Assembly: GCA_016787725.1 (NCBI GenBank)
Contig: JAEUTZ010000022.1
Location: 62,001-126,000, forward strand
DNA: 64,000 nucleotides
Origin: Cyclobacteriaceae bacterium
GTDB lineage: Bacteria > Bacteroidota > Bacteroidia > Cytophagales > Cyclobacteriaceae
Direction of reading: 5' to 3'
Shown here: positions 1 to 64,000 of the stretch, one piece after another
Position numbering within the stretch: the stretch's first letter is position 1
Layout of the letters: every line of letters starts with the position of its first letter
Made by a program: the position numbers and the translations under genes
The notes under the pieces: generated by a model
Seen by the model: the letters and a program-made list of their open reading frames with translations, nothing else
Databases searched by the model: none
What the model was told of the DNA's origin: nothing

Positions 1-893
1 TGACTCAGCAAATATGCCCTGCATTGCTCGAAATTGGAATGATAACCGCTGCCCGGTGGGGAGATATTAATCAGGATTTGCAACCGGATTTGGTAGTGGC
101 CGGGGAGTGGATGCCAATCCGCAGCTTCATTAATGTAAACGGTAGTTTGGTCGATCAAAGTAATGACTTTGGATTAAGTCAATCGAATGGCTGGTATCAC
201 ACATTAGAACTGACCGATTTGAACGGGGATGGTAAATTGGATATCATAGCAGGTAATCATGGTTTGAATTCTCAATTTAAAGCTAGTTTGGAGCAGCCTG
301 TTTCACTCTATATAAATGACTTCGACCAGAACGGCACCCTCGAACAGATTACCACCCGGTATAATGGTGGTACGTCATTTCCACTGGTCCTGCGCAATGA
401 TTTGGTGTCTCAGATTCCAGCCTTGAAGAAAAAGTTCCTGCATTTTCGCGATTATGCAGGTCAGCGGATTGAAGATATTTTTCCGAAGGCATTATTGGAT
501 CAATCGATCCGCCTTGATGCTTATACCCTGGAGACGGCCTTATGGTTAAGCCAGCCGGATAGTCGTTTAGTTCGTTCGGCTTTACCGGTGGAAGCTCAAT
601 TTACTCCTGTCTATTCAATCTTGTCCAATGATTTTGATCAGGATGGCAAAATTGACCTATTGCTGGGGGGAAACTTATACCGTGCAAAACCAGAGACGGG
701 TATTTACGATGGAAGTTTTGGAGTCTACTTAAAAGGGCATGGGAATGGAACTTTTACAGCTAAAAGACCTGATGAATCCGGATTGTTTGTAAAGGGGGAG
801 ATCCGAGCCATGCGTTTTCTTAAGACGAGGCAAAATGGATTAGTAGTGGTTGCAAGAAATAGTGATAGTTTAGTGTTTTTATTGAATGAATAA
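1..893 (+). CDS. FG-GAP/VCBS repeat (CRTAC1-like) lipoprotein, C-terminal part
   Basis: This is the 3' end of a large gene that starts before the window; the frame is already open at base 3 and reads about 296 codons to the stop. The visible part aligns along its whole length with the last ~300 residues of the two giant proteins that follow, sharing landmarks such as GMIT, VGNHGLNS-type and FKAS blocks, YINDFDQNGT, PLVLR and a conserved end (ARNSDSLVF). Calcium-binding-like DxDxDG loops (DINQD, DLNGDG, DFDQNG, DFDQDG) mark seven-bladed FG-GAP/VCBS beta-propeller repeats. By analogy with its neighbours the full protein should be ~1100 residues with a lipoprotein signal and a central ASPIC/UnbV domain. 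The internal TTG at 24 is not a credible start. Its role is unknown; such proteins are surface or periplasmic and usually sit near SusC/D-like systems. Confidence 0.85.
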   Translation, partial: TQQICPALLEIGMITAARWGDINQDLQPDLVVAGEWMPIRSFINVNGSLVDQSNDFGLSQSNGWYHTLELTDLNGDGKLDIIAGNHGLNSQFKASLEQPVSLYINDFDQNGTLEQITTRYNGGTSFPLVLRNDLVSQIPALKKKFLHFRDYAGQRIEDIFPKALLDQSIRLDAYTLETALWLSQPDSRLVRSALPVEAQFTPVYSILSNDFDQDGKIDLLLGGNLYRAKPETGIYDGSFGVYLKGHGNGTFTAKRPDESGLFVKGEIRAMRFLKTRQNGLVVVARNSDSLVFLLNE

Positions 894-1464
894 TATGAAA
901 CGAATTGGGTTTAGTTTAGTGTTGGTGATCTTAGGGATAACAATGCTTTTGTCGTGCAATGGCAAGTACGGATTTGGATCAGAGAAAAATAATGATAGTC
1001 TCTTCCTGGATATTTATTTGGGAATGGAACAGAAAGTATTTTATGATTATTGTTGGGAAATGAACCGGCAGAAGAAGTTAACGCACGGGCCCACCAATCA
1101 GAATGTTGAATATCATATCACAGAAGCAAAGTACCCCATTACAATGCGGTTTTATCCGTCCTTCTATGAAGGAAAAATCAATGAAATGCCTGTTACATAT
1201 ACGTATGAATCCTGGGCGCCCTGGAATCGAGCCTTTCAATCCGACAGCCTGATGGTTGAAATGCTTGGTCTCTTTAAAAAGTGGTATGGAGATGATTTTA
1301 AAGTATTGGATCATCCCACCATGGGCAAAGTCTATTACAAATTTGATGGCCATCGTAGAATTAACCTTTTCATTCGGGATGATCAATTTGTACAAGCGGT
1401 ATTTACCGATATGCGGGTGGCCGAGGCCATTAAGAAGAAAGAAGCCGCAGAAGAGACTGAATAG
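886..1464 (+). CDS. small hypothetical lipoprotein
   Basis: A 192-residue protein with a hydrophobic N-terminus ending in a lipobox (MLLSC, Cys near residue 24), so probably an outer-membrane or periplasmic lipoprotein. The rest is soluble, rich in aromatic and charged residues, with a Lys/Glu-rich tail. I do not recognise a domain. It overlaps the end of the preceding FG-GAP gene by 8 bases and lies 9 bases before the next, so it is almost certainly cotranscribed and translationally linked with them. A second ATG at 895 gives a shorter signal peptide and could be the true start. It may be an accessory subunit or chaperone of the FG-GAP proteins, but that is inference from position only. Confidence 0.7.
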   Translation: MNNMKRIGFSLVLVILGITMLLSCNGKYGFGSEKNNDSLFLDIYLGMEQKVFYDYCWEMNRQKKLTHGPTNQNVEYHITEAKYPITMRFYPSFYEGKINEMPVTYTYESWAPWNRAFQSDSLMVEMLGLFKKWYGDDFKVLDHPTMGKVYYKFDGHRRINLFIRDDQFVQAVFTDMRVAEAIKKKEAAEETE

Positions 1465-1473
1465 CGAACTCGT

Positions 1474-4400
1474 ATGATGGCCCGAAAGCTCATTTATTTG
1501 GTTCTTGTTCCCTGTGCATTTTATGGATGCAATCGAGAATCGGACTTGAATACCCTGTTTGTCGAATTGCCGGGAACAAGGACTGGAGTTCAATTTGAGA
1601 ACACATTAACGTTTGATCAGGATTTCAATATTTATACTTATCGTAATTTTTACAATGGCGGAGGAGTAGCGCTGGGAGACATTAACAATGACGGTCTAAT
1701 TGATGTCTATTTGACGGCCAACCAAGGTCCAAACCGGTTGTACTTAAACAAGGGCGACTTCCTTTTTGAAGATATCACTGATCGGGCAGGTGTAAGCGGT
1801 ACAAAGGCCTGGTCTACTGGAGTAAGTATGGCCGATGTGAATGGTGACGGCCTGGTGGATATTTATGTTTGTAATTCGGGCGATGTTAAGGGTGACAATA
1901 AGGAGAATGAGCTTTTCATAAATAATGGTGATTTGACTTTCACTGAGCACGCCAGAGAATATGGCGTAGCAGACCGTGGATTTACTACCCACGCAGCTTT
2001 TCTGGATTATGATAAGGATGGTGATCTTGATCTTTACATACTAAATAATTCTTATCAGGCTATTGGTTCCTTTAACTTGCGAAAGAATGAACGCCCGGTA
2101 CGCGACTCCTTAGGTGGTGATAAACTCCTGCGAAACGACCAAGGTTATTTTACCGATGTCAGCGAGGCTGCAGGAATTTATGGCAGCGTGATCGGGTTTG
2201 GATTGGGCGTAACAGTAGGGGACATCAATAAAGATGGGTGGGTCGATATCTACATCTCCAACGATTTTTTTGAGCGCGATTACCTCTATTTAAATAATCA
2301 GGATGGTACTTTCAGGGAGGCTCTGACGGAGCAAATGAAATCCATCAGTGGAGCTTCCATGGGAGCTGACCTTGCCGATATAAACAATGACACCTGGCCT
2401 GATATTTTCGTTACCGAGATGTTACCGGCCGATAATGGTCGGATTAAAACGGTTACCACATTTGAAAATTGGGACCGTTATCAATACAATCTCAGTAATG
2501 GATATTACCATCAGTTTACACGCAACATGTTGCAGCTGAATAATGGAGACAATACTTTTAGTGAAGTGGGCAGGTTGAGTCGGGTGGAAGCAACGGATTG
2601 GAGTTGGGGCGCTTTGATGTTTGATATGGATAACGATGGATTGAAGGATATATTCGTGGCGAATGGAATTTATCAGGATCTTACTAACCAGGATTATTTA
2701 CAGTATGTATCGAATGAAGAAGTAATCCGCTCCATTGTATCGAACCGCGATGTTGATTATAAGAAATTAGTAGAATTAATCCCTTCAACTCCTATTCCAA
2801 ACTTTGCTTTCCACAACGAAGGGAATTTGAAATTTACCAATAAGGCTGTTGAGTGGGGACTTGGCAAACCGGGTTTTTCAAATGGTGCCGCTTACGGGGA
2901 TCTGGATAATGACGGAGATCTTGATTTGGTCGTGAACAATGTTAATTCAAAGGCATCCATCATTCAGAATCAATCCAACATTCTTTACCCTGAGAATACG
3001 TATTTAAAGTTTGAATTGGAGGGCACCGAATTTAATACGGCCGCCTGGGGCGCGAACATTACTATCTATGTCGGCCAGGAGCAATTTTACATCGAACAGA
3101 TGCCCAATCGGGGATTTGAATCGTCCATGGATCCCAGACCAAATATCGGCTTGGGTCACCGGACTTCTGTTGATTCAATCCTGGTGCTGTGGCCTGATGG
3201 ACGAGAAACGCGTTTGAATAATGTCGCAACAAACCAGGTAATACATTTGAAGCATCGTGATTCGTCTGAAAGAAAGCATAGTGAAACTGGGAATGATGGC
3301 CAATTACTCTTTACACAAGCAAGTTTGCCTGGCATATCGTTTAAACATGAGGAGAGCGATTTTGTAGATTTCGATCGCGATAAGCTCTTGTTTCATATGT
3401 TAAGTACGGAGGGACCTCGGTTGGCGGTTGGAGATGTAGATGGAGATGGCCTCGAAGACTTCTTCGTTGGTGGAGCAAAAGAGCAGCCGGGCGAATTGTA
3501 CATTCAGCAACAAATGGGTGGGTTTAGGAAGAGTGCGCAATCAACATTTGATCTGGATAAAGCTTCAGAAGACGTTACCAGCGCGTTTTTTGATGCTGAT
3601 GGAGATCGTGATCTGGATCTTTATGTTTGCAGCGGCAGCAATGAATTTTCAACCAGTTCCATTGCATTGGCCGATCGATTGTACATCAATGATGGGAAAG
3701 GACAGTTTAAGAAATCCGATCAAATTTTGCCCACGTTTAATTTCGAAAGTACTTCGGTGGTGCGCCCACATGATATCGACAGGGATGGTGATCAGGATTT
3801 GTTTGTGGGTGTACGAAGTCATCCTTTTTTATACGGCATGCCATTGAATGGGTATTTACTGGAGAATGATGGAAAAGGTAATTATACCAACGTCAGTGAT
3901 CAACGCGCACCTCAATTAAAGGAGTTGGGCATGATTACCGATGCCGTGTGGGCGGATGTTAATCAGGACGGTCATCATGACTTAATAATTGTGGGTGAAT
4001 ACATGCCTGTTACATTATTTATCTGGAAAGATGGATCCTATTTCAATCAATCCGATTCATGGGGATTGGGTATGAGTAATGGTTGGTGGAATGTTATCAA
4101 CGCTGCAGACATAGACCAGGATGGAGATTTAGATTTAGTCGTTGGCAATCATGGATTGAATTCCCGATTTAAAGCCTCAAACGAAAAGCCGGTGGATATG
4201 TACATCAATGATTTTGATCGCAATGGAACAGTGGAGCAGATAATTTGCGCCTATGCCGGGGAGAAGAGCTATCCATTGGTTTTACGCCATGATCTGATGG
4301 TACAAATTCCATCGTTGAAGAAGAAGTATCTGAAATATGAAAATTACAAGGACCAAACGATTAAAGATATATTTACTGACGAGGAGTTGAGCAATTCGAT

Positions 4401-4791
4401 TGTTCAGCGTGCTTATGAATTTGCATCCTGTGTATTCATCAATCAGGGAGACCGTTTTACAATGGAGCCCTTACCCGCAGAAGCTCAGCTATCTACTGTG
4501 TATGCAATCATCGTTGAAGATTTTGATAGGGATGGAATCAATGATATTTTGTTGGCGGGTAATCTTTATGGTGTTAAGCCGGAAGTGGGTCGGTACGATG
4601 CCAGCTTTGGTACCTATTTAAGAGGTATCGGGTCTGGCAAGTTTGCAGCTGTTCCCTCCAGAGAGTCAGGTTTCTGGGTAGATGGAGAAGTTCGCGACAT
4701 TAAGAAGATTAAGGTTGGCGATTTCAACTATTTGTTGATTGCCCGTAATAATGATTCGCTGGTAGTCTATAAGTTAAAATTAGGTGATTAA
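1474..4791 (+). CDS. CRTAC1-family FG-GAP/VCBS + ASPIC/UnbV lipoprotein
   Basis: An 1105-residue protein with a lipoprotein signal (lipobox around FYGC, Cys19). Residues ~60-500 form FG-GAP/VCBS propeller repeats with many DxDxDG-type loops (DINNDG, DVNGDG, DYDKDG, DINKDG, DMDNDG, DLDNDG). Residues ~510-595 match the ASPIC/UnbV domain (GLGHRTSVDSILVLWPDG region). A second set of repeats fills ~630-1105 (DVDGDG, DADGDR, DIDRDG, DVNQDG, DIDQDG, DFDRDG). The architecture is thus two propellers around an ASPIC domain. Such proteins are thought to be calcium-stabilised, cell-surface beta-propellers; no enzymatic function can be assigned. It is paralogous to the genes on both sides, and its stop overlaps the start of the next gene by 8 bases. 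Confidence 0.9.
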   Translation: MMARKLIYLVLVPCAFYGCNRESDLNTLFVELPGTRTGVQFENTLTFDQDFNIYTYRNFYNGGGVALGDINNDGLIDVYLTANQGPNRLYLNKGDFLFEDITDRAGVSGTKAWSTGVSMADVNGDGLVDIYVCNSGDVKGDNKENELFINNGDLTFTEHAREYGVADRGFTTHAAFLDYDKDGDLDLYILNNSYQAIGSFNLRKNERPVRDSLGGDKLLRNDQGYFTDVSEAAGIYGSVIGFGLGVTVGDINKDGWVDIYISNDFFERDYLYLNNQDGTFREALTEQMKSISGASMGADLADINNDTWPDIFVTEMLPADNGRIKTVTTFENWDRYQYNLSNGYYHQFTRNMLQLNNGDNTFSEVGRLSRVEATDWSWGALMFDMDNDGLKDIFVANGIYQDLTNQDYLQYVSNEEVIRSIVSNRDVDYKKLVELIPSTPIPNFAFHNEGNLKFTNKAVEWGLGKPGFSNGAAYGDLDNDGDLDLVVNNVNSKASIIQNQSNILYPENTYLKFELEGTEFNTAAWGANITIYVGQEQFYIEQMPNRGFESSMDPRPNIGLGHRTSVDSILVLWPDGRETRLNNVATNQVIHLKHRDSSERKHSETGNDGQLLFTQASLPGISFKHEESDFVDFDRDKLLFHMLSTEGPRLAVGDVDGDGLEDFFVGGAKEQPGELYIQQQMGGFRKSAQSTFDLDKASEDVTSAFFDADGDRDLDLYVCSGSNEFSTSSIALADRLYINDGKGQFKKSDQILPTFNFESTSVVRPHDIDRDGDQDLFVGVRSHPFLYGMPLNGYLLENDGKGNYTNVSDQRAPQLKELGMITDAVWADVNQDGHHDLIIVGEYMPVTLFIWKDGSYFNQSDSWGLGMSNGWWNVINAADIDQDGDLDLVVGNHGLNSRFKASNEKPVDMYINDFDRNGTVEQIICAYAGEKSYPLVLRHDLMVQIPSLKKKYLKYENYKDQTIKDIFTDEELSNSIVQRAYEFASCVFINQGDRFTMEPLPAEAQLSTVYAIIVEDFDRDGINDILLAGNLYGVKPEVGRYDASFGTYLRGIGSGKFAAVPSRESGFWVDGEVRDIKKIKVGDFNYLLIARNNDSLVVYKLKLGD

Positions 4792-7700
4792 GCGAACGCA
4801 CCAATTTGTTATTCTCATTTCAGGATTAGTGGCTATCTGGGGATCCTGTACACAGGAAAAACCAGAACTATTATTTTCTGAGATTAAATCTTCCCACTCT
4901 GGAATTACTTTTATTAATCGGCTGGAAGAAAATGACGAATTTAATATTATCGAGTATCTCTATTTTTATAATGGTGGTGGTGTAGCCATTGGGGATATCA
5001 ACAATGATGACCTACCCGATATTTACTTTTCATCTAATCAACATACCAATACACTGTATCTGAACAAGGGAAATTTTCAATTTGAAGACATCACCGAGAG
5101 TGCAGGTGTTTCGGGGTTGGGAAATTGGAAGACGGGAGTCACTATGGCGGATGTCAATGGTGACGGATTGCTGGATCTCTTTAGTTGTGGGGTAGGAGGG
5201 TATAAAGGATTTACCGGAAGGAATCAACTTTTGATTAATCAAGGAAATCTCACGTTTCAGGATCAAACTGAAAAGTATGGGCTATCCTTTCAGGGATTTT
5301 CTACACAGGCATCCTTTTTTGACTATGATAACGATGGCGATCTGGATATGTACCTCGTCAATCATGCCGTGCACACAGTCCGGTCCTATGGAGAGGTAAG
5401 TCTTCGTTTTCAAAGTGATCCGAAAGCTGGCGATAAGCTTTATCGGAATGAGTTAATTCCATTTGGGCAGAATCGGTTTACCGAGGTGACCAGCCAGGCT
5501 GGAATCTTCAACAGTCAGATAGGATATGGCCTGGCAGCCGGTATTTCCGACTTCAATAATGATGGTTTTCTGGACATATACGTTTCAAATGATTTTCATG
5601 AGAATGATTATCTGTATCTGAATCAACGAGATGGGACATTTAAGCAGGTTTTGGAACAATCCATGGCCCACACCAGCCGGTTCTCTATGGGGAATGACAT
5701 TAGGGATATCAATAATGATGGCTGGATGGATGTTGTTACCCTCGATATGTTACCTCGCGCGGAGCCGATAATCAAGGCTTCAGCAGGTGAAGACCCATTT
5801 GAAATTGTTCAGTATAAACTTCGGTTCGGATACCATTATCAGGTAGCCCGAAACTGTTTGCAGCTAAATCGTGGTTTAACTCCGGATGGAGCGATCAGCT
5901 TTAGTGATATCGCACCATTGGCTGGAATCGAAGCTACGGATTGGAGTTGGGGGTCCTTATTAGCCGATTTTGACAATGATGGGTTAACAGATTTGTTTAT
6001 CACCAACGGCATTGTGCGCAGACCAAATGATTTGGATTACATTAACTACATCTCAGGCGATTCAGCCCAACGATTCATGACCGACAATGAAATGATCGAT
6101 AAAATGCCAGGCGGGGCAGTCTCCAATTATATTTTTAAAAACAAGGGAAGGTTACAGTTTGAAGACGTATCTGAACGGTGGATGGAGCAGCAACCTGGAT
6201 TCTCGAATGGAGCGGCTTATGCAGATCTGGACCGGGATGGCGATCTTGACTTAGTGGTTAATAATCTAAACAAAACGGCCGGTCTTTATCGCAATAATTC
6301 CAGGCAAAAGTCGCTTCAGGTAACCTTACGAGGTAATAGTCCAAACCCATTTGGTGTTGGTGCGAAAGTCTTTGTCTATGTTGACTCATTGTTTTCTGTA
6401 CAAGAAGTGATCCCCACACGGGGGTGGCAATCCAGTTCTGATTACCTGCTTCATTTTGGAGTAGGTACAAGGCAAATGGTGGATTCAGTTAAAGTGATCT
6501 GGCCAGACTTTTCTACCCAGGTTATTAGGGATGTAGCGACATCCACCCGATTGGAATTCAACCAGTCGAATGCGACCCGGAGAATAGTGAAGGAGAACCC
6601 AACCACCCCGTTGTTACAAGCGGATATCCGGTTGACACTTACACATTGGGAAAATGATTTCACGGGATTTGATGTGGAACGATTAATTCCACACTCATTG
6701 GCTACCCAGGGACCTGCCATTGCGGTAGCGGACGTGAATGATGATCAATTGGATGATTTCTATGTTGGAGGCGGAAAAGGTCAATCAGGTAAACTCGTAT
6801 TGCAAAATGCGGATGGAACATTTTCAATTGCCGATACGCTGCTTTTTGCAAACAGTGTTGCCTCGGATATTACAGATGCGATCTTTTTTGATGCCAATGG
6901 CGACCAATTGGATGATTTGATCCTTGTTAAGGGGGGGCAGGAAGTGGAAAATAATTCGTCTTTAAAACCTGACTTATTTATGAACAAGGGTAATGGAGCT
7001 TTCCGTAATGCAACTGAAAATTTGCCCGATATTTTCTTAAACGCTTCTTGCGTCCGCTCCTCCGACTTTGATCAGGATGGGGATGTAGATCTTTTTATTG
7101 GTGGCCGGGTTGTAGCCGGTAAGTACGGAATAAATCCTGTAAGTTATCTTTTAATCAATGATGGCCTGGGTCGGTTTACGGTTAAGGGCGAGGCGTTACC
7201 CTCCAAATCGTTAGGAATGGTTACAGACGCACTTTGGCAGGATATAAATTTCGATTCGCGACCTGATTTAATTGTGGTCGGTGAATGGATGCCAATTACT
7301 ATTTTAATTCAAAACGAGAATGGCCAATTCGAAGATCAAACCAAATTCTATGGGCTTTCCGATACTTCCGGTTGGTGGAATACACTGGAGGCGACCGATG
7401 TTGATGGAGACGGGGATCAGGACTGGCTGGTTGGGAACTATGGACTTGATTCACGTTTACGGGCAAGCAAGGATGAACCTGTGGAATTGTGGGTTGGCGA
7501 TATTGATTCCAATGGGAGCATGGATCCGATTATGACCTATTACAATCATGGAAAGCGGTATCCCTTTGTTGGAAAGGACCAACTGATAAAGCAGGTTCCA
7601 GCGTTAAAGCGAAAATTTCTGCGCTATGAAGATTTTAAAAATGTGGAATTGGAGGATATACTCCTGCCGGAGCAAATAAAGGAGTTCGTAACAAAAAGGG

Positions 7701-8068
7701 TAACCTTGCTTTCCTCCGTTTGGATTGAAAACAGAAAGGATAAGTTTGTTATTCACGAATTGCCAATGGAAGCGCAGATGTTTCCGATCTTTGGATTCGC
7801 AGTCTTGGATCTCAATCAAGATCGTATTAGTGATATTCTTATGGTTGGTAATTGGCATGCCATCCAACCCGAAATAGGAAGGCAAGATGCCGGATATGGA
7901 TTGGTGTTGTTAGGAATAGAATCTGGCGATCGAATACCCCAAACCGCGGACCAATCGGGATTTTGGGTACCCGGAGAAGGCCGTAGAATTAAAACCCTTC
8001 GAAGAAAGAAGGACACGGTTATTCTGGTTGGCAGAAATAACGATTCGATGTTGCTATTTCAACGTTGA
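4784..8068 (+). CDS. CRTAC1-family FG-GAP/VCBS + ASPIC/UnbV lipoprotein
   Basis: A 1094-residue paralogue of the preceding protein with the same order: lipoprotein signal (lipobox WGSC, Cys22), propeller repeats to ~500, ASPIC/UnbV domain at ~509-595 (HFGVGTRQMVDSVKVIWPD), then a second propeller to the end. Ca-binding-like loops are frequent (DINNDD, DVNGDG, DYDNDGD, DFNNDG, DLDRDGD, DFDQDGD, DVDGDGD). The ATG lies within the last codons of the upstream gene, so the pair is translationally coupled. Conserved tail motifs (GRNNDSM) match those of the other two copies, pointing to duplication in place. It is the last FG-GAP gene of the array; a 109-base gap with its own promoter-like box separates it from the haloperoxidase gene. 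Confidence 0.9.
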   Translation: MIKRTHQFVILISGLVAIWGSCTQEKPELLFSEIKSSHSGITFINRLEENDEFNIIEYLYFYNGGGVAIGDINNDDLPDIYFSSNQHTNTLYLNKGNFQFEDITESAGVSGLGNWKTGVTMADVNGDGLLDLFSCGVGGYKGFTGRNQLLINQGNLTFQDQTEKYGLSFQGFSTQASFFDYDNDGDLDMYLVNHAVHTVRSYGEVSLRFQSDPKAGDKLYRNELIPFGQNRFTEVTSQAGIFNSQIGYGLAAGISDFNNDGFLDIYVSNDFHENDYLYLNQRDGTFKQVLEQSMAHTSRFSMGNDIRDINNDGWMDVVTLDMLPRAEPIIKASAGEDPFEIVQYKLRFGYHYQVARNCLQLNRGLTPDGAISFSDIAPLAGIEATDWSWGSLLADFDNDGLTDLFITNGIVRRPNDLDYINYISGDSAQRFMTDNEMIDKMPGGAVSNYIFKNKGRLQFEDVSERWMEQQPGFSNGAAYADLDRDGDLDLVVNNLNKTAGLYRNNSRQKSLQVTLRGNSPNPFGVGAKVFVYVDSLFSVQEVIPTRGWQSSSDYLLHFGVGTRQMVDSVKVIWPDFSTQVIRDVATSTRLEFNQSNATRRIVKENPTTPLLQADIRLTLTHWENDFTGFDVERLIPHSLATQGPAIAVADVNDDQLDDFYVGGGKGQSGKLVLQNADGTFSIADTLLFANSVASDITDAIFFDANGDQLDDLILVKGGQEVENNSSLKPDLFMNKGNGAFRNATENLPDIFLNASCVRSSDFDQDGDVDLFIGGRVVAGKYGINPVSYLLINDGLGRFTVKGEALPSKSLGMVTDALWQDINFDSRPDLIVVGEWMPITILIQNENGQFEDQTKFYGLSDTSGWWNTLEATDVDGDGDQDWLVGNYGLDSRLRASKDEPVELWVGDIDSNGSMDPIMTYYNHGKRYPFVGKDQLIKQVPALKRKFLRYEDFKNVELEDILLPEQIKEFVTKRVTLLSSVWIENRKDKFVIHELPMEAQMFPIFGFAVLDLNQDRISDILMVGNWHAIQPEIGRQDAGYGLVLLGIESGDRIPQTADQSGFWVPGEGRRIKTLRRKKDTVILVGRNNDSMLLFQR

Positions 8069-8147
8069 AAGTTCAGATTCCATTGTTAACCTTATTACCT
8101 CTAGGGCACGATCTGACTAAAATCATTTTTTTTCATCGATTAAAACC

Positions 8148-8155
8148 TAATTTTG
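8148..8155 (+). promoter_or_regulatory. Bacteroidota-type -7 box (TAATTTTG) upstream of the haloperoxidase gene
   Basis: TAATTTTG matches the Bacteroidota -7 consensus TAnnTTTG and lies 23 bases before the next ATG. A T-rich stretch sits about 20 bases upstream in place of a clear TTG -33 element. It suggests the gene at 8178 can be transcribed separately from the FG-GAP operon. Confidence 0.5.
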
Positions 8156-8177
8156 CATCTTTTAACCCACTTCCTTC

Positions 8178-9515
8178 ATGAGGTCATTATATTTTATTCT
8201 GCTGGCTATTGCCCTGATTTCTTGCTCTGCTGATTCCGGTGAGTGGAAATTAAAAGCAGAGAACCCTGAGTTTTTGCATCGTTCAATGAAGCAAATAACG
8301 GATGTTATCGTTTATGATATTTTTTCACCCCCGGTGGCTGCCCGTATTTATGGTTATTCTACGATTGCGGCTTATGAGGCGGCCTTGCCCATGAGTAATC
8401 AATATCAGACATTGGCTGGACAACTAACGGACTTGACCCCGGTTCCACAGCCCCAGGCAGGTGAGGAATATTGTTACCCGCTAGCCTCCGTACAGGCCGC
8501 TTTAAAAGTTGGACGCACGCTTGTATTTTCGGAAGATAAAATGGATGTTTTTTATGACCAGGTTATGCAAGAGTTCCGTGAAACAGGTATCCCGGAAGAT
8601 GTATTTGATCGCTCTATTGAGTATGGAGATCAGGTTGCTGCGCATGTGATCGCCTGGTCGTCAAAAGATAATTACAAGCAATCCCGGTCATTCCCAAAAT
8701 ATTCAATCCGCGAAGACCCCGGCTCGTGGAAACCCACACCCCCTGCCTACATGGATGCAGTGGAGCCACATTGGAATAAGATCAGGCCGTTTGCTATCGA
8801 CTCTGCTCAACAGTTTAAACCCATTCCACCCACACCGTTTTCCACTGACAAGAAAAGCCTTTTTTTTAAAGAAGCCATGGAAGTGTATGAGATGGGAAAG
8901 AACTTGACTCCCGAGCAACGTGAGATAGCTTTCTTTTGGGATTGCAATCCATTCATGATGAATGTAAAGGGCCATGTAATGTTTGCCACCAAGAAAATTT
9001 CACCCGGTGGGCATTGGATTAATATAACACGAGTGGCCTGCACCAAAGTCAAAGCAAACTTCGGTCAATCCGCAGAAGCGTATATGCGTGTATCGATTGC
9101 GTTGATGGACGCGTTTATGTCCTGTTGGGATGAGAAATACAGGAGTGCTTTAATTCGTCCCGAAACCTACATAAACCAATACATCGATGAGGATTGGGTA
9201 CCGGTTCTTCAAACGCCCCCTTTCCCGGAGTATACTAGTGGCCATAGCGTTATCTCAGCAGCATCTGCAGTTACATTGACCAATCTGTTCGGGGATGGAT
9301 TTGTGTTCACCGACTCTACGGAAATAGAATTTGGTCTCACCGCCCGAAGCTTTAATTCTTTTCTGGATGCTTCCAATGAAGCGGCAATCAGTCGTATGTA
9401 TGGTGGAATTCATTATCGCCCCGCTTGTGAGGTTGGTGTGAAAGAAGGTCGTGCCATTGGAGAATTTATTCTGAAAAAGGTACGTACACGCAAAGAAAAT
9501 ACGGCCATGAATTAG
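8178..9515 (+). CDS. vanadium-dependent haloperoxidase / PAP2-fold lipoprotein
   Basis: A 445-residue protein with a lipoprotein signal (ALISC, Cys16). The C-terminal half carries the three-part vanadate/phosphate-binding signature of the VHPO/PAP2 superfamily: KX6RP at 320-328 (K..IRP), TSGH at 353-356 in place of the usual PSGH, and SRX5H at 405-412 (SRMYGGIH). The N-terminal half is helical, as in bacterial VHPO-like proteins. The family includes vanadate haloperoxidases and acid phosphatases; sequence alone does not separate these activities, and many Bacteroidota members are untested. It follows the FG-GAP array on the same strand, suggesting a joint surface process. Its stop overlaps by 4 bases the stop of the convergent DUF4249 gene. 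Confidence 0.8.
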   Translation: MRSLYFILLAIALISCSADSGEWKLKAENPEFLHRSMKQITDVIVYDIFSPPVAARIYGYSTIAAYEAALPMSNQYQTLAGQLTDLTPVPQPQAGEEYCYPLASVQAALKVGRTLVFSEDKMDVFYDQVMQEFRETGIPEDVFDRSIEYGDQVAAHVIAWSSKDNYKQSRSFPKYSIREDPGSWKPTPPAYMDAVEPHWNKIRPFAIDSAQQFKPIPPTPFSTDKKSLFFKEAMEVYEMGKNLTPEQREIAFFWDCNPFMMNVKGHVMFATKKISPGGHWINITRVACTKVKANFGQSAEAYMRVSIALMDAFMSCWDEKYRSALIRPETYINQYIDEDWVPVLQTPPFPEYTSGHSVISAASAVTLTNLFGDGFVFTDSTEIEFGLTARSFNSFLDASNEAAISRMYGGIHYRPACEVGVKEGRAIGEFILKKVRTRKENTAMN

Positions 9516-10591
9516 AACCAATCCGGCCGCTTATAGGAACTGTTCCGGTAAAGGGTGCAGTCGTAACAGTATTGTGGATACGAAGGTGTTTGAAAGAAGC
9601 GGGACTCGTAATACGTGCAATCTTCAAATGGAAAAAATACCCGGTACGGAAAATCAGTAGGGTACAATACAAACCGATCCATGCTTTCATGGGTAGCCTG
9701 AAAGTAGCCCCACACTTTTTCAGATGGGTTGTTGATGTTCTTGATATTGCCAATAATTTGAGCGGGTGGTGTGTCAAAGATGGATCCGGTTTGATTAGCC
9801 AGAATATTTACCTTTCGCCAATATTCATACGCCTCGTCTGTAATAGAAGATTGGTAGGTGTTGAAATAATGCTTTTCAAGGAATGAACGATCCACAATCC
9901 GGGCACAAACCAATTCTTTTTCAATCCGGTCAATGGTCAGTCGCGTACCATCTAAAAGTGCTACGCGGTTAGGATCGGCTTTTTGATACACGAAACAAGG
10001 TGGGGGAACGAAACCAAACGGGTCCGGAAAATCGGTAGGCGTTAGTAAAAACACTTCCTCTACGGTCCAGTTGATATAGCGATCTTTCCATTCTTGTGGG
10101 AGTGTTGTTGAGGCGTAGATGTGTACAAATTTTTCGGGTAGATTGGCGCCATCGGAATCGGTAACTACTTTCTCAACAAATTCATGCTTTACTTCAACCG
10201 GTGGTGCAAAGGATGGCATGACTTCCGGTGTTGATCGGTACGTTGCTCCATTTGTCAACGTTATTTCCACATGATATGTTTGCCCGGGCACACCCTGAAA
10301 GCCCGGTACGGAATAGACTCCAAGGGATGTTTCTTGAAAAAAGAATGTTGTACCATTCTGATTCAGCAGCAAAATGCTGGCGCCACTTTCTGGTGATGGT
10401 AGCTGTTTATAGGCAGTTCGACCAATTTCAATCATGGTTCGGTCTGGCAAGGAACTTACCTGACCTGAAATTACAACCTGGCCACCCTTATTCTCAACGA
10501 TCACTTCAATTGGGCTGATGCAACTCAGTAGTAATAGAAATGGCAGTACTCGGGTAATTGCTTTTGTCAGTAAAAATCCCACCGTCTTCAT
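9512..10591 (-). CDS. DUF4249 domain lipoprotein
   Basis: A 359-residue protein with a lipoprotein signal (LLLSC, Cys near residue 24). It has the DUF4249 pattern: an N-terminal beta-sandwich region with VISGQVS, YHVEITLTNG and YRSTPEVMP, and a Cys-rich C-terminus (CYDCTLYRNSSYKRPDWF) typical of the family. The family is nearly confined to Bacteroidota and is found beside TonB-dependent receptors. Here the start codon overlaps the receptor's stop codon (TGATG), so the two are cotranscribed and translationally coupled, receptor first. The likely role is an accessory surface lipoprotein of the receptor; the ligand is unknown. Confidence 0.85.
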   Translation of the reverse strand: MKTVGFLLTKAITRVLPFLLLLSCISPIEVIVENKGGQVVISGQVSSLPDRTMIEIGRTAYKQLPSPESGASILLLNQNGTTFFFQETSLGVYSVPGFQGVPGQTYHVEITLTNGATYRSTPEVMPSFAPPVEVKHEFVEKVVTDSDGANLPEKFVHIYASTTLPQEWKDRYINWTVEEVFLLTPTDFPDPFGFVPPPCFVYQKADPNRVALLDGTRLTIDRIEKELVCARIVDRSFLEKHYFNTYQSSITDEAYEYWRKVNILANQTGSIFDTPPAQIIGNIKNINNPSEKVWGYFQATHESMDRFVLYPTDFPYRVFFPFEDCTYYESRFFQTPSYPQYCYDCTLYRNSSYKRPDWF

Positions 10592-13014
10592 CAGAACTTA
10601 AAGTTATATGTGAGAGAAGGAAGCGCTGAACCAAGTATCGAAAGTTGATACGGTTTGGGTATTAAGTAAAGTGCAGCAGGCCGTTGATAAAAGACGGAAT
10701 AGGCGTTTTCCCGACCAAATAAATTATAAATCGAAAAGGTCAGCGAATCATCCAACGTGCGGACCACATTTCCGATGGTTAACGAAACATCAAGCCGGAA
10801 GTACGATGGAATTTTATATTGATTGCGGAGTGAATAGAGCGGCACCACTGTTCCATTCACGATGTAACTTGATTCGAGAGCAGTGAGTGGTCGACCGGAT
10901 GTGTAGGATGCCGTTACAGAAAAGGCTCCATTGTGCATGGTTTTGCGATTCAAAACCAGATTCGCGATATGAGGTTTGTTAAAATTGGACGCGAACCAAT
11001 TCCCATCGTTTATTGACTCAGAGGTGGTGGTAGCAGCCACCTGCACTTCAGTTTGCGAATACGTGTAAGAAAACCAGCCGGTCCAACGCCCTTTTATTTT
11101 CCGAATCAGAAATTCTGTTCCGTAAGCACGTCCATCGCCCGATAGTAATTCTGTCTCTAGATGTGGATTAACATAGAGCTCTGGAAAATCTTTATACTCA
11201 ACTAGATTTTGCGTACGCTTATAAAAAAATTCAATGGATGTCTCCCAAGTGTTATTCTTTATATTCCAGAAATACCCAGCTGAATAGTTATCGGCAATCT
11301 GCGGGGGTAAGTAGGAGGTACTCACCTGCCAAAGATCAACAGGCGTGGCGGAAGCCGTGTTGCTGATTTGGTGAATGTATTGTCGCATCCGGTTGTAGCT
11401 GACCTTTACCGACTGACTATTAAACGTATTGATGCGAATGGCAAGCCGGGGTTCAAGTCCGCCAAAGGAAGAGATTTTCGACATTGAGTTGTAGAGTACA
11501 GTATCCGTGATGGTGCTCTCATTCTTTGGTTGATCAGGCGCGTAGACAAAAACGGAATCAGGCCCCAGATGGAGGTATCCGGAGAGGCGTAATCCGGCTG
11601 AGATACCGATGCGTTCACTTACCTCGAACTCATCATTGACGAACAGAGCAGCTTCCCATCCATTGTCTTTATTTATGCGTTCGGAAATTACAGCCGAAGC
11701 GGAACCATATCCTGTCAAAACCTCATCCTGCGGTATGTATAAAATGGATTCCAGGCCCATCGTCAAAACGTGTTGTTCATTCGGGATATAGTTCACAGCT
11801 GGTTTTACCTGAAGGTACCGCATCGTATTAAAAAGTTGCGATGCCGATTGCCCAACCGGATCGATCAATTTGGTTTGAAACTGACCGTATGATACGCTGA
11901 CTGTGGGCGAAGCTTCACGATTGGCATATCCCGTCCATCGTGTCTGCACCAACAGGCTATTCCAGACGTATCCAAACCGGTCCGAAAATTCGAAATCATC
12001 ATGACTCTGATACAGATTGAATTCAGCAGTACTGTTTTCGCTGAACCGGTGATGGAGCGTCAGGTAAAAGTCGTTAAACGAAGCTTTACTGTTCCGGACG
12101 TTCGGATCCGATACTTGTTTGAGAATCCAATTCGGGTACGCGAGCCGACCGGACAACAAGATGGATGATGTTGATTTTTTAATAGGTCCTTCGGCCGAGA
12201 AACGTGCCGAGATAGGACCAACTCCCCCTTGATAGCTCCATTTTTCATAATCACCATGCAGCGTATTGATTTCTAAAACCGAGGAAGCCCGTCCACCCAG
12301 TTGAGCCGGTACTGTTCCTTTGTAGAGACTGAAATCGCGAACAATGTCCTGATTAAATGAAGACACGAATCCCAACGCATGCGAAGTGTTAAAAATGGGG
12401 GCATCATTCAGTAGGATCAGATTTTGGTCAGGCCTTCCACCCCGTACGTTGAAACCGGACGCGGCTTCACCCACGGTTGTTACTCCCGGCATCAACTGTA
12501 AACTTTTTACGATATCAACTTCTCCTAACAACATGGGTAAGGTCTTGATTTCACTTACCCCGAGGGTCGTCAATCCCGTCAGGCTTTGTTTGATATTACT
12601 GTCAATGGGACGAGCCGTGACTACCAATTCATCAAGATCAATGACTCCCTCCTCCAATTCAATGTCAAATACACCACCGGAGAGTACTTTAATCTTATAG
12701 TAACCCGTTATATAACCAACATGCCGCACCGAGATACGATAATTACCAGGAGGCAATTCGAGGATGAAGCGTCCATTCACATCAGAGTAATTGAAATATT
12801 TAAACTGATCGGCTGAAATTGTGGCACTGGTAAGGGGGATACCCAATCCTTTTGCTCGTACATGGCCCGTTACAATTACATTGACGAAACGATCCGCCAA
12901 ACGGGTTGAATCACCAATGGTTTGGATCACCTTGTCTTGCCAGGGATCCTGGCCCAACAGGAGTTGACTGATGCAACATAATCCTGAAATAAAAATACCT
13001 CGTAATCCCTGCAT
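10591..13014 (-). CDS. TonB-dependent receptor with carboxypeptidase-like N-terminal domain
   Basis: An 807-residue outer-membrane receptor. It has a signal peptide (cleaved near LLLGQ), a carboxypeptidase-regulatory-like beta-sandwich at ~45-130 (VTGHVRAKGLGIPLTSATI...), a plug domain at ~135-250 (FNVRGGRPDQNLILLNDAPIF) and a beta-barrel to the terminal Phe (LTYNFKF). It imports a ligand across the outer membrane powered by TonB. It is shorter than SusC proteins and has no SusD partner; the DUF4249 lipoprotein downstream is its partner instead. A divergent 197-base region separates it from the maltose/glycerol operon, so shared control is possible but unproven. Confidence 0.88.
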   Translation of the reverse strand: MQGLRGIFISGLCCISQLLLGQDPWQDKVIQTIGDSTRLADRFVNVIVTGHVRAKGLGIPLTSATISADQFKYFNYSDVNGRFILELPPGNYRISVRHVGYITGYYKIKVLSGGVFDIELEEGVIDLDELVVTARPIDSNIKQSLTGLTTLGVSEIKTLPMLLGEVDIVKSLQLMPGVTTVGEAASGFNVRGGRPDQNLILLNDAPIFNTSHALGFVSSFNQDIVRDFSLYKGTVPAQLGGRASSVLEINTLHGDYEKWSYQGGVGPISARFSAEGPIKKSTSSILLSGRLAYPNWILKQVSDPNVRNSKASFNDFYLTLHHRFSENSTAEFNLYQSHDDFEFSDRFGYVWNSLLVQTRWTGYANREASPTVSVSYGQFQTKLIDPVGQSASQLFNTMRYLQVKPAVNYIPNEQHVLTMGLESILYIPQDEVLTGYGSASAVISERINKDNGWEAALFVNDEFEVSERIGISAGLRLSGYLHLGPDSVFVYAPDQPKNESTITDTVLYNSMSKISSFGGLEPRLAIRINTFNSQSVKVSYNRMRQYIHQISNTASATPVDLWQVSTSYLPPQIADNYSAGYFWNIKNNTWETSIEFFYKRTQNLVEYKDFPELYVNPHLETELLSGDGRAYGTEFLIRKIKGRWTGWFSYTYSQTEVQVAATTTSESINDGNWFASNFNKPHIANLVLNRKTMHNGAFSVTASYTSGRPLTALESSYIVNGTVVPLYSLRNQYKIPSYFRLDVSLTIGNVVRTLDDSLTFSIYNLFGRENAYSVFYQRPAALYLIPKPYQLSILGSALPSLTYNFKF

Positions 13015-13162
13015 GTATCGAAAGCTGATCTGCGTGTACTTTTAACGATGTAAGATAGGTAAAGTTCTACCGGATGACCGGAAGATTTGTTTTACCTGAA
13101 TTATTATTTTACCAATGGTGAAGAGCCACCGAAACATCCCTACGAAGGCAACCATTTCCTTG

Positions 13163-13197
13163 CAACTTTGATTTACTTTCTTCATCTTCCAAAGTTG
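13163..13197. promoter_or_regulatory. inverted repeat CAACTTTG-N19-CAAAGTTG upstream of the alpha-glucoside/glycerol operon
   Basis: Perfect 8-bp arms at 13163-13170 and 13190-13197 lie 15 bases before the first ATG of the ten-gene operon. It could be an operator or a leader hairpin. No known regulator gene lies nearby and I saw no second copy, so function is uncertain. Confidence 0.35.
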
Positions 13198-13211
13198 ATT
13201 AACCTCAGTTT

Positions 13212-14537
13212 ATGGTAACCAAGCCGAGTCTAACCTTTTCTCAAATCATCAACATGAACCTCGGGTTCTTTGGTATCCAATACAGTTTCGGGTTACAACA
13301 GAGTGCAGTCAATCCAATTTACGACATGTTGGGGGCACAACCCCACGAAATTCCCTTACTGAATCTGGCCGGACCGGTTACAGGCTTGATTGTACAACCT
13401 ATTATCGGGGCCATGAGTGATAAAACCTGGAGCCCAAGGTTCGGAAGACGGAAACCCTATTTCTTCGTGGGGGCTTTGTTGTGCAGTATTGCCTTGTTCT
13501 TTTATCCTTTTAGCAGTGCTTTATGGATGGCTGTAGGATTGCTCTGGATTCTGGATGTTGGCAACAACACGGCCATGGAACCTTACCGGGCCTTCGTTGC
13601 AGATAAACTAAATGAAGCGCAACGACCGCTCGGCTTCCAGGCGCAGAGTTTCTTCACCGGGTTTGGTCAAACATTGGCAAATGTTTCTCTTTTTGTATTT
13701 CCGATCTTGATTGCCGGCAGGACAGGGGCCTTGCCCAACTGGGTTTATGCGTCCTTTTTCCTAGGGGCCATCTGTTCGATGGGCTCGATTTGGTGGAGCA
13801 TGCGCACCACCCCCGAGATTCCGCCCACCGAAGAAGAATTAGCGCTGATGAAGGCAACTCCATTAAATGTTTTCTCGCCCTTTATTGAAATTGGAAAAGC
13901 GATTGGCAGTATGCCAAAGGTAATGTGGCAATTGGCATTCGTCTACCTGTTTCAGTGGTATGCTCTATTTTGTTATTGGCAAAATGCTTCCAAAAGCATC
14001 GCCTGGTCTGTTTGGAAGACAACGCCTGCCAATGGAGAATTGTATGAACAGGCCGTTAGTTGGACAGGCCTTGTAAACGGATGGTATAACATTGTCACTT
14101 TTTTAAGCGCCTTTGCGTTGGTCTGGTTTGTCAAGCGAACTTCACCCAAAATGGTGCATTTTACTTGCCTCGCCTTAGCGGCTGTTGGCTTGCTAACATT
14201 CCCCTTCATTGAAAATAAATACCTCCTCTTTCCGGCAATCACTGGTTTTGGAATCGGATGGGCCAGCATGATGGGCATTCCGTATTTGCTGGTAGTCAAT
14301 AATATACCGAAAGAGCGATATGGAGTTTATATGGGCATTGTCAATATGATGATCGTTATCCCAATGATTTTACAGAACTTAACTTTTGGATATATACTGC
14401 AGGAGTTTTTAGGAAATAATTCAGCCTATGCCGTTGCGTTTGCCGGTGTCTTGTTGATTATTGCAGCCGTTGCAACCTTGTTAATTTCAAGCACCCAAAA
14501 ACCGACAGAGAATATTTCATTTTCATCTTCACATTAA
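13212..14537 (+). CDS. MFS sugar transporter, SLC45/GPH-like (alpha-glucoside uptake)
   Basis: A 441-residue, roughly 12-helix permease. The N-terminus (GFFGIQYSFGLQQSAVNPIY) and the loop GAMSDKTWSPRFGRRKPYF match SLC45-type sucrose/maltose:proton symporters and related Bacteroidota maltose transporters, where the GRRKP loop follows the second helix. It should import maltose or another alpha-glucoside across the inner membrane. It is the first gene of a run of ten codirectional genes; the next starts 8 bases on. The substrate is inferred from the GH65 and GH13 enzymes downstream; sucrose or a glucosyl-polyol is also possible. Confidence 0.8.
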   Translation: MVTKPSLTFSQIINMNLGFFGIQYSFGLQQSAVNPIYDMLGAQPHEIPLLNLAGPVTGLIVQPIIGAMSDKTWSPRFGRRKPYFFVGALLCSIALFFYPFSSALWMAVGLLWILDVGNNTAMEPYRAFVADKLNEAQRPLGFQAQSFFTGFGQTLANVSLFVFPILIAGRTGALPNWVYASFFLGAICSMGSIWWSMRTTPEIPPTEEELALMKATPLNVFSPFIEIGKAIGSMPKVMWQLAFVYLFQWYALFCYWQNASKSIAWSVWKTTPANGELYEQAVSWTGLVNGWYNIVTFLSAFALVWFVKRTSPKMVHFTCLALAAVGLLTFPFIENKYLLFPAITGFGIGWASMMGIPYLLVVNNIPKERYGVYMGIVNMMIVIPMILQNLTFGYILQEFLGNNSAYAVAFAGVLLIIAAVATLLISSTQKPTENISFSSSH

Positions 14538-14545
14538 TATCAAAT

Positions 14546-15250
14546 ATGAATCCTTACCTCGCAGAATTTTTAGGAACGATGCTGCTCATCCTTCTGGGCG
14601 AAGGAGTAGTAGCAGGGGTTGTTTTAAAAGGTACCAAATCTGAGAATGCAGGCTGGCTTACGGTCTGTATTGCGTGGGGGTTGGGGGTATCGTTGGCCAT
14701 TTTTGCAGTGGGTGAAATCAGCGGAGCTCATCTAAATCCAGCCATTACACTCGCGCTCGCATTTACTAATAATTTTGAGTGGAACCTTGTGCTTGGCTAT
14801 TGTCTTGCTCAGGTAGCGGGAGCTTTTACCGGGGCAACATTGGTTTGGATATTCTATGGTCCTCATTGGAAGGTAACATCAGATGCGTCATCTAAGTTGG
14901 CTGTGTTTTCTACCGCCCCTGCCATAAGAAATGCCCCAGCCAACTTAATTAGTGAGGCATTAGCCACCGCGTTGTTAGTATTTGCCATCATGTTTATTGG
15001 AGTGAACGAATTTACCCATGGACTAAAGCCGCTGGTAGTTGGGTTATTGATCGTAGCAATCGGATTAAGTTTAGGAGGGACGACCGGTTTTGCCATTAAC
15101 CCTGCCCGCGATTTGGGCCCGCGCATCGCACATGCCATCTTGCCAATTCATGGCAAGGGTTCTTCCGATTGGGGTTATGCGTGGATTCCAGTCGTTGGAC
15201 CTATTGTTGGCGGGATTTCCGGGGCATTGCTGTACCAATTGATTTTCTGA
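14546..15250 (+). CDS. glpF: glycerol facilitator (MIP/aquaporin family)
   Basis: A 234-residue six-helix channel with both NPA half-helices: SGAHLNPAITLALA at ~63-76 and FAINPARDLGPR at ~183-194. The Asp after the second NPAR is the mark of glycerol-conducting aquaglyceroporins as opposed to water-specific aquaporins. It allows glycerol to diffuse into the cell, where GlpK traps it. The gene order glpF-glpK-glpD with gaps of about 20 and 3 bases supports the assignment. What is unusual is the setting between an alpha-glucoside transporter and alpha-glucoside enzymes. Confidence 0.92.
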   Translation: MNPYLAEFLGTMLLILLGEGVVAGVVLKGTKSENAGWLTVCIAWGLGVSLAIFAVGEISGAHLNPAITLALAFTNNFEWNLVLGYCLAQVAGAFTGATLVWIFYGPHWKVTSDASSKLAVFSTAPAIRNAPANLISEALATALLVFAIMFIGVNEFTHGLKPLVVGLLIVAIGLSLGGTTGFAINPARDLGPRIAHAILPIHGKGSSDWGYAWIPVVGPIVGGISGALLYQLIF

Positions 15251-15254
15251 TTAA

Positions 15255-16763
<1,509 letters not shown>

Positions 16764-16766
16764 CAC

Positions 16767-18392
16767 TTGAACCGGTCAGCAAACATAGAAGCACTAAAAA
16801 AGGAATCCTTCGATTTATTGATTGTCGGTGGGGGCATTACGGGTGCCGGAATTGCCTTGGATGCCGCGGCCCGCGGTTTGAAGACGGCTTTGGTGGAAAA
16901 GAATGATTTTGCATTTGGTACCAGCAGTCGTTCAACGAAATTGATTCATGGTGGTTTGCGCTATTTGAAACAACTGGAGTTTGCTTTGGTGAAGGAAGTG
17001 GGTAGCGAACGTGCAATTGTACATCGATTGGCCCCACACCTGGTGGTTCCTGAAAAGATGTTGTTACCACTCTATGAAAAGCGCGGACTGGGTTATTGGC
17101 TCACTTCGGTGGGGCTGAAGATCTACGATTGGTTGGCTGGGGTGAAAGCGGAAGATCAACGCAAGATGCTTACGCGACTCCAAACATTGAATTACGAACC
17201 ATTGTTGAAGTCGGATGATGTGCGGGGTGGCGCGATCTATGCCGAGTATCGAACAGATGATGCTCGGTTGACCATTGAAATCATGAAACTGGCGGCTCAT
17301 AAAGGCGCACTGGTAGGAAATTATTTAAGTGTAACGGATTTTCACTATACCAATAATCAAGTCACTGGAGTTCAGGTCACCGACTTAATGACGAAGGGAT
17401 CCTTTTCAATCAAAGCCACCATTGTTGTCAATGCAACGGGACCCTGGGTGGATGAACTGCGGGTGATCAATCAATCCCGGCAAGGCAAGCAATTACACCT
17501 CACCAAGGGAGTTCACATTGTGGTGCCGTTTCATCGGCTTCCGGTCAGACAGGCGATTTATTTTGATGTACCCGATGGTCGGATGATTTTTGCGATACCA
17601 CGGGGGCGCATCACCTACATCGGTACTACCGATACGGATTATACCGGGGATAAAGAGAATGTGACGACCACCCTGGATGATGCGCATTATCTGATACATG
17701 CGGTCAATGAGACGTTTCCGTCAGCCTTATTAACGTTTGCCGATATTGAATCAAGTTGGGCGGGGCTTCGGCCCTTAATACATGAGGAGGGTAAATCTGC
17801 ATCAGAACTTTCGAGAAAGGATGAGATTTTCGAATCCGATACCGGACTAATTTCCATAGCCGGTGGAAAGTTAACAGGCTATCGGAAGATGGCCGAACGG
17901 GTGGTGGACCGGGTGATGGAGTTAAAGTTTGAGGAACGCAATGTAAGACCTTGCGAAACTGAACAAATGATCTTGCCCGGAGGCGATTTCAAAAGTTACT
18001 CGGAGGTAAAAAAGCTGGAAGCAGAATTAGCCGGACGGTTGGGTGCATTAAATCTGCGTGGTAATGAAGCAACCAATCTGGTTCATTTGTATGGCCGGCA
18101 GTCCTTACAGATCGTAGACCGATTAGAGGCCCATCATACAGGTCAGCCGGAGTGTGACTTGATTTTGGCAAAGGCGTGGTTTGCGATTACCTTCGAAATG
18201 GCAGTAACACCCTTGGATTTCATAACTCGCAGGAGCGGGTTACTGTATTTTAACCATCCTAAAATTTCGCGCTGGGTTCAGCCCGTGGTTGATTATTTTG
18301 CAACTGAGTTTAGATGGAGTGAGGAGGAGAAGGAACAGCAATTCGACCAAGTAACTAAGGCTCTTCAATCGGTGATCCATTTTACCCAATGA
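16767..18392 (+). CDS. glpD: aerobic glycerol-3-phosphate dehydrogenase
   Basis: A 541-residue FAD-dependent enzyme that oxidises glycerol 3-phosphate to dihydroxyacetone phosphate and passes electrons to the quinone pool at the inner membrane. Residues ~16-50 form the dinucleotide-binding fold (LLIVGGGITGAGIALDAA), followed by the GlpD block FGTSSRSTKLIHGGLRYL and IYFDVPDGRMIFAIPRG; the C-terminal DAO_C region ends the protein. The start is an unusual TTG at 16767, only 3 bases after the glpK stop; no ATG occurs before the Rossmann motif, so TTG is well supported. The last 4 bases (ATGA) overlap the next gene. Confidence 0.93.
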   Translation: MNRSANIEALKKESFDLLIVGGGITGAGIALDAAARGLKTALVEKNDFAFGTSSRSTKLIHGGLRYLKQLEFALVKEVGSERAIVHRLAPHLVVPEKMLLPLYEKRGLGYWLTSVGLKIYDWLAGVKAEDQRKMLTRLQTLNYEPLLKSDDVRGGAIYAEYRTDDARLTIEIMKLAAHKGALVGNYLSVTDFHYTNNQVTGVQVTDLMTKGSFSIKATIVVNATGPWVDELRVINQSRQGKQLHLTKGVHIVVPFHRLPVRQAIYFDVPDGRMIFAIPRGRITYIGTTDTDYTGDKENVTTTLDDAHYLIHAVNETFPSALLTFADIESSWAGLRPLIHEEGKSASELSRKDEIFESDTGLISIAGGKLTGYRKMAERVVDRVMELKFEERNVRPCETEQMILPGGDFKSYSEVKKLEAELAGRLGALNLRGNEATNLVHLYGRQSLQIVDRLEAHHTGQPECDLILAKAWFAITFEMAVTPLDFITRRSGLLYFNHPKISRWVQPVVDYFATEFRWSEEEKEQQFDQVTKALQSVIHFTQ

Positions 18393-19573
18393 AAAAAGTC
18401 ATCTTGTATTTGTTAGTGACGGTTGGTCTCGCCATACTGTTTGGTTTTGAGATCGCTAGTGTATACTACATCATGCCTTTTCCGGGTAGCCAGCGGCAGG
18501 AGTCAATTGACTTTGCCTACTACCTTGTAAACCACATCCACTATTTTAGGGTGGCTGGAATTTTTCTTTTGGTCTACCCGGTTTTTCATTTTATAAGGCA
18601 TGGTACCACCACACATCGGGTTTTGGTAGGATCGGTGGCCCTGCTGTACCTGATGGTTTATTATCAGGTAAATTACCGGATGCAGGCAGACGTTATGTTT
18701 CTTCAGCCAGGACAAGTTAACCTGGTAGGTTCGGATGAAAATAAAGTGAAGCGAAGGAAATTGATTATTGGTGTCGCCTATCAGGGGCTTGCACGAGCTT
18801 ATCCGATTGAAATTATTGGGTATCATCATCAGGTTCGGGATACGATTGCTGGAAATCCGATTATGGTAACCTATTGTACGGTGTGCCGGACCGGAAGGGT
18901 GTATAAACCAATCGTTAAAAATGAACCGGATAGTTTTCGCTTGGTGGGTATGGATCATTTCAATGCCATGTTTGAAGACAGTCGTACAAAAAGCTGGTGG
19001 CGTCAGGTGAGTGGGGAGGCGATCGCTGGACCATTGAAGGGATCTCTGTTGGACGAAATCCCATCTCAGCAGATGAGTTTATTAGCCTGGATTGATCGCC
19101 ATCCCAACACGCTGATTTTGCAGGCTGATTCAACTTTTAATGAAGCTTATCAAGGTTTGGAGAAATTTGATGAAGGTACTATTGAAAGCGGGTTGGAGCG
19201 AAGAGACACTCTTTCGTGGCAAGAGAAATCCTGGGTAATTGGTGTTCAACTGGGAATGACCTCCAAAGCGTATGACTGGAATAATTTGCTTGCCCACCGG
19301 GTAATTAATGACAGCATTGGAAATACTCCGGTACTACTTACCCTTGAACCAGACAGTCTTTCTTTTCATTCCTGGAATCGAGATTCGCTTACATTTTCAG
19401 TACAGGATGGTTATTTGCAGGACCATCAAACCTTGTCGCGATGGAATTGGCGGGGCCAATGTGTAGAGGGTCGATTAACCGGTGCGCAACTGAACCCCAT
19501 TCAATCCTATCAGGAGTTCTGGCATTCGTGGCAAACTTTTCACCCAACCACCTTGCGGTTTCAACCTCATTAA
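18389..19573 (+). CDS. DUF3179 domain membrane protein
   Basis: A 394-residue protein with about three hydrophobic segments in its first 100 residues (near 5-27, 48-66 and 70-90), then a soluble domain of the DUF3179 family: the CxxC-bearing VTYCTVCRTGRVY (~161-173), FRLVGMDHFNAMFEDSRTKS and WWRQVSGEAIAGPL. The family is of unknown function, found in many phyla, and the conserved Cys pair suggests a redox or metal site. The ATGA overlap with glpD shows translational coupling, and the next gene begins 3 bases later, so it is a true member of the operon. Its link to glycerol or sugar oxidation is untested. Confidence 0.85.
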   Translation: MKKVILYLLVTVGLAILFGFEIASVYYIMPFPGSQRQESIDFAYYLVNHIHYFRVAGIFLLVYPVFHFIRHGTTTHRVLVGSVALLYLMVYYQVNYRMQADVMFLQPGQVNLVGSDENKVKRRKLIIGVAYQGLARAYPIEIIGYHHQVRDTIAGNPIMVTYCTVCRTGRVYKPIVKNEPDSFRLVGMDHFNAMFEDSRTKSWWRQVSGEAIAGPLKGSLLDEIPSQQMSLLAWIDRHPNTLILQADSTFNEAYQGLEKFDEGTIESGLERRDTLSWQEKSWVIGVQLGMTSKAYDWNNLLAHRVINDSIGNTPVLLTLEPDSLSFHSWNRDSLTFSVQDGYLQDHQTLSRWNWRGQCVEGRLTGAQLNPIQSYQEFWHSWQTFHPTTLRFQPH

Positions 19574-19576
19574 ACG

Positions 19577-21226
19577 ATGATCAAGCAGGCCTGGTGGAAA
19601 GAAGCGATCGTGTATCAGATTTACCCTCGCAGTTTTAAAGATAGCAATGGTGACGGCATCGGAGACCTGCGAGGAATTATTGAAAAGTTGGATTACATTG
19701 AAAGCCTGGGTGTGGATGCCGTGTGGCTCAATCCGATATTTAGATCGCCCAACGATGATGGGGGGTATGACATCAGCGATTACTACACAATTCAACCAGA
19801 GTTTGGCACGATGGCCGACTTCGATGAGTTGCTGAAGGGTTTGCACCACCGGAAGCTGAAGTTAATCATGGATCTGGTACTCAACCATTCATCCGATGAA
19901 CACGAATGGTTTCAGAAGTCAAGAGTATCCTTGGACAATCCATACCGCAAGTATTATTTCTGGAAGCAGGGCAAAGAGGGGAAGGCTCCCAATAATTGGC
20001 CTTCTTTCTTTGGTGGGAGCGCCTGGCAGTTGGATGACGATAGTGGAGAATATTATCTCCACTTATTTTCACGCAAGCAACCGGATTTAAATTGGGAGCA
20101 CCAGCCGCTTCGTAATGAAGTACATCAGCTGATGAAATTCTGGCTTGACAAAGGAGTGGATGGGCTGCGACTGGATGTGATTTCAGCCATTTCAAAACGA
20201 GTTGATTTCCCCGATACTGATACTGAAGATTTTAACGAGACGATCCGTAGATATTATGCGAACGGTCCCCGACTTCAGGAATTTATTTCAGAAGCACGGG
20301 AGAAAGTGTGGAATCATTATGATGTAATGACGGTAGGGGAAGGACCCGGCATTACACCCCAAAATGCCATTGCCTACCTCGATGAAAAGAAGGGGTTAAA
20401 TATGATTTTTCATTTCGGTCATATGTTTATAGACCAAGGGCCGGGCGGCCGATTCGACCCCATCCCATGGACGTTGCACGAATTCAAAAAAGTTTTTAAG
20501 ACCTGGGATGATGCATTTGCCAGTCATGGCTGGGGCAGTGTGTTTCTCGGCAATCATGACTTTCCGCGCATGGTCTCCCGGTGGGGTAATGATCAGGAAT
20601 ATTGGCAAGAATCTTCTACACTCTTGTGTACTCTCTTGTTGACCATGCGTGGAACCCCTTTCATTTTTATGGGCGATGAAATTGGAATGACCAATATGGT
20701 ATTAAGTTCCATTTCGGAGTCAAGAGACATTGAGACCCAAACGGGATGGCAGGAAGCCCAAAAGCGAGGGCTAACCGAACCTCAATTTCTGAAGATCGCG
20801 AACTACTCCGGAAGGGATAATGCCCGTACACCCATGCAGTGGGATTCCGGCAAGGAAGCTGGGTTTACCAATGCTCAACCCTGGATGCCCGTGAACCCGA
20901 ATTATAACCGATTAAATGTTCAACTCCAGGCGGGTACCAGCCAATCCGTATTAAACTATTTCCGGGCGTTAACCCGGATGCGGAAAAGCCACGCAGTCTT
21001 TGCCCATGGAACATACAACCCTATGGATACCAGAGACGAAAACTTGTTCATTTATTTCCGTGAGTGGCAGCAAGAAAAAATGCTGATCGTACTTAATTTT
21101 TGTAATGAGGTTACTATCTTACCCAAAGAAGTACACGCAATGCTCGCCAAACGGTTGATCGGAAATTATCCGGAGAGGAATTCGCCCGAACTGAGACCGT
21201 GGGAAGCCGGGGTGTATCAATTATAG
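19577..21226 (+). CDS. GH13 alpha-glucosidase, probable oligo-1,6-glucosidase type
   Basis: A 549-residue TIM-barrel glucosidase (conserved start WWKEAIVYQIYPRSF, then DSNGDGIGDLRGI). The catalytic triad is visible with almost the same numbers as Bacillus oligo-1,6-glucosidase: nucleophile Asp200 in DGLRLDV, acid/base Glu255 in TVGEGPG, and Asp328 in LGNHDFPR. The residue after the nucleophile is Val201; in this subfamily Val favours alpha-1,6 bonds while Thr/Ala favours alpha-1,4. No signal peptide is seen, so it acts in the cytoplasm on imported oligosaccharides, releasing glucose. It would complement the GH65 phosphorylase downstream. Trehalose-6-phosphate hydrolase is less likely because there is no PTS gene here. 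Confidence 0.88.
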   Translation: MIKQAWWKEAIVYQIYPRSFKDSNGDGIGDLRGIIEKLDYIESLGVDAVWLNPIFRSPNDDGGYDISDYYTIQPEFGTMADFDELLKGLHHRKLKLIMDLVLNHSSDEHEWFQKSRVSLDNPYRKYYFWKQGKEGKAPNNWPSFFGGSAWQLDDDSGEYYLHLFSRKQPDLNWEHQPLRNEVHQLMKFWLDKGVDGLRLDVISAISKRVDFPDTDTEDFNETIRRYYANGPRLQEFISEAREKVWNHYDVMTVGEGPGITPQNAIAYLDEKKGLNMIFHFGHMFIDQGPGGRFDPIPWTLHEFKKVFKTWDDAFASHGWGSVFLGNHDFPRMVSRWGNDQEYWQESSTLLCTLLLTMRGTPFIFMGDEIGMTNMVLSSISESRDIETQTGWQEAQKRGLTEPQFLKIANYSGRDNARTPMQWDSGKEAGFTNAQPWMPVNPNYNRLNVQLQAGTSQSVLNYFRALTRMRKSHAVFAHGTYNPMDTRDENLFIYFREWQQEKMLIVLNFCNEVTILPKEVHAMLAKRLIGNYPERNSPELRPWEAGVYQL

Positions 21227-21245
21227 CTAAATTCATAATCTACCG

Positions 21246-22151
21246 ATGGATAATCTATGGGGAATTGACCTGGGCGGCACCAAAGTAGAGGGAGCAGTAC
21301 TGAAGTCAGCATCCGATCCACAAGTATTATTTCGAGATCGCTTGCCAACCGAGGGGCACAAGGGGTACGACCATGTCATGGGTCAGATAAAAAAGGTGGT
21401 TGATAAAATGGAAGCCACTTTGGGTTATAAGCCTGCCAAAATCGGAATTGCGACACCAGGTACACTCGATCCGGGGCAGGGGTTGATGAAAAACAGCAAC
21501 TCCACCAGTTTGAATGGCAAGCCTCTTAAAAGTGATTTAGAGAAATTATTGGGGATTGAACTCTTTATGGCCAATGATGCCAATTGCTTCGCATTAGCCG
21601 AAGCTAGCATGGGTGCTGCCAAAGAGAAATATCCACACGCCAAAGTAGTTTTCGGAGTGATCATGGGTACCGGTGTGGGCGGTGGTGTAGTGGTTGATGG
21701 AAGAGTAATCAATGGCCTGCAAGGAATTGGTGGGGAATGGGGACATAATTTTCTTGATGAATCCGGGGGCCCTTGCTATTGCGGGAAAACTGGTTGTGTA
21801 GAGAAAGTGTTGGCAGGCCCTGCCCTCGAACGATACTATGCTTCAATCAGTGGTCAAAGTAAGAACCTGAAGGATGTGTATGATCTGTACCGTAGTGGAG
21901 ACTCCTTCGCCATACAAACGATGAACCGATTGACACATTTTTTTGGGTTAGCCCTGAGTGTGGTGGTGAACATCCTGGATCCGGACGTCATTGTCATCGG
22001 AGGTGGAGTGGGCAATATAGATCTAATTTATTCGGAAGGCATGAAGTCGTTAGAGAAGTATGTCTTTAACCACCGATTGGATACTCCGGTGCTCAAGCCT
22101 AAATTGGGCGATAGTGCCGGAGTATTTGGTGCTGCTTTCCTGGCCAATTAA
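21246..22151 (+). CDS. ROK-family sugar kinase (probable glucokinase or fructokinase)
   Basis: A 301-residue kinase of the ROK family: N-terminal phosphate loop WGIDLGGTKVEGAVL, catalytic block ANDANCFALAEA, and the zinc site GEWGHNFL...CYCGKTGCVE with the expected His and three Cys. It has no HTH domain, so it is an enzyme and not a ROK repressor. It likely phosphorylates free glucose released by the GH13 and GH65 enzymes. It lies 19 bases after the GH13 gene. Mannose or fructose as substrate cannot be excluded from sequence. Confidence 0.85.
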   Translation: MDNLWGIDLGGTKVEGAVLKSASDPQVLFRDRLPTEGHKGYDHVMGQIKKVVDKMEATLGYKPAKIGIATPGTLDPGQGLMKNSNSTSLNGKPLKSDLEKLLGIELFMANDANCFALAEASMGAAKEKYPHAKVVFGVIMGTGVGGGVVVDGRVINGLQGIGGEWGHNFLDESGGPCYCGKTGCVEKVLAGPALERYYASISGQSKNLKDVYDLYRSGDSFAIQTMNRLTHFFGLALSVVVNILDPDVIVIGGGVGNIDLIYSEGMKSLEKYVFNHRLDTPVLKPKLGDSAGVFGAAFLAN

Positions 22152-22187
22152 TTTCTTCATGAAACGATCAGAAAAACCTAACCCGAT

Positions 22188-23156
22188 ATGAAACGAATAG
22201 CTGTTGTTGGTCCCATCCCGCGCGATCATATTATCACCCACACGGGCGACCTTATTCAAAAGTGGGGTTGTGTTACCCATCCGGTAATTGCCTTATCAGT
22301 ATTGGCCGGTGATCAGTTGGAGATTATTCCAGTGTGTCACTTGCGGGTGGTCGACCACGACAACGTGGAAGAAGTATTCCAGGGGTATAAGGGGATTAAC
22401 CTCAAACACCTTACCACCAGCAACGATCAGGGCGATATTATCAGCTTAAAGTTTATTGATCAGAATAATCGGTTAGAACGGCAAACCGGATTCATGGACC
22501 CGATCCTGCCGTCTGATTTTTCGGAATTGCTGGATTGTGATGCGTTCGTTTTTATTCCTATCAGTGATTATGAAATTTCCTTGGATACTTTGAAGTATCT
22601 GAAGAAAAAAAGCAAAGGCACAATCATTTTTGATGCGCACGGACCTACCACTGCCTGTCTTGTCAATGGCGAACGACAACGCAAGTTCTGGATCGACCGG
22701 GATTTGTGGCTTCCTTTTATTGATGTTTTAAAAATGAATCTGGAGGAAGCGCACGCATCCTGGTTTAAAAAGGAGTATGAGAGTGAGGAATTTAATTTGA
22801 GTGACCTGGAGCGTGACGAAATCCGCGCCTTTGCGGAGCATTGTATTTCTTTGGGTGTTAAGTGTGTCTATGTCACACTCGATTCCAGAGGCTGCCTTAC
22901 GTATTTTAAGAAGCGAGGTAAAATTATTGAAGAAATGGTTCCTTCCATCAAAGTGGATAAAGTGATTGATACCACAGGGTGTGGCGATTCCTTTGCCGGG
23001 GGGTTATCCTATGGCCTGGTTCAAAACCCTGGCGATTATATTGGTGCCGCCAAATACGCGAATGCTTTTGGGGCACTTCGAACGCAAGGCAAAACGTTTG
23101 ATGTCTTTAAATCCCTGGAAGAGACCAACAACATCATTGCGAGGGGTCACGTCTGA
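22188..23156 (+). CDS. PfkB-family carbohydrate kinase of unknown substrate
   Basis: A 322-residue ribokinase-fold protein. The C-terminal PfkB signature is clear (DTTGCGDSFAGGLSYGL, catalytic Asp retained, Cys in place of the usual Ala). The N-terminal GG signature (GGKGANxA in ribokinases) is absent: the region reads KWGCVTHPVIALSVLAGD. The start VVGPIPRDHI is also unusual. The substrate pocket must therefore differ from ribokinase or fructokinase. It sits between the ROK kinase and beta-phosphoglucomutase genes, so a sugar or polyol of this pathway is the likely substrate. Confidence 0.78.
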   Translation: MKRIAVVGPIPRDHIITHTGDLIQKWGCVTHPVIALSVLAGDQLEIIPVCHLRVVDHDNVEEVFQGYKGINLKHLTTSNDQGDIISLKFIDQNNRLERQTGFMDPILPSDFSELLDCDAFVFIPISDYEISLDTLKYLKKKSKGTIIFDAHGPTTACLVNGERQRKFWIDRDLWLPFIDVLKMNLEEAHASWFKKEYESEEFNLSDLERDEIRAFAEHCISLGVKCVYVTLDSRGCLTYFKKRGKIIEEMVPSIKVDKVIDTTGCGDSFAGGLSYGLVQNPGDYIGAAKYANAFGALRTQGKTFDVFKSLEETNNIIARGHV

Positions 23157-23186
23157 ATTCAACTTGTTTTACGGATAAATTACTAC

Positions 23187-23834
23187 ATGATTAGAGCTGC
23201 GATTTTTGACCTTGATGGTGTGATTGTTGACACCGCTCACTACCACTACATTGCGTGGAAACGATTGGCCAGTGAGTTTGGAATCACGCTAACCCCGGTC
23301 CACAATGAGTTGCTGAAAGGAGTAAGCCGGGTACGATCGCTTGAAATCATTCTTTCTTTAGGAAACGTTGAGGTATCGGAAGCTCAGAAAGTCCAGTTGG
23401 CAGAGAAAAAAAATAATTGGTTTGTTGAGTATATTGAATCCATTCGCCCGGAAGAAATATTTCCCGGGGTTAAAGAGTTAATTCAACAGCTTCGTAAGAA
23501 GAAGCTCAAAATTGGTCTTGCCTCAAGTAGTAAGAATGCCCCTCGCGTGATTGAGCTTTTAGGCATTGGCCCGGAGTTCGATACATTAGTAGATGGAACC
23601 ATGATTACCCATACGAAACCTGATCCTGAGATTTTTTTGCTGGCCGCCCATAAACTCGGAATTGATCCTGCTGATTGTGTCGTTTTTGAGGATGCTGAAG
23701 CAGGTGTGGAAGCCGCCTTGGCAGCAGGAATGAAATGTGTGGGCGTGGGGTCTCCGGAACAACTTGGAAAAGCAAGTAAAATAGTGGCCCGAACGGGAGA
23801 TTTCAAAATAGAATGGCTGAACGATTTAAAATAA
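23187..23834 (+). CDS. pgmB: beta-phosphoglucomutase
   Basis: A 215-residue HAD-superfamily enzyme that converts beta-D-glucose 1-phosphate to glucose 6-phosphate. The DxD motif is at Asp8/Asp10 (IFDLDGVIVDT), the same numbers as Lactococcus beta-PGM. The block LKGVSRVRSL matches the LKGVSREDSL block of beta-PGMs and separates it from other HAD phosphatases; SSSKNAP and the KPDPEIF/VFEDAEAGVEA motifs complete the core. It is placed 26 bases before the GH65 phosphorylase whose product is beta-glucose 1-phosphate, which makes the function very likely. Confidence 0.9.
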   Translation: MIRAAIFDLDGVIVDTAHYHYIAWKRLASEFGITLTPVHNELLKGVSRVRSLEIILSLGNVEVSEAQKVQLAEKKNNWFVEYIESIRPEEIFPGVKELIQQLRKKKLKIGLASSSKNAPRVIELLGIGPEFDTLVDGTMITHTKPDPEIFLLAAHKLGIDPADCVVFEDAEAGVEAALAAGMKCVGVGSPEQLGKASKIVARTGDFKIEWLNDLK

Positions 23835-23860
23835 AGTGACGATATAGATTAACCAACGTT

Positions 23861-26146
23861 ATGAAGCAATACCTGAAACATCACGAGTGGCAGATCATTG
23901 AAGAAGGTTTGAATCCACATTACAACAAAATTTCAGAAAGTGTTTTTAGTCTGGGGAATGGCCGCATGGGGCAACGGGCAACCTTTGAAGAAGATTATTC
24001 CGGAGAAACCCATCAAGGGAGTTATGTAGCCGGGGTGTACTACCCTGATAAAACCCGGGTGGGCTGGTGGAAGAATGGCTATCCTGAATATTTTGCCAAG
24101 GTATTGAATGCCCCGAGTTGGATTGAGATCAGGATCAAAATCGGAGATCAGGTATTGGATCTAGCCAAATGCAACGTGGAATCATTTACGCGTGTGTTGG
24201 ATATGAAGCAAGGATTGTTGCATCGTGTATTTACGGCAACCTTACCCGATGGAAAAAAGGTGCGTGTTGATTCTAAGCGATTTTGTTCTATGGCGGATGG
24301 TGAAATTGGAGCGATCCGATACGAAATTACCGCTCAGAATTTCGATGCACCGATTTCGATTACCTTGCCTGTGGATGCCGATGTGGTCAATAAAGATTCT
24401 AATTACGATGAAAAATTCTGGGAAGAAGTGCACAAGGAAGCCGAAGTGGGACAAGCCTTGGTTACCGCCCAAACTAAAAAGACATTATTCCATGTTTGTA
24501 CAGGCATCCAATATGTGCTGGAGCAGAATGGAAAGCGAATCGAGGCAAAAGCGACTGTTAATCTTCGAGAGAAGTATGCAGACAATGTAGTAACAACAGA
24601 ACTAAAACAGGGTAGTCCTTTAGTGATTTATAAGTATGCAGCCATTCTCTCATCTGAGAATCATCCGAAAGATAAGTTGGTAGCACATGCGAAAGCTAAA
24701 TTAAAGGAAGCAGTGGCTGCAGGATTCGATCAACTGTTTGCCAATCACACCCGTGTGTGGGCCCATAAATGGGAGGAGTGCGACATCACCATTGAAGGGG
24801 ATGTGGCTGCCCAGCAAGGAATCCGTTTCAATATCTTTCAATTAACGCAAACTTATACCGGAGAAGATGAGCGATTGAATATTGGGCCCAAAGGATTTAC
24901 GGGTGAAAAATATGGAGGGAGTACCTACTGGGATACGGAGGCTTATTGCTTACCATTTTTTCTGAGCACGGCAGAGCCCAAGGTAGCTCGCAATCTGCTG
25001 GTGTATCGGTATAAACACCTCGGTAAGGCCATTGAAAATGCTAAGAAACTTGGATTCAAGGATGGCGCTGCCTTTTATCCATTTGTAACCATGAATGGAG
25101 AAGAGTGTCACAATGAGTGGGAAATTACGTTTGAAGAAATTCACCGCACCAGTGCCATGGCCTACGCGATGCGCGATTATATTGATTACACGGGCGATAA
25201 AGATTACCTCGCAGAATACGGGCTGGAGGTGTTGATTGGTATTGCCCGGTTTTGGAACCAACGGGTAAACTGGTCTGATGAAAAGAGTAAGTTCGTAATT
25301 CTGGGGGTTACCGGGCCGAACGAGTATGAGAACAACGTTAACAATAACTGGTACACCAACTATCTCGGAGCGTGGACACTTCGGTTTGCGACTCAAGCAG
25401 TAGAATTTGTGAAGACGGCACATCCTAAGCGGTATGCGGAGATTGTAGCCAAAACAAATTTCAACGATAAACCGGAAATGGATCGCTGGAAACATATTGT
25501 AGAAAATATGTACTACCCATATGACCCGAAACGCAAAGTGATTTTACAGCAAGATGGTTTTTTGGATAAAGAAATAATACGGGTTAAAGATCTGAAAGCT
25601 GAAGACAGACCGCTTAATCAAAAGTGGTCCTGGGACAGGATTCTGCGGTCGTGTTTTATCAAACAAGCTGATGTATTACAAGGTATATATTTGTTTGAAG
25701 ATGATTTTGATACCGAAACAATACGCAGGAATTTTGACTTTTACGAACCCATGACAGTCCATGAATCTTCCTTGTCGCCCTGTGTGCATGTGATTCTGGC
25801 CAGTAAAATTGGTTACAAGGAGCAAGCCTACGAATTTTATTTACGCACTGCACGCCTTGACCTGGACGATTATAACAACGATACAGAAGAAGGCTGCCAC
25901 ATTACCTCGATGGCCGGTACCTGGATGAGTTTAGTAAAAGGGTTTGGCGGCATGCGGGTTCGAAATGGTCAACTTCATTTCAATCCTTTTATTCCCGATC
26001 AGTGGAAATCCTATTCATTCCGGTTGGAGTTTAGGGACCGGGTTATTAAAGTGAAGGTAGGGAGCGGAGGGAAGGTAGAGACCAAATTGGAACACGGAGA
26101 TCCTCTGGAAGTAATCATGAATGGAAGTCCGATTCAGTTGAGTTAG
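23861..26146 (+). CDS. GH65 maltose phosphorylase
   Basis: A 761-residue (alpha/alpha)6-barrel phosphorylase that cleaves maltose with phosphate into beta-D-glucose 1-phosphate and glucose. The general acid is Glu488 in TGPNEYENN, essentially the position known in Lactobacillus maltose phosphorylase (Glu487). The acceptor loop at 417-425 reads HNEWEITFE, the loop 3 sequence known for maltose phosphorylases and different from that of trehalose or kojibiose phosphorylases. The products feed pgmB and the ROK kinase of the same operon. No signal peptide: cytoplasmic. Glucosylglycerol or another glucoside is possible but less supported by the loop. Its last 132 bases overlap the convergent DUF1232 frame. 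Confidence 0.9.
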   Translation: MKQYLKHHEWQIIEEGLNPHYNKISESVFSLGNGRMGQRATFEEDYSGETHQGSYVAGVYYPDKTRVGWWKNGYPEYFAKVLNAPSWIEIRIKIGDQVLDLAKCNVESFTRVLDMKQGLLHRVFTATLPDGKKVRVDSKRFCSMADGEIGAIRYEITAQNFDAPISITLPVDADVVNKDSNYDEKFWEEVHKEAEVGQALVTAQTKKTLFHVCTGIQYVLEQNGKRIEAKATVNLREKYADNVVTTELKQGSPLVIYKYAAILSSENHPKDKLVAHAKAKLKEAVAAGFDQLFANHTRVWAHKWEECDITIEGDVAAQQGIRFNIFQLTQTYTGEDERLNIGPKGFTGEKYGGSTYWDTEAYCLPFFLSTAEPKVARNLLVYRYKHLGKAIENAKKLGFKDGAAFYPFVTMNGEECHNEWEITFEEIHRTSAMAYAMRDYIDYTGDKDYLAEYGLEVLIGIARFWNQRVNWSDEKSKFVILGVTGPNEYENNVNNNWYTNYLGAWTLRFATQAVEFVKTAHPKRYAEIVAKTNFNDKPEMDRWKHIVENMYYPYDPKRKVILQQDGFLDKEIIRVKDLKAEDRPLNQKWSWDRILRSCFIKQADVLQGIYLFEDDFDTETIRRNFDFYEPMTVHESSLSPCVHVILASKIGYKEQAYEFYLRTARLDLDDYNNDTEEGCHITSMAGTWMSLVKGFGGMRVRNGQLHFNPFIPDQWKSYSFRLEFRDRVIKVKVGSGGKVETKLEHGDPLEVIMNGSPIQLS

Positions 26147-26578
26147 AAATTCACAAGGCGTCTTTATTAAGGGTCGTGTTTGATTGGGTGATTTTTTCCA
26201 GTCATTAAATGTCTTTAGTTCTTCGGCTGCCGCCTGATAGACCCAGGTGAGGATCGCCAGGTCATCGGTCAATCCAAATCCGACAATGAAGTCAGGGATC
26301 AGATCTAATGGATTAATAAAGTAAATAATTGCGGCTAATAAGATCAGCAGGAATCGCAGCGACTTAACCCGGTACTTCCCGGTAACCTGTGCTTTTAAAA
26401 GCCTACCAATGCGAAGGATTTGATGCTTCATCGTGGCCCGGTTCACCCCCTGCATGTCGGTTCGTTTAATCTTTATAGCCAGTTGACCCAATAACCAGAT
26501 AATCCGGGTGGGTTTGCCGATCATTTTAGCAGCCTGTGCAAAGGCCAGATTAAAGAAGGTATTTTGCATCACAGACAC
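26015..26578 (-). CDS. DUF1232 (YkvA-type) membrane protein with extended tail
   Basis: A 187-residue frame. The DUF1232 core is at ~72-120: a hydrophobic segment followed by YFINPLDLIPDFI and GLTDDLAILTWV, the family hallmark. The family is of unknown function and membrane associated. The last ~44 residues are encoded antisense to the 3' end of the GH65 gene and look like arbitrary read-through (many Pro, Leu, Tyr), so an original stop codon near 26146-26170 has probably been lost, or the real protein ends earlier through an event I cannot see. It is convergent to the operon and has no coupled neighbour. Confidence 0.7.
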   Translation of the reverse strand: MSVMQNTFFNLAFAQAAKMIGKPTRIIWLLGQLAIKIKRTDMQGVNRATMKHQILRIGRLLKAQVTGKYRVKSLRFLLILLAAIIYFINPLDLIPDFIVGFGLTDDLAILTWVYQAAAEELKTFNDWKKSPNQTRPLIKTPCEFLTQLNRTSIHDYFQRISVFQFGLYLPSAPYLHFNNPVPKLQPE

Positions 26579-26706
26579 AGCCTAATAACCAAAAAGGTAC
26601 CTGATAAAGTTCTGAGTGTAAGAATCGAAATCTTACTAAGCACATCAATGTCAGCGGGTTGGAGTCTCTTTGAAAACAAAATTTATGACTAATATCATTT
26701 GAATCT

Positions 26707-26733
26707 GGCAGTAAATATTGCGAAATTACTGCC
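26707..26733. promoter_or_regulatory. inverted repeat GGCAGTAA-N11-TTACTGCC upstream of the zinc-ribbon membrane protein gene
   Basis: Perfect 8-bp arms at 26707-26714 and 26726-26733 enclose an AT-rich 11-base spacer, ending 19 bases before the ATG at 26753. The geometry suits a dimeric repressor site or a short leader hairpin. There is no T-run after it, so it is not a terminator. Confidence 0.4.
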
Positions 26734-26752
26734 TACCAAATGATCTGACCTT

Positions 26753-27502
26753 ATGGAAAATGCTACTACCAGTTTTATTGAAACCTGGGATCACTACTTG
26801 ATCCTGGGCTCTTATGCGTGTTTTGGACTGGCGTTGTTGATCGTAATATTTCATGAAATACGGGTGATGACCATCGCCAATGAAAAGGATCGCTACGATT
26901 ATGTAAATCAACACGAAATAAAGTATTTCTGGTATGCAGTCATTGGCCTTATTGCCGGCCTGGCACTTTACGCCACGGCTACCGTAACCCCACTCTTCCC
27001 GGTCGATGATTCTTTGAAGTTGTACATCAGCATCTTCTTTCTGGCGGGGTTGGTTGTCATTGCCTATTTGATGCTTTCCAGCCTGGTTCGGATCTTGTAC
27101 CCGCGTTTCCTGGAGGGAAGACTGAGTCGAATTCGAAATAAGCCAAGGAAGTCCTCGGCTGGTAATGTCATGAGAAAGTTATCGGGTTCGGAAGGGGAGG
27201 TTCACCTGGAAGCGGACCAACTGGCCCAGCACAAAAGCGAAATTCACTCTGTTGAATATGACGTTTGGCTCGATGAAAAAACAGGCGAGAAAAAAGTTGA
27301 AAAGTATATGGCCTATCAGCACGCTGAAAAGTGTGCAGAATGTGGATTTTATACTATGAAAATTGATCGTGAAGAAATTGAAAAACAGCCAACCCAAACG
27401 GAAGATGGTTTGTTGCTGGAACATTATCGGTGTAGTTATTGCAAACACCGGGAAGCCCGGGAGGTTGTTATTGCTTCGTTAGGCTCAAACACGAAAGCTT
27501 AA
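26753..27502 (+). CDS. zinc-ribbon membrane protein, paralogue of the protein at 47659
   Basis: A 249-residue protein with three likely membrane helices (about 18-38, 60-80 and 88-110), a basic linker, and a cytoplasmic domain with two CxxC pairs: KCAECGFYTM (~194) and RCSYCKH (~223), probably binding one zinc. It shares with the protein at 47659 the block RHDY/RYDYVN-xxEIK, the DVWLDEKTGEKKVEKY segment and the zinc ribbon. The function is unknown; I do not recognise a named family. The next gene begins 1 base after its stop, so they are cotranscribed. Confidence 0.75.
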   Translation: MENATTSFIETWDHYLILGSYACFGLALLIVIFHEIRVMTIANEKDRYDYVNQHEIKYFWYAVIGLIAGLALYATATVTPLFPVDDSLKLYISIFFLAGLVVIAYLMLSSLVRILYPRFLEGRLSRIRNKPRKSSAGNVMRKLSGSEGEVHLEADQLAQHKSEIHSVEYDVWLDEKTGEKKVEKYMAYQHAEKCAECGFYTMKIDREEIEKQPTQTEDGLLLEHYRCSYCKHREAREVVIASLGSNTKA

Positions 27503-27503
27503 C

Positions 27504-27908
27504 TTGAATTTTTTGAAGAACTTATTAACCCAACGAGCAGCCTCGTTGGGCTTAATTGCTATCCTAACTTCCGTCATCCTATTTCATGTATTGGTATTGG
27601 TGGGTATCATACCCCAGGATATTGTATGGGGTGGTCGCCTGCGGACTCGCGAAGAACTGGTTGAGTTTGAATTGGTTTCTATTGTCATTAATTTCATTAT
27701 GGTGTTATTTGTTTCTGTCAGGGCGGGAATCATCAACTTAAGCATCAAACCGATATTAATCCGGGTTGTCTTATGGTTAATGGTAGTTCTGTTTATCTTA
27801 AATACCCTTGGTAATCTCCTTTCCCAAAATGACATGGAGCGTATCATTTTTACCCCCATTACCCTGCTTCTATTCGTTTTAAGTTTACGATTAGCCATTG
27901 AACATTAA
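27504..27908 (+). CDS. small four-helix membrane protein
   Basis: A 134-residue very hydrophobic protein with about four membrane helices (near 13-36, 52-72, 80-102 and 108-130). It starts with TTG directly after the stop of the zinc-ribbon protein gene; no early ATG exists in frame before the first helix, so TTG is the best start. No family is recognised. The one-base gap to the upstream gene and two-base gap to the VOC gene downstream point to a three-gene unit. Confidence 0.65.
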   Translation: MNFLKNLLTQRAASLGLIAILTSVILFHVLVLVGIIPQDIVWGGRLRTREELVEFELVSIVINFIMVLFVSVRAGIINLSIKPILIRVVLWLMVVLFILNTLGNLLSQNDMERIIFTPITLLLFVLSLRLAIEH

Positions 27909-27910
27909 TC

Positions 27911-28306
27911 ATGAAGAATTCCTTGTCTCTGGTGAGTTTGCTCGTGGAAGAGTATGATCCGGCCATAGAATTCTTTACTCAAAAATTAGACTTTACGTTG
28001 GTTGAAGATACGCCATTAAACGAACAGAAGCGATGGGTGGTGGTTTCTCCCAAGGGATCTGAAGGCACCAAATTGCTATTGGCGAAAGCAACCAATGCCA
28101 TTCAGCAAAGTCGCATTGGTAACCAGACGGGAGGTCGGGTCTTTCTCTTTTTAGAGACGGATGATTTCTGGCGCGACTACAAGTTGTATCGGGAACGGGG
28201 AGTCAAATTTGTTCGGGATCCCAAGCAAGAGGCGTATGGCCTGGTTGCTGTCTTTGAAGACCTCTCTGGTAATGGGTGGGATCTGATACAGCCCAGTAAA
28301 AAATGA
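27911..28306 (+). CDS. VOC-superfamily (glyoxalase/bleomycin-resistance-like) protein
   Basis: A 131-residue protein with the VOC beta-alpha-beta-beta-beta repeat: SLLVEEYDPAIEFFTQKLDFTLVEDTP at the start and ERGVKFVRDPKQEAYGLVAVFEDLSGNGWDLIQ at the end, the latter typical of glyoxalase-like proteins. A metal ligand Glu is seen in LFLETDD. Substrate unknown: glyoxalase, fosfomycin-type resistance or other small-molecule roles are all possible. Its stop codon lies within the stem of the terminator shared with the convergent MFS gene. Confidence 0.8.
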   Translation: MKNSLSLVSLLVEEYDPAIEFFTQKLDFTLVEDTPLNEQKRWVVVSPKGSEGTKLLLAKATNAIQQSRIGNQTGGRVFLFLETDDFWRDYKLYRERGVKFVRDPKQEAYGLVAVFEDLSGNGWDLIQPSKK

Positions 28307-28328
28307 GGGTGACTTTGTCACCCTCATT
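28302..28328 (-). terminator. intrinsic terminator of the minus-strand MFS gene
   Basis: A perfect 12-bp stem (AATGAGGGTGAC at 28302-28313, loop TTT, GTCACCCTCATT at 28317-28328). On the minus strand the stem is followed by a T-run (plus-strand A-run at 28298-28303), so it terminates the MFS gene ending at 28340. The plus strand lacks a T-run after it, so stopping the VOC transcript would be weaker. Confidence 0.85.
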
Positions 28329-28339
28329 GAATAGGTTGG

Positions 28340-29659
28340 TTAATGCTTTTGATTACGCATGTAAAACACTAGTCCGGCAAAGATTACGACCAGGATAATG
28401 GGCAGGACCGTCATATAGCGTAAAGTCTGTTCCGGTCCAGCGGTATCGATCGATCGTCCCATAATCGGCAATACCATGGAAGTTGCCACCATTCCGGCAC
28501 CGCCCATAATGGATAATCCCAAAGCTCCGCTTTTGGGTATGTATTCAGAAACAAAGCCTAACATGGTAGGCCAGAAGTAACAGACACCAATCGCAAACAG
28601 GATGGCCGAACCGAGGGTAGCTGCGGCACCCGTGGAAATACTTAATGAATACAAACCAATAACCGAAAATACAGCCGATCCTAACAGTACTCCGGAAGGA
28701 TTAAGCCGATGAATCAGCGGACCGGCAAAGAACCGTCCTACGGCCATAATTCCCGTTACCACAACCAGAATTATCATCGGATCAATTCCTGCGTTGGTTA
28801 GGAGCGCATTGGTCCATTGATTAGTTCCCAACTCAGTGGATGCAGTGAGAAACATGCTGAATAACATCAGCGGAAAAAGCAAGCTGATTTTATTCATCAC
28901 CTTGGCTTCAATTACCACGGCAATAACAATAATGATCAGAACAATGTAAGTAAGCGATGAATTGAAGTCGATCTTTATGGAAGGAACGGAGGCTGCCAGA
29001 ATCATAAAACTCACCACGGCAATGATCGTGAACGGAGCCCCCACATTTTTCAGCATATCTTTAAAAGATACACCAGAAGTTACCCGTTCTGTTTCCGGTA
29101 TGGCCTGACCGAAGAACAGATATCCATACAGGGCCAGCGGAATGAACAAGAGCGAAGTCAGCACTTGCCAGCTCAAATTAAGCTGCGTCATCAGCAACCA
29201 GGCTAATACGCCTCCAATAACAATGCCTCCTGGAAACCAAACGTGAAACCGGTTGAGCATTTTAGTTTTGTTGTTGGGATAAATCGTAGCTACTAAAGGA
29301 TTGCAAGCTGCCTCCACGCTGCCATTTCCAAACCCAATGAAAACATTCGAAATGAACAGCATTGTTTTATCTTCTGCCATGAGCAGAAGTATAAGTCCAA
29401 TCAGGTGTGTGGCAAAAGCTAACCACACAATAGTTTTGGTTTTAACAGCATCAATAATAAGACCCCCCAGGTACATCGCTACGGTGAATCCCCAAAAGGC
29501 AGGTCCAAAGGCCCATCCGATTTCTTCTCCAGAGAGGTTATAAGGTTCAGCGCCAAAAACCCCCTCGATCTTGGCGCGAAGGGCGAATGTCAGCGAGGTG
29601 ACCAGGAGTGCCAGGCAGCTGGCAACAAATAGTCGACTAGAATTAAATTTTTGATCCAT
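28340..29659 (-). CDS. MFS sugar transporter (FHS-like, probably xylose)
   Basis: A 439-residue 12-helix permease. The blocks GWAFGPAFWGFTVAMYLGG, FIGFGNGSVEAACNPLVATIYP and LNRFHVWFPGGIVIGG resemble the fucose/glucose:proton symporter-like MFS group common in Bacteroidota sugar loci. It is next to the NUDIX regulator and divergent from xylB-xylA, so D-xylose or a related pentose is the most likely cargo. The 81-base gap to the regulator gene allows cotranscription from the divergent promoter region. The specificity is context based only. Confidence 0.8.
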   Translation of the reverse strand: MDQKFNSSRLFVASCLALLVTSLTFALRAKIEGVFGAEPYNLSGEEIGWAFGPAFWGFTVAMYLGGLIIDAVKTKTIVWLAFATHLIGLILLLMAEDKTMLFISNVFIGFGNGSVEAACNPLVATIYPNNKTKMLNRFHVWFPGGIVIGGVLAWLLMTQLNLSWQVLTSLLFIPLALYGYLFFGQAIPETERVTSGVSFKDMLKNVGAPFTIIAVVSFMILAASVPSIKIDFNSSLTYIVLIIIVIAVVIEAKVMNKISLLFPLMLFSMFLTASTELGTNQWTNALLTNAGIDPMIILVVVTGIMAVGRFFAGPLIHRLNPSGVLLGSAVFSVIGLYSLSISTGAAATLGSAILFAIGVCYFWPTMLGFVSEYIPKSGALGLSIMGGAGMVATSMVLPIMGRSIDTAGPEQTLRYMTVLPIILVVIFAGLVFYMRNQKH

Positions 29660-29740
29660 GGATGTGAAGGTTTAAGGTTGTAGAAATATGGAATTTATAT
29701 TAATTGGTTGCAAGCAGAAGGGGAAGAGTGGTAAAGATTT

Positions 29741-30436
29741 TCATAGTTCAAAGGCAATTCCTTTTTTACGGAGCGTTACATAAATACGCTTATCAAATTT
29801 GTAAAGTCCGGCTGCCCGATGCGATACATGTTTTTGCTTTTCATCACACTTTTTCAACAACTTCATTTTAGCAAGTTTTCTGCGAAAGTTGGATTTATCC
29901 AGTTTCGTTTCAAGAATGGCCTCATAGAGTTCTTGCAATTGGAGCAGGGTAAACTTTTCGGGTAACAAATTGAAGCCGATCGGTTCATGCCGAACTTTAT
30001 GCTTTAAATGGTGATATCCGAAATCCAGTATGGCATTGTGATCGTAGGGCAAGGCAGGTACCTTGTTAATGCCAAACCATTGGGCATCAGAAGCGGTGAA
30101 ACCTGGAATCAGGGAGTAATTTTCTTCATTTACCAAGGCGAAATAGGCAACCGTTACAACCCGTTTGGTTGGATACCGGTTAGGATCACCAAAAGCTTTT
30201 AGTTGTTCCAGGTAAATATTGCTGATTCCGGTCAGCGACTGCAACAGCCGCAATGCGGCATCGTCCACACTTTCACCGTACGTAATCCAACCGCCCGGTA
30301 AAGCCCAGCGGCCCTTGCTAATTCCCTCCCCGTGCTTAATGAGCAGGATATCCAACCGGCCATCCTTAAACCCGAAAATCAGGCAATCGATGGACAACGC
30401 ATCAATAATGGCGTCTGGTGCGGGGTTCGTATCCAT
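29741..30436 (-). CDS. NUDIX-domain transcriptional regulator (NrtR/AraR-like), probable xylose regulator
   Basis: A 231-residue regulator with an N-terminal NUDIX-like domain (~10-145: LIKHGEGISKGRWALPGGWITYGES, where the Nudix box is degenerate, so probably ligand sensing and not hydrolysis) and a C-terminal winged-helix region (~155-231: FTLLQLQELYEAIL, KSNFRRKLAKM) as in the NrtR family. In Bacteroidetes this family includes AraR regulators of pentose use. Its setting between a sugar transporter and xylB-xylA suggests xylose control. The palindrome in the divergent intergenic region is its likely operator. Confidence 0.85.
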   Translation of the reverse strand: MDTNPAPDAIIDALSIDCLIFGFKDGRLDILLIKHGEGISKGRWALPGGWITYGESVDDAALRLLQSLTGISNIYLEQLKAFGDPNRYPTKRVVTVAYFALVNEENYSLIPGFTASDAQWFGINKVPALPYDHNAILDFGYHHLKHKVRHEPIGFNLLPEKFTLLQLQELYEAILETKLDKSNFRRKLAKMKLLKKCDEKQKHVSHRAAGLYKFDKRIYVTLRKKGIAFEL

Positions 30437-30456
30437 GAAAGAATTCTTAGCTAATA

Positions 30457-30475
30457 TATGGTCATTTTGACTATA
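30457..30475. promoter_or_regulatory. candidate operator for the NUDIX regulator
   Basis: TATGGTCATTTTGACTATA is a 19-bp palindrome with 8-bp arms around TTT and one mismatched pair. It lies between the divergent regulator gene (start 30436) and xylB (30505), just upstream of the xylB -7 box, where bound protein would block RNA polymerase for xylB and could affect the regulator's own promoter. Confidence 0.6.
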
Positions 30476-30481
30476 AGTAAA

Positions 30482-30489
30482 TATTTTTG
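30482..30489 (+). promoter_or_regulatory. -7 box (TATTTTTG) of the xylB promoter
   Basis: TATTTTTG fits TAnnTTTG and lies 15 bases before the preferred ATG of xylB at 30505. The possible TTG start at 30487 falls inside this box, which argues against it. The palindrome directly upstream overlaps the place of the -33 region. Confidence 0.5.
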
Positions 30490-30504
30490 TTAGAATTCAA
30501 TCGT

Positions 30505-31998
30505 ATGCAGAAGCTTCTATTGGGCCTTGACATTGGCAGCTCTTCCGTTAAGGCTTCGCTGGTTGCGGCAGATTCGGGCCAAACAATTGCCTCTGCTCAA
30601 TCTCCGAAAGAAGAGATGGGCATGGTGGCCACCCAACCTGGTTGGGCGGAGCAGGACCCTGAAGTGTGGTGGCAACATGCTTGCCTCTGCATCAAAAGTT
30701 GCATACAACAATCCGGGGCCAAATCCGCAGCTATAAAATCAATTGGGATCGCCTATCAGATGCATGGGCTGGTGGCCGTGGATAAACTAGGCAAGCCGGT
30801 GCGACCTTCCATTATCTGGTGCGATAGCCGGGCGGTGGCCTATGGTGAAAAAGCCTTTCTTGACCTGAGTGAACAATATTGTCTTTCGCATCTCCTTAAT
30901 TCACCAGCAAATTTTACAGCTTCGAAACTAAAGTGGGTTCAAGAGAAAGAGCCTTCTCTTTACAGTCGGATTGATAAAATCATGCTCCCGGGTGACTACA
31001 TCGCGTATAGGTTAACGGGAGAAATTTGTACCAGCGAATCGGGATTATCGGAAGGAATTTTTTGGGACTTCAAGGAAAAAGGGATTGCGCAATCATTGCT
31101 AACCTACTTTGGGTTTGCATCCTCTCTGATCCCCAAAGTGAATTCGATGTTTTCGATTACCGGGGAAGTAACAACTCAGTCAGCCACAGAGACAGGGCTG
31201 AGCCCAGGTACTCCGGTTTCATACCGGGCAGGGGATCAGCCTAATAATGCTTTCTCATTGAACGTATTGAACCCCGGTGAAACAGCAGCCACTGCCGGAA
31301 CGTCCGGAGTTATCTACAGTGTTACCAATCAAAATGCATTTGATCCCAGGTCCCGGGTGAACGCTTTCATACACGTAAACAATACACCAACAGAACCTCG
31401 AAATGGAATTTTACTGTGCGTCAATGGCACCGGAATTCTTAACAGCTGGTTGCGCAGAACGTTAAGCAACGGCACACTCATGTCCTATCAAACCATGAAT
31501 GACATAGCCGCTCAGGCACCGGTGGGTGCTGAGGGTTTAAGAATGTTGCCTTTTGGAAACGGAGCTGAACGAATTCTTGAGAACAGGATGGTTCAATCCT
31601 CGTGGCATGGGCTGGACTTTAACCGACATGGTCAAGCGCATATTTTTAGGGCAGCCCAGGAAGGGATCGTGTTTGCTCTAAACTTTGGATTTGAAATTTT
31701 GAAAGGGATGGGCGTGGATTCCAGTGTCATCCGGGCTGGTCATGCGAATATGTTTCTAAGTCCGCTATTCCGATCAGCATTTGTTAATACCATTGGCATG
31801 AACCTGGAGCTGTACGAAACTGATGGAGCGAAAGGGGCTGCTTTGGGCGGGGGAGTCGGAGCGGGAATATATGCCTCCTTTCAGGAGGCTTTTCAGGGAC
31901 TGACGCTGTTGCATCAAGAGGAGCCCAATCCCCAGTTAAGGGAAGCCTATGCCGGGGTTTACAGCAATTGGAAAACTATTTTGAATACGAGGTTATAA
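30505..31998 (+). CDS. xylB: xylulokinase
   Basis: A 497-residue FGGY kinase that phosphorylates D-xylulose with ATP. Visible features: N-terminal phosphate loop [15 protein letters not shown], the block [13 protein letters not shown] (cf. SGQMHG in XylB), the motif [11 protein letters not shown] and [10 protein letters not shown]. The ATG at 30505 is preferred; a TTG 18 bases upstream lies in the promoter box. The next gene is xylose isomerase, 46 bases downstream, giving the complete isomerase pathway from D-xylose to xylulose 5-phosphate. Confidence 0.92.
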
Positions 31999-32044
31999 AG
32001 TAGGAATCCCAACGTGTCAATTAACGATATTAAAATTTGTAACA

Positions 32045-33373
32045 ATGAAAATTACCAAAGGAGAACGCGAGTACTTTAAAGGCATTGGTGCCATTAAGTA
32101 CGAAGGTAAAGATTCTGACAACCCACTGGCGTTTAAGGTTTACAACCCAAAGCAAAAGGTGGGAAAAAAAACGATGGAGGATCACCTGCGATTCGCCATT
32201 GCCTACTGGCATACGTTCTGTGGTACCGGTGGGGATCCTTTCGGAATAGGAACGAAAAACTTTCCTTGGTTGAAGAGCACGGATCCGATGCAACGCGCCT
32301 ATGACAAGATGGATGCCGCCTTCGAATTCATCACCAAGATAGGGGCTTCCTTTTATTGTTTCCATGACTATGACCTGGTGGACGAAGCTCCTACCCTGAA
32401 AGAGTCTGAATCGCGATTGGACAAAATCGTTCGGTATGCAAAGAAAAAGCAAAAGGAATCGGGCGTAAAATTATTGTGGGGAACAGCCAACCTGTTTTCA
32501 CATCCGCGCTATATGAATGGGGCTGCCACCAATCCTGATTTTCGGGTGGTATGTTTTGCCGCTTCCCAGGTGAAGAATGCCATTGACGCAACAATTGAAT
32601 TGGGTGGTTCGGGGTATACATTTTGGGGCGGGCGCGAAGGGTATCTCTCTTTATTGAATACCAATATGAAACGTGAGCTGGAACATTTAGCCCAGTTTTT
32701 ACACATGGCCCGCGACTATGGGCGCAAGCAGGGGTTTAAAGGATCCTTTTACATTGAACCCAAGCCCATGGAGCCCAGCAAACATCAATATGATTTTGAT
32801 GCTGCAACCTGCTTGTCTTTTTTACGACAGTATGATTTGATGGATGACTTCAAGCTGAACATTGAGGTAAATCATGCCACCCTGGCGAATCATACTTTTG
32901 ATCATGAGCTGCAGGTAGCGGTGGATGCCGGCATATTGGGAAGCATTGATGCCAACCGCGGTGATAATCAAAATGGATGGGATACCGATCAATTTCCCAA
33001 CAACGTGTATGAATTAACGGAGGCCATGTTGGTGATTTTGCAGAGCGGAGGCTTTAAAACCGGGGGGGTGAACTTCGATGCAAAAACCCGCAGAAACTCC
33101 ACCGCCCTGGTGGATATCTTTCATGCACACATTGGCGGAATGGATACCTTCGCGCGAGCACTGCTGGCAGCCCACGAAATTTTGGAGCAGGGTGAGTATG
33201 TTAAAATACGAAGAAAAAGATATGCTTCTTTTGATTCCGGCAAGGGCCGAAAATTTGAGCAAGGTAAACTGAGTCTGAAAGACCTGCGTGCATTGGCTCT
33301 GAAGGGTGGAGAGCCAGAGCAAATTAGCGGGCAGCAGGAATATCTTGAGAACCTTTTAAATCGCTTTCTATAA
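32045..33373 (+). CDS. xylA: xylose isomerase
   Basis: A 442-residue group II xylose isomerase (D-xylose to D-xylulose). Catalytic His107 and Asp110 lie in FCFHDYDLV-like sequence ([12 protein letters not shown]). Metal-binding and family blocks are present: [43 protein letters not shown] and [20 protein letters not shown]. The length is normal for the class (~440). Cytoplasmic tetramer needing Mg/Mn/Co by family knowledge. It follows xylB in the same direction and is probably cotranscribed. Confidence 0.96.
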
Positions 33374-33453
33374 CACCTCTAAAAATATTTCTGATCGGTA
33401 CTCAAAATTGACTTATTTTACGGATTAACATTTATAGCATTAACTATTGAAAC

Positions 33454-34611
33454 ATGAATAGAAAATTACGCATGGGCATGGTGGGTGGAGGCAAAGATGC
33501 CTTCATCGGATCAATTCACCGGTTGGCTGCCAATATGGATGGACTCATTGAAGTGGTGGCTGGAGCTTTAAGCATCAATCCGGAAGTTGCGAAAGAAAGT
33601 GGCAAGATGCTGTTTCTTCCGGAAGATCGCACCTATACATCCTATGAGGAAATGCTAGCGAAGGAGAGTGAACTGCCGGCTGATAAGCGAATTGATTTCG
33701 TTACTATTGTAACCCCCAACTTTGCACATTTTGCCCCGGCTATCGCTGCGCTGGAAAAGGGTTTTCATGTGGTCATTGAGAAACCAATCACCTTTACCCT
33801 GGACGAAGCTCGTCAATTAAAAAAGAAGGTTGAAGAAACCGGCTTGCTTTTGTGTTTAACACATACCTACTCCGGATATCCGATGGTGCGTCAAGCGCGT
33901 GCCATGGTACGGGAAGGTGTACTCGGAAAGATTCGGAAGATTTATGTTGAGTATCCACAAGGATGGCTCAGTAAAATGAGTGAAAAGGAAGGGAATGCAC
34001 AGGCTGCCTGGCGCACGGATCCCAAACGCTCAGGTAAAGCAGGAGCGATGGGGGATATTGGCACCCACGCTGCGCATCTTGCCGAGTTCATTTCAGGGTT
34101 GAAGATTACCCACCTCTGTGCGGATTTGAATATTATGGTGCCCGGTCGCGCCCTGGATGATGATGGAAATGTGTTGCTGAAATTTGATAATGGCGCTGCG
34201 GGTGTACTCATGGCATCACAGGTAGCTGCAGGAGAAGAGAATGCACTGCGGATTCGGATTTATGGTGAGCTTGGTGGATTGGAATGGGCACAACAAGAGC
34301 CCAATACTTTATTGGTGAAATGGTTGGATAAGCCCACACAGATTTTACGGGCAGGCAGCAACGGCTTTTTGCATAAAGAAGCGCTGTTCAATACCCGCAC
34401 CCCTGCAGGGCACCCGGAAGGGTACCTGGAGGCATTCGCCAATCTCTATCGGAATTTTGCATTAGCTCTGTCGGCCCGTCTGGATGGGTCAAAAGCACCT
34501 GAAATAGTTGATTTTCCTTCGGTGAATGATGGTATTCGTGGCATGGCCTTTATCGACAACGTAGTGAAGAGCGGCCAAAGCAAAGAGAAATGGACACCCT
34601 TTGAAGTTTAA
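33454..34611 (+). CDS. Gfo/Idh/MocA-family oxidoreductase
   Basis: A 385-residue NAD(P)-dependent oxidoreductase with an N-terminal Rossmann fold (MGMVGGGKDAFIGSIHR), the EKPIT motif (VVIEKPITFT, ~109-116) holding the family's conserved Lys, and a C-terminal alpha/beta domain with DIGTHAAHLAEF. It begins a run with two sugar phosphate isomerase/epimerase-fold proteins; its stop overlaps by one base the next start (TAATG). Such pairs often oxidise inositols or sugars to keto forms that the partner rearranges or cleaves. The exact substrate is not visible. Confidence 0.88.
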   Translation: MNRKLRMGMVGGGKDAFIGSIHRLAANMDGLIEVVAGALSINPEVAKESGKMLFLPEDRTYTSYEEMLAKESELPADKRIDFVTIVTPNFAHFAPAIAALEKGFHVVIEKPITFTLDEARQLKKKVEETGLLLCLTHTYSGYPMVRQARAMVREGVLGKIRKIYVEYPQGWLSKMSEKEGNAQAAWRTDPKRSGKAGAMGDIGTHAAHLAEFISGLKITHLCADLNIMVPGRALDDDGNVLLKFDNGAAGVLMASQVAAGEENALRIRIYGELGGLEWAQQEPNTLLVKWLDKPTQILRAGSNGFLHKEALFNTRTPAGHPEGYLEAFANLYRNFALALSARLDGSKAPEIVDFPSVNDGIRGMAFIDNVVKSGQSKEKWTPFEV

Positions 34612-35675
34612 TGGATATGAAGACACTGAAAGGCCCCGGAATATTTTTAGCCCAATTCATGGGGGATGACCCGCCCTTTAATTCACTTAAGTCAATTTGC
34701 AAATGGGCAGCCTCTCTTGGGTATGTAGGTGTACAAATTCCCAGTTGGGACAGTCGTTGCATCGATTTGAAGAAAGCAGCAGAAAGTAAAGACTATGCCG
34801 ATGAGATTCGCGAAACGGTCGAGTCATGCGGATTGCAAATCTCCGAGTTATCAACCCACTTACAAGGTCAGTTGGTGGCGGTGCACCCTGCGTATGATGT
34901 TATGTTTGATGGATTCGCACCCAAGTCCGTTCATGGCAAGCCGAAAGAACGCACCGCCTGGGCAGTAGATCAATTGAAATTGGCTGCCCGAGCCAGCAAA
35001 AATTTAGGATTGAATGCCCATGCAACCTTTTCGGGTGCGTTGATGTGGCACACCGTTTATCCTTGGCCACAACGACCGGCCGGCTTGGTAGAGGATGGTT
35101 TTAAAGAATTGGCGAAGCGTTGGCTACCAATATTAAATGCCTTTGATAAAGTTGGGGTTGATGTATGTTACGAAATACATCCGGGGGAGGACCTTCACGA
35201 TGGTATTACGTTTGAACGTTTCTGGGAAGCCACCGGCAAACATAAGCGTGCAAACATTCTTTACGACCCGAGTCATTTTGTATTACAGCAATTGGATTAT
35301 CTGCAGTATATCGATTTCTATCACCCCTTTATTAAGATGTTTCATGTGAAAGATGCGGAGTTTAATCCAACGGGTAAAAGTGGGGTTTATGGTGGCTTCC
35401 AGGATTGGGTTAATCGTCCGGGCCGGTTCCGTTCACTAGGCGATGGACAGGTGGATTTTAAATCCATTTTTTCCAAACTGGCGCAGTACAATTATAAAGG
35501 TTGGGCTGTCTTAGAATGGGAGTGTTGCATTAAACATCCTGAGCAGGGGGCAGCAGAAGGCGCTCCTTTTATAAAGGACCATATTATTCGGGTAACCGAA
35601 AAAGCATTTGATGATTTTGCCAGTACGGGTAAAAATCCATCCCTCAATAAAAAAGTTTTAGGAATAACGAAATAA
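34611..35675 (+). CDS. sugar phosphate isomerase/epimerase-family (AP endonuclease 2 fold) protein
   Basis: A 354-residue TIM-barrel protein of the xylose isomerase-like superfamily. Typical features: SICKWAASLGYVGVQIPSWD near the start, VCYEIHPGEDLHDG with metal-ligand Glu/His (~185), LYDPSHFVLQQLDYL, MFHVKDAEF and VLEWECC near the end, a set of metal-binding acidic and His residues. No signal peptide, so cytoplasmic, unlike the Tat-type paralogue at 39487. It is translationally coupled to the oxidoreductase upstream. Likely acts on a keto-sugar or keto-inositol made by it, but this is inference. Confidence 0.87.
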   Translation: MDMKTLKGPGIFLAQFMGDDPPFNSLKSICKWAASLGYVGVQIPSWDSRCIDLKKAAESKDYADEIRETVESCGLQISELSTHLQGQLVAVHPAYDVMFDGFAPKSVHGKPKERTAWAVDQLKLAARASKNLGLNAHATFSGALMWHTVYPWPQRPAGLVEDGFKELAKRWLPILNAFDKVGVDVCYEIHPGEDLHDGITFERFWEATGKHKRANILYDPSHFVLQQLDYLQYIDFYHPFIKMFHVKDAEFNPTGKSGVYGGFQDWVNRPGRFRSLGDGQVDFKSIFSKLAQYNYKGWAVLEWECCIKHPEQGAAEGAPFIKDHIIRVTEKAFDDFASTGKNPSLNKKVLGITK

Positions 35676-35684
35676 TCAATCAAC

Positions 35685-36095
35685 ATGAAAAAAATCCTTA
35701 CACTCTATTTAACCATCGCACTGGTGGTGGTATTCGCCAGCTGCGGATCAAAAACAGAAAACAAAAACGTGGAAGACTATGGCGCACCGGATGAATCAGC
35801 GGCCCCGGTAGTAGCTGTGGATGTGATTGCCCAAGGGGAATCTTTGGTTAACGCCAGCGATTGTAAAACCTGCCACCACAAAGAAAATAAAATCATTGGC
35901 CCTTCGCATACCGATGTAGCCAAGAAGTATGAGTTTACACAAGCCAATGTAACCTTACTGGCACAGAAAATTATTAATGGTGGCACCGGAGTTTGGGGTG
36001 AAATACCCATGACCGCCCACCCTGATGTGAACCAGGCCGATGCAGAGAAAATGGCACGCTACGTTTTATCGCTGGATGGAGAAAAGGAACACTGA
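35685..36095 (+). CDS. lipoprotein cytochrome c (class I)
   Basis: A 136-residue monoheme cytochrome c. It has a lipoprotein signal (VFASC, Cys20), a heme-binding CKTCH motif at ~64-68, and a candidate distal Met in EIPMTAHP (~109). It is exported and anchored in a membrane. The domain is clearly related to the cytochrome domain fused inside the next protein (shared GPS, VAKKY/VAKRY, NGGxGxWGE, MxAHP, YxLSL), so one derives from the other or both from a common ancestor. It probably takes electrons from the dehydrogenase encoded downstream. Confidence 0.9.
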   Translation: MKKILTLYLTIALVVVFASCGSKTENKNVEDYGAPDESAAPVVAVDVIAQGESLVNASDCKTCHHKENKIIGPSHTDVAKKYEFTQANVTLLAQKIINGGTGVWGEIPMTAHPDVNQADAEKMARYVLSLDGEKEH

Positions 36096-36125
36096 AATTT
36101 TATCGTCTCGAAGTAACATTCTATC

Positions 36126-39100
36126 ATGAAAAAATTATTACTGGTTGTAGCTAGTTTGGTCTTTCTATCTGCGTGTAAACAGAATTCTCAACGCATCCTG
36201 GTCTTTTCTCAAACAAAGGGCTATCGGCACGAATCGATAAAGGCTGGGAAGGAAGCCTTACTCAAATTGGGTTCGGAAAAGGGTATTGTTGTGGATACCA
36301 CGGAAGTATCCGATGCATTCACGGAAGAAAACTTAAAAAAGTACCAGGCAGTGGTATTTCTAAGCACAACCGGGGATGTACTGAATCAAGCTCAGCAGAA
36401 TGAATTCATGCGGTATATTCAGGCCGGTGGAGGGTATGTGGGGATTCATGCGGCTGCTGATACCGAGTACGACTGGTGGTGGTATGGTAAGTTAGTAGGG
36501 GCCTATTTCAAAAGCCATCCGCAAATTCAGGAAGCTAAATTCAGGAAAGTGAAACCCTTTGGTACCGGTATTAATTTACCGGATGAATGGATCCGAACAG
36601 ATGAGCTTTACAACTACAAGAAGATTTCTGACGAGATAAATGTTCTTTACAACCTGGATGAAACCTCCTACCAGGGTGGCGAAAATGGCGCGAATCATCC
36701 GATATCATGGTATCATGATTTTGATGGAGGCCGATCATTCTATACCGGAATGGGGCATACCAATGAATCGTTTGCAGACTCGCTGTTTATGGATCATGTA
36801 TATCAGGGTATTGTTTATGCCATGGGAGCAGGTAAACTTGATTTTAAGAAAGCGCATGCTAAAAAAGTACCGGAAGCGAACCGGTTCACCAAAGTAGTAT
36901 TAGGATACAACTTTGACGAGCCCACAGAGATGGACATTTTGCCGGATGGCCGGATCATTTTTATTGAGCGCAAAGGGAAGGTGAAACTGTATGATCCGAA
37001 AAAAGACACCATCAACGAGATCAATACATTCAATGTGTGGACCAAGTTTGAGGATGGAATGCTGGGGATCACCCATGATCCAGGGTTTGAACAAAACAAG
37101 TGGCTTTATATTTATTACTCCCATCCCGATAAATCAGCCAATGTACTATCGCGGTTTGTTTTCGATGGTGAGAAAATTGAACAAGCTTCAGAAGTCCAAT
37201 TATTGGAGGTTAAGACGCAACGAGAAACCTGTTGCCATACAGGAGGTTCATTAACCTTTGGACCGGATGGAAATTTGTTTCTATCCACAGGCGATAATAC
37301 CAGCCCATTTGAATCGGATGGATTCAGCCCTTCGGATGAAAGACCGGGACGCAGTCCGTTTGATGCTCAGGGGTCGTCTTCGAATACGAATGACTTGCGT
37401 GGAAAGATTTTGCGCATTCACCCGGAACCGGATGGAACATACACCATACCGGAAGGCAACCTCTTCCCGCAAGGCGAAGAGAAGACACGGCCAGAGATTT
37501 ATGTAATGGGGAATCGCAATCCATATCGCATTTCGGTAGATGAGAGAACTGGTTTCTTGTATTGGGGTGAAGTGGGTCCGGATGCTGGAAATGATGGACC
37601 GGAACGCGGGCCGCGCGGGTATGACGAAGTAAACCAGGCACAAAAAGCAGGCTACTTTGGATGGCCATTGTTTGTGGGCGGTAACTATCCTTATGCGAAG
37701 CATGATTTCGCAAAGAAAGTTAGCGGACCCAGGCATGATGTATCCAGACCGATCAATACCTCACCCAACAATGCGGGCAAAACCGAATTGCCTCCGGTAA
37801 GCCCACCGTTCATTTGGTATCCGTATGCCGAGTCCCCGGATTTTCCATTGATGAAAACCGGAGGCCGCAATGCCATGGCCGGTCCGGTCTATTATTCTGA
37901 TAAGTTTACCGGAAAGGACGGGGCCTTCCCGGATTATTTTGATGGTAAGCTTCTGATTTACGACTGGATGCGTAACTGGATGCGCCTGGTAACCATGAAT
38001 GAAAAGGGAGCTATCATGGACATCGAGCCATTTATGGAAGGAACTCAGTTCAACAACATTATCGATATGGCTTATGGACCCGATGGGAAACTATACACGC
38101 TTGAGTACGGCACCCAATGGTTTAAACAAAACATGGATGCCCGCTTGTCGCGGATTGACTTTAACGGAGGGAATCGCCCACCCCAGGTGATTGTTAAATC
38201 CAACAAAGCTTCTGGAGCGTTGCCGTTGGCGATAGAAATTTCTGCATCGGAAACAATGGACCCGGATGGGGATGCGATGACATACGAAATGGAAATTAAC
38301 GGAGAAGTAATTAAAGCCGATAAACCCACGTTTACTTTCACCTTTGGCAAAGCGGGAATATACCGTCCTAAAGTCACGGCAACAGACTCGAAAGGTGCCA
38401 AAGCAACTGGCGAGATTACGATCATTGCCGGTAATGAGCCACCGGTAGTTGATATTACAATTGAAGGAAATGCAGATCGCTTTCTACCCACGGGCGCAGT
38501 TAATTATTCAATCGTTGTCAGCGACAAAGAAGACGGTTCAACAAGTGATGGTAAAATTTCAGCCGATCGAGTTCTTGTCACGCTAGACTTTCATCCTCAA
38601 GGCTATGATATGACCAAGATTGCGCAAGGGCATCAGCGTGCGGAATTACCCGGTAAATTATTAATAGCCGAAAGTGATTGTAAGTCATGCCACCTGGTTG
38701 ATCAGAAATCAGCCGGGCCAAGCTATCGCGAGGTGGCCAAGCGGTATGTGAAAGATGTTCGGGCCATTGAAGTTTTGAGTGATAAAGTACTCAATGGTGG
38801 GTCTGGCAACTGGGGCGAGGTGGCCATGGCAGCCCACCCACAACTTAAGAAGGAGCAAGCCATTCAAATGGTCGAATACATTCTATCCCTCGCCAAGGAA
38901 GAGGCGGTCAAAAGTTTACCCTTGAGTGGGTTGGCAAGTTTTGCAGCAGTGCCACCGCCCGGTCCGGCACCTACCTCGGCTTATGTACTTACGGTAACAT
39001 ACGAGGATAATGGCGCCAATGGAATGCCTTCACTCTCAACTACCCGGCAGGTAGTCTTCAAATCTCCGGTGCTAAATTCGGCTGATGCTTCCGACTTTAC

Positions 39101-39470
39101 GGGTGGGGCACGCAAGTTGAATGCGGGAGGGTATCAAATCATTGAGAATATTAAGCACAACTCATCGGCCACATTTAAAGGAGTCGATTTAAGTGGGGTA
39201 GGCTCGCTTAGTTGTGCCGTGGTAGAAATGGGAGCGGCAAAAGGTGGAGAAATCGAGGTATGGCTCGATTCGACTTCAGGTACTCAGCTCGGAACCATCA
39301 ACTTTACCAAGGCCCCTAAAATGGAAATCCAGGCAGGAATCTATATGAGGCCATCTGGAATTGGATTTAAACCGGTTTCTGGCAAACATGATCTTGTTTT
39401 GGTGTTCAAGAATCCAAAAGCCGGAGATGAAACATTATTTATGTTTAGTCAATTAACATTAGGTAAATAA
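36126..39470 (+). CDS. ThuA + soluble sugar dehydrogenase-like + PKD + cytochrome c + CBM6-like fusion lipoprotein
   Basis: An 1114-residue multidomain exported protein. In order: lipobox LSAC (Cys17); ThuA-like domain ~23-240 (SQTKGYRHESI, GYVGIHAAADTEYDWWWY); six-bladed PQQ glucose/sorbosone dehydrogenase-like propeller ~253-680 (DGRIIFIERKGKV, CCHTGGSLTFGPDG, GNRNPYRISVD); PKD domain ~683-780; cytochrome c with CKSCH at ~852; linker; CBM6-like beta-sandwich ~990-1114 (GGEIEVWLDSTSGTQLG). This suggests binding and oxidation of a carbohydrate outside the inner membrane with electrons passed to the internal heme and then to the upstream cytochrome. Whether the propeller keeps PQQ activity cannot be told here. 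ThuA members have been tied to sugar oxidation products. Confidence 0.9.
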   Translation: MKKLLLVVASLVFLSACKQNSQRILVFSQTKGYRHESIKAGKEALLKLGSEKGIVVDTTEVSDAFTEENLKKYQAVVFLSTTGDVLNQAQQNEFMRYIQAGGGYVGIHAAADTEYDWWWYGKLVGAYFKSHPQIQEAKFRKVKPFGTGINLPDEWIRTDELYNYKKISDEINVLYNLDETSYQGGENGANHPISWYHDFDGGRSFYTGMGHTNESFADSLFMDHVYQGIVYAMGAGKLDFKKAHAKKVPEANRFTKVVLGYNFDEPTEMDILPDGRIIFIERKGKVKLYDPKKDTINEINTFNVWTKFEDGMLGITHDPGFEQNKWLYIYYSHPDKSANVLSRFVFDGEKIEQASEVQLLEVKTQRETCCHTGGSLTFGPDGNLFLSTGDNTSPFESDGFSPSDERPGRSPFDAQGSSSNTNDLRGKILRIHPEPDGTYTIPEGNLFPQGEEKTRPEIYVMGNRNPYRISVDERTGFLYWGEVGPDAGNDGPERGPRGYDEVNQAQKAGYFGWPLFVGGNYPYAKHDFAKKVSGPRHDVSRPINTSPNNAGKTELPPVSPPFIWYPYAESPDFPLMKTGGRNAMAGPVYYSDKFTGKDGAFPDYFDGKLLIYDWMRNWMRLVTMNEKGAIMDIEPFMEGTQFNNIIDMAYGPDGKLYTLEYGTQWFKQNMDARLSRIDFNGGNRPPQVIVKSNKASGALPLAIEISASETMDPDGDAMTYEMEINGEVIKADKPTFTFTFGKAGIYRPKVTATDSKGAKATGEITIIAGNEPPVVDITIEGNADRFLPTGAVNYSIVVSDKEDGSTSDGKISADRVLVTLDFHPQGYDMTKIAQGHQRAELPGKLLIAESDCKSCHLVDQKSAGPSYREVAKRYVKDVRAIEVLSDKVLNGGSGNWGEVAMAAHPQLKKEQAIQMVEYILSLAKEEAVKSLPLSGLASFAAVPPPGPAPTSAYVLTVTYEDNGANGMPSLSTTRQVVFKSPVLNSADASDFTGGARKLNAGGYQIIENIKHNSSATFKGVDLSGVGSLSCAVVEMGAAKGGEIEVWLDSTSGTQLGTINFTKAPKMEIQAGIYMRPSGIGFKPVSGKHDLVLVFKNPKAGDETLFMFSQLTLGK

Positions 39471-39486
39471 TTCAATCAATAACCAA

Positions 39487-40335
39487 ATGGACAGACGAAA
39501 ATTCATTCAAACTTCGACAGTAGCTGCCGTTGGTTTGATGGCCTTGCCTCCGGTGTTAGTAAATGCAAAAGGAAAAGCTTCCATCGGATTACAATTATAC
39601 ACCCTGCGCGATGTGATCATGAATGATGTAAAAGGCACCTTGCAATCGGTGGCCACCTGGGGATACAAAGAAGTGGAAACCTATGGGTACCGTGAAGGGA
39701 AATTATTTGGTATGCCCGTCACCGAATTTGGAAGTTACATGAAAAGCCTGGGTGTTAGTGTAGCCAGTGGCCACTATGGTATTGAACAAACGACTTCCAA
39801 TTGGGATAAAGCGTGCTCCGATGCCCAATCCATGGGTCAGAAATATGTAGTCGTACCCTGGATGGATAAGAAATATTACAGTTCGTTGGATGAATTGAAG
39901 AAGACCTGTGAAACCCTCAATAAAGCAGCGGAAGTAGCAAAGAAGTACAAGCTTCGGATGGGGTATCACAATCATGCTTTTGAATTTGATACGGTAGAGG
40001 GAAAAGTGATTTTTGATGTGATGTTGGAGGAACTGGATCCAAAACTGGTGACCATGGAGATGGATTTATATTGGGTGGTACGAGCCAACCAGGATCCGTT
40101 AGCCTATTTTAATAGATATCCGGGTCGCTTTGAGTTGTGGCATGTAAAGGACATGGATAAGACCAACCGCGAGAATAACGCAGATGTGGGCACCGGTTCA
40201 CTGGATTTTCCAGCACTATTTTCAAGTGCTAAGAAAGCCGGAATGAAGAAGTTCTTTGTTGAACAGGAAACCTATCCTGTAAACCCGATGCTGAGCACAG
40301 AAAATTGTATTAAGTATCTGAAGACGATCATGTGA
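39487..40335 (+). CDS. exported sugar phosphate isomerase/epimerase-family protein (Tat-like signal)
   Basis: A 282-residue TIM-barrel protein with an N-terminal twin-arginine-like signal (MDRRKFIQTSTVAAVGLMALPP), so it probably acts in the periplasm. Core features: IGLQLYTLRDVI, GYKEVETYGYREGKLFG, RMGYHNHAFEFD (metal-ligand His/Glu), EMDLYWVVRANQDP, ELWHVKDMD and FFVEQETY. It is the third catalytic member of this group with the oxidoreductase at 33454 and the isomerase at 34611. A role in processing an oxidised (keto) sugar in the periplasm fits its location next to the dehydrogenase fusion. It is the last gene before a strong terminator. Confidence 0.88.
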   Translation: MDRRKFIQTSTVAAVGLMALPPVLVNAKGKASIGLQLYTLRDVIMNDVKGTLQSVATWGYKEVETYGYREGKLFGMPVTEFGSYMKSLGVSVASGHYGIEQTTSNWDKACSDAQSMGQKYVVVPWMDKKYYSSLDELKKTCETLNKAAEVAKKYKLRMGYHNHAFEFDTVEGKVIFDVMLEELDPKLVTMEMDLYWVVRANQDPLAYFNRYPGRFELWHVKDMDKTNRENNADVGTGSLDFPALFSSAKKAGMKKFFVEQETYPVNPMLSTENCIKYLKTIM

Positions 40336-40360
40336 TCGTCAGAAACCATACTCACGTAAG

Positions 40361-40392
40361 GATGTCCATCGGAATGATGGACATCTGTTTTT
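40361..40392 (+). terminator. intrinsic terminator ending the oxidoreductase/ThuA operon
   Basis: A perfect 10-bp stem, GATGTCCATC at 40361-40370 and GATGGACATC at 40376-40385, around loop GGAAT, followed by TGTTTTT. It lies 26 bases after the stop at 40335. A second small perfect hairpin (GACGATCA-TG-TGATCGTC, 40323-40340) covers the stop codon itself. Confidence 0.88.
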
Positions 40393-40410
40393 AAAAGGGC
40401 TCTGTACCAT

Positions 40411-40418
40411 TACATTTG
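40411..40418 (+). promoter_or_regulatory. -7 box (TACATTTG) of the TonB receptor promoter
   Basis: TACATTTG matches TAnnTTTG, sits after the terminator and 37 bases before the ATG at 40455. The T-rich tail of the terminator lies at about -33. It marks a separate transcription unit for the receptor. Confidence 0.5.
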
Positions 40419-40454
40419 CAGTTAGTATTTATCGAGTTCGACTAATTGATTTAA

Positions 40455-42740
40455 ATGCGCTCACTTTTTCTATTCCTGGTTATTGGTACATCCACCTTTG
40501 CACAGGAAATTACACAGTCTGTCAAAGGTCAGGTGCGCGACCGCGTTACAGGCGCGCCAGTTGTCCAGGCGAGTATCGCCCTCTTTCAAAATGATGTGCT
40601 GGTTACCGGGACATCAACCGATGCAACCGGTTCATTTGTGTTCGCAACCGCACCGGGGCGGTATCGCCTGATAATTTCATTTACCGGCTATCAATCGGAA
40701 GAGCAGGAGTTGTTGGTCATAGCTGGCAAGCAGTCGAATGTACAGATTGTCTTGAACGAAGTCGCCCAGGTATTAAACGAAGTGGTCGTAGAAACACCGT
40801 ATTTACCGGAGCCGGGAGTAACCTCACTTTCGATTGAGAAGACGTTGCGGGTACCGGCTAATTTTTTCGATCCGGTAAGAATGTTGGTCTCTTATCCTGG
40901 AGTAGTTACGGCCAATGACCAGGCTAATTCGATTGTGGTAAGGGGCTATTCCCCCAATGCATTGTTGTGGCGTTTGCAAGGTCTTGATATTGTCAATCCG
41001 AATCACCTGGCCAATGCAGGCACGTTAAGTGATAAACCTGTGGCTAATGGTGGTGGAGTCAATATTTTAAGTGCACAGCTTCTGGATAAAACGGATTTCT
41101 ATTCAGGAAACTTACCCGCTAATTATGGAAACGCTTTGGCGGGGATAATGGCGATGTCGCTTCGCCCGGGCGCCAGTGATAAATTGCACTATACTGCACA
41201 GGCTAGTTTAATCGGTATGGATGTGGCAGCCGAAGGCCCCCTCAACAGGAATCATAGAAGCTCTTTCCTAATCAATTACCGGTACTCAACCATAGGGCTG
41301 CTTTCAAAGATGGGGGTTGACTTTGGTGATGAAGCGATCAATTTTCAGGACCTATCCTTCCATTTGAACTTTCCGGGCAAAGCGGGAGGTAACCTCTCTG
41401 CCTTTGGCTTTGCGGGTTGGAGTGAGAACCAGTTTAACGCTAAACCCGAAAGCGATTGGGAAGAAGAGAAAGACCGGTACACAATCGATTATGATGGGAA
41501 GGTATATGGCGTGGGTCTTGTTAATCAGTTTAAGCCTGGGTTTGTCTCCATTAGTGCCGGGGTTTCTTTATCTGGGCAAATCCAGGAGCGCTCCTCACAA
41601 GGCACAGACGTGCCGTATCCAGCCATCTATTCAGAGCGGTACCAATCCAATCGGTTGCTATTCTCTTCATTTCTAAAGATTGTTCGGAAGATCTCCGCAC
41701 AAGGAAGTATTGAAGCCGGAATAACTGCAAATTATCTCAATAACTCAATGGATGTGGCAACAGTTACTCCTTTATACATAGATGCTTTCTATCCCAATGT
41801 GCAGGGGACTGTGGATGGCGCTCTTTGGCAACCCTATGTGAATTGGTCGCAGAGGCTAGGGTCATTTAATTTGAATGCAGGGATTCGATATGTAAACTTT
41901 GGATATAATAATAGGGCTGCATGGGAGCCACGCCTCAGTATAAACAAGCGCTTTGGAAGTAATTTGCTGGCACTTTCTTATTGCTCAACAAGTCAATGGC
42001 AGCAAATACAAACCTACCTGGCACCGGGTAATGAAGATTTACCGTTTACGAGAAGCAATCAGCTAACTCTGGAATGGAAGCATCAGGTGAAAACAGGACT
42101 ATCACTGACATCTTCAGTGTATTACCATCAAGTTTATGATGTGCCAATTCTTCCGGGCTACCCAAGGTATTCTCTAATCAATCAATGGGAGGAATTTCCG
42201 GAGGGAAATCTCGAAGCTATAGGCAACGGAAGAAATTATGGAGTGGAAGGTTCCATGGAGAAACGATTTTATAGTGATCTCTATTTTATGGCTTCCGGGT
42301 CCTATTACCAATCACAATTCCAAGCAAACGAAAATACGTATATCGATACACGATTTAATGGCAGGTTTACCAGTAGTTTGTTGTCAGGTAAGGAGTGGAA
42401 GCGCGGAAATAAAGCATTCGGCATCCACGCCCGGTTACTCTACACGGGCGGATTGCGTCAAGCCCCGATTGATCTTTTCGCATCGTCTTTAACGGGCACT
42501 ACCATTTATAATGTTTTGCAAGGATATACCGTGGAACTTCCGGATTACTTTCGTACGGATTTGCGCGTAACCTGGCGCAAGAATAGGCCAGGCTATACCC
42601 GTACCATTTCAATCGATATCCAGAATGTGACCAACTACAGGAACCTGGCTGGATACTATTTTGACACCCTGCACCAGGAAATAACCCCGCGGTATCAGTT
42701 GGGTATAATTCCAGTGCTGGCATACCGGGTTGATTTTTAG
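40455..42740 (+). CDS. TonB-dependent receptor with carboxypeptidase-like N-terminal domain
   Basis: A 761-residue outer-membrane receptor. Signal peptide (cleaved near TFAQ), carboxypeptidase-regulatory-like domain ~22-105 (VKGQVRDRVTGAPVVQASIALF), plug domain ~110-230 (SIVVRGYSPNALLWRLQGLDIVNPNHL), then a barrel ending in ...VDF. No SusD gene follows, so it is not a standard SusCD pair. Ligand unknown; neighbouring sugar-oxidation genes suggest a carbohydrate or derivative, but its own promoter and the terminator before it make cotranscription with them unlikely. Confidence 0.88.
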   Translation: MRSLFLFLVIGTSTFAQEITQSVKGQVRDRVTGAPVVQASIALFQNDVLVTGTSTDATGSFVFATAPGRYRLIISFTGYQSEEQELLVIAGKQSNVQIVLNEVAQVLNEVVVETPYLPEPGVTSLSIEKTLRVPANFFDPVRMLVSYPGVVTANDQANSIVVRGYSPNALLWRLQGLDIVNPNHLANAGTLSDKPVANGGGVNILSAQLLDKTDFYSGNLPANYGNALAGIMAMSLRPGASDKLHYTAQASLIGMDVAAEGPLNRNHRSSFLINYRYSTIGLLSKMGVDFGDEAINFQDLSFHLNFPGKAGGNLSAFGFAGWSENQFNAKPESDWEEEKDRYTIDYDGKVYGVGLVNQFKPGFVSISAGVSLSGQIQERSSQGTDVPYPAIYSERYQSNRLLFSSFLKIVRKISAQGSIEAGITANYLNNSMDVATVTPLYIDAFYPNVQGTVDGALWQPYVNWSQRLGSFNLNAGIRYVNFGYNNRAAWEPRLSINKRFGSNLLALSYCSTSQWQQIQTYLAPGNEDLPFTRSNQLTLEWKHQVKTGLSLTSSVYYHQVYDVPILPGYPRYSLINQWEEFPEGNLEAIGNGRNYGVEGSMEKRFYSDLYFMASGSYYQSQFQANENTYIDTRFNGRFTSSLLSGKEWKRGNKAFGIHARLLYTGGLRQAPIDLFASSLTGTTIYNVLQGYTVELPDYFRTDLRVTWRKNRPGYTRTISIDIQNVTNYRNLAGYYFDTLHQEITPRYQLGIIPVLAYRVDF

Positions 42741-42832
42741 ACGATTTATTTCGCATGGGCGAGAAATTCCCCATAATTTAAGAACAATCATTTCAATCGT
42801 TTGCAATGCTTTATTTTGCGAAAAACCCTTCT

Positions 42833-42840
42833 TATTTTTG
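42833..42840 (+). promoter_or_regulatory. -7 box (TATTTTTG) of the pckG promoter
   Basis: TATTTTTG matches TAnnTTTG and lies 21 bases before the ATG at 42862, giving a leader of roughly 15 bases. The -33 element is not clear. Confidence 0.5.
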
Positions 42841-42861
42841 CGACCCTGATATAACCCCGTT

Positions 42862-44742
42862 ATGATAACCACCCCAGTTTCAGATTCTAAAACCTACACA
42901 GTTCCGCACAAGGAGCTGATTGCGTGGATAAATGAAGTGGCCGCTCATTGTACGCCCGATCGGATTCGCTGGTGCGATGGTTCAAAAGCCGAATACGATG
43001 AACTCTGTGATGCTTTAGTTGATAAGGGCACATTCATTCGACTTAACCCGAAAAAAAGGCCAGGCAGTTTCGCCTGTTTTTCTGACCCCAGCGATGTAGC
43101 CCGGGTAGAAGACCGTACCTATATCTGCTCCAAGCGTAAGGAAGATGCCGGGCCCACCAATAACTGGGTCGATCCAAAAAAAATGAAACAGAAGCTGAGC
43201 GGTCTGCTGCAAGGTTGTATGAAAGGCCGTACCATGTATGTAATTCCATTCAGCATGGGCCCGGTGGGTTCCGACATAGCCCAGATTGGCATTGAACTTA
43301 CCGATTCAGAATATGTAGTGGTAAATATGCACCTGATGACCCGGGTTGGAAAACGCGTGATTGAGGTACTCGGTGAGGATGGGGAGTTTGTCAAATGTCT
43401 GCATACGGTAGGGGCTCCTTTGCAGCCAGGTCAGGAAGACGCCAAATGGCCTACCAACCCAACCACGAAATACATTGTGCATTATCCGGAAGAACGTTCA
43501 ATCGTTTCGTACGGCTCCGGATATGGTGGCAACGCGTTGTTGGGTAAAAAGTGTTTTGCATTAAGGATTGCCTCGGTGATGGGGAATGAAGAAAATTGGC
43601 TGGCCGAACACATGTTGCTGTTGGGGGTGCAAAGTCCGGATGGAAAAAAGGATTATGTAGCGGCTGCCTTTCCAAGTGCCTGCGGTAAAACGAACTTTGC
43701 GATGATTATTCCACCAAAGGAGTTGAAAGGATGGCGGGTGACTACGGTGGGAGATGATATTGCCTGGATTAAACCGGGTAAAGATGGAAAGCTCTATGCC
43801 ATTAATCCGGAAGCGGGATATTTTGGGGTTGCCCCCGGAACAAACGAGAAGACGAATCCGAATGCCATGCTTACCATTTCCAGAGACACCATTTTCACGA
43901 ATGTGGCTATTACTGAGGATGGTGACGTTTGGTGGGAAGGAATGACAAAGGAACCACCAAAAAATCTGATTGATTGGCGCGGCCAAAAATGGGACGCAGC
44001 TTCCGGCAAGCCGGCTGCCCATCCAAATAGTCGCTTTACCGTAGCCGCATCGAATAACCCGGTAATAGATCCTGAATGGGAAAATCCGAACGGAGTACCG
44101 GTTAGTGCTTTTGTATTTGGCGGTCGGAGAAGCACCACCATCCCGTTGGTTTATCAATCTTCAAACTGGGCTTATGGCGTTTATCTGGCTTCTACCATGG
44201 GTTCTGAAACAACAGCGGCTGCTTTTGGGGAAGTGGGCAAGGTGAGGCGCGACCCGTTTGCCATGTTGCCTTTCTGTGGCTACCACATGGGCGACTACTT
44301 TAATCATTGGTTGCAATTTGGACGAAGTTTGCCGGCACCGCCTCGCATTTTTGGTGTGAACTGGTTCCGAAAGGATGCCGAAGGCAAATTTATCTGGCCG
44401 GGCTTTGGCGATAACATGCGGATTTTAAAGTGGATTGTTCTGAAAATACGGGGTGAATCCAATGCGGTTGAAAGCCCAATAGGCTGGATGCCAACGTATG
44501 ATGATATTGATTGGTCCGGGTTGGATTTCTCACCGGAGCAGTTTGAAAGCATTATGGATATTGATCGTGAGGAATGGAAAACGGAGTTGCTTCAGCATGC
44601 CGAGTTATTCGAAAAAATGTACGATAAGCTACCCAAGGAATTCATCTTTATGCGGGAATTACTGCTTTCCAGTTTGTGGCGTTCTCCTGCTAAGTGGAGT
44701 TTAGAACCCGAACGGATTGATGATGATCATGATGATGAATAA
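42862..44742 (+). CDS. pckG: phosphoenolpyruvate carboxykinase (GTP)
   Basis: A 626-residue GTP-type PEPCK (oxaloacetate + GTP to PEP + CO2 + GDP), key to gluconeogenesis. The kinase-1a/P-loop with the reactive Cys is at [12 protein letters not shown] (Cys274, Lys276), the residue pattern specific for the GTP class. Other family blocks: [46 protein letters not shown] and [13 protein letters not shown]. The length matches GTP enzymes (~600-625) and not the shorter ATP class. It is monocistronic with its own promoter-like box and is convergent with tyrS. Confidence 0.95.
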
Positions 44743-44783
44743 GTTGGAATGCCGACCTAAGGGGATTAGGTTTTTAGGGACAC

Positions 44784-44844
44784 TCAGCAACAGGGTGCTG
44801 ACTTAAGAAAAGGCACCCCATCGAATTTAACCAGGCTTACCTGG
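44784..44844. terminator. weak hairpins between convergent pckG and tyrS
   Basis: Two small perfect hairpins lie in the 120-base gap: TCAGCA-N6-TGCTGA at 44784-44801 and CCAGG-CTTA-CCTGG at 44831-44844. Neither has a clear T-run, so they are at best weak or factor-assisted terminators. Confidence 0.25.
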
Positions 44845-44862
44845 AAATAATCAGGTGTGGAG

Positions 44863-46152
44863 CTATTGTACTATGATCAGATAGTAATTCTTTTTACCCT
44901 TTTGTGCCAACAAGTATTTGTTTTGCAATAGGGTAAACGCAGGCTTTTGGTTGGGATCGGTCAGCTTGATTTTGTTGATACTAACACCACCACCCTGGAT
45001 CATTTTGCGCGCCTCACCCTTGGATGGAAAAATCGCGGCCTGAGTAGCTTCACTAAGCAAGTCTGTAACCGTGTTACAGGTAGTCAGGGTCGATCGATTA
45101 ATCGTTACCTGCGGCACACCTTCAAATACGGCAAGCAATGTGTTTTCATCCAGTCTTTGCAAGTCTTCGGTTACCGAGTTTCCAAATAAGATAGCCGAAG
45201 CATTTACGGCCATGGTATAGTCTTCTTCGGAATGAACCCGAATCGTGATATCCTTTGCCAGTTCCAATTGCACTTTGCGCAGGTGCGGGGCGGTGGAGTG
45301 TTCCTGAATCAGGCTATTAATTTCTTCCCTTTCCCTTTGTGTAAAAATTTTGATGAAGCGGGTTGCATCCTCATCGGAGGTATTGAGCCAATATTGATAG
45401 AATTTATAAGGCGAGGTTTTTTCAGGATCCAGCCAGATGTTGCCGCCTTCCGACTTTCCAAACTTAGAACCATCCGCCTTGGTGATCAGTTGGGTGGTTA
45501 ACGCAAAGGCATCGCCATCATCTTTTCTCCGGATCAATTCAGTGCCTGTAACGATATTGCCCCATTGGTCGGACCCACCCATTTGCAAGCGACAGTTTTT
45601 GTTTTTGTAAAGCCAATAAAAATCATAGCCCTGAACCAGTTGGTAGGTGAACTCAGTAAACGATAGACCGGTTTCCAGCCGTTTTTGCACGGAGTCCTTG
45701 GACATCATGTAATTGATGGTAATGTGCTTTCCTACATCGCGGATAAAGTCTAAAAACCGGATCTCTTTAAACCAATCATAGTTGTTAACCATTTCGGCTG
45801 AGTTGGAAGAACTTTTAGAAAAGTCAAGAAACTTTTCCAGCTGCTTTTTCACACAGGATTCATTATGCCGGAGCGTATCCTCAGAAAGGAGATTTCGTTC
45901 GGCCGACTTCCCCGAAGGATCGCCCACCATCCCCGTAGCACCTCCTACCAGGGCAAGAGGCTTATGCCCACATTGTTGAAAATGGAGCAGGGTCATAATC
46001 TGAACCAGGTTGCCGATATGTAGCGAATCGGCAGTTGGATCAAAGCCAATGTATCCCGAGGTCATTTCTTTTTGCAACAAATCTTCCGTGCCGGGCATGA
46101 TGTCATGCAACATCCCTCTCCAGCGCAACTCCTGAACGAAATTTTTCTTCAT
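44863..46152 (-). CDS. tyrS: tyrosyl-tRNA synthetase
   Basis: A 429-residue class I aminoacyl-tRNA synthetase that charges tRNA-Tyr. The HIGH-type motif appears in [16 protein letters not shown] (~36-51), the tyrosine site in [11 protein letters not shown] and [13 protein letters not shown], and the KMSKS-type motif as [13 protein letters not shown]. The C-terminal ~80 residues form an S4-like RNA-binding domain ([17 protein letters not shown]). Bacterial length and layout are normal. The gene is on its own between convergent pckG and a divergent MazG-like gene. Confidence 0.96.
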
Positions 46153-46169
46153 GCTTCCAATTAAGGCCC

Positions 46170-46177
46170 CAAATATA
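46170..46177 (-). promoter_or_regulatory. -7 box (TATATTTG) of the tyrS promoter
   Basis: On the minus strand TATATTTG matches TAnnTTTG and lies 17 bases before the tyrS ATG at 46152, a usual distance in this window. Confidence 0.45.
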
Positions 46178-46303
46178 AGGCTATCAAGGCTAACCGAATA
46201 GGCGAAAATAACTTAATCTGATCGTGGATATAAATACATTTAACTACTTGTAAATCACAGTATATAATTACAGCTACTTTAACTAGTTTCGTTACTTGTA
46301 TTG

Positions 46304-46340
46304 CCTATCCGGATTGAATGACGAAACATGTTCCGATAGG
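46304..46340. other. imperfect inverted repeat between tyrS and the MazG-like gene
   Basis: CCTATCCGGA (from 46304) and TCCGATAGG (to 46340) form a stem with one bulge around a ~18-base loop in the divergent intergenic region. It may be a protein site or a small structured transcript; nothing else supports either. Confidence 0.2.
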
Positions 46341-46366
46341 TTAATACCCGTGAACCAAATTGGAGT

Positions 46367-46398
46367 TTGTGTTTCTTATTCCAAATCCTGTATCATTG
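46367..46398 (+). promoter_or_regulatory. possible promoter of the MazG-like gene
   Basis: TTG at 46367-46369, a 21-base spacer, and TATCATTG at 46391-46398 (one mismatch to TAnnTTTG), 18 bases before the ATG at 46416. Confidence 0.35.
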
Positions 46399-46415
46399 AA
46401 GTTTAAACCACTACC

Positions 46416-46886
46416 ATGCAACAACCTGACTCCCTCAATCTGGTCGCAGATTTTCACAATACCTTCAAGCATCCGATTCTGCCGCATCCCGCCATACCGG
46501 ATGAGAGCCGTTGCAAGTTAAGGGTGGCCCTGTTAGCAGAAGAATTGAAAGAGATGGAAGTAGCCATATTGGAAAAAGATCTCGTAGGCGTTGCTGATGC
46601 TTTATGCGATCTTCAATATGTTCTGTCCGGAGCCATTCTGGAGTTTGGTCTTGGGGAGAAATTCAAGGAGCTGTTTAACGAAGTTCAGCGTTCCAATATG
46701 AGTAAAGCTTGTACTACGGAAGAGGAGGCAAAGAAGACAGTTCAGCACTACAGAGAAAAGGATGGAACAGAGTGCTATTATCAGCAAGCTGGCGATAAAT
46801 GGCTGGTTTACCGTAAATCCGACAACAAGACGATAAAATCAATTGGCTATTCTCCGGCCAATCTGGAAAGGATCCTGGCCCGGTAA
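46416..46886 (+). CDS. MazG/PRA-PH-like nucleoside triphosphate pyrophosphohydrolase-family protein
   Basis: A 156-residue helical protein. The segment LRVALLAEELKEMEVAILEKDLVGVADALCDLQYVLSG (residues ~31-70) carries the EExxE...D-x-x-x-D Mg-binding pattern of the all-alpha NTP pyrophosphohydrolase superfamily (MazG, HisE, dUTPase-2). The later part (KACTTEEEAKKTVQHYREKDGTECYYQ) matches members annotated as nucleoside triphosphate pyrophosphohydrolase family. It probably hydrolyses a modified NTP or related compound in the cytoplasm. It is convergent with the small genes that follow, whose stop is directly adjacent. Confidence 0.78.
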   Translation: MQQPDSLNLVADFHNTFKHPILPHPAIPDESRCKLRVALLAEELKEMEVAILEKDLVGVADALCDLQYVLSGAILEFGLGEKFKELFNEVQRSNMSKACTTEEEAKKTVQHYREKDGTECYYQQAGDKWLVYRKSDNKTIKSIGYSPANLERILAR

Positions 46887-47114
46887 CTACACAAAGAACT
46901 CTAATTGAAAGACGGCATCCTGCCCCCGCAAGGGAAGCGGATGGAGCGCCAGAATGGTTAGTTCATTATACGCTTTGATAAACTCCGACCGGCTTATCCG
47001 CAGTTTACTCACACCGGGTCTTACCTTATGGTATTGCATGCGACCCGACTTATTGGCCGTGGCTGTATACATATAATCGTACCGAATCGGAATAGGAGAG
47101 GGGATGTACTTCAT
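46887..47114 (-). CDS. small hypothetical protein
   Basis: A 75-residue protein with a Tyr/Arg/Lys-rich first half (PIPIRYDYMYTATANKSGR) and a hydrophobic beta-rich end (LFQLEFF-like). No family is recognised. It starts 9 bases after the stop of the 83-residue gene upstream on the same strand and ends exactly next to the stop of the MazG-like gene, so it is packed as a real gene would be. It is probably cotranscribed with the gene at 47124. Confidence 0.5.
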   Translation of the reverse strand: MKYIPSPIPIRYDYMYTATANKSGRMQYHKVRPGVSKLRISRSEFIKAYNELTILALHPLPLRGQDAVFQLEFFV

Positions 47115-47123
47115 GAAAGTAAA

Positions 47124-47372
47124 TCATGCATAGGCCTTACGGAAGTCTTTATGTAAGAGACTGTTATGAACCATATTGTATTGGGATAACAGCACATACG
47201 CCCAGGTTGGTACATAGTTGAATCTTCGCTCGTACTCCTCAATCTTCGAACAAAGTTCGCGGACATAATACCGGATCTGATCCAGATTGCGACAGTCTGC
47301 CGGACGCTCAAAGTTTACGTTGGCAAAGTTCCTTAGTTCCAACTCCAGTTTTTTCTTTTCAAAATCGCTCAT
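47124..47372 (-). CDS. small hypothetical helical protein
   Basis: An 83-residue, highly charged, helical protein (DFEKKKLELELRNFANVNF, then DQIRYYVRELCSKIEEYERR). I do not recognise the family and see no clear HTH. An in-frame ATG 12 bases upstream (47384) would add MHIN, but it lies inside a palindromic repeat copy, so the ATG at 47372 is preferred. It heads a likely two-gene unit with the 75-residue gene. The alternative frame at 47111-47311 overlaps it and has a less protein-like composition. Confidence 0.6.
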   Translation of the reverse strand: MSDFEKKKLELELRNFANVNFERPADCRNLDQIRYYVRELCSKIEEYERRFNYVPTWAYVLLSQYNMVHNSLLHKDFRKAYA

Positions 47373-47377
47373 ATTTA

Positions 47378-47445
47378 TGTGCATTAATACACAATTATAA
47401 TTATAAATTAGATATTAATGCAAATAATTACGTGTAATAATGCAC
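47378..47445. promoter_or_regulatory. three copies of a GTGTAWTAATGCAC-like motif
   Basis: Minus strand of 47379-47392 reads GTGTATTAATGCAC (itself near-palindromic, TGTGCATTAATACACA at 47378-47393); the plus strand at 47432-47445 reads GTGTAATAATGCAC; a partial copy TATTAATGCA lies at 47413-47422. The cluster covers the promoter/leader region of the two small minus-strand genes and looks like an operator array. Confidence 0.5.
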
Positions 47446-47608
47446 AAAATTTTAATCAATTGGCCTTTTTACTCCGTTTAGGGGTTTTTTTGTTGATCAT
47501 TTCGCATGCGATATTTCATTCACGCGCGTTTCAATTATTAGGAAAATCAATCCACTTATGTATCCTCCATACAGGGTGAACTATGTGATTGTGGAGGAAA
47601 ATCAAGGG

Positions 47609-47636
47609 TTGGTTTACCCATTATGTATTACCTTTA
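47609..47636 (+). promoter_or_regulatory. promoter of the zinc-ribbon membrane protein gene
   Basis: TTG at 47609-47611, a 17-base spacer and TACCTTTA at 47629-47636 (one mismatch to TAnnTTTG), 22 bases before the ATG at 47659: a good fit to the Bacteroidota -33/-7 layout. Confidence 0.45.
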
Positions 47637-47658
47637 GGGCTTAATTTTTTTAACCACA

Positions 47659-48558
47659 ATGGATGATATTCAGGCACAAAAGGCGTTTGTAGACGCATGG
47701 CACAATGGTATGCTGATTGGGGCAATCTTGATGATTACAGTGGCCATCGTTATTTTTTTGGTTTATCACTTAAAAGTTTCTTTGATCAAAGGCCTAAAAG
47801 AGAGGCACGATTATATAAATGCCAACGAGATCAAATGGTATAAATGGATTTTCATTTTTCTGGGTATTGCCGCTGCGATGGCAATCAACTTATATGGTAA
47901 AGATGAAATTGGTGGTCCGGGTGTCTCCTTCTTTGTTCGCTTGTTTTTTGCAGTAGCAGGGGCAACTCTGGTAATCTATATTGCTTCCCTCATTCTGGAT
48001 TATTATTATCCCACACGCCTCAATAAACGGCTTCGAAAACTGCGGTACACACCCCGGATTTCCAGTACCGGATCTAAAATGAAGTTGTTGAGTGAAGATG
48101 AAGAGGATGTTCATCTTAATGAGGGCATGCAGGCAGAAGAAGATATTTTCTCTATCGACTATGATGTGTGGGTAGACGAAAAAACCAACGAGGTAAAAAT
48201 TGAAAAGTATCAAGGACACCTTATCTCCCTTCAGTGTCACAATTGCGGATTTTACACCATGCGCGTAACCCGTGAAGAAATTATTGAACGCAATGAAGAT
48301 GGGAGTCCGAAAGAACTGTTAAAGCATTATCAGTGCTCGTACTGTAAGAATGTGAGGGCAACCCAGTTTTCGATCAGCAAAAAGGAGACCGAAGATTACA
48401 AACACGCCAAGCCAAAGCACGCCCGCTCTACCCGCAATGTTGAATTAATTAAAATCGATATACATTCAAGCCTGGGTGGTAAAAAAACTTTCGAATTCCA
48501 CTCGGTAGAGGAAGCCCAAAAGTTCCTGAACGAATTTGATTTTGATAAAGTGGCCTGA
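47659..48558 (+). CDS. zinc-ribbon membrane protein, paralogue of the protein at 26753
   Basis: A 299-residue protein with about three membrane helices (near 15-37, 54-72 and 84-108), a basic stretch, an acidic linker, and a soluble domain with CxxC pairs LQCHNCGFYTM (~195) and YQCSYCKN (~227), probably a zinc ribbon. It is co-linear with the protein at 26753, including the EIKWYKW/EIKYFWY region and DVWVDEKTNEVKIEKY. A ~55-residue C-terminal extension (SLGGKKTFEFHSVEEAQKF) is unique to this copy. Function unknown. Confidence 0.78.
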   Translation: MDDIQAQKAFVDAWHNGMLIGAILMITVAIVIFLVYHLKVSLIKGLKERHDYINANEIKWYKWIFIFLGIAAAMAINLYGKDEIGGPGVSFFVRLFFAVAGATLVIYIASLILDYYYPTRLNKRLRKLRYTPRISSTGSKMKLLSEDEEDVHLNEGMQAEEDIFSIDYDVWVDEKTNEVKIEKYQGHLISLQCHNCGFYTMRVTREEIIERNEDGSPKELLKHYQCSYCKNVRATQFSISKKETEDYKHAKPKHARSTRNVELIKIDIHSSLGGKKTFEFHSVEEAQKFLNEFDFDKVA

Positions 48559-48608
48559 TTGCGGCATCCATTTTGTATATAAATGATTGAATTAATTAAA
48601 TACGGGCC

Positions 48609-50636
48609 ATGATGAAGCGTTTGGTTTCAATCTTATTTGTAGTTGCAAGTTATTCCGCCATTGCTTTGCCGGTAGATACCGTTGAGCTTAAAGCAAAGCC
48701 GGTTTACGGAAAGGAGGCGCGAGTCATCTCTTATATTCTCGATAATAATCACTATCGAAAAATCAAACTGAATGACTCCTTGTCAGCCGCCATCCTGGAT
48801 CGCTACATCAAGGAGCTCGATAACAGCAAAAGCTATTTTCTCGCTTCTGATATTAAATCATTCGACCGGTACAAATTTGCCATTGATGATTTAACACGGA
48901 ACGAAAACGTAAATCCCGCTTTCGATATCTACAAGGTGTTTAGTCAGCGATATAAAGAACGCATGTCGTATGTGTTGGGAACCTTGATTAAGAAGAATTT
49001 TGACTATACGGTTGACGAATATTACAACACCAACCGCGATCAGGAACCATGGGCTACTACCCCTGACGACTTGAATGAACTCTGGCGCAAGATTATTAAA
49101 AGTCAGGCGTTAAGCCTGAAGTTGGCCGGTAAAAAGCCTGACGAGATTTCGGAAACGTTGAAGACCCGGTATGAGCGCTTCGGCAAGACTTTTACGCAAT
49201 TCAAAGCGGAGGATGTGTTCACCATTTACATGAATGCCATTACGGAATCGTATGATCCACACACAAGCTACATGTCCCCAAAGCAATCAGATTTGTTCAA
49301 ACAGCAAATGAGTTTGTCTCTGGAGGGCATTGGGGCACAGCTGCAAGCCGAAAATGATTATACCAAAGTAGTGAAGATACTTCCCGGGGGGGATGCTCAG
49401 AAATCCGGTAAAGTAAATGTGAATGATTTGATTGTTGGAGTAGCCCAGGGCAAGGATGGTGAAATGGTGGATGTTGTGGGTTGGCGATTGGATGATGTTG
49501 TGAAACTCATCAAAGGGCCAAAGGGCACAACGGTGCGACTCATGATCCTGCCTGCGAAAACCGGGGTAAATGGACCCGCACAGGAAGTTGTTCTGGTTCG
49601 AGATAAAATCAAGTTGGAAGATCAGGCAGCAAAGAAAGAAGTAATCAACTACCAGATTCAGGGTCGGACAGCCAGATTGGGGGTCATTTCCTTACCTAGC
49701 TTTTACATGGACTATGAAGCCTACCAGAAAGGCGACCCGAACTATCGCAGCACCACACGCGATGTAAAGAAGTTAATCGGTGAATTAAAAGCCGAAGGAG
49801 TGGAAGGAATTGTGATGGACTTACGGAACAATGGAGGCGGTTCGTTACCGGAGGCGGTGGACCTAACCGGGTTGTTTATTAAGGAAGGTCCGGTGGTACA
49901 GGTGCGCAACTCTGCGAACCGGGTAGATGTGATGCCGGATGATAATAAGGAGATTTTTTATAGCGGACCTTTGGTTGTGCTCACCAACAGGTTCAGTGCC
50001 TCGGCTTCTGAAATATTTGCCGGAGCGATTCAGGATTACCAACGTGGGGTTGTGGTGGGTGAATCAACATTTGGAAAGGGTACCGTGCAAACCGTGTTAG
50101 ATCTTAGTCGGTTCATCAATGATAAGGAACCCGTGGGCGAGTTAAAATTGACCTTCCAGAAGTTTTACCGGGTTACCGGAAGCAGCACACAGCACAAGGG
50201 GGTGTCTCCCGACATCATGTTACCGTCTGCCTTTAGTGCCTCAGAATATGGCGAAAGCGCTTATCCCAGCGCATTACCCTGGGATGTAATCAGACCCGCA
50301 AATTTTCAGAAGGTTACGGAAGTGAACGATCGCGTCTTGGCAGGACTTAATAAAGCTTACCAGGAGCGGACCAAGTTTGACCCCAACCTTAAAAAGTATG
50401 TGGCCGAAACAGAAGAGTTAAAGAAAAACCTCGAGGAGACTCGGATCTCGCTGAATGAGGCGAAGCGGAAAATTGAACTGGAGAATGCAGAAAAACGAAA
50501 AGCATCTGAAAAAATGGATACCACGATTACCTCCAAAGAAGGGTTACCGGCCGATGAACTTCAGAATCTGAAAGATGAGTTTCTGCGCGAGGGTCTTTTG
50601 ATTTTGGGCGATCTGGTTACCAAACGTTTCGGATAA
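48609..50636 (+). CDS. prc: carboxy-terminal processing protease (Tsp/Prc, family S41)
   Basis: A 675-residue periplasmic serine protease. Signal peptide (AIALP), N-terminal Tsp domain ~25-230, PDZ domain ~230-330 (LSLEGIGAQLQ, VVKILPGGDAQKSGKVNVNDLIVGV), S41 catalytic domain ~350-540 and a coiled C-terminal region. The Ser/Lys dyad is Ser465 in FSASASE and Lys490 in STFGKGTVQ, spaced by 25 as in E. coli Tsp. It degrades or trims proteins from the C-terminus. A second ATG at 48612 is equally possible as start. The symbol follows the family; activity is inferred. Confidence 0.93.
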   Translation: MMKRLVSILFVVASYSAIALPVDTVELKAKPVYGKEARVISYILDNNHYRKIKLNDSLSAAILDRYIKELDNSKSYFLASDIKSFDRYKFAIDDLTRNENVNPAFDIYKVFSQRYKERMSYVLGTLIKKNFDYTVDEYYNTNRDQEPWATTPDDLNELWRKIIKSQALSLKLAGKKPDEISETLKTRYERFGKTFTQFKAEDVFTIYMNAITESYDPHTSYMSPKQSDLFKQQMSLSLEGIGAQLQAENDYTKVVKILPGGDAQKSGKVNVNDLIVGVAQGKDGEMVDVVGWRLDDVVKLIKGPKGTTVRLMILPAKTGVNGPAQEVVLVRDKIKLEDQAAKKEVINYQIQGRTARLGVISLPSFYMDYEAYQKGDPNYRSTTRDVKKLIGELKAEGVEGIVMDLRNNGGGSLPEAVDLTGLFIKEGPVVQVRNSANRVDVMPDDNKEIFYSGPLVVLTNRFSASASEIFAGAIQDYQRGVVVGESTFGKGTVQTVLDLSRFINDKEPVGELKLTFQKFYRVTGSSTQHKGVSPDIMLPSAFSASEYGESAYPSALPWDVIRPANFQKVTEVNDRVLAGLNKAYQERTKFDPNLKKYVAETEELKKNLEETRISLNEAKRKIELENAEKRKASEKMDTTITSKEGLPADELQNLKDEFLREGLLILGDLVTKRFG

Positions 50637-50638
50637 CG

Positions 50639-51511
50639 TTAGTGGGCAACCTTAACAGGCGTTAATGTATAACCTTTTAATTTGAGGAGATTGAGCAACC
50701 CCCGTTCTCCTTCCAAATGCGAAACCCCTACCGAAAGGAAAGCGCTGTTTTCCATCATCATTTTTTCAATCTTCGGAAACCACTCTTCATTCCGCTTGAA
50801 ATAAAACTCTTCAATGAATTGGGCGTTGTTTTCCAGCGGATGTAAGGTGTACTCAAATATTTCTTCCAGGTTTCCTTGTGGATAGTCCTCCATCAGTTTT
50901 TTATACTCAGCTTTTTGTTTTTCAAAGTTGTCGATACTGTGCAGAAGGGCAGTAATCTGATCCTGCATAGAGAACGAATTGAGCGCTTGTGATTCGCGAT
51001 CAACACTTTCCAGGCTATAGGATTTAACGCCATTTTTTTTAGCAAATCGCAATAATTCCAGATCATAGAATTTCACGCCTTCGCCCAGTGCCAGGCGAGT
51101 CATGGAAATTGATAAGGCCAATGGCTTTAGTCGGGCATACTTTTTTTCAAAAACACTCTTAGAAATCTTAAATTCAGTCCCGAAAAAATCCACTACTTTG
51201 GTGTAATCGGCTGGCGATAAATGAGTTGCAAGGGATTCACCTTTTGGAAAGTGAAGCGCCTTATTCAGCTCATGCTGAGCGTGATGGTCGATTTGATCTT
51301 CAATTGCAAACAAGTCGGCCTTTAGAATTTTATCAGTGGCCTCTTTGGGCAGATAGTATTCGTGTTCCCCAATAAATTTCAGGGAGCCAAACAAATAGGA
51401 AGTTTTGGTCAAGCCATTTCCGCTAATCTCCCAAAGAATAGAAGTTTCTTGAGCTTTTAATGCCGGGGTCAATAGAAACGACAGCAGAAGGAGACTGGCT
51501 ACTTTTTTCAT
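50639..51511 (-). CDS. TraB/GumN-family protein
   Basis: A 290-residue exported protein with a signal peptide (cleaved near LKAQ). TraB/GumN features: SILWEISGNGLTKTSYLFGSLKFIGE at the start and SVGVSHLEGERGLLNLLKLKGYTLTPV at the end, which contains the GxxH and GxxxLL hallmarks. Some relatives (Tiki) are metalloproteases; the first GxxH-type site here reads GSLKF in place of GTxH, so one metal ligand seems missing and activity is doubtful. An upstream TTG at 51532 is rejected because the ATG at 51511 begins a proper signal peptide. It is convergent with the protease gene, 2 bases apart. Confidence 0.82.
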   Translation of the reverse strand: MKKVASLLLLSFLLTPALKAQETSILWEISGNGLTKTSYLFGSLKFIGEHEYYLPKEATDKILKADLFAIEDQIDHHAQHELNKALHFPKGESLATHLSPADYTKVVDFFGTEFKISKSVFEKKYARLKPLALSISMTRLALGEGVKFYDLELLRFAKKNGVKSYSLESVDRESQALNSFSMQDQITALLHSIDNFEKQKAEYKKLMEDYPQGNLEEIFEYTLHPLENNAQFIEEFYFKRNEEWFPKIEKMMMENSAFLSVGVSHLEGERGLLNLLKLKGYTLTPVKVAH

Positions 51512-51659
51512 GAATGAAAGTTTATCCAACAAATAAAACAGAAATGCGTGTAAATCGGAAGGATCACTGTTTTTTCGCGGATTAGGACCATTTTTTTCTC
51601 TATTTTAACACCTCTTATAATTATCTGAATATTTACCCGGAGACCCGGGTTGCTGCGGC

Positions 51660-54600
51660 ATGAGTGAAGAACTGTTAAAAGCAATCGTCCAATTGTTTGC
51701 CATTGTGGCCAAGGAACGGATCACGGACGATGAGCGTACCAATATCAAAGATTTCCTTTCGTTACACCTGAATCAGGAATCGACCCGGTATTACTTGAAT
51801 CTGTTTGATGATTTCTGCAAAACCAACAAGCGATTAATCGAACCCAACCTGAATGTGGACGCAGAGACATTGGAGTTTGTTGATGACTGGTCGCAGATCA
51901 TGCAAATCGCCAAAAAAGTTAACCAGGCATTAACGACCCAACAAAAGGCGATTCTGGCAGTGAAGATCATTGAGCTATGCTATGCGGATGGTGAGCTTTC
52001 CGAACGCCAGAGCAACCTGATCTATTACATTGGAGAGGCGCTGAAGATTCCACAACGCGATATCAAGGCAATGAGCACCTTTGTGCAAGGACAAGATATT
52101 GAGGAACTCGCATCCAAAAATATTCTGGTTATTGATGAAGGCTCCGGAGGTAGGGATTTTCCAGGTCCACGTATTACTTCCAAAGATCTTACCGGGTTAA
52201 TTGCGATTTTAAGATTGCCTGATATTGAAACGTACCTGATCAAATACCTGGGTATTACGCCTTTGTATCTTAATAGTGTTCCACTCAAGAGTCGCAAGAT
52301 TGACGTATTTGCAACGGGCAGTGCCATCCGGGGCTCCAAGATTGAACCGATCTATTATTCGGATGTTGTAGGTAAGTTTTTGTTTGAGGAAAGTGAGACA
52401 GAAATCTCATTCATTGCGGAGCACATCTTTTATCATTTTAAAACCGGAAAAGCCGGATTGCAAAACATTAACATTGCAGAAACCGGTGGTAAGCTGATTG
52501 GCCTGATGGGCGCCAGTGGTTCCGGAAAGTCCACATTATTGAGTGTGTTGAACGGGTCTGAGAAACCGTCCAGCGGCCGGGTGCTCATTAACGGGATCGA
52601 TATTCATAAAGATCCACACACGGTGGATGGGATCATTGGCTTCATCCCCCAGGATGATCTATTGATCGAGGACCTTACGGTCTTTGAGAACCTCTACTAT
52701 TCTGCCCGTCTTTGCTTTGGTCATTATAAGAAAGAAGAGATTGCCACGCTTGCTGAAAAAGTTCTTTTGAACCTGGGTCTTTCTGAAATCCGGAATTTAA
52801 AAGTTGGTTCTCCGTTGCAAAAAACGATCAGTGGTGGACAACGCAAGCGCCTGAACATTGGCCTTGAACTATTTCGCGAGCCCACCATCTTGTTTGTAGA
52901 TGAACCAACGTCTGGACTTTCCTCACGTGACTCCGAAAATATCATGGACCTGTTGAAGGAATTATCTCTGCGCGGGAAAATGATTTTTGTAGTAATACAT
53001 CAGCCTTCCTCTGACATCTTTAAGATGTTCGACACATTGATTATTCTGGACGTGGGCGGATTTCAGATTTACTATGGTAATCCGGTTGAGTCTGTTAATT
53101 ATTTTCAGGATATCATCAATGCCGCTAACAAAACTCCCGGTGCCTGTCCCGAATGTGGTAACATTAACCCTGAACAGATCTTTAATATCATCGAAACCCG
53201 GGTGGTGAATGAATACGGTCGGTTCACACATACCCGTAAGGTCTCCCCGGGCCAGTGGTATCAGTATTTCAAGCAAAAGATCAAGATCTCTAAAGTGGAA
53301 GAGGTACATGATCCCTTGCCGGTAGTGCAGCAAATTCCCAATTGGTTTAAACAGCTGTGGATTTTTATTATCCGCGATGTACTTGCGAAAGTGGCGAACA
53401 AGCAATACATGGTCATTAACTTGTTGCTGTCTCCGGTTCTGGCTTTCTTCATTGCCTATTTCGTGAAATTTTATGATGTAGAGGCAGGGAAGTATACCTT
53501 CTATGATAACTCTAATATCTGGGTATACTTCTTTATGAGTGTAGTCGTTTCGCTGTTTGTCGGCTTGATCTTGAGTGCAGAAGAAATATTTAAAGATCGA
53601 AAAATTCTTAAACGTGAACGATTTTTGAACCTCAGCAGCAGCAGCTACCTCGTTTCCAAAATTTCGATTCTGTTCACCTTATCTGCTTTTCAAACCCTTA
53701 GCTATATTATTATCGGCAATTATATTTTGGAAATTCCGATGACCGAAATGCGCTATTGGCTGATTTTATTTTCCTGTTCCTGTTTCGCCAATATGCTCGG
53801 GTTAAATATTTCCTCGGCTTTTGATTCAGCCGTTACAATTTATATACTCATCCCGCTTTTGATCATTCCGCAACTGTTATTGAGTGGTGTGGTAATCAGT
53901 TTTGATAAGTTTAATCCCAACGTCAGCGACCGGAAGGGCATTCCATTGATGGGTGAGATGATGGTTTCGCGGTGGGCTTTTGAAGCCTTTATGGTTACCC
54001 AATTCAAAGACAATCCGTTTGAAAAGCAATTTTACGAATTGGATCAACGAATTGCGTTGGCTAATTACAAGAGATCGTTTTATATCTCCAACTTAGACAC
54101 GAAACTTTCTTTTGTAATCAACAACCAGTCGAAATGGCGTGACCCATCACCCAACAATCCTGTTAAGAAGGCATTGGATCTTTTACGGAAAGAGATTGGA
54201 TATGAACTGGAGAAATTTGGTGCGGATCGATTCCCTTACCTTGACCGACTCCAAATTGGAAAGGTTGACATGGTAACGTACCACAAAACTGACACGTTCT
54301 TACTGGCTTTGGAAAAAGTGTATCTCAACAGATCGCTTAAAGCTGATTCGGCAAAACAAGCCTTAGTAAAAGCGTTAACCCGTACACCACAGCTGGACAG
54401 TGCATTTCATGAGGCCCGGAAACGCTACCAAAACGAAAAGGTGAATGAAATTGTTGAAAACAGAACTGCGCTTAAACAAATTATTGAGTTGGATGGTGAA
54501 CTCTATCAAAAATCCATGCCTATATTCTTTAATGATCATCGTCCTTCGAACTGGTTTGATTTCCGGGCCATCTTTTATTCCCCCACCAAATATTTTGCAG

Positions 54601-54749
54601 GATCGTTGCATGATACCCTCTATTTTAACCTGGCCGTGATCTGGACGATAACCGCTATCTTTTATGTAGCCCTCTATTTTGAAATCCTGAAAAAGGTGGT
54701 GAGCAGCTTCCAGATGTACAGAAAGTACCGAAGAAAAGATCGCGGTTAG
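51660..54749 (+). CDS. ABCG-like ABC transporter with N-terminal TerB-like region
   Basis: A 1029-residue half transporter. Residues ~95-165 (ILAVKIIELCYADGELSERQSNLIYYIGEAL) resemble TerB-type helical domains. The ATPase domain follows: Walker A GASGSGKST with Lys290, signature ISGGQRKRLNIG, Walker B ILFVDEPTSGLS, in ABCG style. A region with CPECG (~498) precedes an ABC-2 membrane domain with about six helices (~590-790 and a last one near 1000). The order NBD-TMD fits the ABCG/White group. A long extracytoplasmic segment (~790-990) lies before the last helix. Substrate unknown. Confidence 0.88.
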   Translation: MSEELLKAIVQLFAIVAKERITDDERTNIKDFLSLHLNQESTRYYLNLFDDFCKTNKRLIEPNLNVDAETLEFVDDWSQIMQIAKKVNQALTTQQKAILAVKIIELCYADGELSERQSNLIYYIGEALKIPQRDIKAMSTFVQGQDIEELASKNILVIDEGSGGRDFPGPRITSKDLTGLIAILRLPDIETYLIKYLGITPLYLNSVPLKSRKIDVFATGSAIRGSKIEPIYYSDVVGKFLFEESETEISFIAEHIFYHFKTGKAGLQNINIAETGGKLIGLMGASGSGKSTLLSVLNGSEKPSSGRVLINGIDIHKDPHTVDGIIGFIPQDDLLIEDLTVFENLYYSARLCFGHYKKEEIATLAEKVLLNLGLSEIRNLKVGSPLQKTISGGQRKRLNIGLELFREPTILFVDEPTSGLSSRDSENIMDLLKELSLRGKMIFVVIHQPSSDIFKMFDTLIILDVGGFQIYYGNPVESVNYFQDIINAANKTPGACPECGNINPEQIFNIIETRVVNEYGRFTHTRKVSPGQWYQYFKQKIKISKVEEVHDPLPVVQQIPNWFKQLWIFIIRDVLAKVANKQYMVINLLLSPVLAFFIAYFVKFYDVEAGKYTFYDNSNIWVYFFMSVVVSLFVGLILSAEEIFKDRKILKRERFLNLSSSSYLVSKISILFTLSAFQTLSYIIIGNYILEIPMTEMRYWLILFSCSCFANMLGLNISSAFDSAVTIYILIPLLIIPQLLLSGVVISFDKFNPNVSDRKGIPLMGEMMVSRWAFEAFMVTQFKDNPFEKQFYELDQRIALANYKRSFYISNLDTKLSFVINNQSKWRDPSPNNPVKKALDLLRKEIGYELEKFGADRFPYLDRLQIGKVDMVTYHKTDTFLLALEKVYLNRSLKADSAKQALVKALTRTPQLDSAFHEARKRYQNEKVNEIVENRTALKQIIELDGELYQKSMPIFFNDHRPSNWFDFRAIFYSPTKYFAGSLHDTLYFNLAVIWTITAIFYVALYFEILKKVVSSFQMYRKYRRKDRG

Positions 54750-54760
54750 AGATACTTTTT

Positions 54761-54768
54761 TACTTTTG
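54761..54768 (+). promoter_or_regulatory. -7 box (TACTTTTG) of the lipoprotein gene
   Basis: TACTTTTG matches TAnnTTTG, 22 bases before the ATG at 54790. A TTG that could be read as a start (54766) is part of the box, which supports the later ATG. Confidence 0.55.
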
Positions 54769-54789
54769 TGCGTCCAAATTAAATGTACT

Positions 54790-55239
54790 ATGAATATTAA
54801 AATCTATGTTTTCTTGGCTTTTGTAGCCTTGGTAATAACAGCCTGCACACCAAAGCAAACGGAAGAATCTCAAACGGTAGCAGCGGCTGAGGCGGATCCC
54901 AACGAATGGCCAGAAATGGATTCTTTCCACATGATTATGGCCGAAGCCTTCCATCCCTATAAGGACTCTACCAATCTTGAGCCTGTTAAACAATTGGCGG
55001 AGGAACTGGCTCAAAATGCCGAAGCATGGTCAGCCACCGCATTGCCCGAGAAGGTTAATTCTGACGAGATGAAAGCCATGTTAGCGCAACTGAAAGCAGA
55101 TACCCGCTCATTGGCTGATAAAATCAAAGCCGGGGCAACTGATGAAGAAATTGGAACTGCCCTAACAGCACTCCACAATAGTTTTCATGGAATCATGGAA
55201 ACCTGGAACGGAGGCGGCCATGAAGAGCATAACCACTAG
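54790..55239 (+). CDS. hypothetical helical lipoprotein with His-rich tail
   Basis: A 149-residue lipoprotein (lipobox VITAC, Cys19). After an acidic linker the mature part is amphipathic helix throughout, as in a four-helix bundle (PVKQLAEELAQNAEAW, SDEMKAMLAQLKADTR, EIGTALTALHNSFHGIM), ending in a His/Glu tail (GGHEEHNH). Conserved-looking His residues in helices (FHMIMAEAFHPY, LHNSFHG) suggest metal binding, but no family is recognised. It has its own promoter box and a terminator, so it is monocistronic. Confidence 0.75.
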   Translation: MNIKIYVFLAFVALVITACTPKQTEESQTVAAAEADPNEWPEMDSFHMIMAEAFHPYKDSTNLEPVKQLAEELAQNAEAWSATALPEKVNSDEMKAMLAQLKADTRSLADKIKAGATDEEIGTALTALHNSFHGIMETWNGGGHEEHNH

Positions 55240-55258
55240 GATATAAACAAATCAAAAT

Positions 55259-55285
55259 GAGACGGAGGACTTGAGCCTCCGTTTC
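55259..55285 (+). terminator. intrinsic terminator of the lipoprotein gene
   Basis: GAGACGGAGG (55259-55268) pairs with CCTCCGTTTC (55276-55285) around a 7-base loop, with one G-U pair, followed by TATTTTAT. It lies 20 bases after the stop at 55239 and ends only 7 bases before the next ATG. Confidence 0.75.
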
Positions 55286-55291
55286 TATTTT

Positions 55292-56194
55292 ATGTTAAAG
55301 GTTGCCTGGTCATCGGAATACATTTTACCGTTACCACCCAATCATCGATTTCCGATGAGTAAGTATGAGGTGCTGCCGCAGCAATTGTTGCATGAGGGTA
55401 CCCTGGTGGAATCAAATTTTTTTGCTCCCGAACCGCTGGCAGAAAGGTGGATTCTTCGCACCCATGAGGTTGACTATTGGAACCGATTAAAAGCGTTGTC
55501 GCTTACGCCCCAGGAAATCAGACGCACCGGATTCCCCTTGTCGCATGAATTGGTTGACCGCGAAATTCGAATTGCCAATGGAACCCTGATGGCCACTCTC
55601 TATGCCAGGCAGCATGGAATTGCGATGAATATTGCTGGTGGTACCCATCATGCTTTTACCAACCGGGGCGAAGGTTTTTGTTTATTAAATGATATTGCCA
55701 TCGCGGCTAATTATTTATTGGCAGAACAGCTGGCGAACAAAATCCTGGTAGTGGACCTGGATGTTCATCAGGGCAATGGGACAGCTCAGATCTTCGCTCA
55801 GGAAGAACTCGTGTTTACCTTCAGCATGCATGGGGCCAACAATTACCCGCTGCACAAAGAGCAATCTGATCTTGACATTGGGCTAAAGGATTTTACAACG
55901 GATGATTTTTATTTGAAGACCCTGGATGTGAACCTGAAAGCACTGATTGATCAGATACAACCTGATTTCATGTTTTTCCAGTCAGGTGTTGACATTCTTG
56001 ATACAGACAAACTGGGGCGTTTGAGTATTACACGCGAAGGATGCAAAGCGCGGGATCGGCTCGTGCTTCAGCAGGCCCGGCAACACAAGATACCCCTGGT
56101 AGTGAGTATGGGTGGTGGGTATTCCCCCGACTTCCGCGACATTATCGAGGCGCACGCCAACACCTATCGACTGGCGCAGGAGATTTTCTTTTGA
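55292..56194 (+). CDS. histone deacetylase-fold (class IV/AcuC-like) hydrolase
   Basis: A 300-residue arginase-fold deacetylase. Active-site motifs are complete: the His pair in NIAGGTHHAF, the metal ligands Asp and His in VVDLDVHQGNGT, the third ligand Asp in FFQSGVDILDTDKLG, and the GGGYS glycine-rich loop near the end. It resembles small bacterial and class IV HDACs acting on acetylated small molecules (polyamines, acetoin-related) or Lys. Cytoplasmic. The start at 55292 is chosen because the earlier TTG at 55271 lies in the loop of the preceding terminator. Confidence 0.88.
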   Translation: MLKVAWSSEYILPLPPNHRFPMSKYEVLPQQLLHEGTLVESNFFAPEPLAERWILRTHEVDYWNRLKALSLTPQEIRRTGFPLSHELVDREIRIANGTLMATLYARQHGIAMNIAGGTHHAFTNRGEGFCLLNDIAIAANYLLAEQLANKILVVDLDVHQGNGTAQIFAQEELVFTFSMHGANNYPLHKEQSDLDIGLKDFTTDDFYLKTLDVNLKALIDQIQPDFMFFQSGVDILDTDKLGRLSITREGCKARDRLVLQQARQHKIPLVVSMGGGYSPDFRDIIEAHANTYRLAQEIFF

Positions 56195-56248
56195 CTGGTA
56201 ACTGCTTCCAAATCAATTTCGATTAACTTACCCTGAAAGAAATTCGGC

Positions 56249-57775
56249 ATGCAGGCAACCGTTATCACCAAAGAGGAGCGAAGTTCCCTTTGGTCCGTCA
56301 TCATGGCTTCTTCCGTAGGGACGTTGATAGAATGGTATGATTTCTATATTTTCGGAAGCCTGGCAACAATTTTATCACAGCAATTTTTTCCACAAACCAA
56401 TCCAACGGCTGCCTTTCTTTCAACACTTGCTACGTTCGCTGCCGGGTTTGTCGTTCGACCCTTTGGGGCCATTGTTTTTGGCCGGCTTGGCGATATGGTG
56501 GGTAGGAAATATACCTTTCTTGTAACCCTCGTGCTGATGGGCGGGTCCACTTTTGCTATCGGCCTAATACCTGGATATGAAACTATTGGCATTGCTGCCC
56601 CGGCTTTGGTTTTGGTACTCCGTCTTTTACAAGGGTTGGCTTTGGGTGGAGAATATGGAGGCGCAGCCACCTATGTGGCGGAGCACGCACCGGCTGCCAA
56701 AAGAGGCTATTATACCAGTTTCATTCAAACCACAGCCACGATGGGCTTGTTTGTCTCCATTGGTGTTATACTTGCGGTGCGGCATTGGGTGGGAGTAGAA
56801 CAATTTTCAGTGTGGGGTTGGCGAATTCCATTTTTACTTTCTGCTATCCTGGTGGGTATTTCAATTTATATCCGGTTGCGAATGCAGGAGTCGCCCCTTT
56901 TTAAGAAGATTAAAGCCGAGGGGAAAATTTCAAAAAATCCCATCAAGGAAAGTTTTGGTAAAAAGGAGAACCTGATCCTGGTGCTTATTGCTTTATTTGG
57001 CGCCACCGCGGGGCAGGGCGTAGTTTGGTATACAGGTCAATTTTATGCCATGACCTTCCTTGAAAAGACATGCCTTGTTGAGTTTGTTCAAACGCGGGAT
57101 ATCATAGCCATTGCCTTGTTAATAGGTACCCCGTTCTTTATTGTATTCGGTGCCTGGAGTGATCGAATCGGCCGGAAATACATCATGATGGCCGGTATGT
57201 TATTGGCTGTGTTCCTGTACAGGCCCATCTATAAAGCCATGTATTCCATTACCAATACACAAACAAAAGTTGAACTTGAGCAAGCAACGTCTCTAACCCG
57301 TACTCACACGATCAATGCTCCCGGAGATACTACCGTGATAATTAAGATCGAACGGGTATTTGCCGATCAGACCATACAAACAGAAACCAGAAAGGTGCTG
57401 GCGAATGGAACAAGTACAACCTCTCAATCTGAAATATTTCTGGCCGGCACTAATTACTGGCTTATGATTGGATTGGTAGTGGTGCAGGTGTTGCTTGTAA
57501 CCATGGTGTATGGACCGATAGCCGCATTTCTTGTCGAGTTATTCCCCACGCGCATTCGCTATACTTCTATGTCGCTGCCATACCATATTGGTAACGGAAT
57601 ATTTGGAGGTATGACACCCTTCATTGCCGCCTCGTTGTATGAAGCAAGCAAAGACAATGGATCTGGGGGCGACCCATTTGCTGGTTTGTGGTATCCGATA
57701 ATCGTTGCCGGACTTAGTTTTGTCATCGGCATGATATTCTTAAGCAACAAAAAGCGAGGCGAAGTGATGGAATAA
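56249..57775 (+). CDS. MFS transporter, metabolite:H+ symporter (MHS) type
   Basis: A 508-residue 12-helix permease. The start (SSVGTLIEWYDFYIFGSLATIL) and GRLGDMVGRKYTFLVTLVLMG, LQGLALGGEYGGAATYVAEHAP are characteristic of the MHS family (ProP, KgtP, ShiA). An unusual extra hydrophilic segment of ~70 residues (about 335-405, Thr-rich, e.g. TLRTHTINAPGDTTVIIKIE-like) lies between later helices and probably faces the periplasm; several Bacteroidota members share such an insert. Substrate (organic acid, betaine, proline) unknown. The ligD gene begins 3 bases after its stop. Confidence 0.85.
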   Translation: MQATVITKEERSSLWSVIMASSVGTLIEWYDFYIFGSLATILSQQFFPQTNPTAAFLSTLATFAAGFVVRPFGAIVFGRLGDMVGRKYTFLVTLVLMGGSTFAIGLIPGYETIGIAAPALVLVLRLLQGLALGGEYGGAATYVAEHAPAAKRGYYTSFIQTTATMGLFVSIGVILAVRHWVGVEQFSVWGWRIPFLLSAILVGISIYIRLRMQESPLFKKIKAEGKISKNPIKESFGKKENLILVLIALFGATAGQGVVWYTGQFYAMTFLEKTCLVEFVQTRDIIAIALLIGTPFFIVFGAWSDRIGRKYIMMAGMLLAVFLYRPIYKAMYSITNTQTKVELEQATSLTRTHTINAPGDTTVIIKIERVFADQTIQTETRKVLANGTSTTSQSEIFLAGTNYWLMIGLVVVQVLLVTMVYGPIAAFLVELFPTRIRYTSMSLPYHIGNGIFGGMTPFIAASLYEASKDNGSGGDPFAGLWYPIIVAGLSFVIGMIFLSNKKRGEVME

Positions 57776-57778
57776 GAC

Positions 57779-60103
57779 ATGGCTAAAAAATCGCAGTGGA
57801 CGCTGGTTGGAAAACGCAAGTTGGAACTGTCCAACCTTGAAAAAGTATTATTTCCAAAGGATGGGTATACCAAAGCTGAAGTCATTGAGTATTACTTGAA
57901 GATTGCCCCAACCCTGTTGCAGCATGTGAAAGGCCGGGCGCTTACCTTAATTCGCTTTCCCGATGGAATTACTGGGGAAAGTTTTTATCAAAAGAACCGG
58001 CCGGATTGGGCACCCGACTGGCTGGAATTTGTCAAGCTGGGGAAAGAGGAGAAAAAAGATTATATCATTGCCACCGAGCCTTCCTCGCTGGTATGGCTCG
58101 CGAACTTAGCGGCTCTGGAGTTACACCAGCTTCACAGCCGGAAGCCAGATTTCGAGCATCCGGATTACATGGTCTTTGATCTTGACCCCCCAGAAGGGTA
58201 TGACTTTACCAAAGTAGCTTCATTGTCATTAGAATTAAAAGCCTACATCGAGACCTTTGGCTACACATGTTTTGCCAAAACTACCGGTGGCAAAGGCATC
58301 CACATCTGTTGTCCACTCGAACCCCGGTGGGATTTTCATACCGTATTCGAAGCTGCCCAAGCGATCGCAGTTCCCTTTACAGATCGCAACTCAAAAGAAA
58401 CCACGTTGCACATAAAAAAGGAAGCGCGCAAAGGCCGGGTGTTGATTGATATTTTCCGAATCCGGTCTGGTCAAAGTATTGTTTCGCCCTACAGTATTCG
58501 CGGTCGTGATGGCGCTCCGGTTTCCATGCCTTTATCCTGGGGTGAGATTGAGGTGTTGAAATCACCCTTGGCGTATAACATCACGAATGCCATTGATAAA
58601 GTGGTTCAGGATGGCGATGCCTGGGAAGGGATGGACGCCTATGCCGTGGAATTGCACACGCACCGGAAGACCAAAGTGACGAAAGCCAAAACGTTACCCG
58701 CCAATAAAAAACACAAGACACCTGAGCAACTGGAGTCATATGAAAAGAAACGTGACTTCAGGAAAACTCCGGAACCGGAAGCGCGCATCCTGGAAGGCAG
58801 TGGTACCAGTTTTGTGGTGCACCGGCATCACGCTTCTCATTTGCATTACGATCTCCGGCTAGAACAGGATGGTGTTTTGAAGTCATGGGCTGTGCCTCGC
58901 GGTCTGCCACCGCATCCGGGTGTCAAACGACTCGCAGTTCAGACCGAGGATCACCCCATGAAATACCTGACGTTTGATGGAGAAATTCCAAAAGGTCAAT
59001 ATGGAGCCGGTGAGATGTGGATCTATGCATTGGGCAAGTATCAAATCACGAAGGAAAAGAAAGACGGCTTCTATTTTCGGTTAAGCAGCCGGGAGGTGAG
59101 CGGTGAATACCGGATCTACAAGATCAAAGCAAAGGAATGGTTGCTGGAGCGGGTGGACACACCGCAGGTGAATTTTTTACAAGACCCGATAGAACCCATG
59201 CTTTCCGGCTCGGCCAATGTACCCCCAACCGGTGATAATTACCTTCATGAAATAAAATGGGATGGCATCCGGGCCCTGATTGCATTGGAAGATGGTCAGG
59301 TTCGTATTCGTTCGCGCAATCAAAATGAGATAACCAAACAGTTTCCGGAACTCACCGTGGCCGACAAGTCCTTCCGGGCAACGTGCGGTTTATTTGATGC
59401 TGAGATTGTTTGTCTGGATAAAAGTGGAAAAGCTGATTTTAAGAAAGTGATTCACCGGTTAATGAGCACAGGCGAAACGTCCATTCAAAAATCAGTAAAA
59501 ACCAGTCCGGCCTATTGCTATATCTTCGATTGTCTTTACATGGATGGTCGTAGCCTGATCAATGAACCTTTGGAGAAAAGGAGGGAGTGGTTGAAAGATG
59601 CCATTAAATCAGATACGCCCTACCGAATTAGCGAGGCTGTGGAAGATGGAAACGCCTTGTTTGAAGCGACCCGGGAACATCAATTGGAAGGAATTATTTC
59701 GAAAGAACGTTCAGGAAAGTATCTACCAGGGAAACGTTCCGATTCCTGGTTGAAAGTTAAGGTACGGAATACACGCGAGTGTGTAATTCTGGGTTACAAT
59801 CCCGGCAACGGAGACCGCAGTACTACGTTTGGTGGTTTGCACATTGCAGAGCGGGTAGGAGATAAGTTAATCTATAGGGGAAAGGTTGGATCCGGATTTG
59901 ATGATGCCACTTTGAAGGAAGTATTTAAGGAAATCAAAGCGTTAAAAGAAATTAAAAAACCAATCCCCGATAAGGTGATGGACGAGAAGATCAGCAAATG
60001 GATAGAGCCAGCCCTGATAGCAGAAATCAATTTCTCGATGATAACAAAAGACAATCAGTTTCGGGAGCCAGTGTTTGTTCGGTTACGACCTGATTTAGGT
60101 TGA
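57779..60103 (+). CDS. ligD: multidomain DNA ligase D (POL-PE-LIG) for non-homologous end joining
   Basis: A 774-residue ATP-dependent DNA repair enzyme. Domain order: primase/polymerase ~5-290 with the acidic pair Asp134/Asp136 in FDLDPPEG; 3'-phosphoesterase ~325-450 (FVVHRHHASHLHYDLRLE, KGQYGAGEMWIY); ligase ~470-774 with catalytic Lys493 in EIKWDGIRA, DAEIVCLD, GIISKERSGKY and an OB-fold end (CVILGYNPGNGDRSTTFGGL, REPVFVRLRPD). This POL-PE-LIG order is that of mycobacterial LigD and differs from Pseudomonas (PE-LIG-POL). Together with the Ku gene 3.4 kb downstream it makes a complete two-protein end-joining system. Confidence 0.95.
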   Translation: MAKKSQWTLVGKRKLELSNLEKVLFPKDGYTKAEVIEYYLKIAPTLLQHVKGRALTLIRFPDGITGESFYQKNRPDWAPDWLEFVKLGKEEKKDYIIATEPSSLVWLANLAALELHQLHSRKPDFEHPDYMVFDLDPPEGYDFTKVASLSLELKAYIETFGYTCFAKTTGGKGIHICCPLEPRWDFHTVFEAAQAIAVPFTDRNSKETTLHIKKEARKGRVLIDIFRIRSGQSIVSPYSIRGRDGAPVSMPLSWGEIEVLKSPLAYNITNAIDKVVQDGDAWEGMDAYAVELHTHRKTKVTKAKTLPANKKHKTPEQLESYEKKRDFRKTPEPEARILEGSGTSFVVHRHHASHLHYDLRLEQDGVLKSWAVPRGLPPHPGVKRLAVQTEDHPMKYLTFDGEIPKGQYGAGEMWIYALGKYQITKEKKDGFYFRLSSREVSGEYRIYKIKAKEWLLERVDTPQVNFLQDPIEPMLSGSANVPPTGDNYLHEIKWDGIRALIALEDGQVRIRSRNQNEITKQFPELTVADKSFRATCGLFDAEIVCLDKSGKADFKKVIHRLMSTGETSIQKSVKTSPAYCYIFDCLYMDGRSLINEPLEKRREWLKDAIKSDTPYRISEAVEDGNALFEATREHQLEGIISKERSGKYLPGKRSDSWLKVKVRNTRECVILGYNPGNGDRSTTFGGLHIAERVGDKLIYRGKVGSGFDDATLKEVFKEIKALKEIKKPIPDKVMDEKISKWIEPALIAEINFSMITKDNQFREPVFVRLRPDLG

Positions 60104-60124
60104 TTTCAACAAATTTGTTTCAAA

Positions 60125-61336
60125 TTATTTCGTTTCACAAATCTGAGTTTTCATTTTCGAGTCGACCGAAATTCCCAGCTTTTGTGCGTGTTTCAGGTCT
60201 TCGCAAGCTTCCGCTTTCTTACCCAGCCGATGATAAGCCACGCAGCGATTGTAATAAGCAAGACCATATTCCGGATAGTAGGTAATGGCCACAGTGTAGT
60301 CTTCAATGGCATCTGCAAAGCGATTTAATTTTACGCAGGCATTTCCATGGTTAAGCCAACCCTTTTCATAGTCGGGCTTCAAGGCAATCACTTGTTGATA
60401 ATCTGCCAACGCTCCAGGGATATCGTTTAGCTGTTCCTTAATAAGTCCGCGGTTTAACCAATAATCCACTTCGTTGGGATTAAGACGAACAGCTTGATTG
60501 TAATCATCCAGAGCACCCCTCAGATTTTTTGTTTTCATTCGCAGCAATCCCCGTTCAGCATACGAATAGGGGAGTTTGGGATTGGCTTCAATTGCTTCGG
60601 ATAAAAGCACTTCCGATTGTAAATTATCAGAACCTTTAAAAAACAAAGCAAGATTGTGTTTGGCCAGGCTGTTTTCCGGATTCAACGACAGCGCCTGTTG
60701 ATAATCTCTTACCGCCCGAACGGTATCCAACATCACCTGATAAGCAAGACCTCTATTTAAAAAGTAATCTGAATTGGTGGGCTCCAGGGTAATGGCAGAA
60801 TCATAGTAAAGAAGTGCCTTGGTAGGGACTTTTAATTTAGTCTCAATCAAACCCAGGTAATTGTAAAGCGTTGACTTTAAATGACGCTGGGCTGTAAAGG
60901 CACGCGTGGTACCATCCCCGGCCTGGCCGGTTTGAAAGTATACGGTATTGGTTTCTCCACCTTCTGGGAGGCTCAACAGTTTCAGAAAATCCTCTTTGGC
61001 CATGGCCCATTGGCCAAAATTATACCGGCTTACTGCCCGTGTGAACAGCACTTCCTTGTCCTCTGGATCGGATTCCAAATAAATATTGAAATCCGTTAAC
61101 GCCCCCTGATGGTCACCCATTTGTTCGCGTACCAGGCCACGGCTGTAGTAAGCATCATAATAAAAAGGACTCAACCGCAGACACTCATTGAAATGTGCCA
61201 GGGCGGTTTTGTAGGATTTATTCTTTAACGATTCTTCCCCCTTTTCAAAATAATAAGTGGCCGACCGGGTTTGGGCATCCCCGGCTAATACAGAAAAACT
61301 CAGAACGAATGTTAAAAGGAATTTGCTGAAAGCCAC
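60125..61336 (-). CDS. exported TPR-repeat protein
   Basis: A 403-residue protein with a signal peptide (cleaved near AGDAQT) followed by around nine tetratricopeptide repeats from ~28 to ~390 (for example YFEKGEESLKNKSYKTALAH, YYSRGLVREQMGDHQGALTD, YWLNRGLIKEQLNDIPGALA, GLAYYNRCVAYHRLGKKAEA). TPR solenoids mediate protein-protein contacts; no partner can be named. Periplasmic by its signal. Convergent with ligD (21 bases apart) and divergent from the TetR-fold gene. Confidence 0.9.
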   Translation of the reverse strand: MAFSKFLLTFVLSFSVLAGDAQTRSATYYFEKGEESLKNKSYKTALAHFNECLRLSPFYYDAYYSRGLVREQMGDHQGALTDFNIYLESDPEDKEVLFTRAVSRYNFGQWAMAKEDFLKLLSLPEGGETNTVYFQTGQAGDGTTRAFTAQRHLKSTLYNYLGLIETKLKVPTKALLYYDSAITLEPTNSDYFLNRGLAYQVMLDTVRAVRDYQQALSLNPENSLAKHNLALFFKGSDNLQSEVLLSEAIEANPKLPYSYAERGLLRMKTKNLRGALDDYNQAVRLNPNEVDYWLNRGLIKEQLNDIPGALADYQQVIALKPDYEKGWLNHGNACVKLNRFADAIEDYTVAITYYPEYGLAYYNRCVAYHRLGKKAEACEDLKHAQKLGISVDSKMKTQICETK

Positions 61337-61439
61337 AGTTAAAGTTCCGGATAATCATCCAATTCTAAAAGCCAGAGAAAAGAGTCGTAATAAAATTCAG
61401 AAATACGTAACCATCCACCGGAAAACTTGTTTTTTTTAC

Positions 61440-62111
61440 ATGGAAAAGACGACAAAATCCAAATCAAAGGGAACTACCGCTTCGGCAGATAACATTACAG
61501 CAGCGTATCGCGATTGTTTACTTTCTGAAGGCAAGCAACCTGCTTCGGTCTTTAAATTTTGTAAGGATCAAGGCTTTAAGGAGAGCGAATTTTATCAATG
61601 CTTTGCTTCTTTTGAAGCACTCGAAAAAGCAATCTGGAAAAATTTTGTTGAGACTACCCGCGCAAAAATGCTAGCCGATGCCAGTTATTCCAGTTTTACA
61701 ACACGGGAGAAAATCCTCACCTTTTATTTCATGCTGGCAGAAACGTTGAAGACGGATCGGAGTTTTGTGTTAATTCAGTTGAAGTCATGGAACAAACCCG
61801 GAATGGTTCCTCCTTTTTTGAAGGGATTCAAATCTTCTTTTGACGACTGGATCAACTCTGTACTGAATGAAGGCAAAGCGACTGGCGAAATTGCAAAACG
61901 ACCGTTCCTCGATGACCGATATGACGTTTTGTTCTGGTTGCACCTGATGTTCATACTTCAGTTTTGGGCCCATGATCAAAGCAGCAACTTTGAACAAACC
62001 GATGCGGCTATCGAAAAGTCCGTAAATCTGGCATTCGATCTGATCGGCAAAGGGGTGCTCGACAATGCCTTGGATTTTGGTAAGTTTTTGTATCAGAACT
62101 CCAAAAGCTGA
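61440..62111 (+). CDS. TetR-fold protein paired with an ADCK/UbiB kinase (COQ9-like candidate)
   Basis: A 223-residue all-helical protein. Residues ~15-65 fit a TetR N-terminal domain (ITAAYRDCLLSEG, then VFKFCKDQGFKESEFYQCFASFEALEKAIW), though the HTH is degenerate relative to typical TetR repressors. The C-terminal ~150 residues are helical, as in TetR ligand domains. The ATG at 61440 is chosen since the longer frame from 61257 runs into the divergent TPR gene. The ADCK kinase gene starts 5 bases after its stop. It may be a repressor, or a TetR-fold lipid-binding partner of the kinase as COQ9 is for COQ8; the latter is a hypothesis. Confidence 0.75.
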   Translation: MEKTTKSKSKGTTASADNITAAYRDCLLSEGKQPASVFKFCKDQGFKESEFYQCFASFEALEKAIWKNFVETTRAKMLADASYSSFTTREKILTFYFMLAETLKTDRSFVLIQLKSWNKPGMVPPFLKGFKSSFDDWINSVLNEGKATGEIAKRPFLDDRYDVLFWLHLMFILQFWAHDQSSNFEQTDAAIEKSVNLAFDLIGKGVLDNALDFGKFLYQNSKS

Positions 62112-62116
62112 TCTGA

Positions 62117-63439
62117 ATGAGTAAACTGAAAGAGCAGAAGAGTATACCCGTAGGCAAAGTTCAGCGGGCGACAAAATTTATTTCTACAGGAGCCAAAATC
62201 GGGGGTAATTACCTAAAGCATTATAGTAAAAAGCTCGTCAATCCAGAGCTATCGAAGGACGAACTGCATCAGGATAACGCCTCAGATATTTACAACTCAC
62301 TCAGCGAATTGAAAGGCAGTGCGCTTAAGGTTGCGCAAATGTTGAGCATGGACAAGAATTTGTTACCTACCGCCTATCAAACACAATTCGCTATGGCGCA
62401 ATACAGCGCCCCACCGTTATCGTACCCATTGGTTGTCCGGACATTCGAAAAGGCGTTGAGAAAAAATCCAAATGAATTGTTCGATACCTTTTCGCACTCG
62501 GCCACCAATGCGGCTTCCATTGGCCAGGTTCATCAGGCCACTGCAAAAGGGAAGGTGTTGGCTGTAAAAATTCAGTATCCGGGAGTGGCCGAAAGCGTAA
62601 AGAGTGATTTGGCCATGGTAAAGCCAATTGCCTTGCGAATGTTTAAGTTAAACCCAGCTGAATATGATGAATTTATTGGTGAGGTGGAGACTCGTCTCCT
62701 GGAAGAAACCGACTACCGATTGGAGTTGAAGCGTTCCATAGAGCTTTCGCAGCAATGTCAACATATTCAGGGATTGACCTTTCCAACCTATTACCCGGAG
62801 TATTCGGGCGATCGCGTACTTACTATGGACTGGATGGAGGGTAAGCCCCTGGGGGCGATGTTCAAGTCAAATGCGTGGACGCAATCGGACCGGAATCGAA
62901 TAGGGCAAGCCTTATGGGATTTCTATCATTTTCAAATACACAGGCTGCGGTCCTTGCATGCCGATCCACATCCCGGCAACTTCATTATTACTCCGGAGGG
63001 CAAATTGGGTGTAATTGATTTTGGTTGCGTAAAAGAGATTCCCACCCACTTTTACAAGCAGTATTTTCAATTGCTGGATAGCGAGATTCTAACAGATACC
63101 GAAAGAATGAATCGGGTATTTCAAGAGCTCCGCTTTATTTATCCGGACGACAGTGCACGAGAAAAGAAATTCTTCACGGAGGTGTTTATGCAACTGGTTG
63201 ATTTACTGGGTCGACCCTTCCGATCCCCGCGATTTGATTTTTCAGAGAAATCTTATTTCGAAGCGCTCTATCGGTTTGGTGAAGAAATAGGGCAGATGCC
63301 AGCCTTTCGTGAATCAAAACGGGCCCGCGGTGTTAAAGACGCACTCTATATCAACCGCACGTACTATGGTTTATACAACTTGCTTCATGAACTTAAATCG
63401 GATGTCGACACAACATCCTGTGTTGATTTTAAGCCTTGA
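62117..63439 (+). CDS. ABC1/ADCK/UbiB-family atypical kinase (COQ8-like)
   Basis: A 440-residue protein kinase-like ATPase. It has the ADCK features: the KxGQ helix, here with Ala for Gly (LKVAQML, 71-74); the Ala-rich loop as NAASIGQVH (~130), in place of AAAS; VKIQYPGVAESVKSDL with the ATP-site Lys (~150); LLEETDYRLEL; the catalytic HADPHPGNFI and the metal-binding IDFG (~303). The similarity to eukaryotic COQ8/ADCK3 seems closer than to E. coli UbiB, and the C-terminal membrane helices of UbiB are not seen. Family members support quinone or lipid metabolism. Menaquinone use is expected in this phylum, so the role here is open. Confidence 0.9.
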   Translation: MSKLKEQKSIPVGKVQRATKFISTGAKIGGNYLKHYSKKLVNPELSKDELHQDNASDIYNSLSELKGSALKVAQMLSMDKNLLPTAYQTQFAMAQYSAPPLSYPLVVRTFEKALRKNPNELFDTFSHSATNAASIGQVHQATAKGKVLAVKIQYPGVAESVKSDLAMVKPIALRMFKLNPAEYDEFIGEVETRLLEETDYRLELKRSIELSQQCQHIQGLTFPTYYPEYSGDRVLTMDWMEGKPLGAMFKSNAWTQSDRNRIGQALWDFYHFQIHRLRSLHADPHPGNFIITPEGKLGVIDFGCVKEIPTHFYKQYFQLLDSEILTDTERMNRVFQELRFIYPDDSAREKKFFTEVFMQLVDLLGRPFRSPRFDFSEKSYFEALYRFGEEIGQMPAFRESKRARGVKDALYINRTYYGLYNLLHELKSDVDTTSCVDFKP

Positions 63440-63550
63440 TGCCTGATCGTCACCCAGCTACTTTGCCAGTCAATTATTTTGAAAAGTAATTCATAATCAA
63501 TATTTTAGTGCCCCTAAGTTCATTTTTTAAACTAACCAAACTCACTTTTT

Positions 63551-64000
63551 ATGAGGGCAATTTGGAAAGGGCACATCCAATTCTCTTTAGTCACTATTCC
63601 CATACGCATATACAATGCGATTGATACCGGTCAGACCATCTCTTTCAATCTGCTATCCCGCGAGGGACACAACCCGGTGAGTTATGAAAAGAAAGATAAA
63701 GTAACCGGTCAGCCCCTTAAAAATGAGGATATCGTGAAGGGGTATCAATATGAACCCGGACAATATGTAATCATTGAACAGGAGGACTTTGACAAAGTGA
63801 AGTTGAAGAGCGAAAAAGTAATTGTTATAGAAGGATTTGTTAAATCAACCGAGGTACACCACACCCTTTTTGAGACTCCGTATTTCGTTGGACCGGATGG
63901 TGATCTGGGTGCGAAAACCTACGGGTTATTATGTCAGACTTTAAAAGACAGCGGTAAGGTAGGTGTTGGCAAGGTAGTCTTGCGCGACCGGGAGACCCCC
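63551..64000 (+). CDS. ku: Ku-family DNA end-binding protein, N-terminal part
   Basis: An open frame from ATG 63551 that runs off the window (150 codons visible). The N-terminus MRAIWKGHIQFSLVTIPIRI is the hallmark of bacterial Ku (AIWKGxIxFGLVxIPV). Later blocks also fit: ISFNLLSREGHNPV, GYQYEPGQYVIIEQEDFD, and KTYGLLCQTLKDSGKVGVGKVVLRDRE. Ku forms a ring on broken DNA ends and recruits LigD, which is encoded upstream in the same direction. It has its own 111-base upstream gap after the ADCK kinase gene. Confidence 0.94.
   Translation, partial: MRAIWKGHIQFSLVTIPIRIYNAIDTGQTISFNLLSREGHNPVSYEKKDKVTGQPLKNEDIVKGYQYEPGQYVIIEQEDFDKVKLKSEKVIVIEGFVKSTEVHHTLFETPYFVGPDGDLGAKTYGLLCQTLKDSGKVGVGKVVLRDRETP

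Follow-up and report, generated by a model that had tools for sequence, protein, structure and literature searches.

Ten genes of Cyclobacteriaceae that appear to form one conserved operon for the breakdown of maltose and isomaltose and the use of glycerol

Related systems and how the locus compares

The pathway of maltose phosphorylase and beta-phosphoglucomutase (beta-PGM), of the Lactococcus and Lactobacillus type, is described in the available part of PMC7608592. The locus considered here lies in a window of 64,000 nucleotides, the whole stretch of DNA analysed from a Cyclobacteriaceae bacterium, and shares with that pathway a GH65 enzyme with the HNE and K-V-M-N-E-S motifs, a beta-PGM, and a glucose-kinase candidate. 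It differs in adding glpFKD, a DUF3179 gene, a PfkB kinase, and an SLC45-like MFS carrier, all in one run. A literature search for a maltose phosphorylase/beta-phosphoglucomutase operon in Bacteroidetes found no paper, and one for an operon of glycerol kinase and maltose phosphorylase gave no such operon among the titles returned; the term "glycerol kinase" is absent from the available parts of the main texts of PMC11787520 and PMC10873239.

Upstream of the operon, outside the window, stand genes for a GH31 enzyme, a LacI regulator, a SusC-like TonB receptor, and a SusD_RagB protein, which together we take to be a Sus-type alpha-glucan polysaccharide utilisation locus of the Bacteroidota. The likeness extends to the one relative examined in this respect (L149), where the beta-PGM, GH65, and PfkB genes adjoin SusD, SusE, and a secreted alpha-amylase-type protein. 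Unlike a Sus-type locus, the present one also includes a glycerol cassette besides FG-GAP/UnbV and PAP2 genes, and in this genome it is interrupted by a divergent gene pair. The third comparison is with glucosylglycerol catabolism through BsGGP of family GH65, the GH13_18 GGP of Marinobacter, or GghA, which would likewise give glycerol and activated or free glucose. In contrast to those systems, the operon GH65 enzyme scores far lower against BsGGP (262 bits) than against maltose phosphorylase (764), and the GH13 enzyme is, on the matches listed, not GH13_18-like.

Architecture of the operon

The original prediction placed ten genes here with gaps of -4 to 36 bases, and all ten open reading frames were found on the forward strand, at 13212-26146 (Table 1), separated in 5' to 3' order by 8, 10, 3, -4, 3, 19, 36, 30, and 26 bases. 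Its gene names agree with Pfam and NCBIfam, glpD at the level of the family only. The ten genes are probably carried on a single transcript. Across 51 related loci, neighbouring operon genes that keep the same order have median gaps of 15-63 bases, and these short gaps, together with the recurrence of the order in relatives, indicate that the arrangement is not due to chance. Scans for sigma-70-type promoters and for terminators gave matches no more frequent than in shuffled sequence. With the thresholds used, the genome's sole matches to GH65, glpK, and the glpD-type enzyme all sit in the operon.

Table 1. Coordinates in the window and supporting matches of the operon genes and the genes that precede them
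Feature	Position	Strand	Evidence
MFS transporter, SLC45/sucrose-symporter-like	13212..14537	+	PF07690 80.5 bits; TIGR01301 84 bits
glpF, glycerol facilitator	14546..15250	+	TIGR00861 202 bits, cut-off 171; NPARD
glpK, glycerol kinase	15261..16763	+	TIGR01311 732.1 bits, cut-off 590.35
glpD-type FAD glycerol-3-phosphate dehydrogenase/oxidase	16767..18392	+	PF01266, PF16901
DUF3179 protein	18389..19573	+	PF11376 183 bits
GH13 oligo-1,6-glucosidase-like enzyme	19577..21226	+	9u7v 630, 1uok 623 bits
ROK sugar kinase	21246..22151	+	PF00480 222 bits; CxCGxxGCxE box
PfkB kinase, distinct subfamily	22188..23156	+	PF00294 64 bits, C-terminal part only
beta-phosphoglucomutase (beta-PGM)	23187..23834	+	TIGR01990 244.1 bits, cut-off 189.4
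GH65 maltose phosphorylase	23861..26146	+	1h54 764 bits; PF03636, PF03632, PF03633
Divergent DUF4249 and TonB-receptor-like gene pair	9512..13014	-	Pfam
Two FG-GAP/UnbV_ASPIC proteins and PAP2 protein	1474..9515	+	Pfam

Enzymes of the glucan and glycerol branches

The GH65 enzyme has N, central, and C domains all above cut-off, and its central domain (PF03632) is matched once in the whole genome. Its loop 3 stretch, ECHNEWEITFEEIHR, has the same letters as the maltose phosphorylase of L. brevis (1h54) and holds HNE, the maltose-phosphorylase motif of this loop (Nakai et al., cited in PMC8537180). The motif is found in 56 of the 60 GH65 family members, the remaining four being unmatched by the search pattern. 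The maltose-phosphorylase signature KV[MF]NES occupies positions 64, 392, 394, 402, 416, and 585 (PMC8537180), and alignments read by eye place K-V-M-N-E-S there in the operon enzyme, with positions 394 and 416, which border alignment gaps, placed by continuity and by way of the 1h54 loop. By these published motifs and its score the enzyme is predicted to be a maltose phosphorylase; 2-O-alpha-glucosylglycerol phosphorylase (4ktp/4ktr) was rejected on score and on a loop 3 that is unlike in length and letters. The beta-PGM lies above its equivalog cut-off.

For the GH13 enzyme, the closest structures among the matches listed (60 of 79) are oligo-1,6-glucosidases. A valine after the nucleophile aspartate is the specificity rule of GH13 oligo-1,6-glucosidases, for which a literature search found no paper, and the operon enzyme has it, reading GLRLDVIS. 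Region II is GLRLDVIS/TAI in 23 of 26 family members; one has GFRLDAFQFA and two are unmatched by the pattern. The enzyme passes one NCBIfam phosphotrehalase subfamily model (555 bits, cut-off 535) and fails the phosphotrehalase equivalog model (623 bits, cut-off 799), and it most closely resembles an oligo-1,6-glucosidase. A GH13_18 glucosylglycerol or sucrose phosphorylase was rejected, as no molecule named sucrose phosphorylase occurs among those same listed matches. The ROK kinase, whose closest solved structures are N-acetylglucosamine kinases and glucokinases, is likely a glucokinase. The MFS carrier likely imports maltose and isomaltose; its match to the sucrose/proton symporter model TIGR01301 is weak, well under the cut-off of 511 bits.

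On the glycerol side, an aspartate after the second NPA-R (NPARD) marks GlpF glycerol facilitators, a box that the operon glpF shares with each of the 38 family members in the clustered loci. The glpK product exceeds an equivalog cut-off, and no second glpK match in the genome reaches E<=1e-100. The glpD-type enzyme, the only match at E<=1e-150, passes the Pfam DAO and DAO_C models and lies under both equivalog cut-offs (GlpD 342 of 360 bits, GlpO 495 of 840), so that the name is best taken as a family-level call. The DUF3179 protein begins with a hydrophobic segment and carries the CxxC motif TYCTVCRTGR, and TYCTVCR[TS]GR is found in all 29 DUF3179 family members listed.

A proposed glucan-dissimilation arm with a glycerol pathway

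The explanation that we moderately favour is that the operon is the cytoplasmic dissimilation arm of an alpha-glucan utilisation locus and a stable home of the one glycerol pathway detected in the cell. In this scheme the MFS carrier would take up maltose and isomaltose-type sugars, the GH65 enzyme would cleave maltose by phosphorolysis to glucose and beta-glucose 1-phosphate, and beta-PGM would convert the latter to glucose 6-phosphate. Alpha-1,6-linked oligosaccharides would yield glucose through the GH13 enzyme, and glucose would be phosphorylated by the ROK kinase. Glycerol would reach dihydroxyacetone phosphate by way of GlpF, GlpK, and the GlpD-type enzyme, so that the glucan and glycerol inputs would converge on glycolysis. 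Co-expression would make sense if glycerol reaches the cell along with a glucan of the starch or glycogen type, perhaps from lysed algae or cyanobacteria. In keeping with this explanation are also the kojibiose hydrolase homologues of related loci and the persistence of the glp link in further genera, both described below. The dual use that was first offered as a fallback is the best fit; the GH65 and GH13 enzymes look like starch-sugar enzymes, and the glp genes are separable from them. If the genes are co-expressed, these Bacteroidota would handle glycerol as a companion of alpha-glucan and not as a separate nutrient, and the prediction of carbon use from Bacteroidota genomes would change.

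The two FG-GAP/UnbV_ASPIC genes and the PAP2 gene close the upstream susCD cluster, the start of which falls outside the window (in L111). The PAP2 protein is presumably vanadium-haloperoxidase-like; a literature search on UnbV, SusD, and vanadium found nothing. The DUF4249/TonB-receptor-like pair on the reverse strand stands between operon and cluster in this genome. In 21 of the 28 related loci with PAP2, that gene lies directly (<300 bp) before an operon gene, and the upstream cluster runs straight into the operon. A putative LacI operator lies by susC (L111:9661-9674), with a second copy bearing one mismatch (L111:8553-8566). No copy of this motif occurs upstream of the operon, and co-regulation with susCD is therefore not supported in this genome. 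Across the genome the motif is hardly more frequent (12 sites) than the control (10).

Conservation and history of the link

The claim that the two pathways rarely form one unit is borne out in the phylum sample: 36 of 395 genomes have both glp and maltose phosphorylase genes, and in just two of these do the genes lie no more than 30 kb apart, namely the window's own genome and one with a convergent arrangement (G445). Among relatives the gene order recurs, as the original prediction had proposed to check. Of the 51 related loci covered in full, 20 carry glpFKD and maltose phosphorylase around the PfkB gene and eight have all ten genes, and the linked layout extends to further genera of the family (G077, G085, and Chryseolinea). 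Within Cyclobacteriaceae-type bacteria, Chryseolinea included, this is an old arrangement with a modular build. GH65 follows in 41 of the 51 loci, as against a complete glpFKD in 20, and four have glpF without glpK. Because many loci keep PfkB-beta-PGM-GH65 without the full glp set, joint use of glycerol and maltose is not obligatory.

This modularity could also reflect history alone, a rather unlikely account in which a glpFKD cassette landed in an ancestral alpha-glucan locus and persists since operon separation is slow, with no joint physiology. It would explain why glycerol genes come and go (missing, relocated, or detached in many loci) while the maltose core stays constant, why the collinear link appears only in the window's own genome within the phylum sample, and why glpFKD is elsewhere in relatives such as L096, L097, L100, L104, L105, L107, and L108, where it sits beside a gene that we take to be lpxC. 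On the glpK tree, just two changes of the linked label are forced by starred branches, and 14 of the 35 inner branches lack support. Against this, the fully linked label needs six changes on that tree compared with a shuffled mean of 13.0 (none of 500 shuffles as low), and the link spans several genera. The 45 genomes with both GH65 and glpD (G135 included) include seven whose operon is broken between glpK and glpD, a count that leaves out G038, whose contig starts inside glpK. After the split glpD stays with DUF3179-GH13-ROK-PfkB-beta-PGM-GH65, and the MFS gene stays with glpF-glpK in all five split genomes whose other half was retrieved, which also argues against a purely historical link.

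An improbable alternative extends the original prediction's unifying substrate to any single compound of alpha-glucose and glycerol (glucosylglycerol, or kojibiosylglycerol from glycolipids or teichoic acids), from which GH13, GH31, or the kojibiose hydrolase of relatives would free glucose and glycerol for their separate kinases. It would account for glpFKD within an alpha-glucoside operon in several genera, for a kojibiose hydrolase homologue in the same gene run in 16 of the 51 loci (the one tested scores 800 bits to FjGH65A), and for glpFKD adjoining the ROK kinase in two genomes with no GH65 match (G047 and G028; L106 and L109); yet the maltose-phosphorylase motifs and score of GH65 and the likeness of GH13 to oligo-1,6-glucosidases disfavour it, the window's genome has one GH65 match and hence no kojibiose hydrolase of that family, and loci that lack glp genes still retain maltose phosphorylase and beta-PGM. 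Hydrolysis of glucosylglycerol by GH13 or the upstream GH31 enzyme is possible.

A PfkB subfamily that accompanies GH65

The PfkB kinase has a ribokinase fold, and its comparison gives TM about 0.7 to many different ribokinase-fold enzymes. None of 13 listed NCBIfam models of named kinases (ribokinase, fructokinase, 1-PFK, and others) is matched at cut-off, the best being D_ribokin_bact with 45 of 300 bits. The unexpected part of the locus is the co-occurrence of this subfamily with GH65, a GH65 phosphorylase also being present in 66 of the 70 distinct genomes that have it. A doubtful proposal is that the protein founds a kinase family serving the GH65 phosphorylase/beta-PGM route, phosphorylating either the released glucose or beta-glucose 1-phosphate, the latter to beta-glucose 1,6-bisphosphate. 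The bisphosphate is the bolder of the two options; it is the priming cofactor of beta-PGM, which is said to be its sole source in L. lactis in the available part of PMC7608592. With no curated kinase model matching at cut-off, a subfamily that tracks inverting alpha-glucoside phosphorylases offers a sharp and cheap biochemical test.

Loci with PfkB elsewhere count against the proposed kinase family and weaken the notion of a kinase tied only to an adjoining GH65 gene. The gene does not adjoin GH65 in two named Flavobacteriaceae loci (L181 and L182), and in G263, G275, and G376, all three of another family (f26), it lies away from GH65 and follows genes that we take to be DUF4197-like and purU-like.

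Gene content and proposed function

The operon is a real, conserved and lineage-specific form of a known locus type. Its ten open reading frames, separated by 8, 10, 3, -4, 3, 19, 36, 30 and 26 bases, are assigned by Pfam and NCBIfam to MFS, MIP/GlpF, GlpK, FAD glycerol-3-phosphate dehydrogenase, DUF3179, GH13, ROK, PfkB, beta-PGM and GH65, which bears out the original prediction of ten genes with gaps of -4 to 36. GlpK and beta-PGM pass their NCBIfam equivalog cut-offs, and GlpF carries the NPARD box. The dehydrogenase reaches neither the GlpD nor the GlpO equivalog cut-off, so the glpD-type name is a family-level call. The operon holds the genome's sole matches to GH65, glpK (E<=1e-100) and the glpD-type enzyme (E<=1e-150). 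Promoter-like and terminator-like sites occur no more often than in shuffled sequence, so we can only infer that the ten genes form one transcript.

The GH65 protein scores 764 bits against the L. brevis maltose phosphorylase, 434 and 386 bits against kojibiose phosphorylases, and 262-263 bits against 2-O-alpha-glucosylglycerol phosphorylase. The maltose-favoring loop suggested earlier is upheld by a loop-3 stretch, ECHNEWEITFEEIHR, that the L. brevis enzyme shares without a mismatch; the immediately preceding letters differ in places. The loop pattern is matched in 56 of the 60 GH65 proteins in the fetched loci and has no match in the other four. De Beul et al. (PMC8537180) define six specificity positions, with K-V-M-N-E-S as the maltose-phosphorylase motif; placed by eye on GH65 alignments, these positions in the operon enzyme also read K-V-M-N-E-S.

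The closest relatives of the GH13 protein are oligo-1,6-glucosidases (630 and 623 bits). It passes the NCBIfam phosphotrehalase subfamily model (555 versus a cut-off of 535) and fails the phosphotrehalase equivalog (623 versus 799). The nucleophile aspartate is followed by valine, a marker of alpha-1,6 preference. For ROK, the nearest matches are N-acetylglucosamine kinases and glucokinases.

Dual use, with two inputs into one operon, is the best and most likely reading. GH65 would split maltose into glucose and beta-glucose 1-phosphate, the latter passing to glucose 6-phosphate via beta-PGM; GH13 would release glucose from alpha-1,6 oligosaccharides, and ROK would phosphorylate glucose. GlpF, GlpK and the glpD-type enzyme would take glycerol to dihydroxyacetone phosphate. 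The pathways may have been joined because glucan and glycerol arrive together at these bacteria. The stronger rival is that the joining is purely historical. The original prediction favored one compound of glucose and glycerol, such as glucosylglycerol, with dual use as its alternative. The alternative stands; the single compound is possible but disfavored, given the GH65 scores and motif and the oligo-1,6-glucosidase-like GH13. It requires an activity of which no sign was found, and the maltose core is retained in loci without glycerol genes.

Conservation and linkage

Gene order was compared in neighborhoods from relatives and in 76 named PfkB loci. Fifty-two named loci had flanks of at least 9.5 kb upstream and 3.3 kb downstream (the 24 with shorter flanks were left out of the counts); dropping L182, a Flavobacteriaceae locus without synteny, left 51. 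The gene order, whose conservation the original prediction proposed to check, recurs among them: ROK directly precedes PfkB in 43 and beta-PGM-GH65 directly follows it in 40. Upstream lie DUF3179 (31 loci), glpD (28), glpF (24), glpK (20), GH13 (18), a kojibiose-hydrolase homologue (16) and MFS (13). Together, glpFKD and GH65 occur in 20 of 51, and the complete set in at least 8, a lower bound because MFS may lie beyond the 10-kb flank. Four loci keep glpF without glpK; the two covered by whole-genome search (L131 and L135, Ohtaekwangia koreensis) have a glpK of 55% identity elsewhere.

A GH65 of at least 57% identity is present in 62 of 147 relatives (any match, 84; the 22 with paralogues of roughly 27-37% identity alone are not counted). 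Among the 62, 54 have glpK, which lies no more than 15 kb from GH65 in 18, and 45 have glpD, which is this close in 26; the unlinked cases include some on contigs too short to assess linkage. GH65 has glpD but no glpK nearby in eight genomes: G038, whose contig starts inside glpK, and seven true splits (G012, G025, G037, G044, G049, G061, G062). The other half, fetched for five of the seven, is always MFS-glpF-glpK (L092, L093, L095, L098, L101), as likewise in G042 (L099). On a glpK tree of 38 rows, the fully linked label takes 6 changes, and none of 500 shuffles (mean 13.0) gave so few, with starred branches forcing just 2 and 14 of 35 inner branches unsupported.

The claimed rarity of a maltose-glycerol unit holds in an evenly drawn phylum sample of 395 genomes. 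Maltose-phosphorylase-like GH65 occurs in 66, 36 of which also have glpK, and the two genes lie within 30 kb in only 2. One is the window's genome; in the other, G445, glpK-glpF and GH65 are convergent. In two further loci (L106, L109), ROK directly follows glpF-glpK-glpD, and both genomes are without a GH65 match.

Upstream cluster and regulation

The window starts within the first FG-GAP/UnbV protein, followed by a 192-aa gene, two more UnbV genes, a PAP2 gene (presumably haloperoxidase-like), a divergent DUF4249/TonB-receptor pair and the operon. UnbV genes lie upstream in 21 of 51 loci and PAP2 in 28. Since PAP2 lies less than 300 bp before a same-strand operon gene in 21 of those 28, cluster and operon were probably once one unit, later interrupted here by the divergent pair. 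The LacI-type palindrome was not found before the ten-gene operon and is hardly enriched genome-wide (12 sites versus 10 control sites).

Features of the window and of other fetched loci (L111, upstream of the window in the same genome)
Feature	Location	Remark
Ten-gene operon	window 13212-26146	+ strand
GH31, LacI regulator, SusC, SusD, first FG-GAP/UnbV protein	L111, upstream of window	
SusC-SusD, then three FG-GAP/UnbV_ASPIC proteins and PAP2	L111:9843-17893 and window 1474-9515	
LacI-type palindrome CGCAATCGGTTGCG (CGCAANCGNTTGCG)	L111:9661-9674	between lacI and susC
One-mismatch copy of palindrome	L111:8553-8566	by GH31 start
DUF3179 gene	window 18389-19573	
Sugar locus: MFS carrier, NUDIX/NrtR-AraR-type regulator, FGGY kinase	window 28340-31998	neighboring; parts recur downstream in relatives
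PfkB relative (50%) adjoining kojibiose-phosphorylase-like GH65 and beta-PGM-like gene	L186:8555-12633	record titled Rhodobacteraceae; genes resembling sugar ABC transporter nearby (by eye)

PfkB and DUF3179

PfkB matches named PfkB families weakly, and its predicted structure is a ribokinase-type fold (pLDDT 82.5; TM about 0.7 to many enzymes). Candidate activities are phosphorylation of glucose, of beta-glucose 1-phosphate or of another sugar or a nucleoside.

GH65 phosphorylase is found in 47 of 51 PfkB-bearing genomes among the 147 relatives, the other four being assemblies of 73 to 87% completeness. It is also found in all 16 PfkB genomes taken from named loci, including 11 in which GH65 does not adjoin PfkB. 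A maltose-type enzyme of at least 57% identity is present in 15, and the L186 genome has a GH65 of 32% identity with kojibiose-phosphorylase-like motifs by eye. In the phylum sample, all eight PfkB genomes have GH65, versus a base rate of 66/395. Pooled, with an overlap of at least five genomes recognized by identical coordinates, the three sets give 70 distinct PfkB genomes, 66 with GH65. PfkB also precedes beta-PGM-GH65 in another genus (G461, L191), more distant but within the family.

These counts are inflated by relatedness. Within the genus, GH65 occurs in 45 of 49 genomes with PfkB versus 4 of 14 without. Three of the eight phylum matches come from another family, f26, and say little because f26 supplies 38 of the 66 GH65 genomes. 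In these three (L200, L202, L203), the PfkB relative follows what we take to be DUF4197-like and purU-like genes instead of GH65, a placement that counts against a GH65-bound role.

DUF3179 often accompanies glpD and/or the ROK-PfkB block in relatives, and the motif TYCTVCR[TS]GR is present in all 29 members listed, from the window and relatives.
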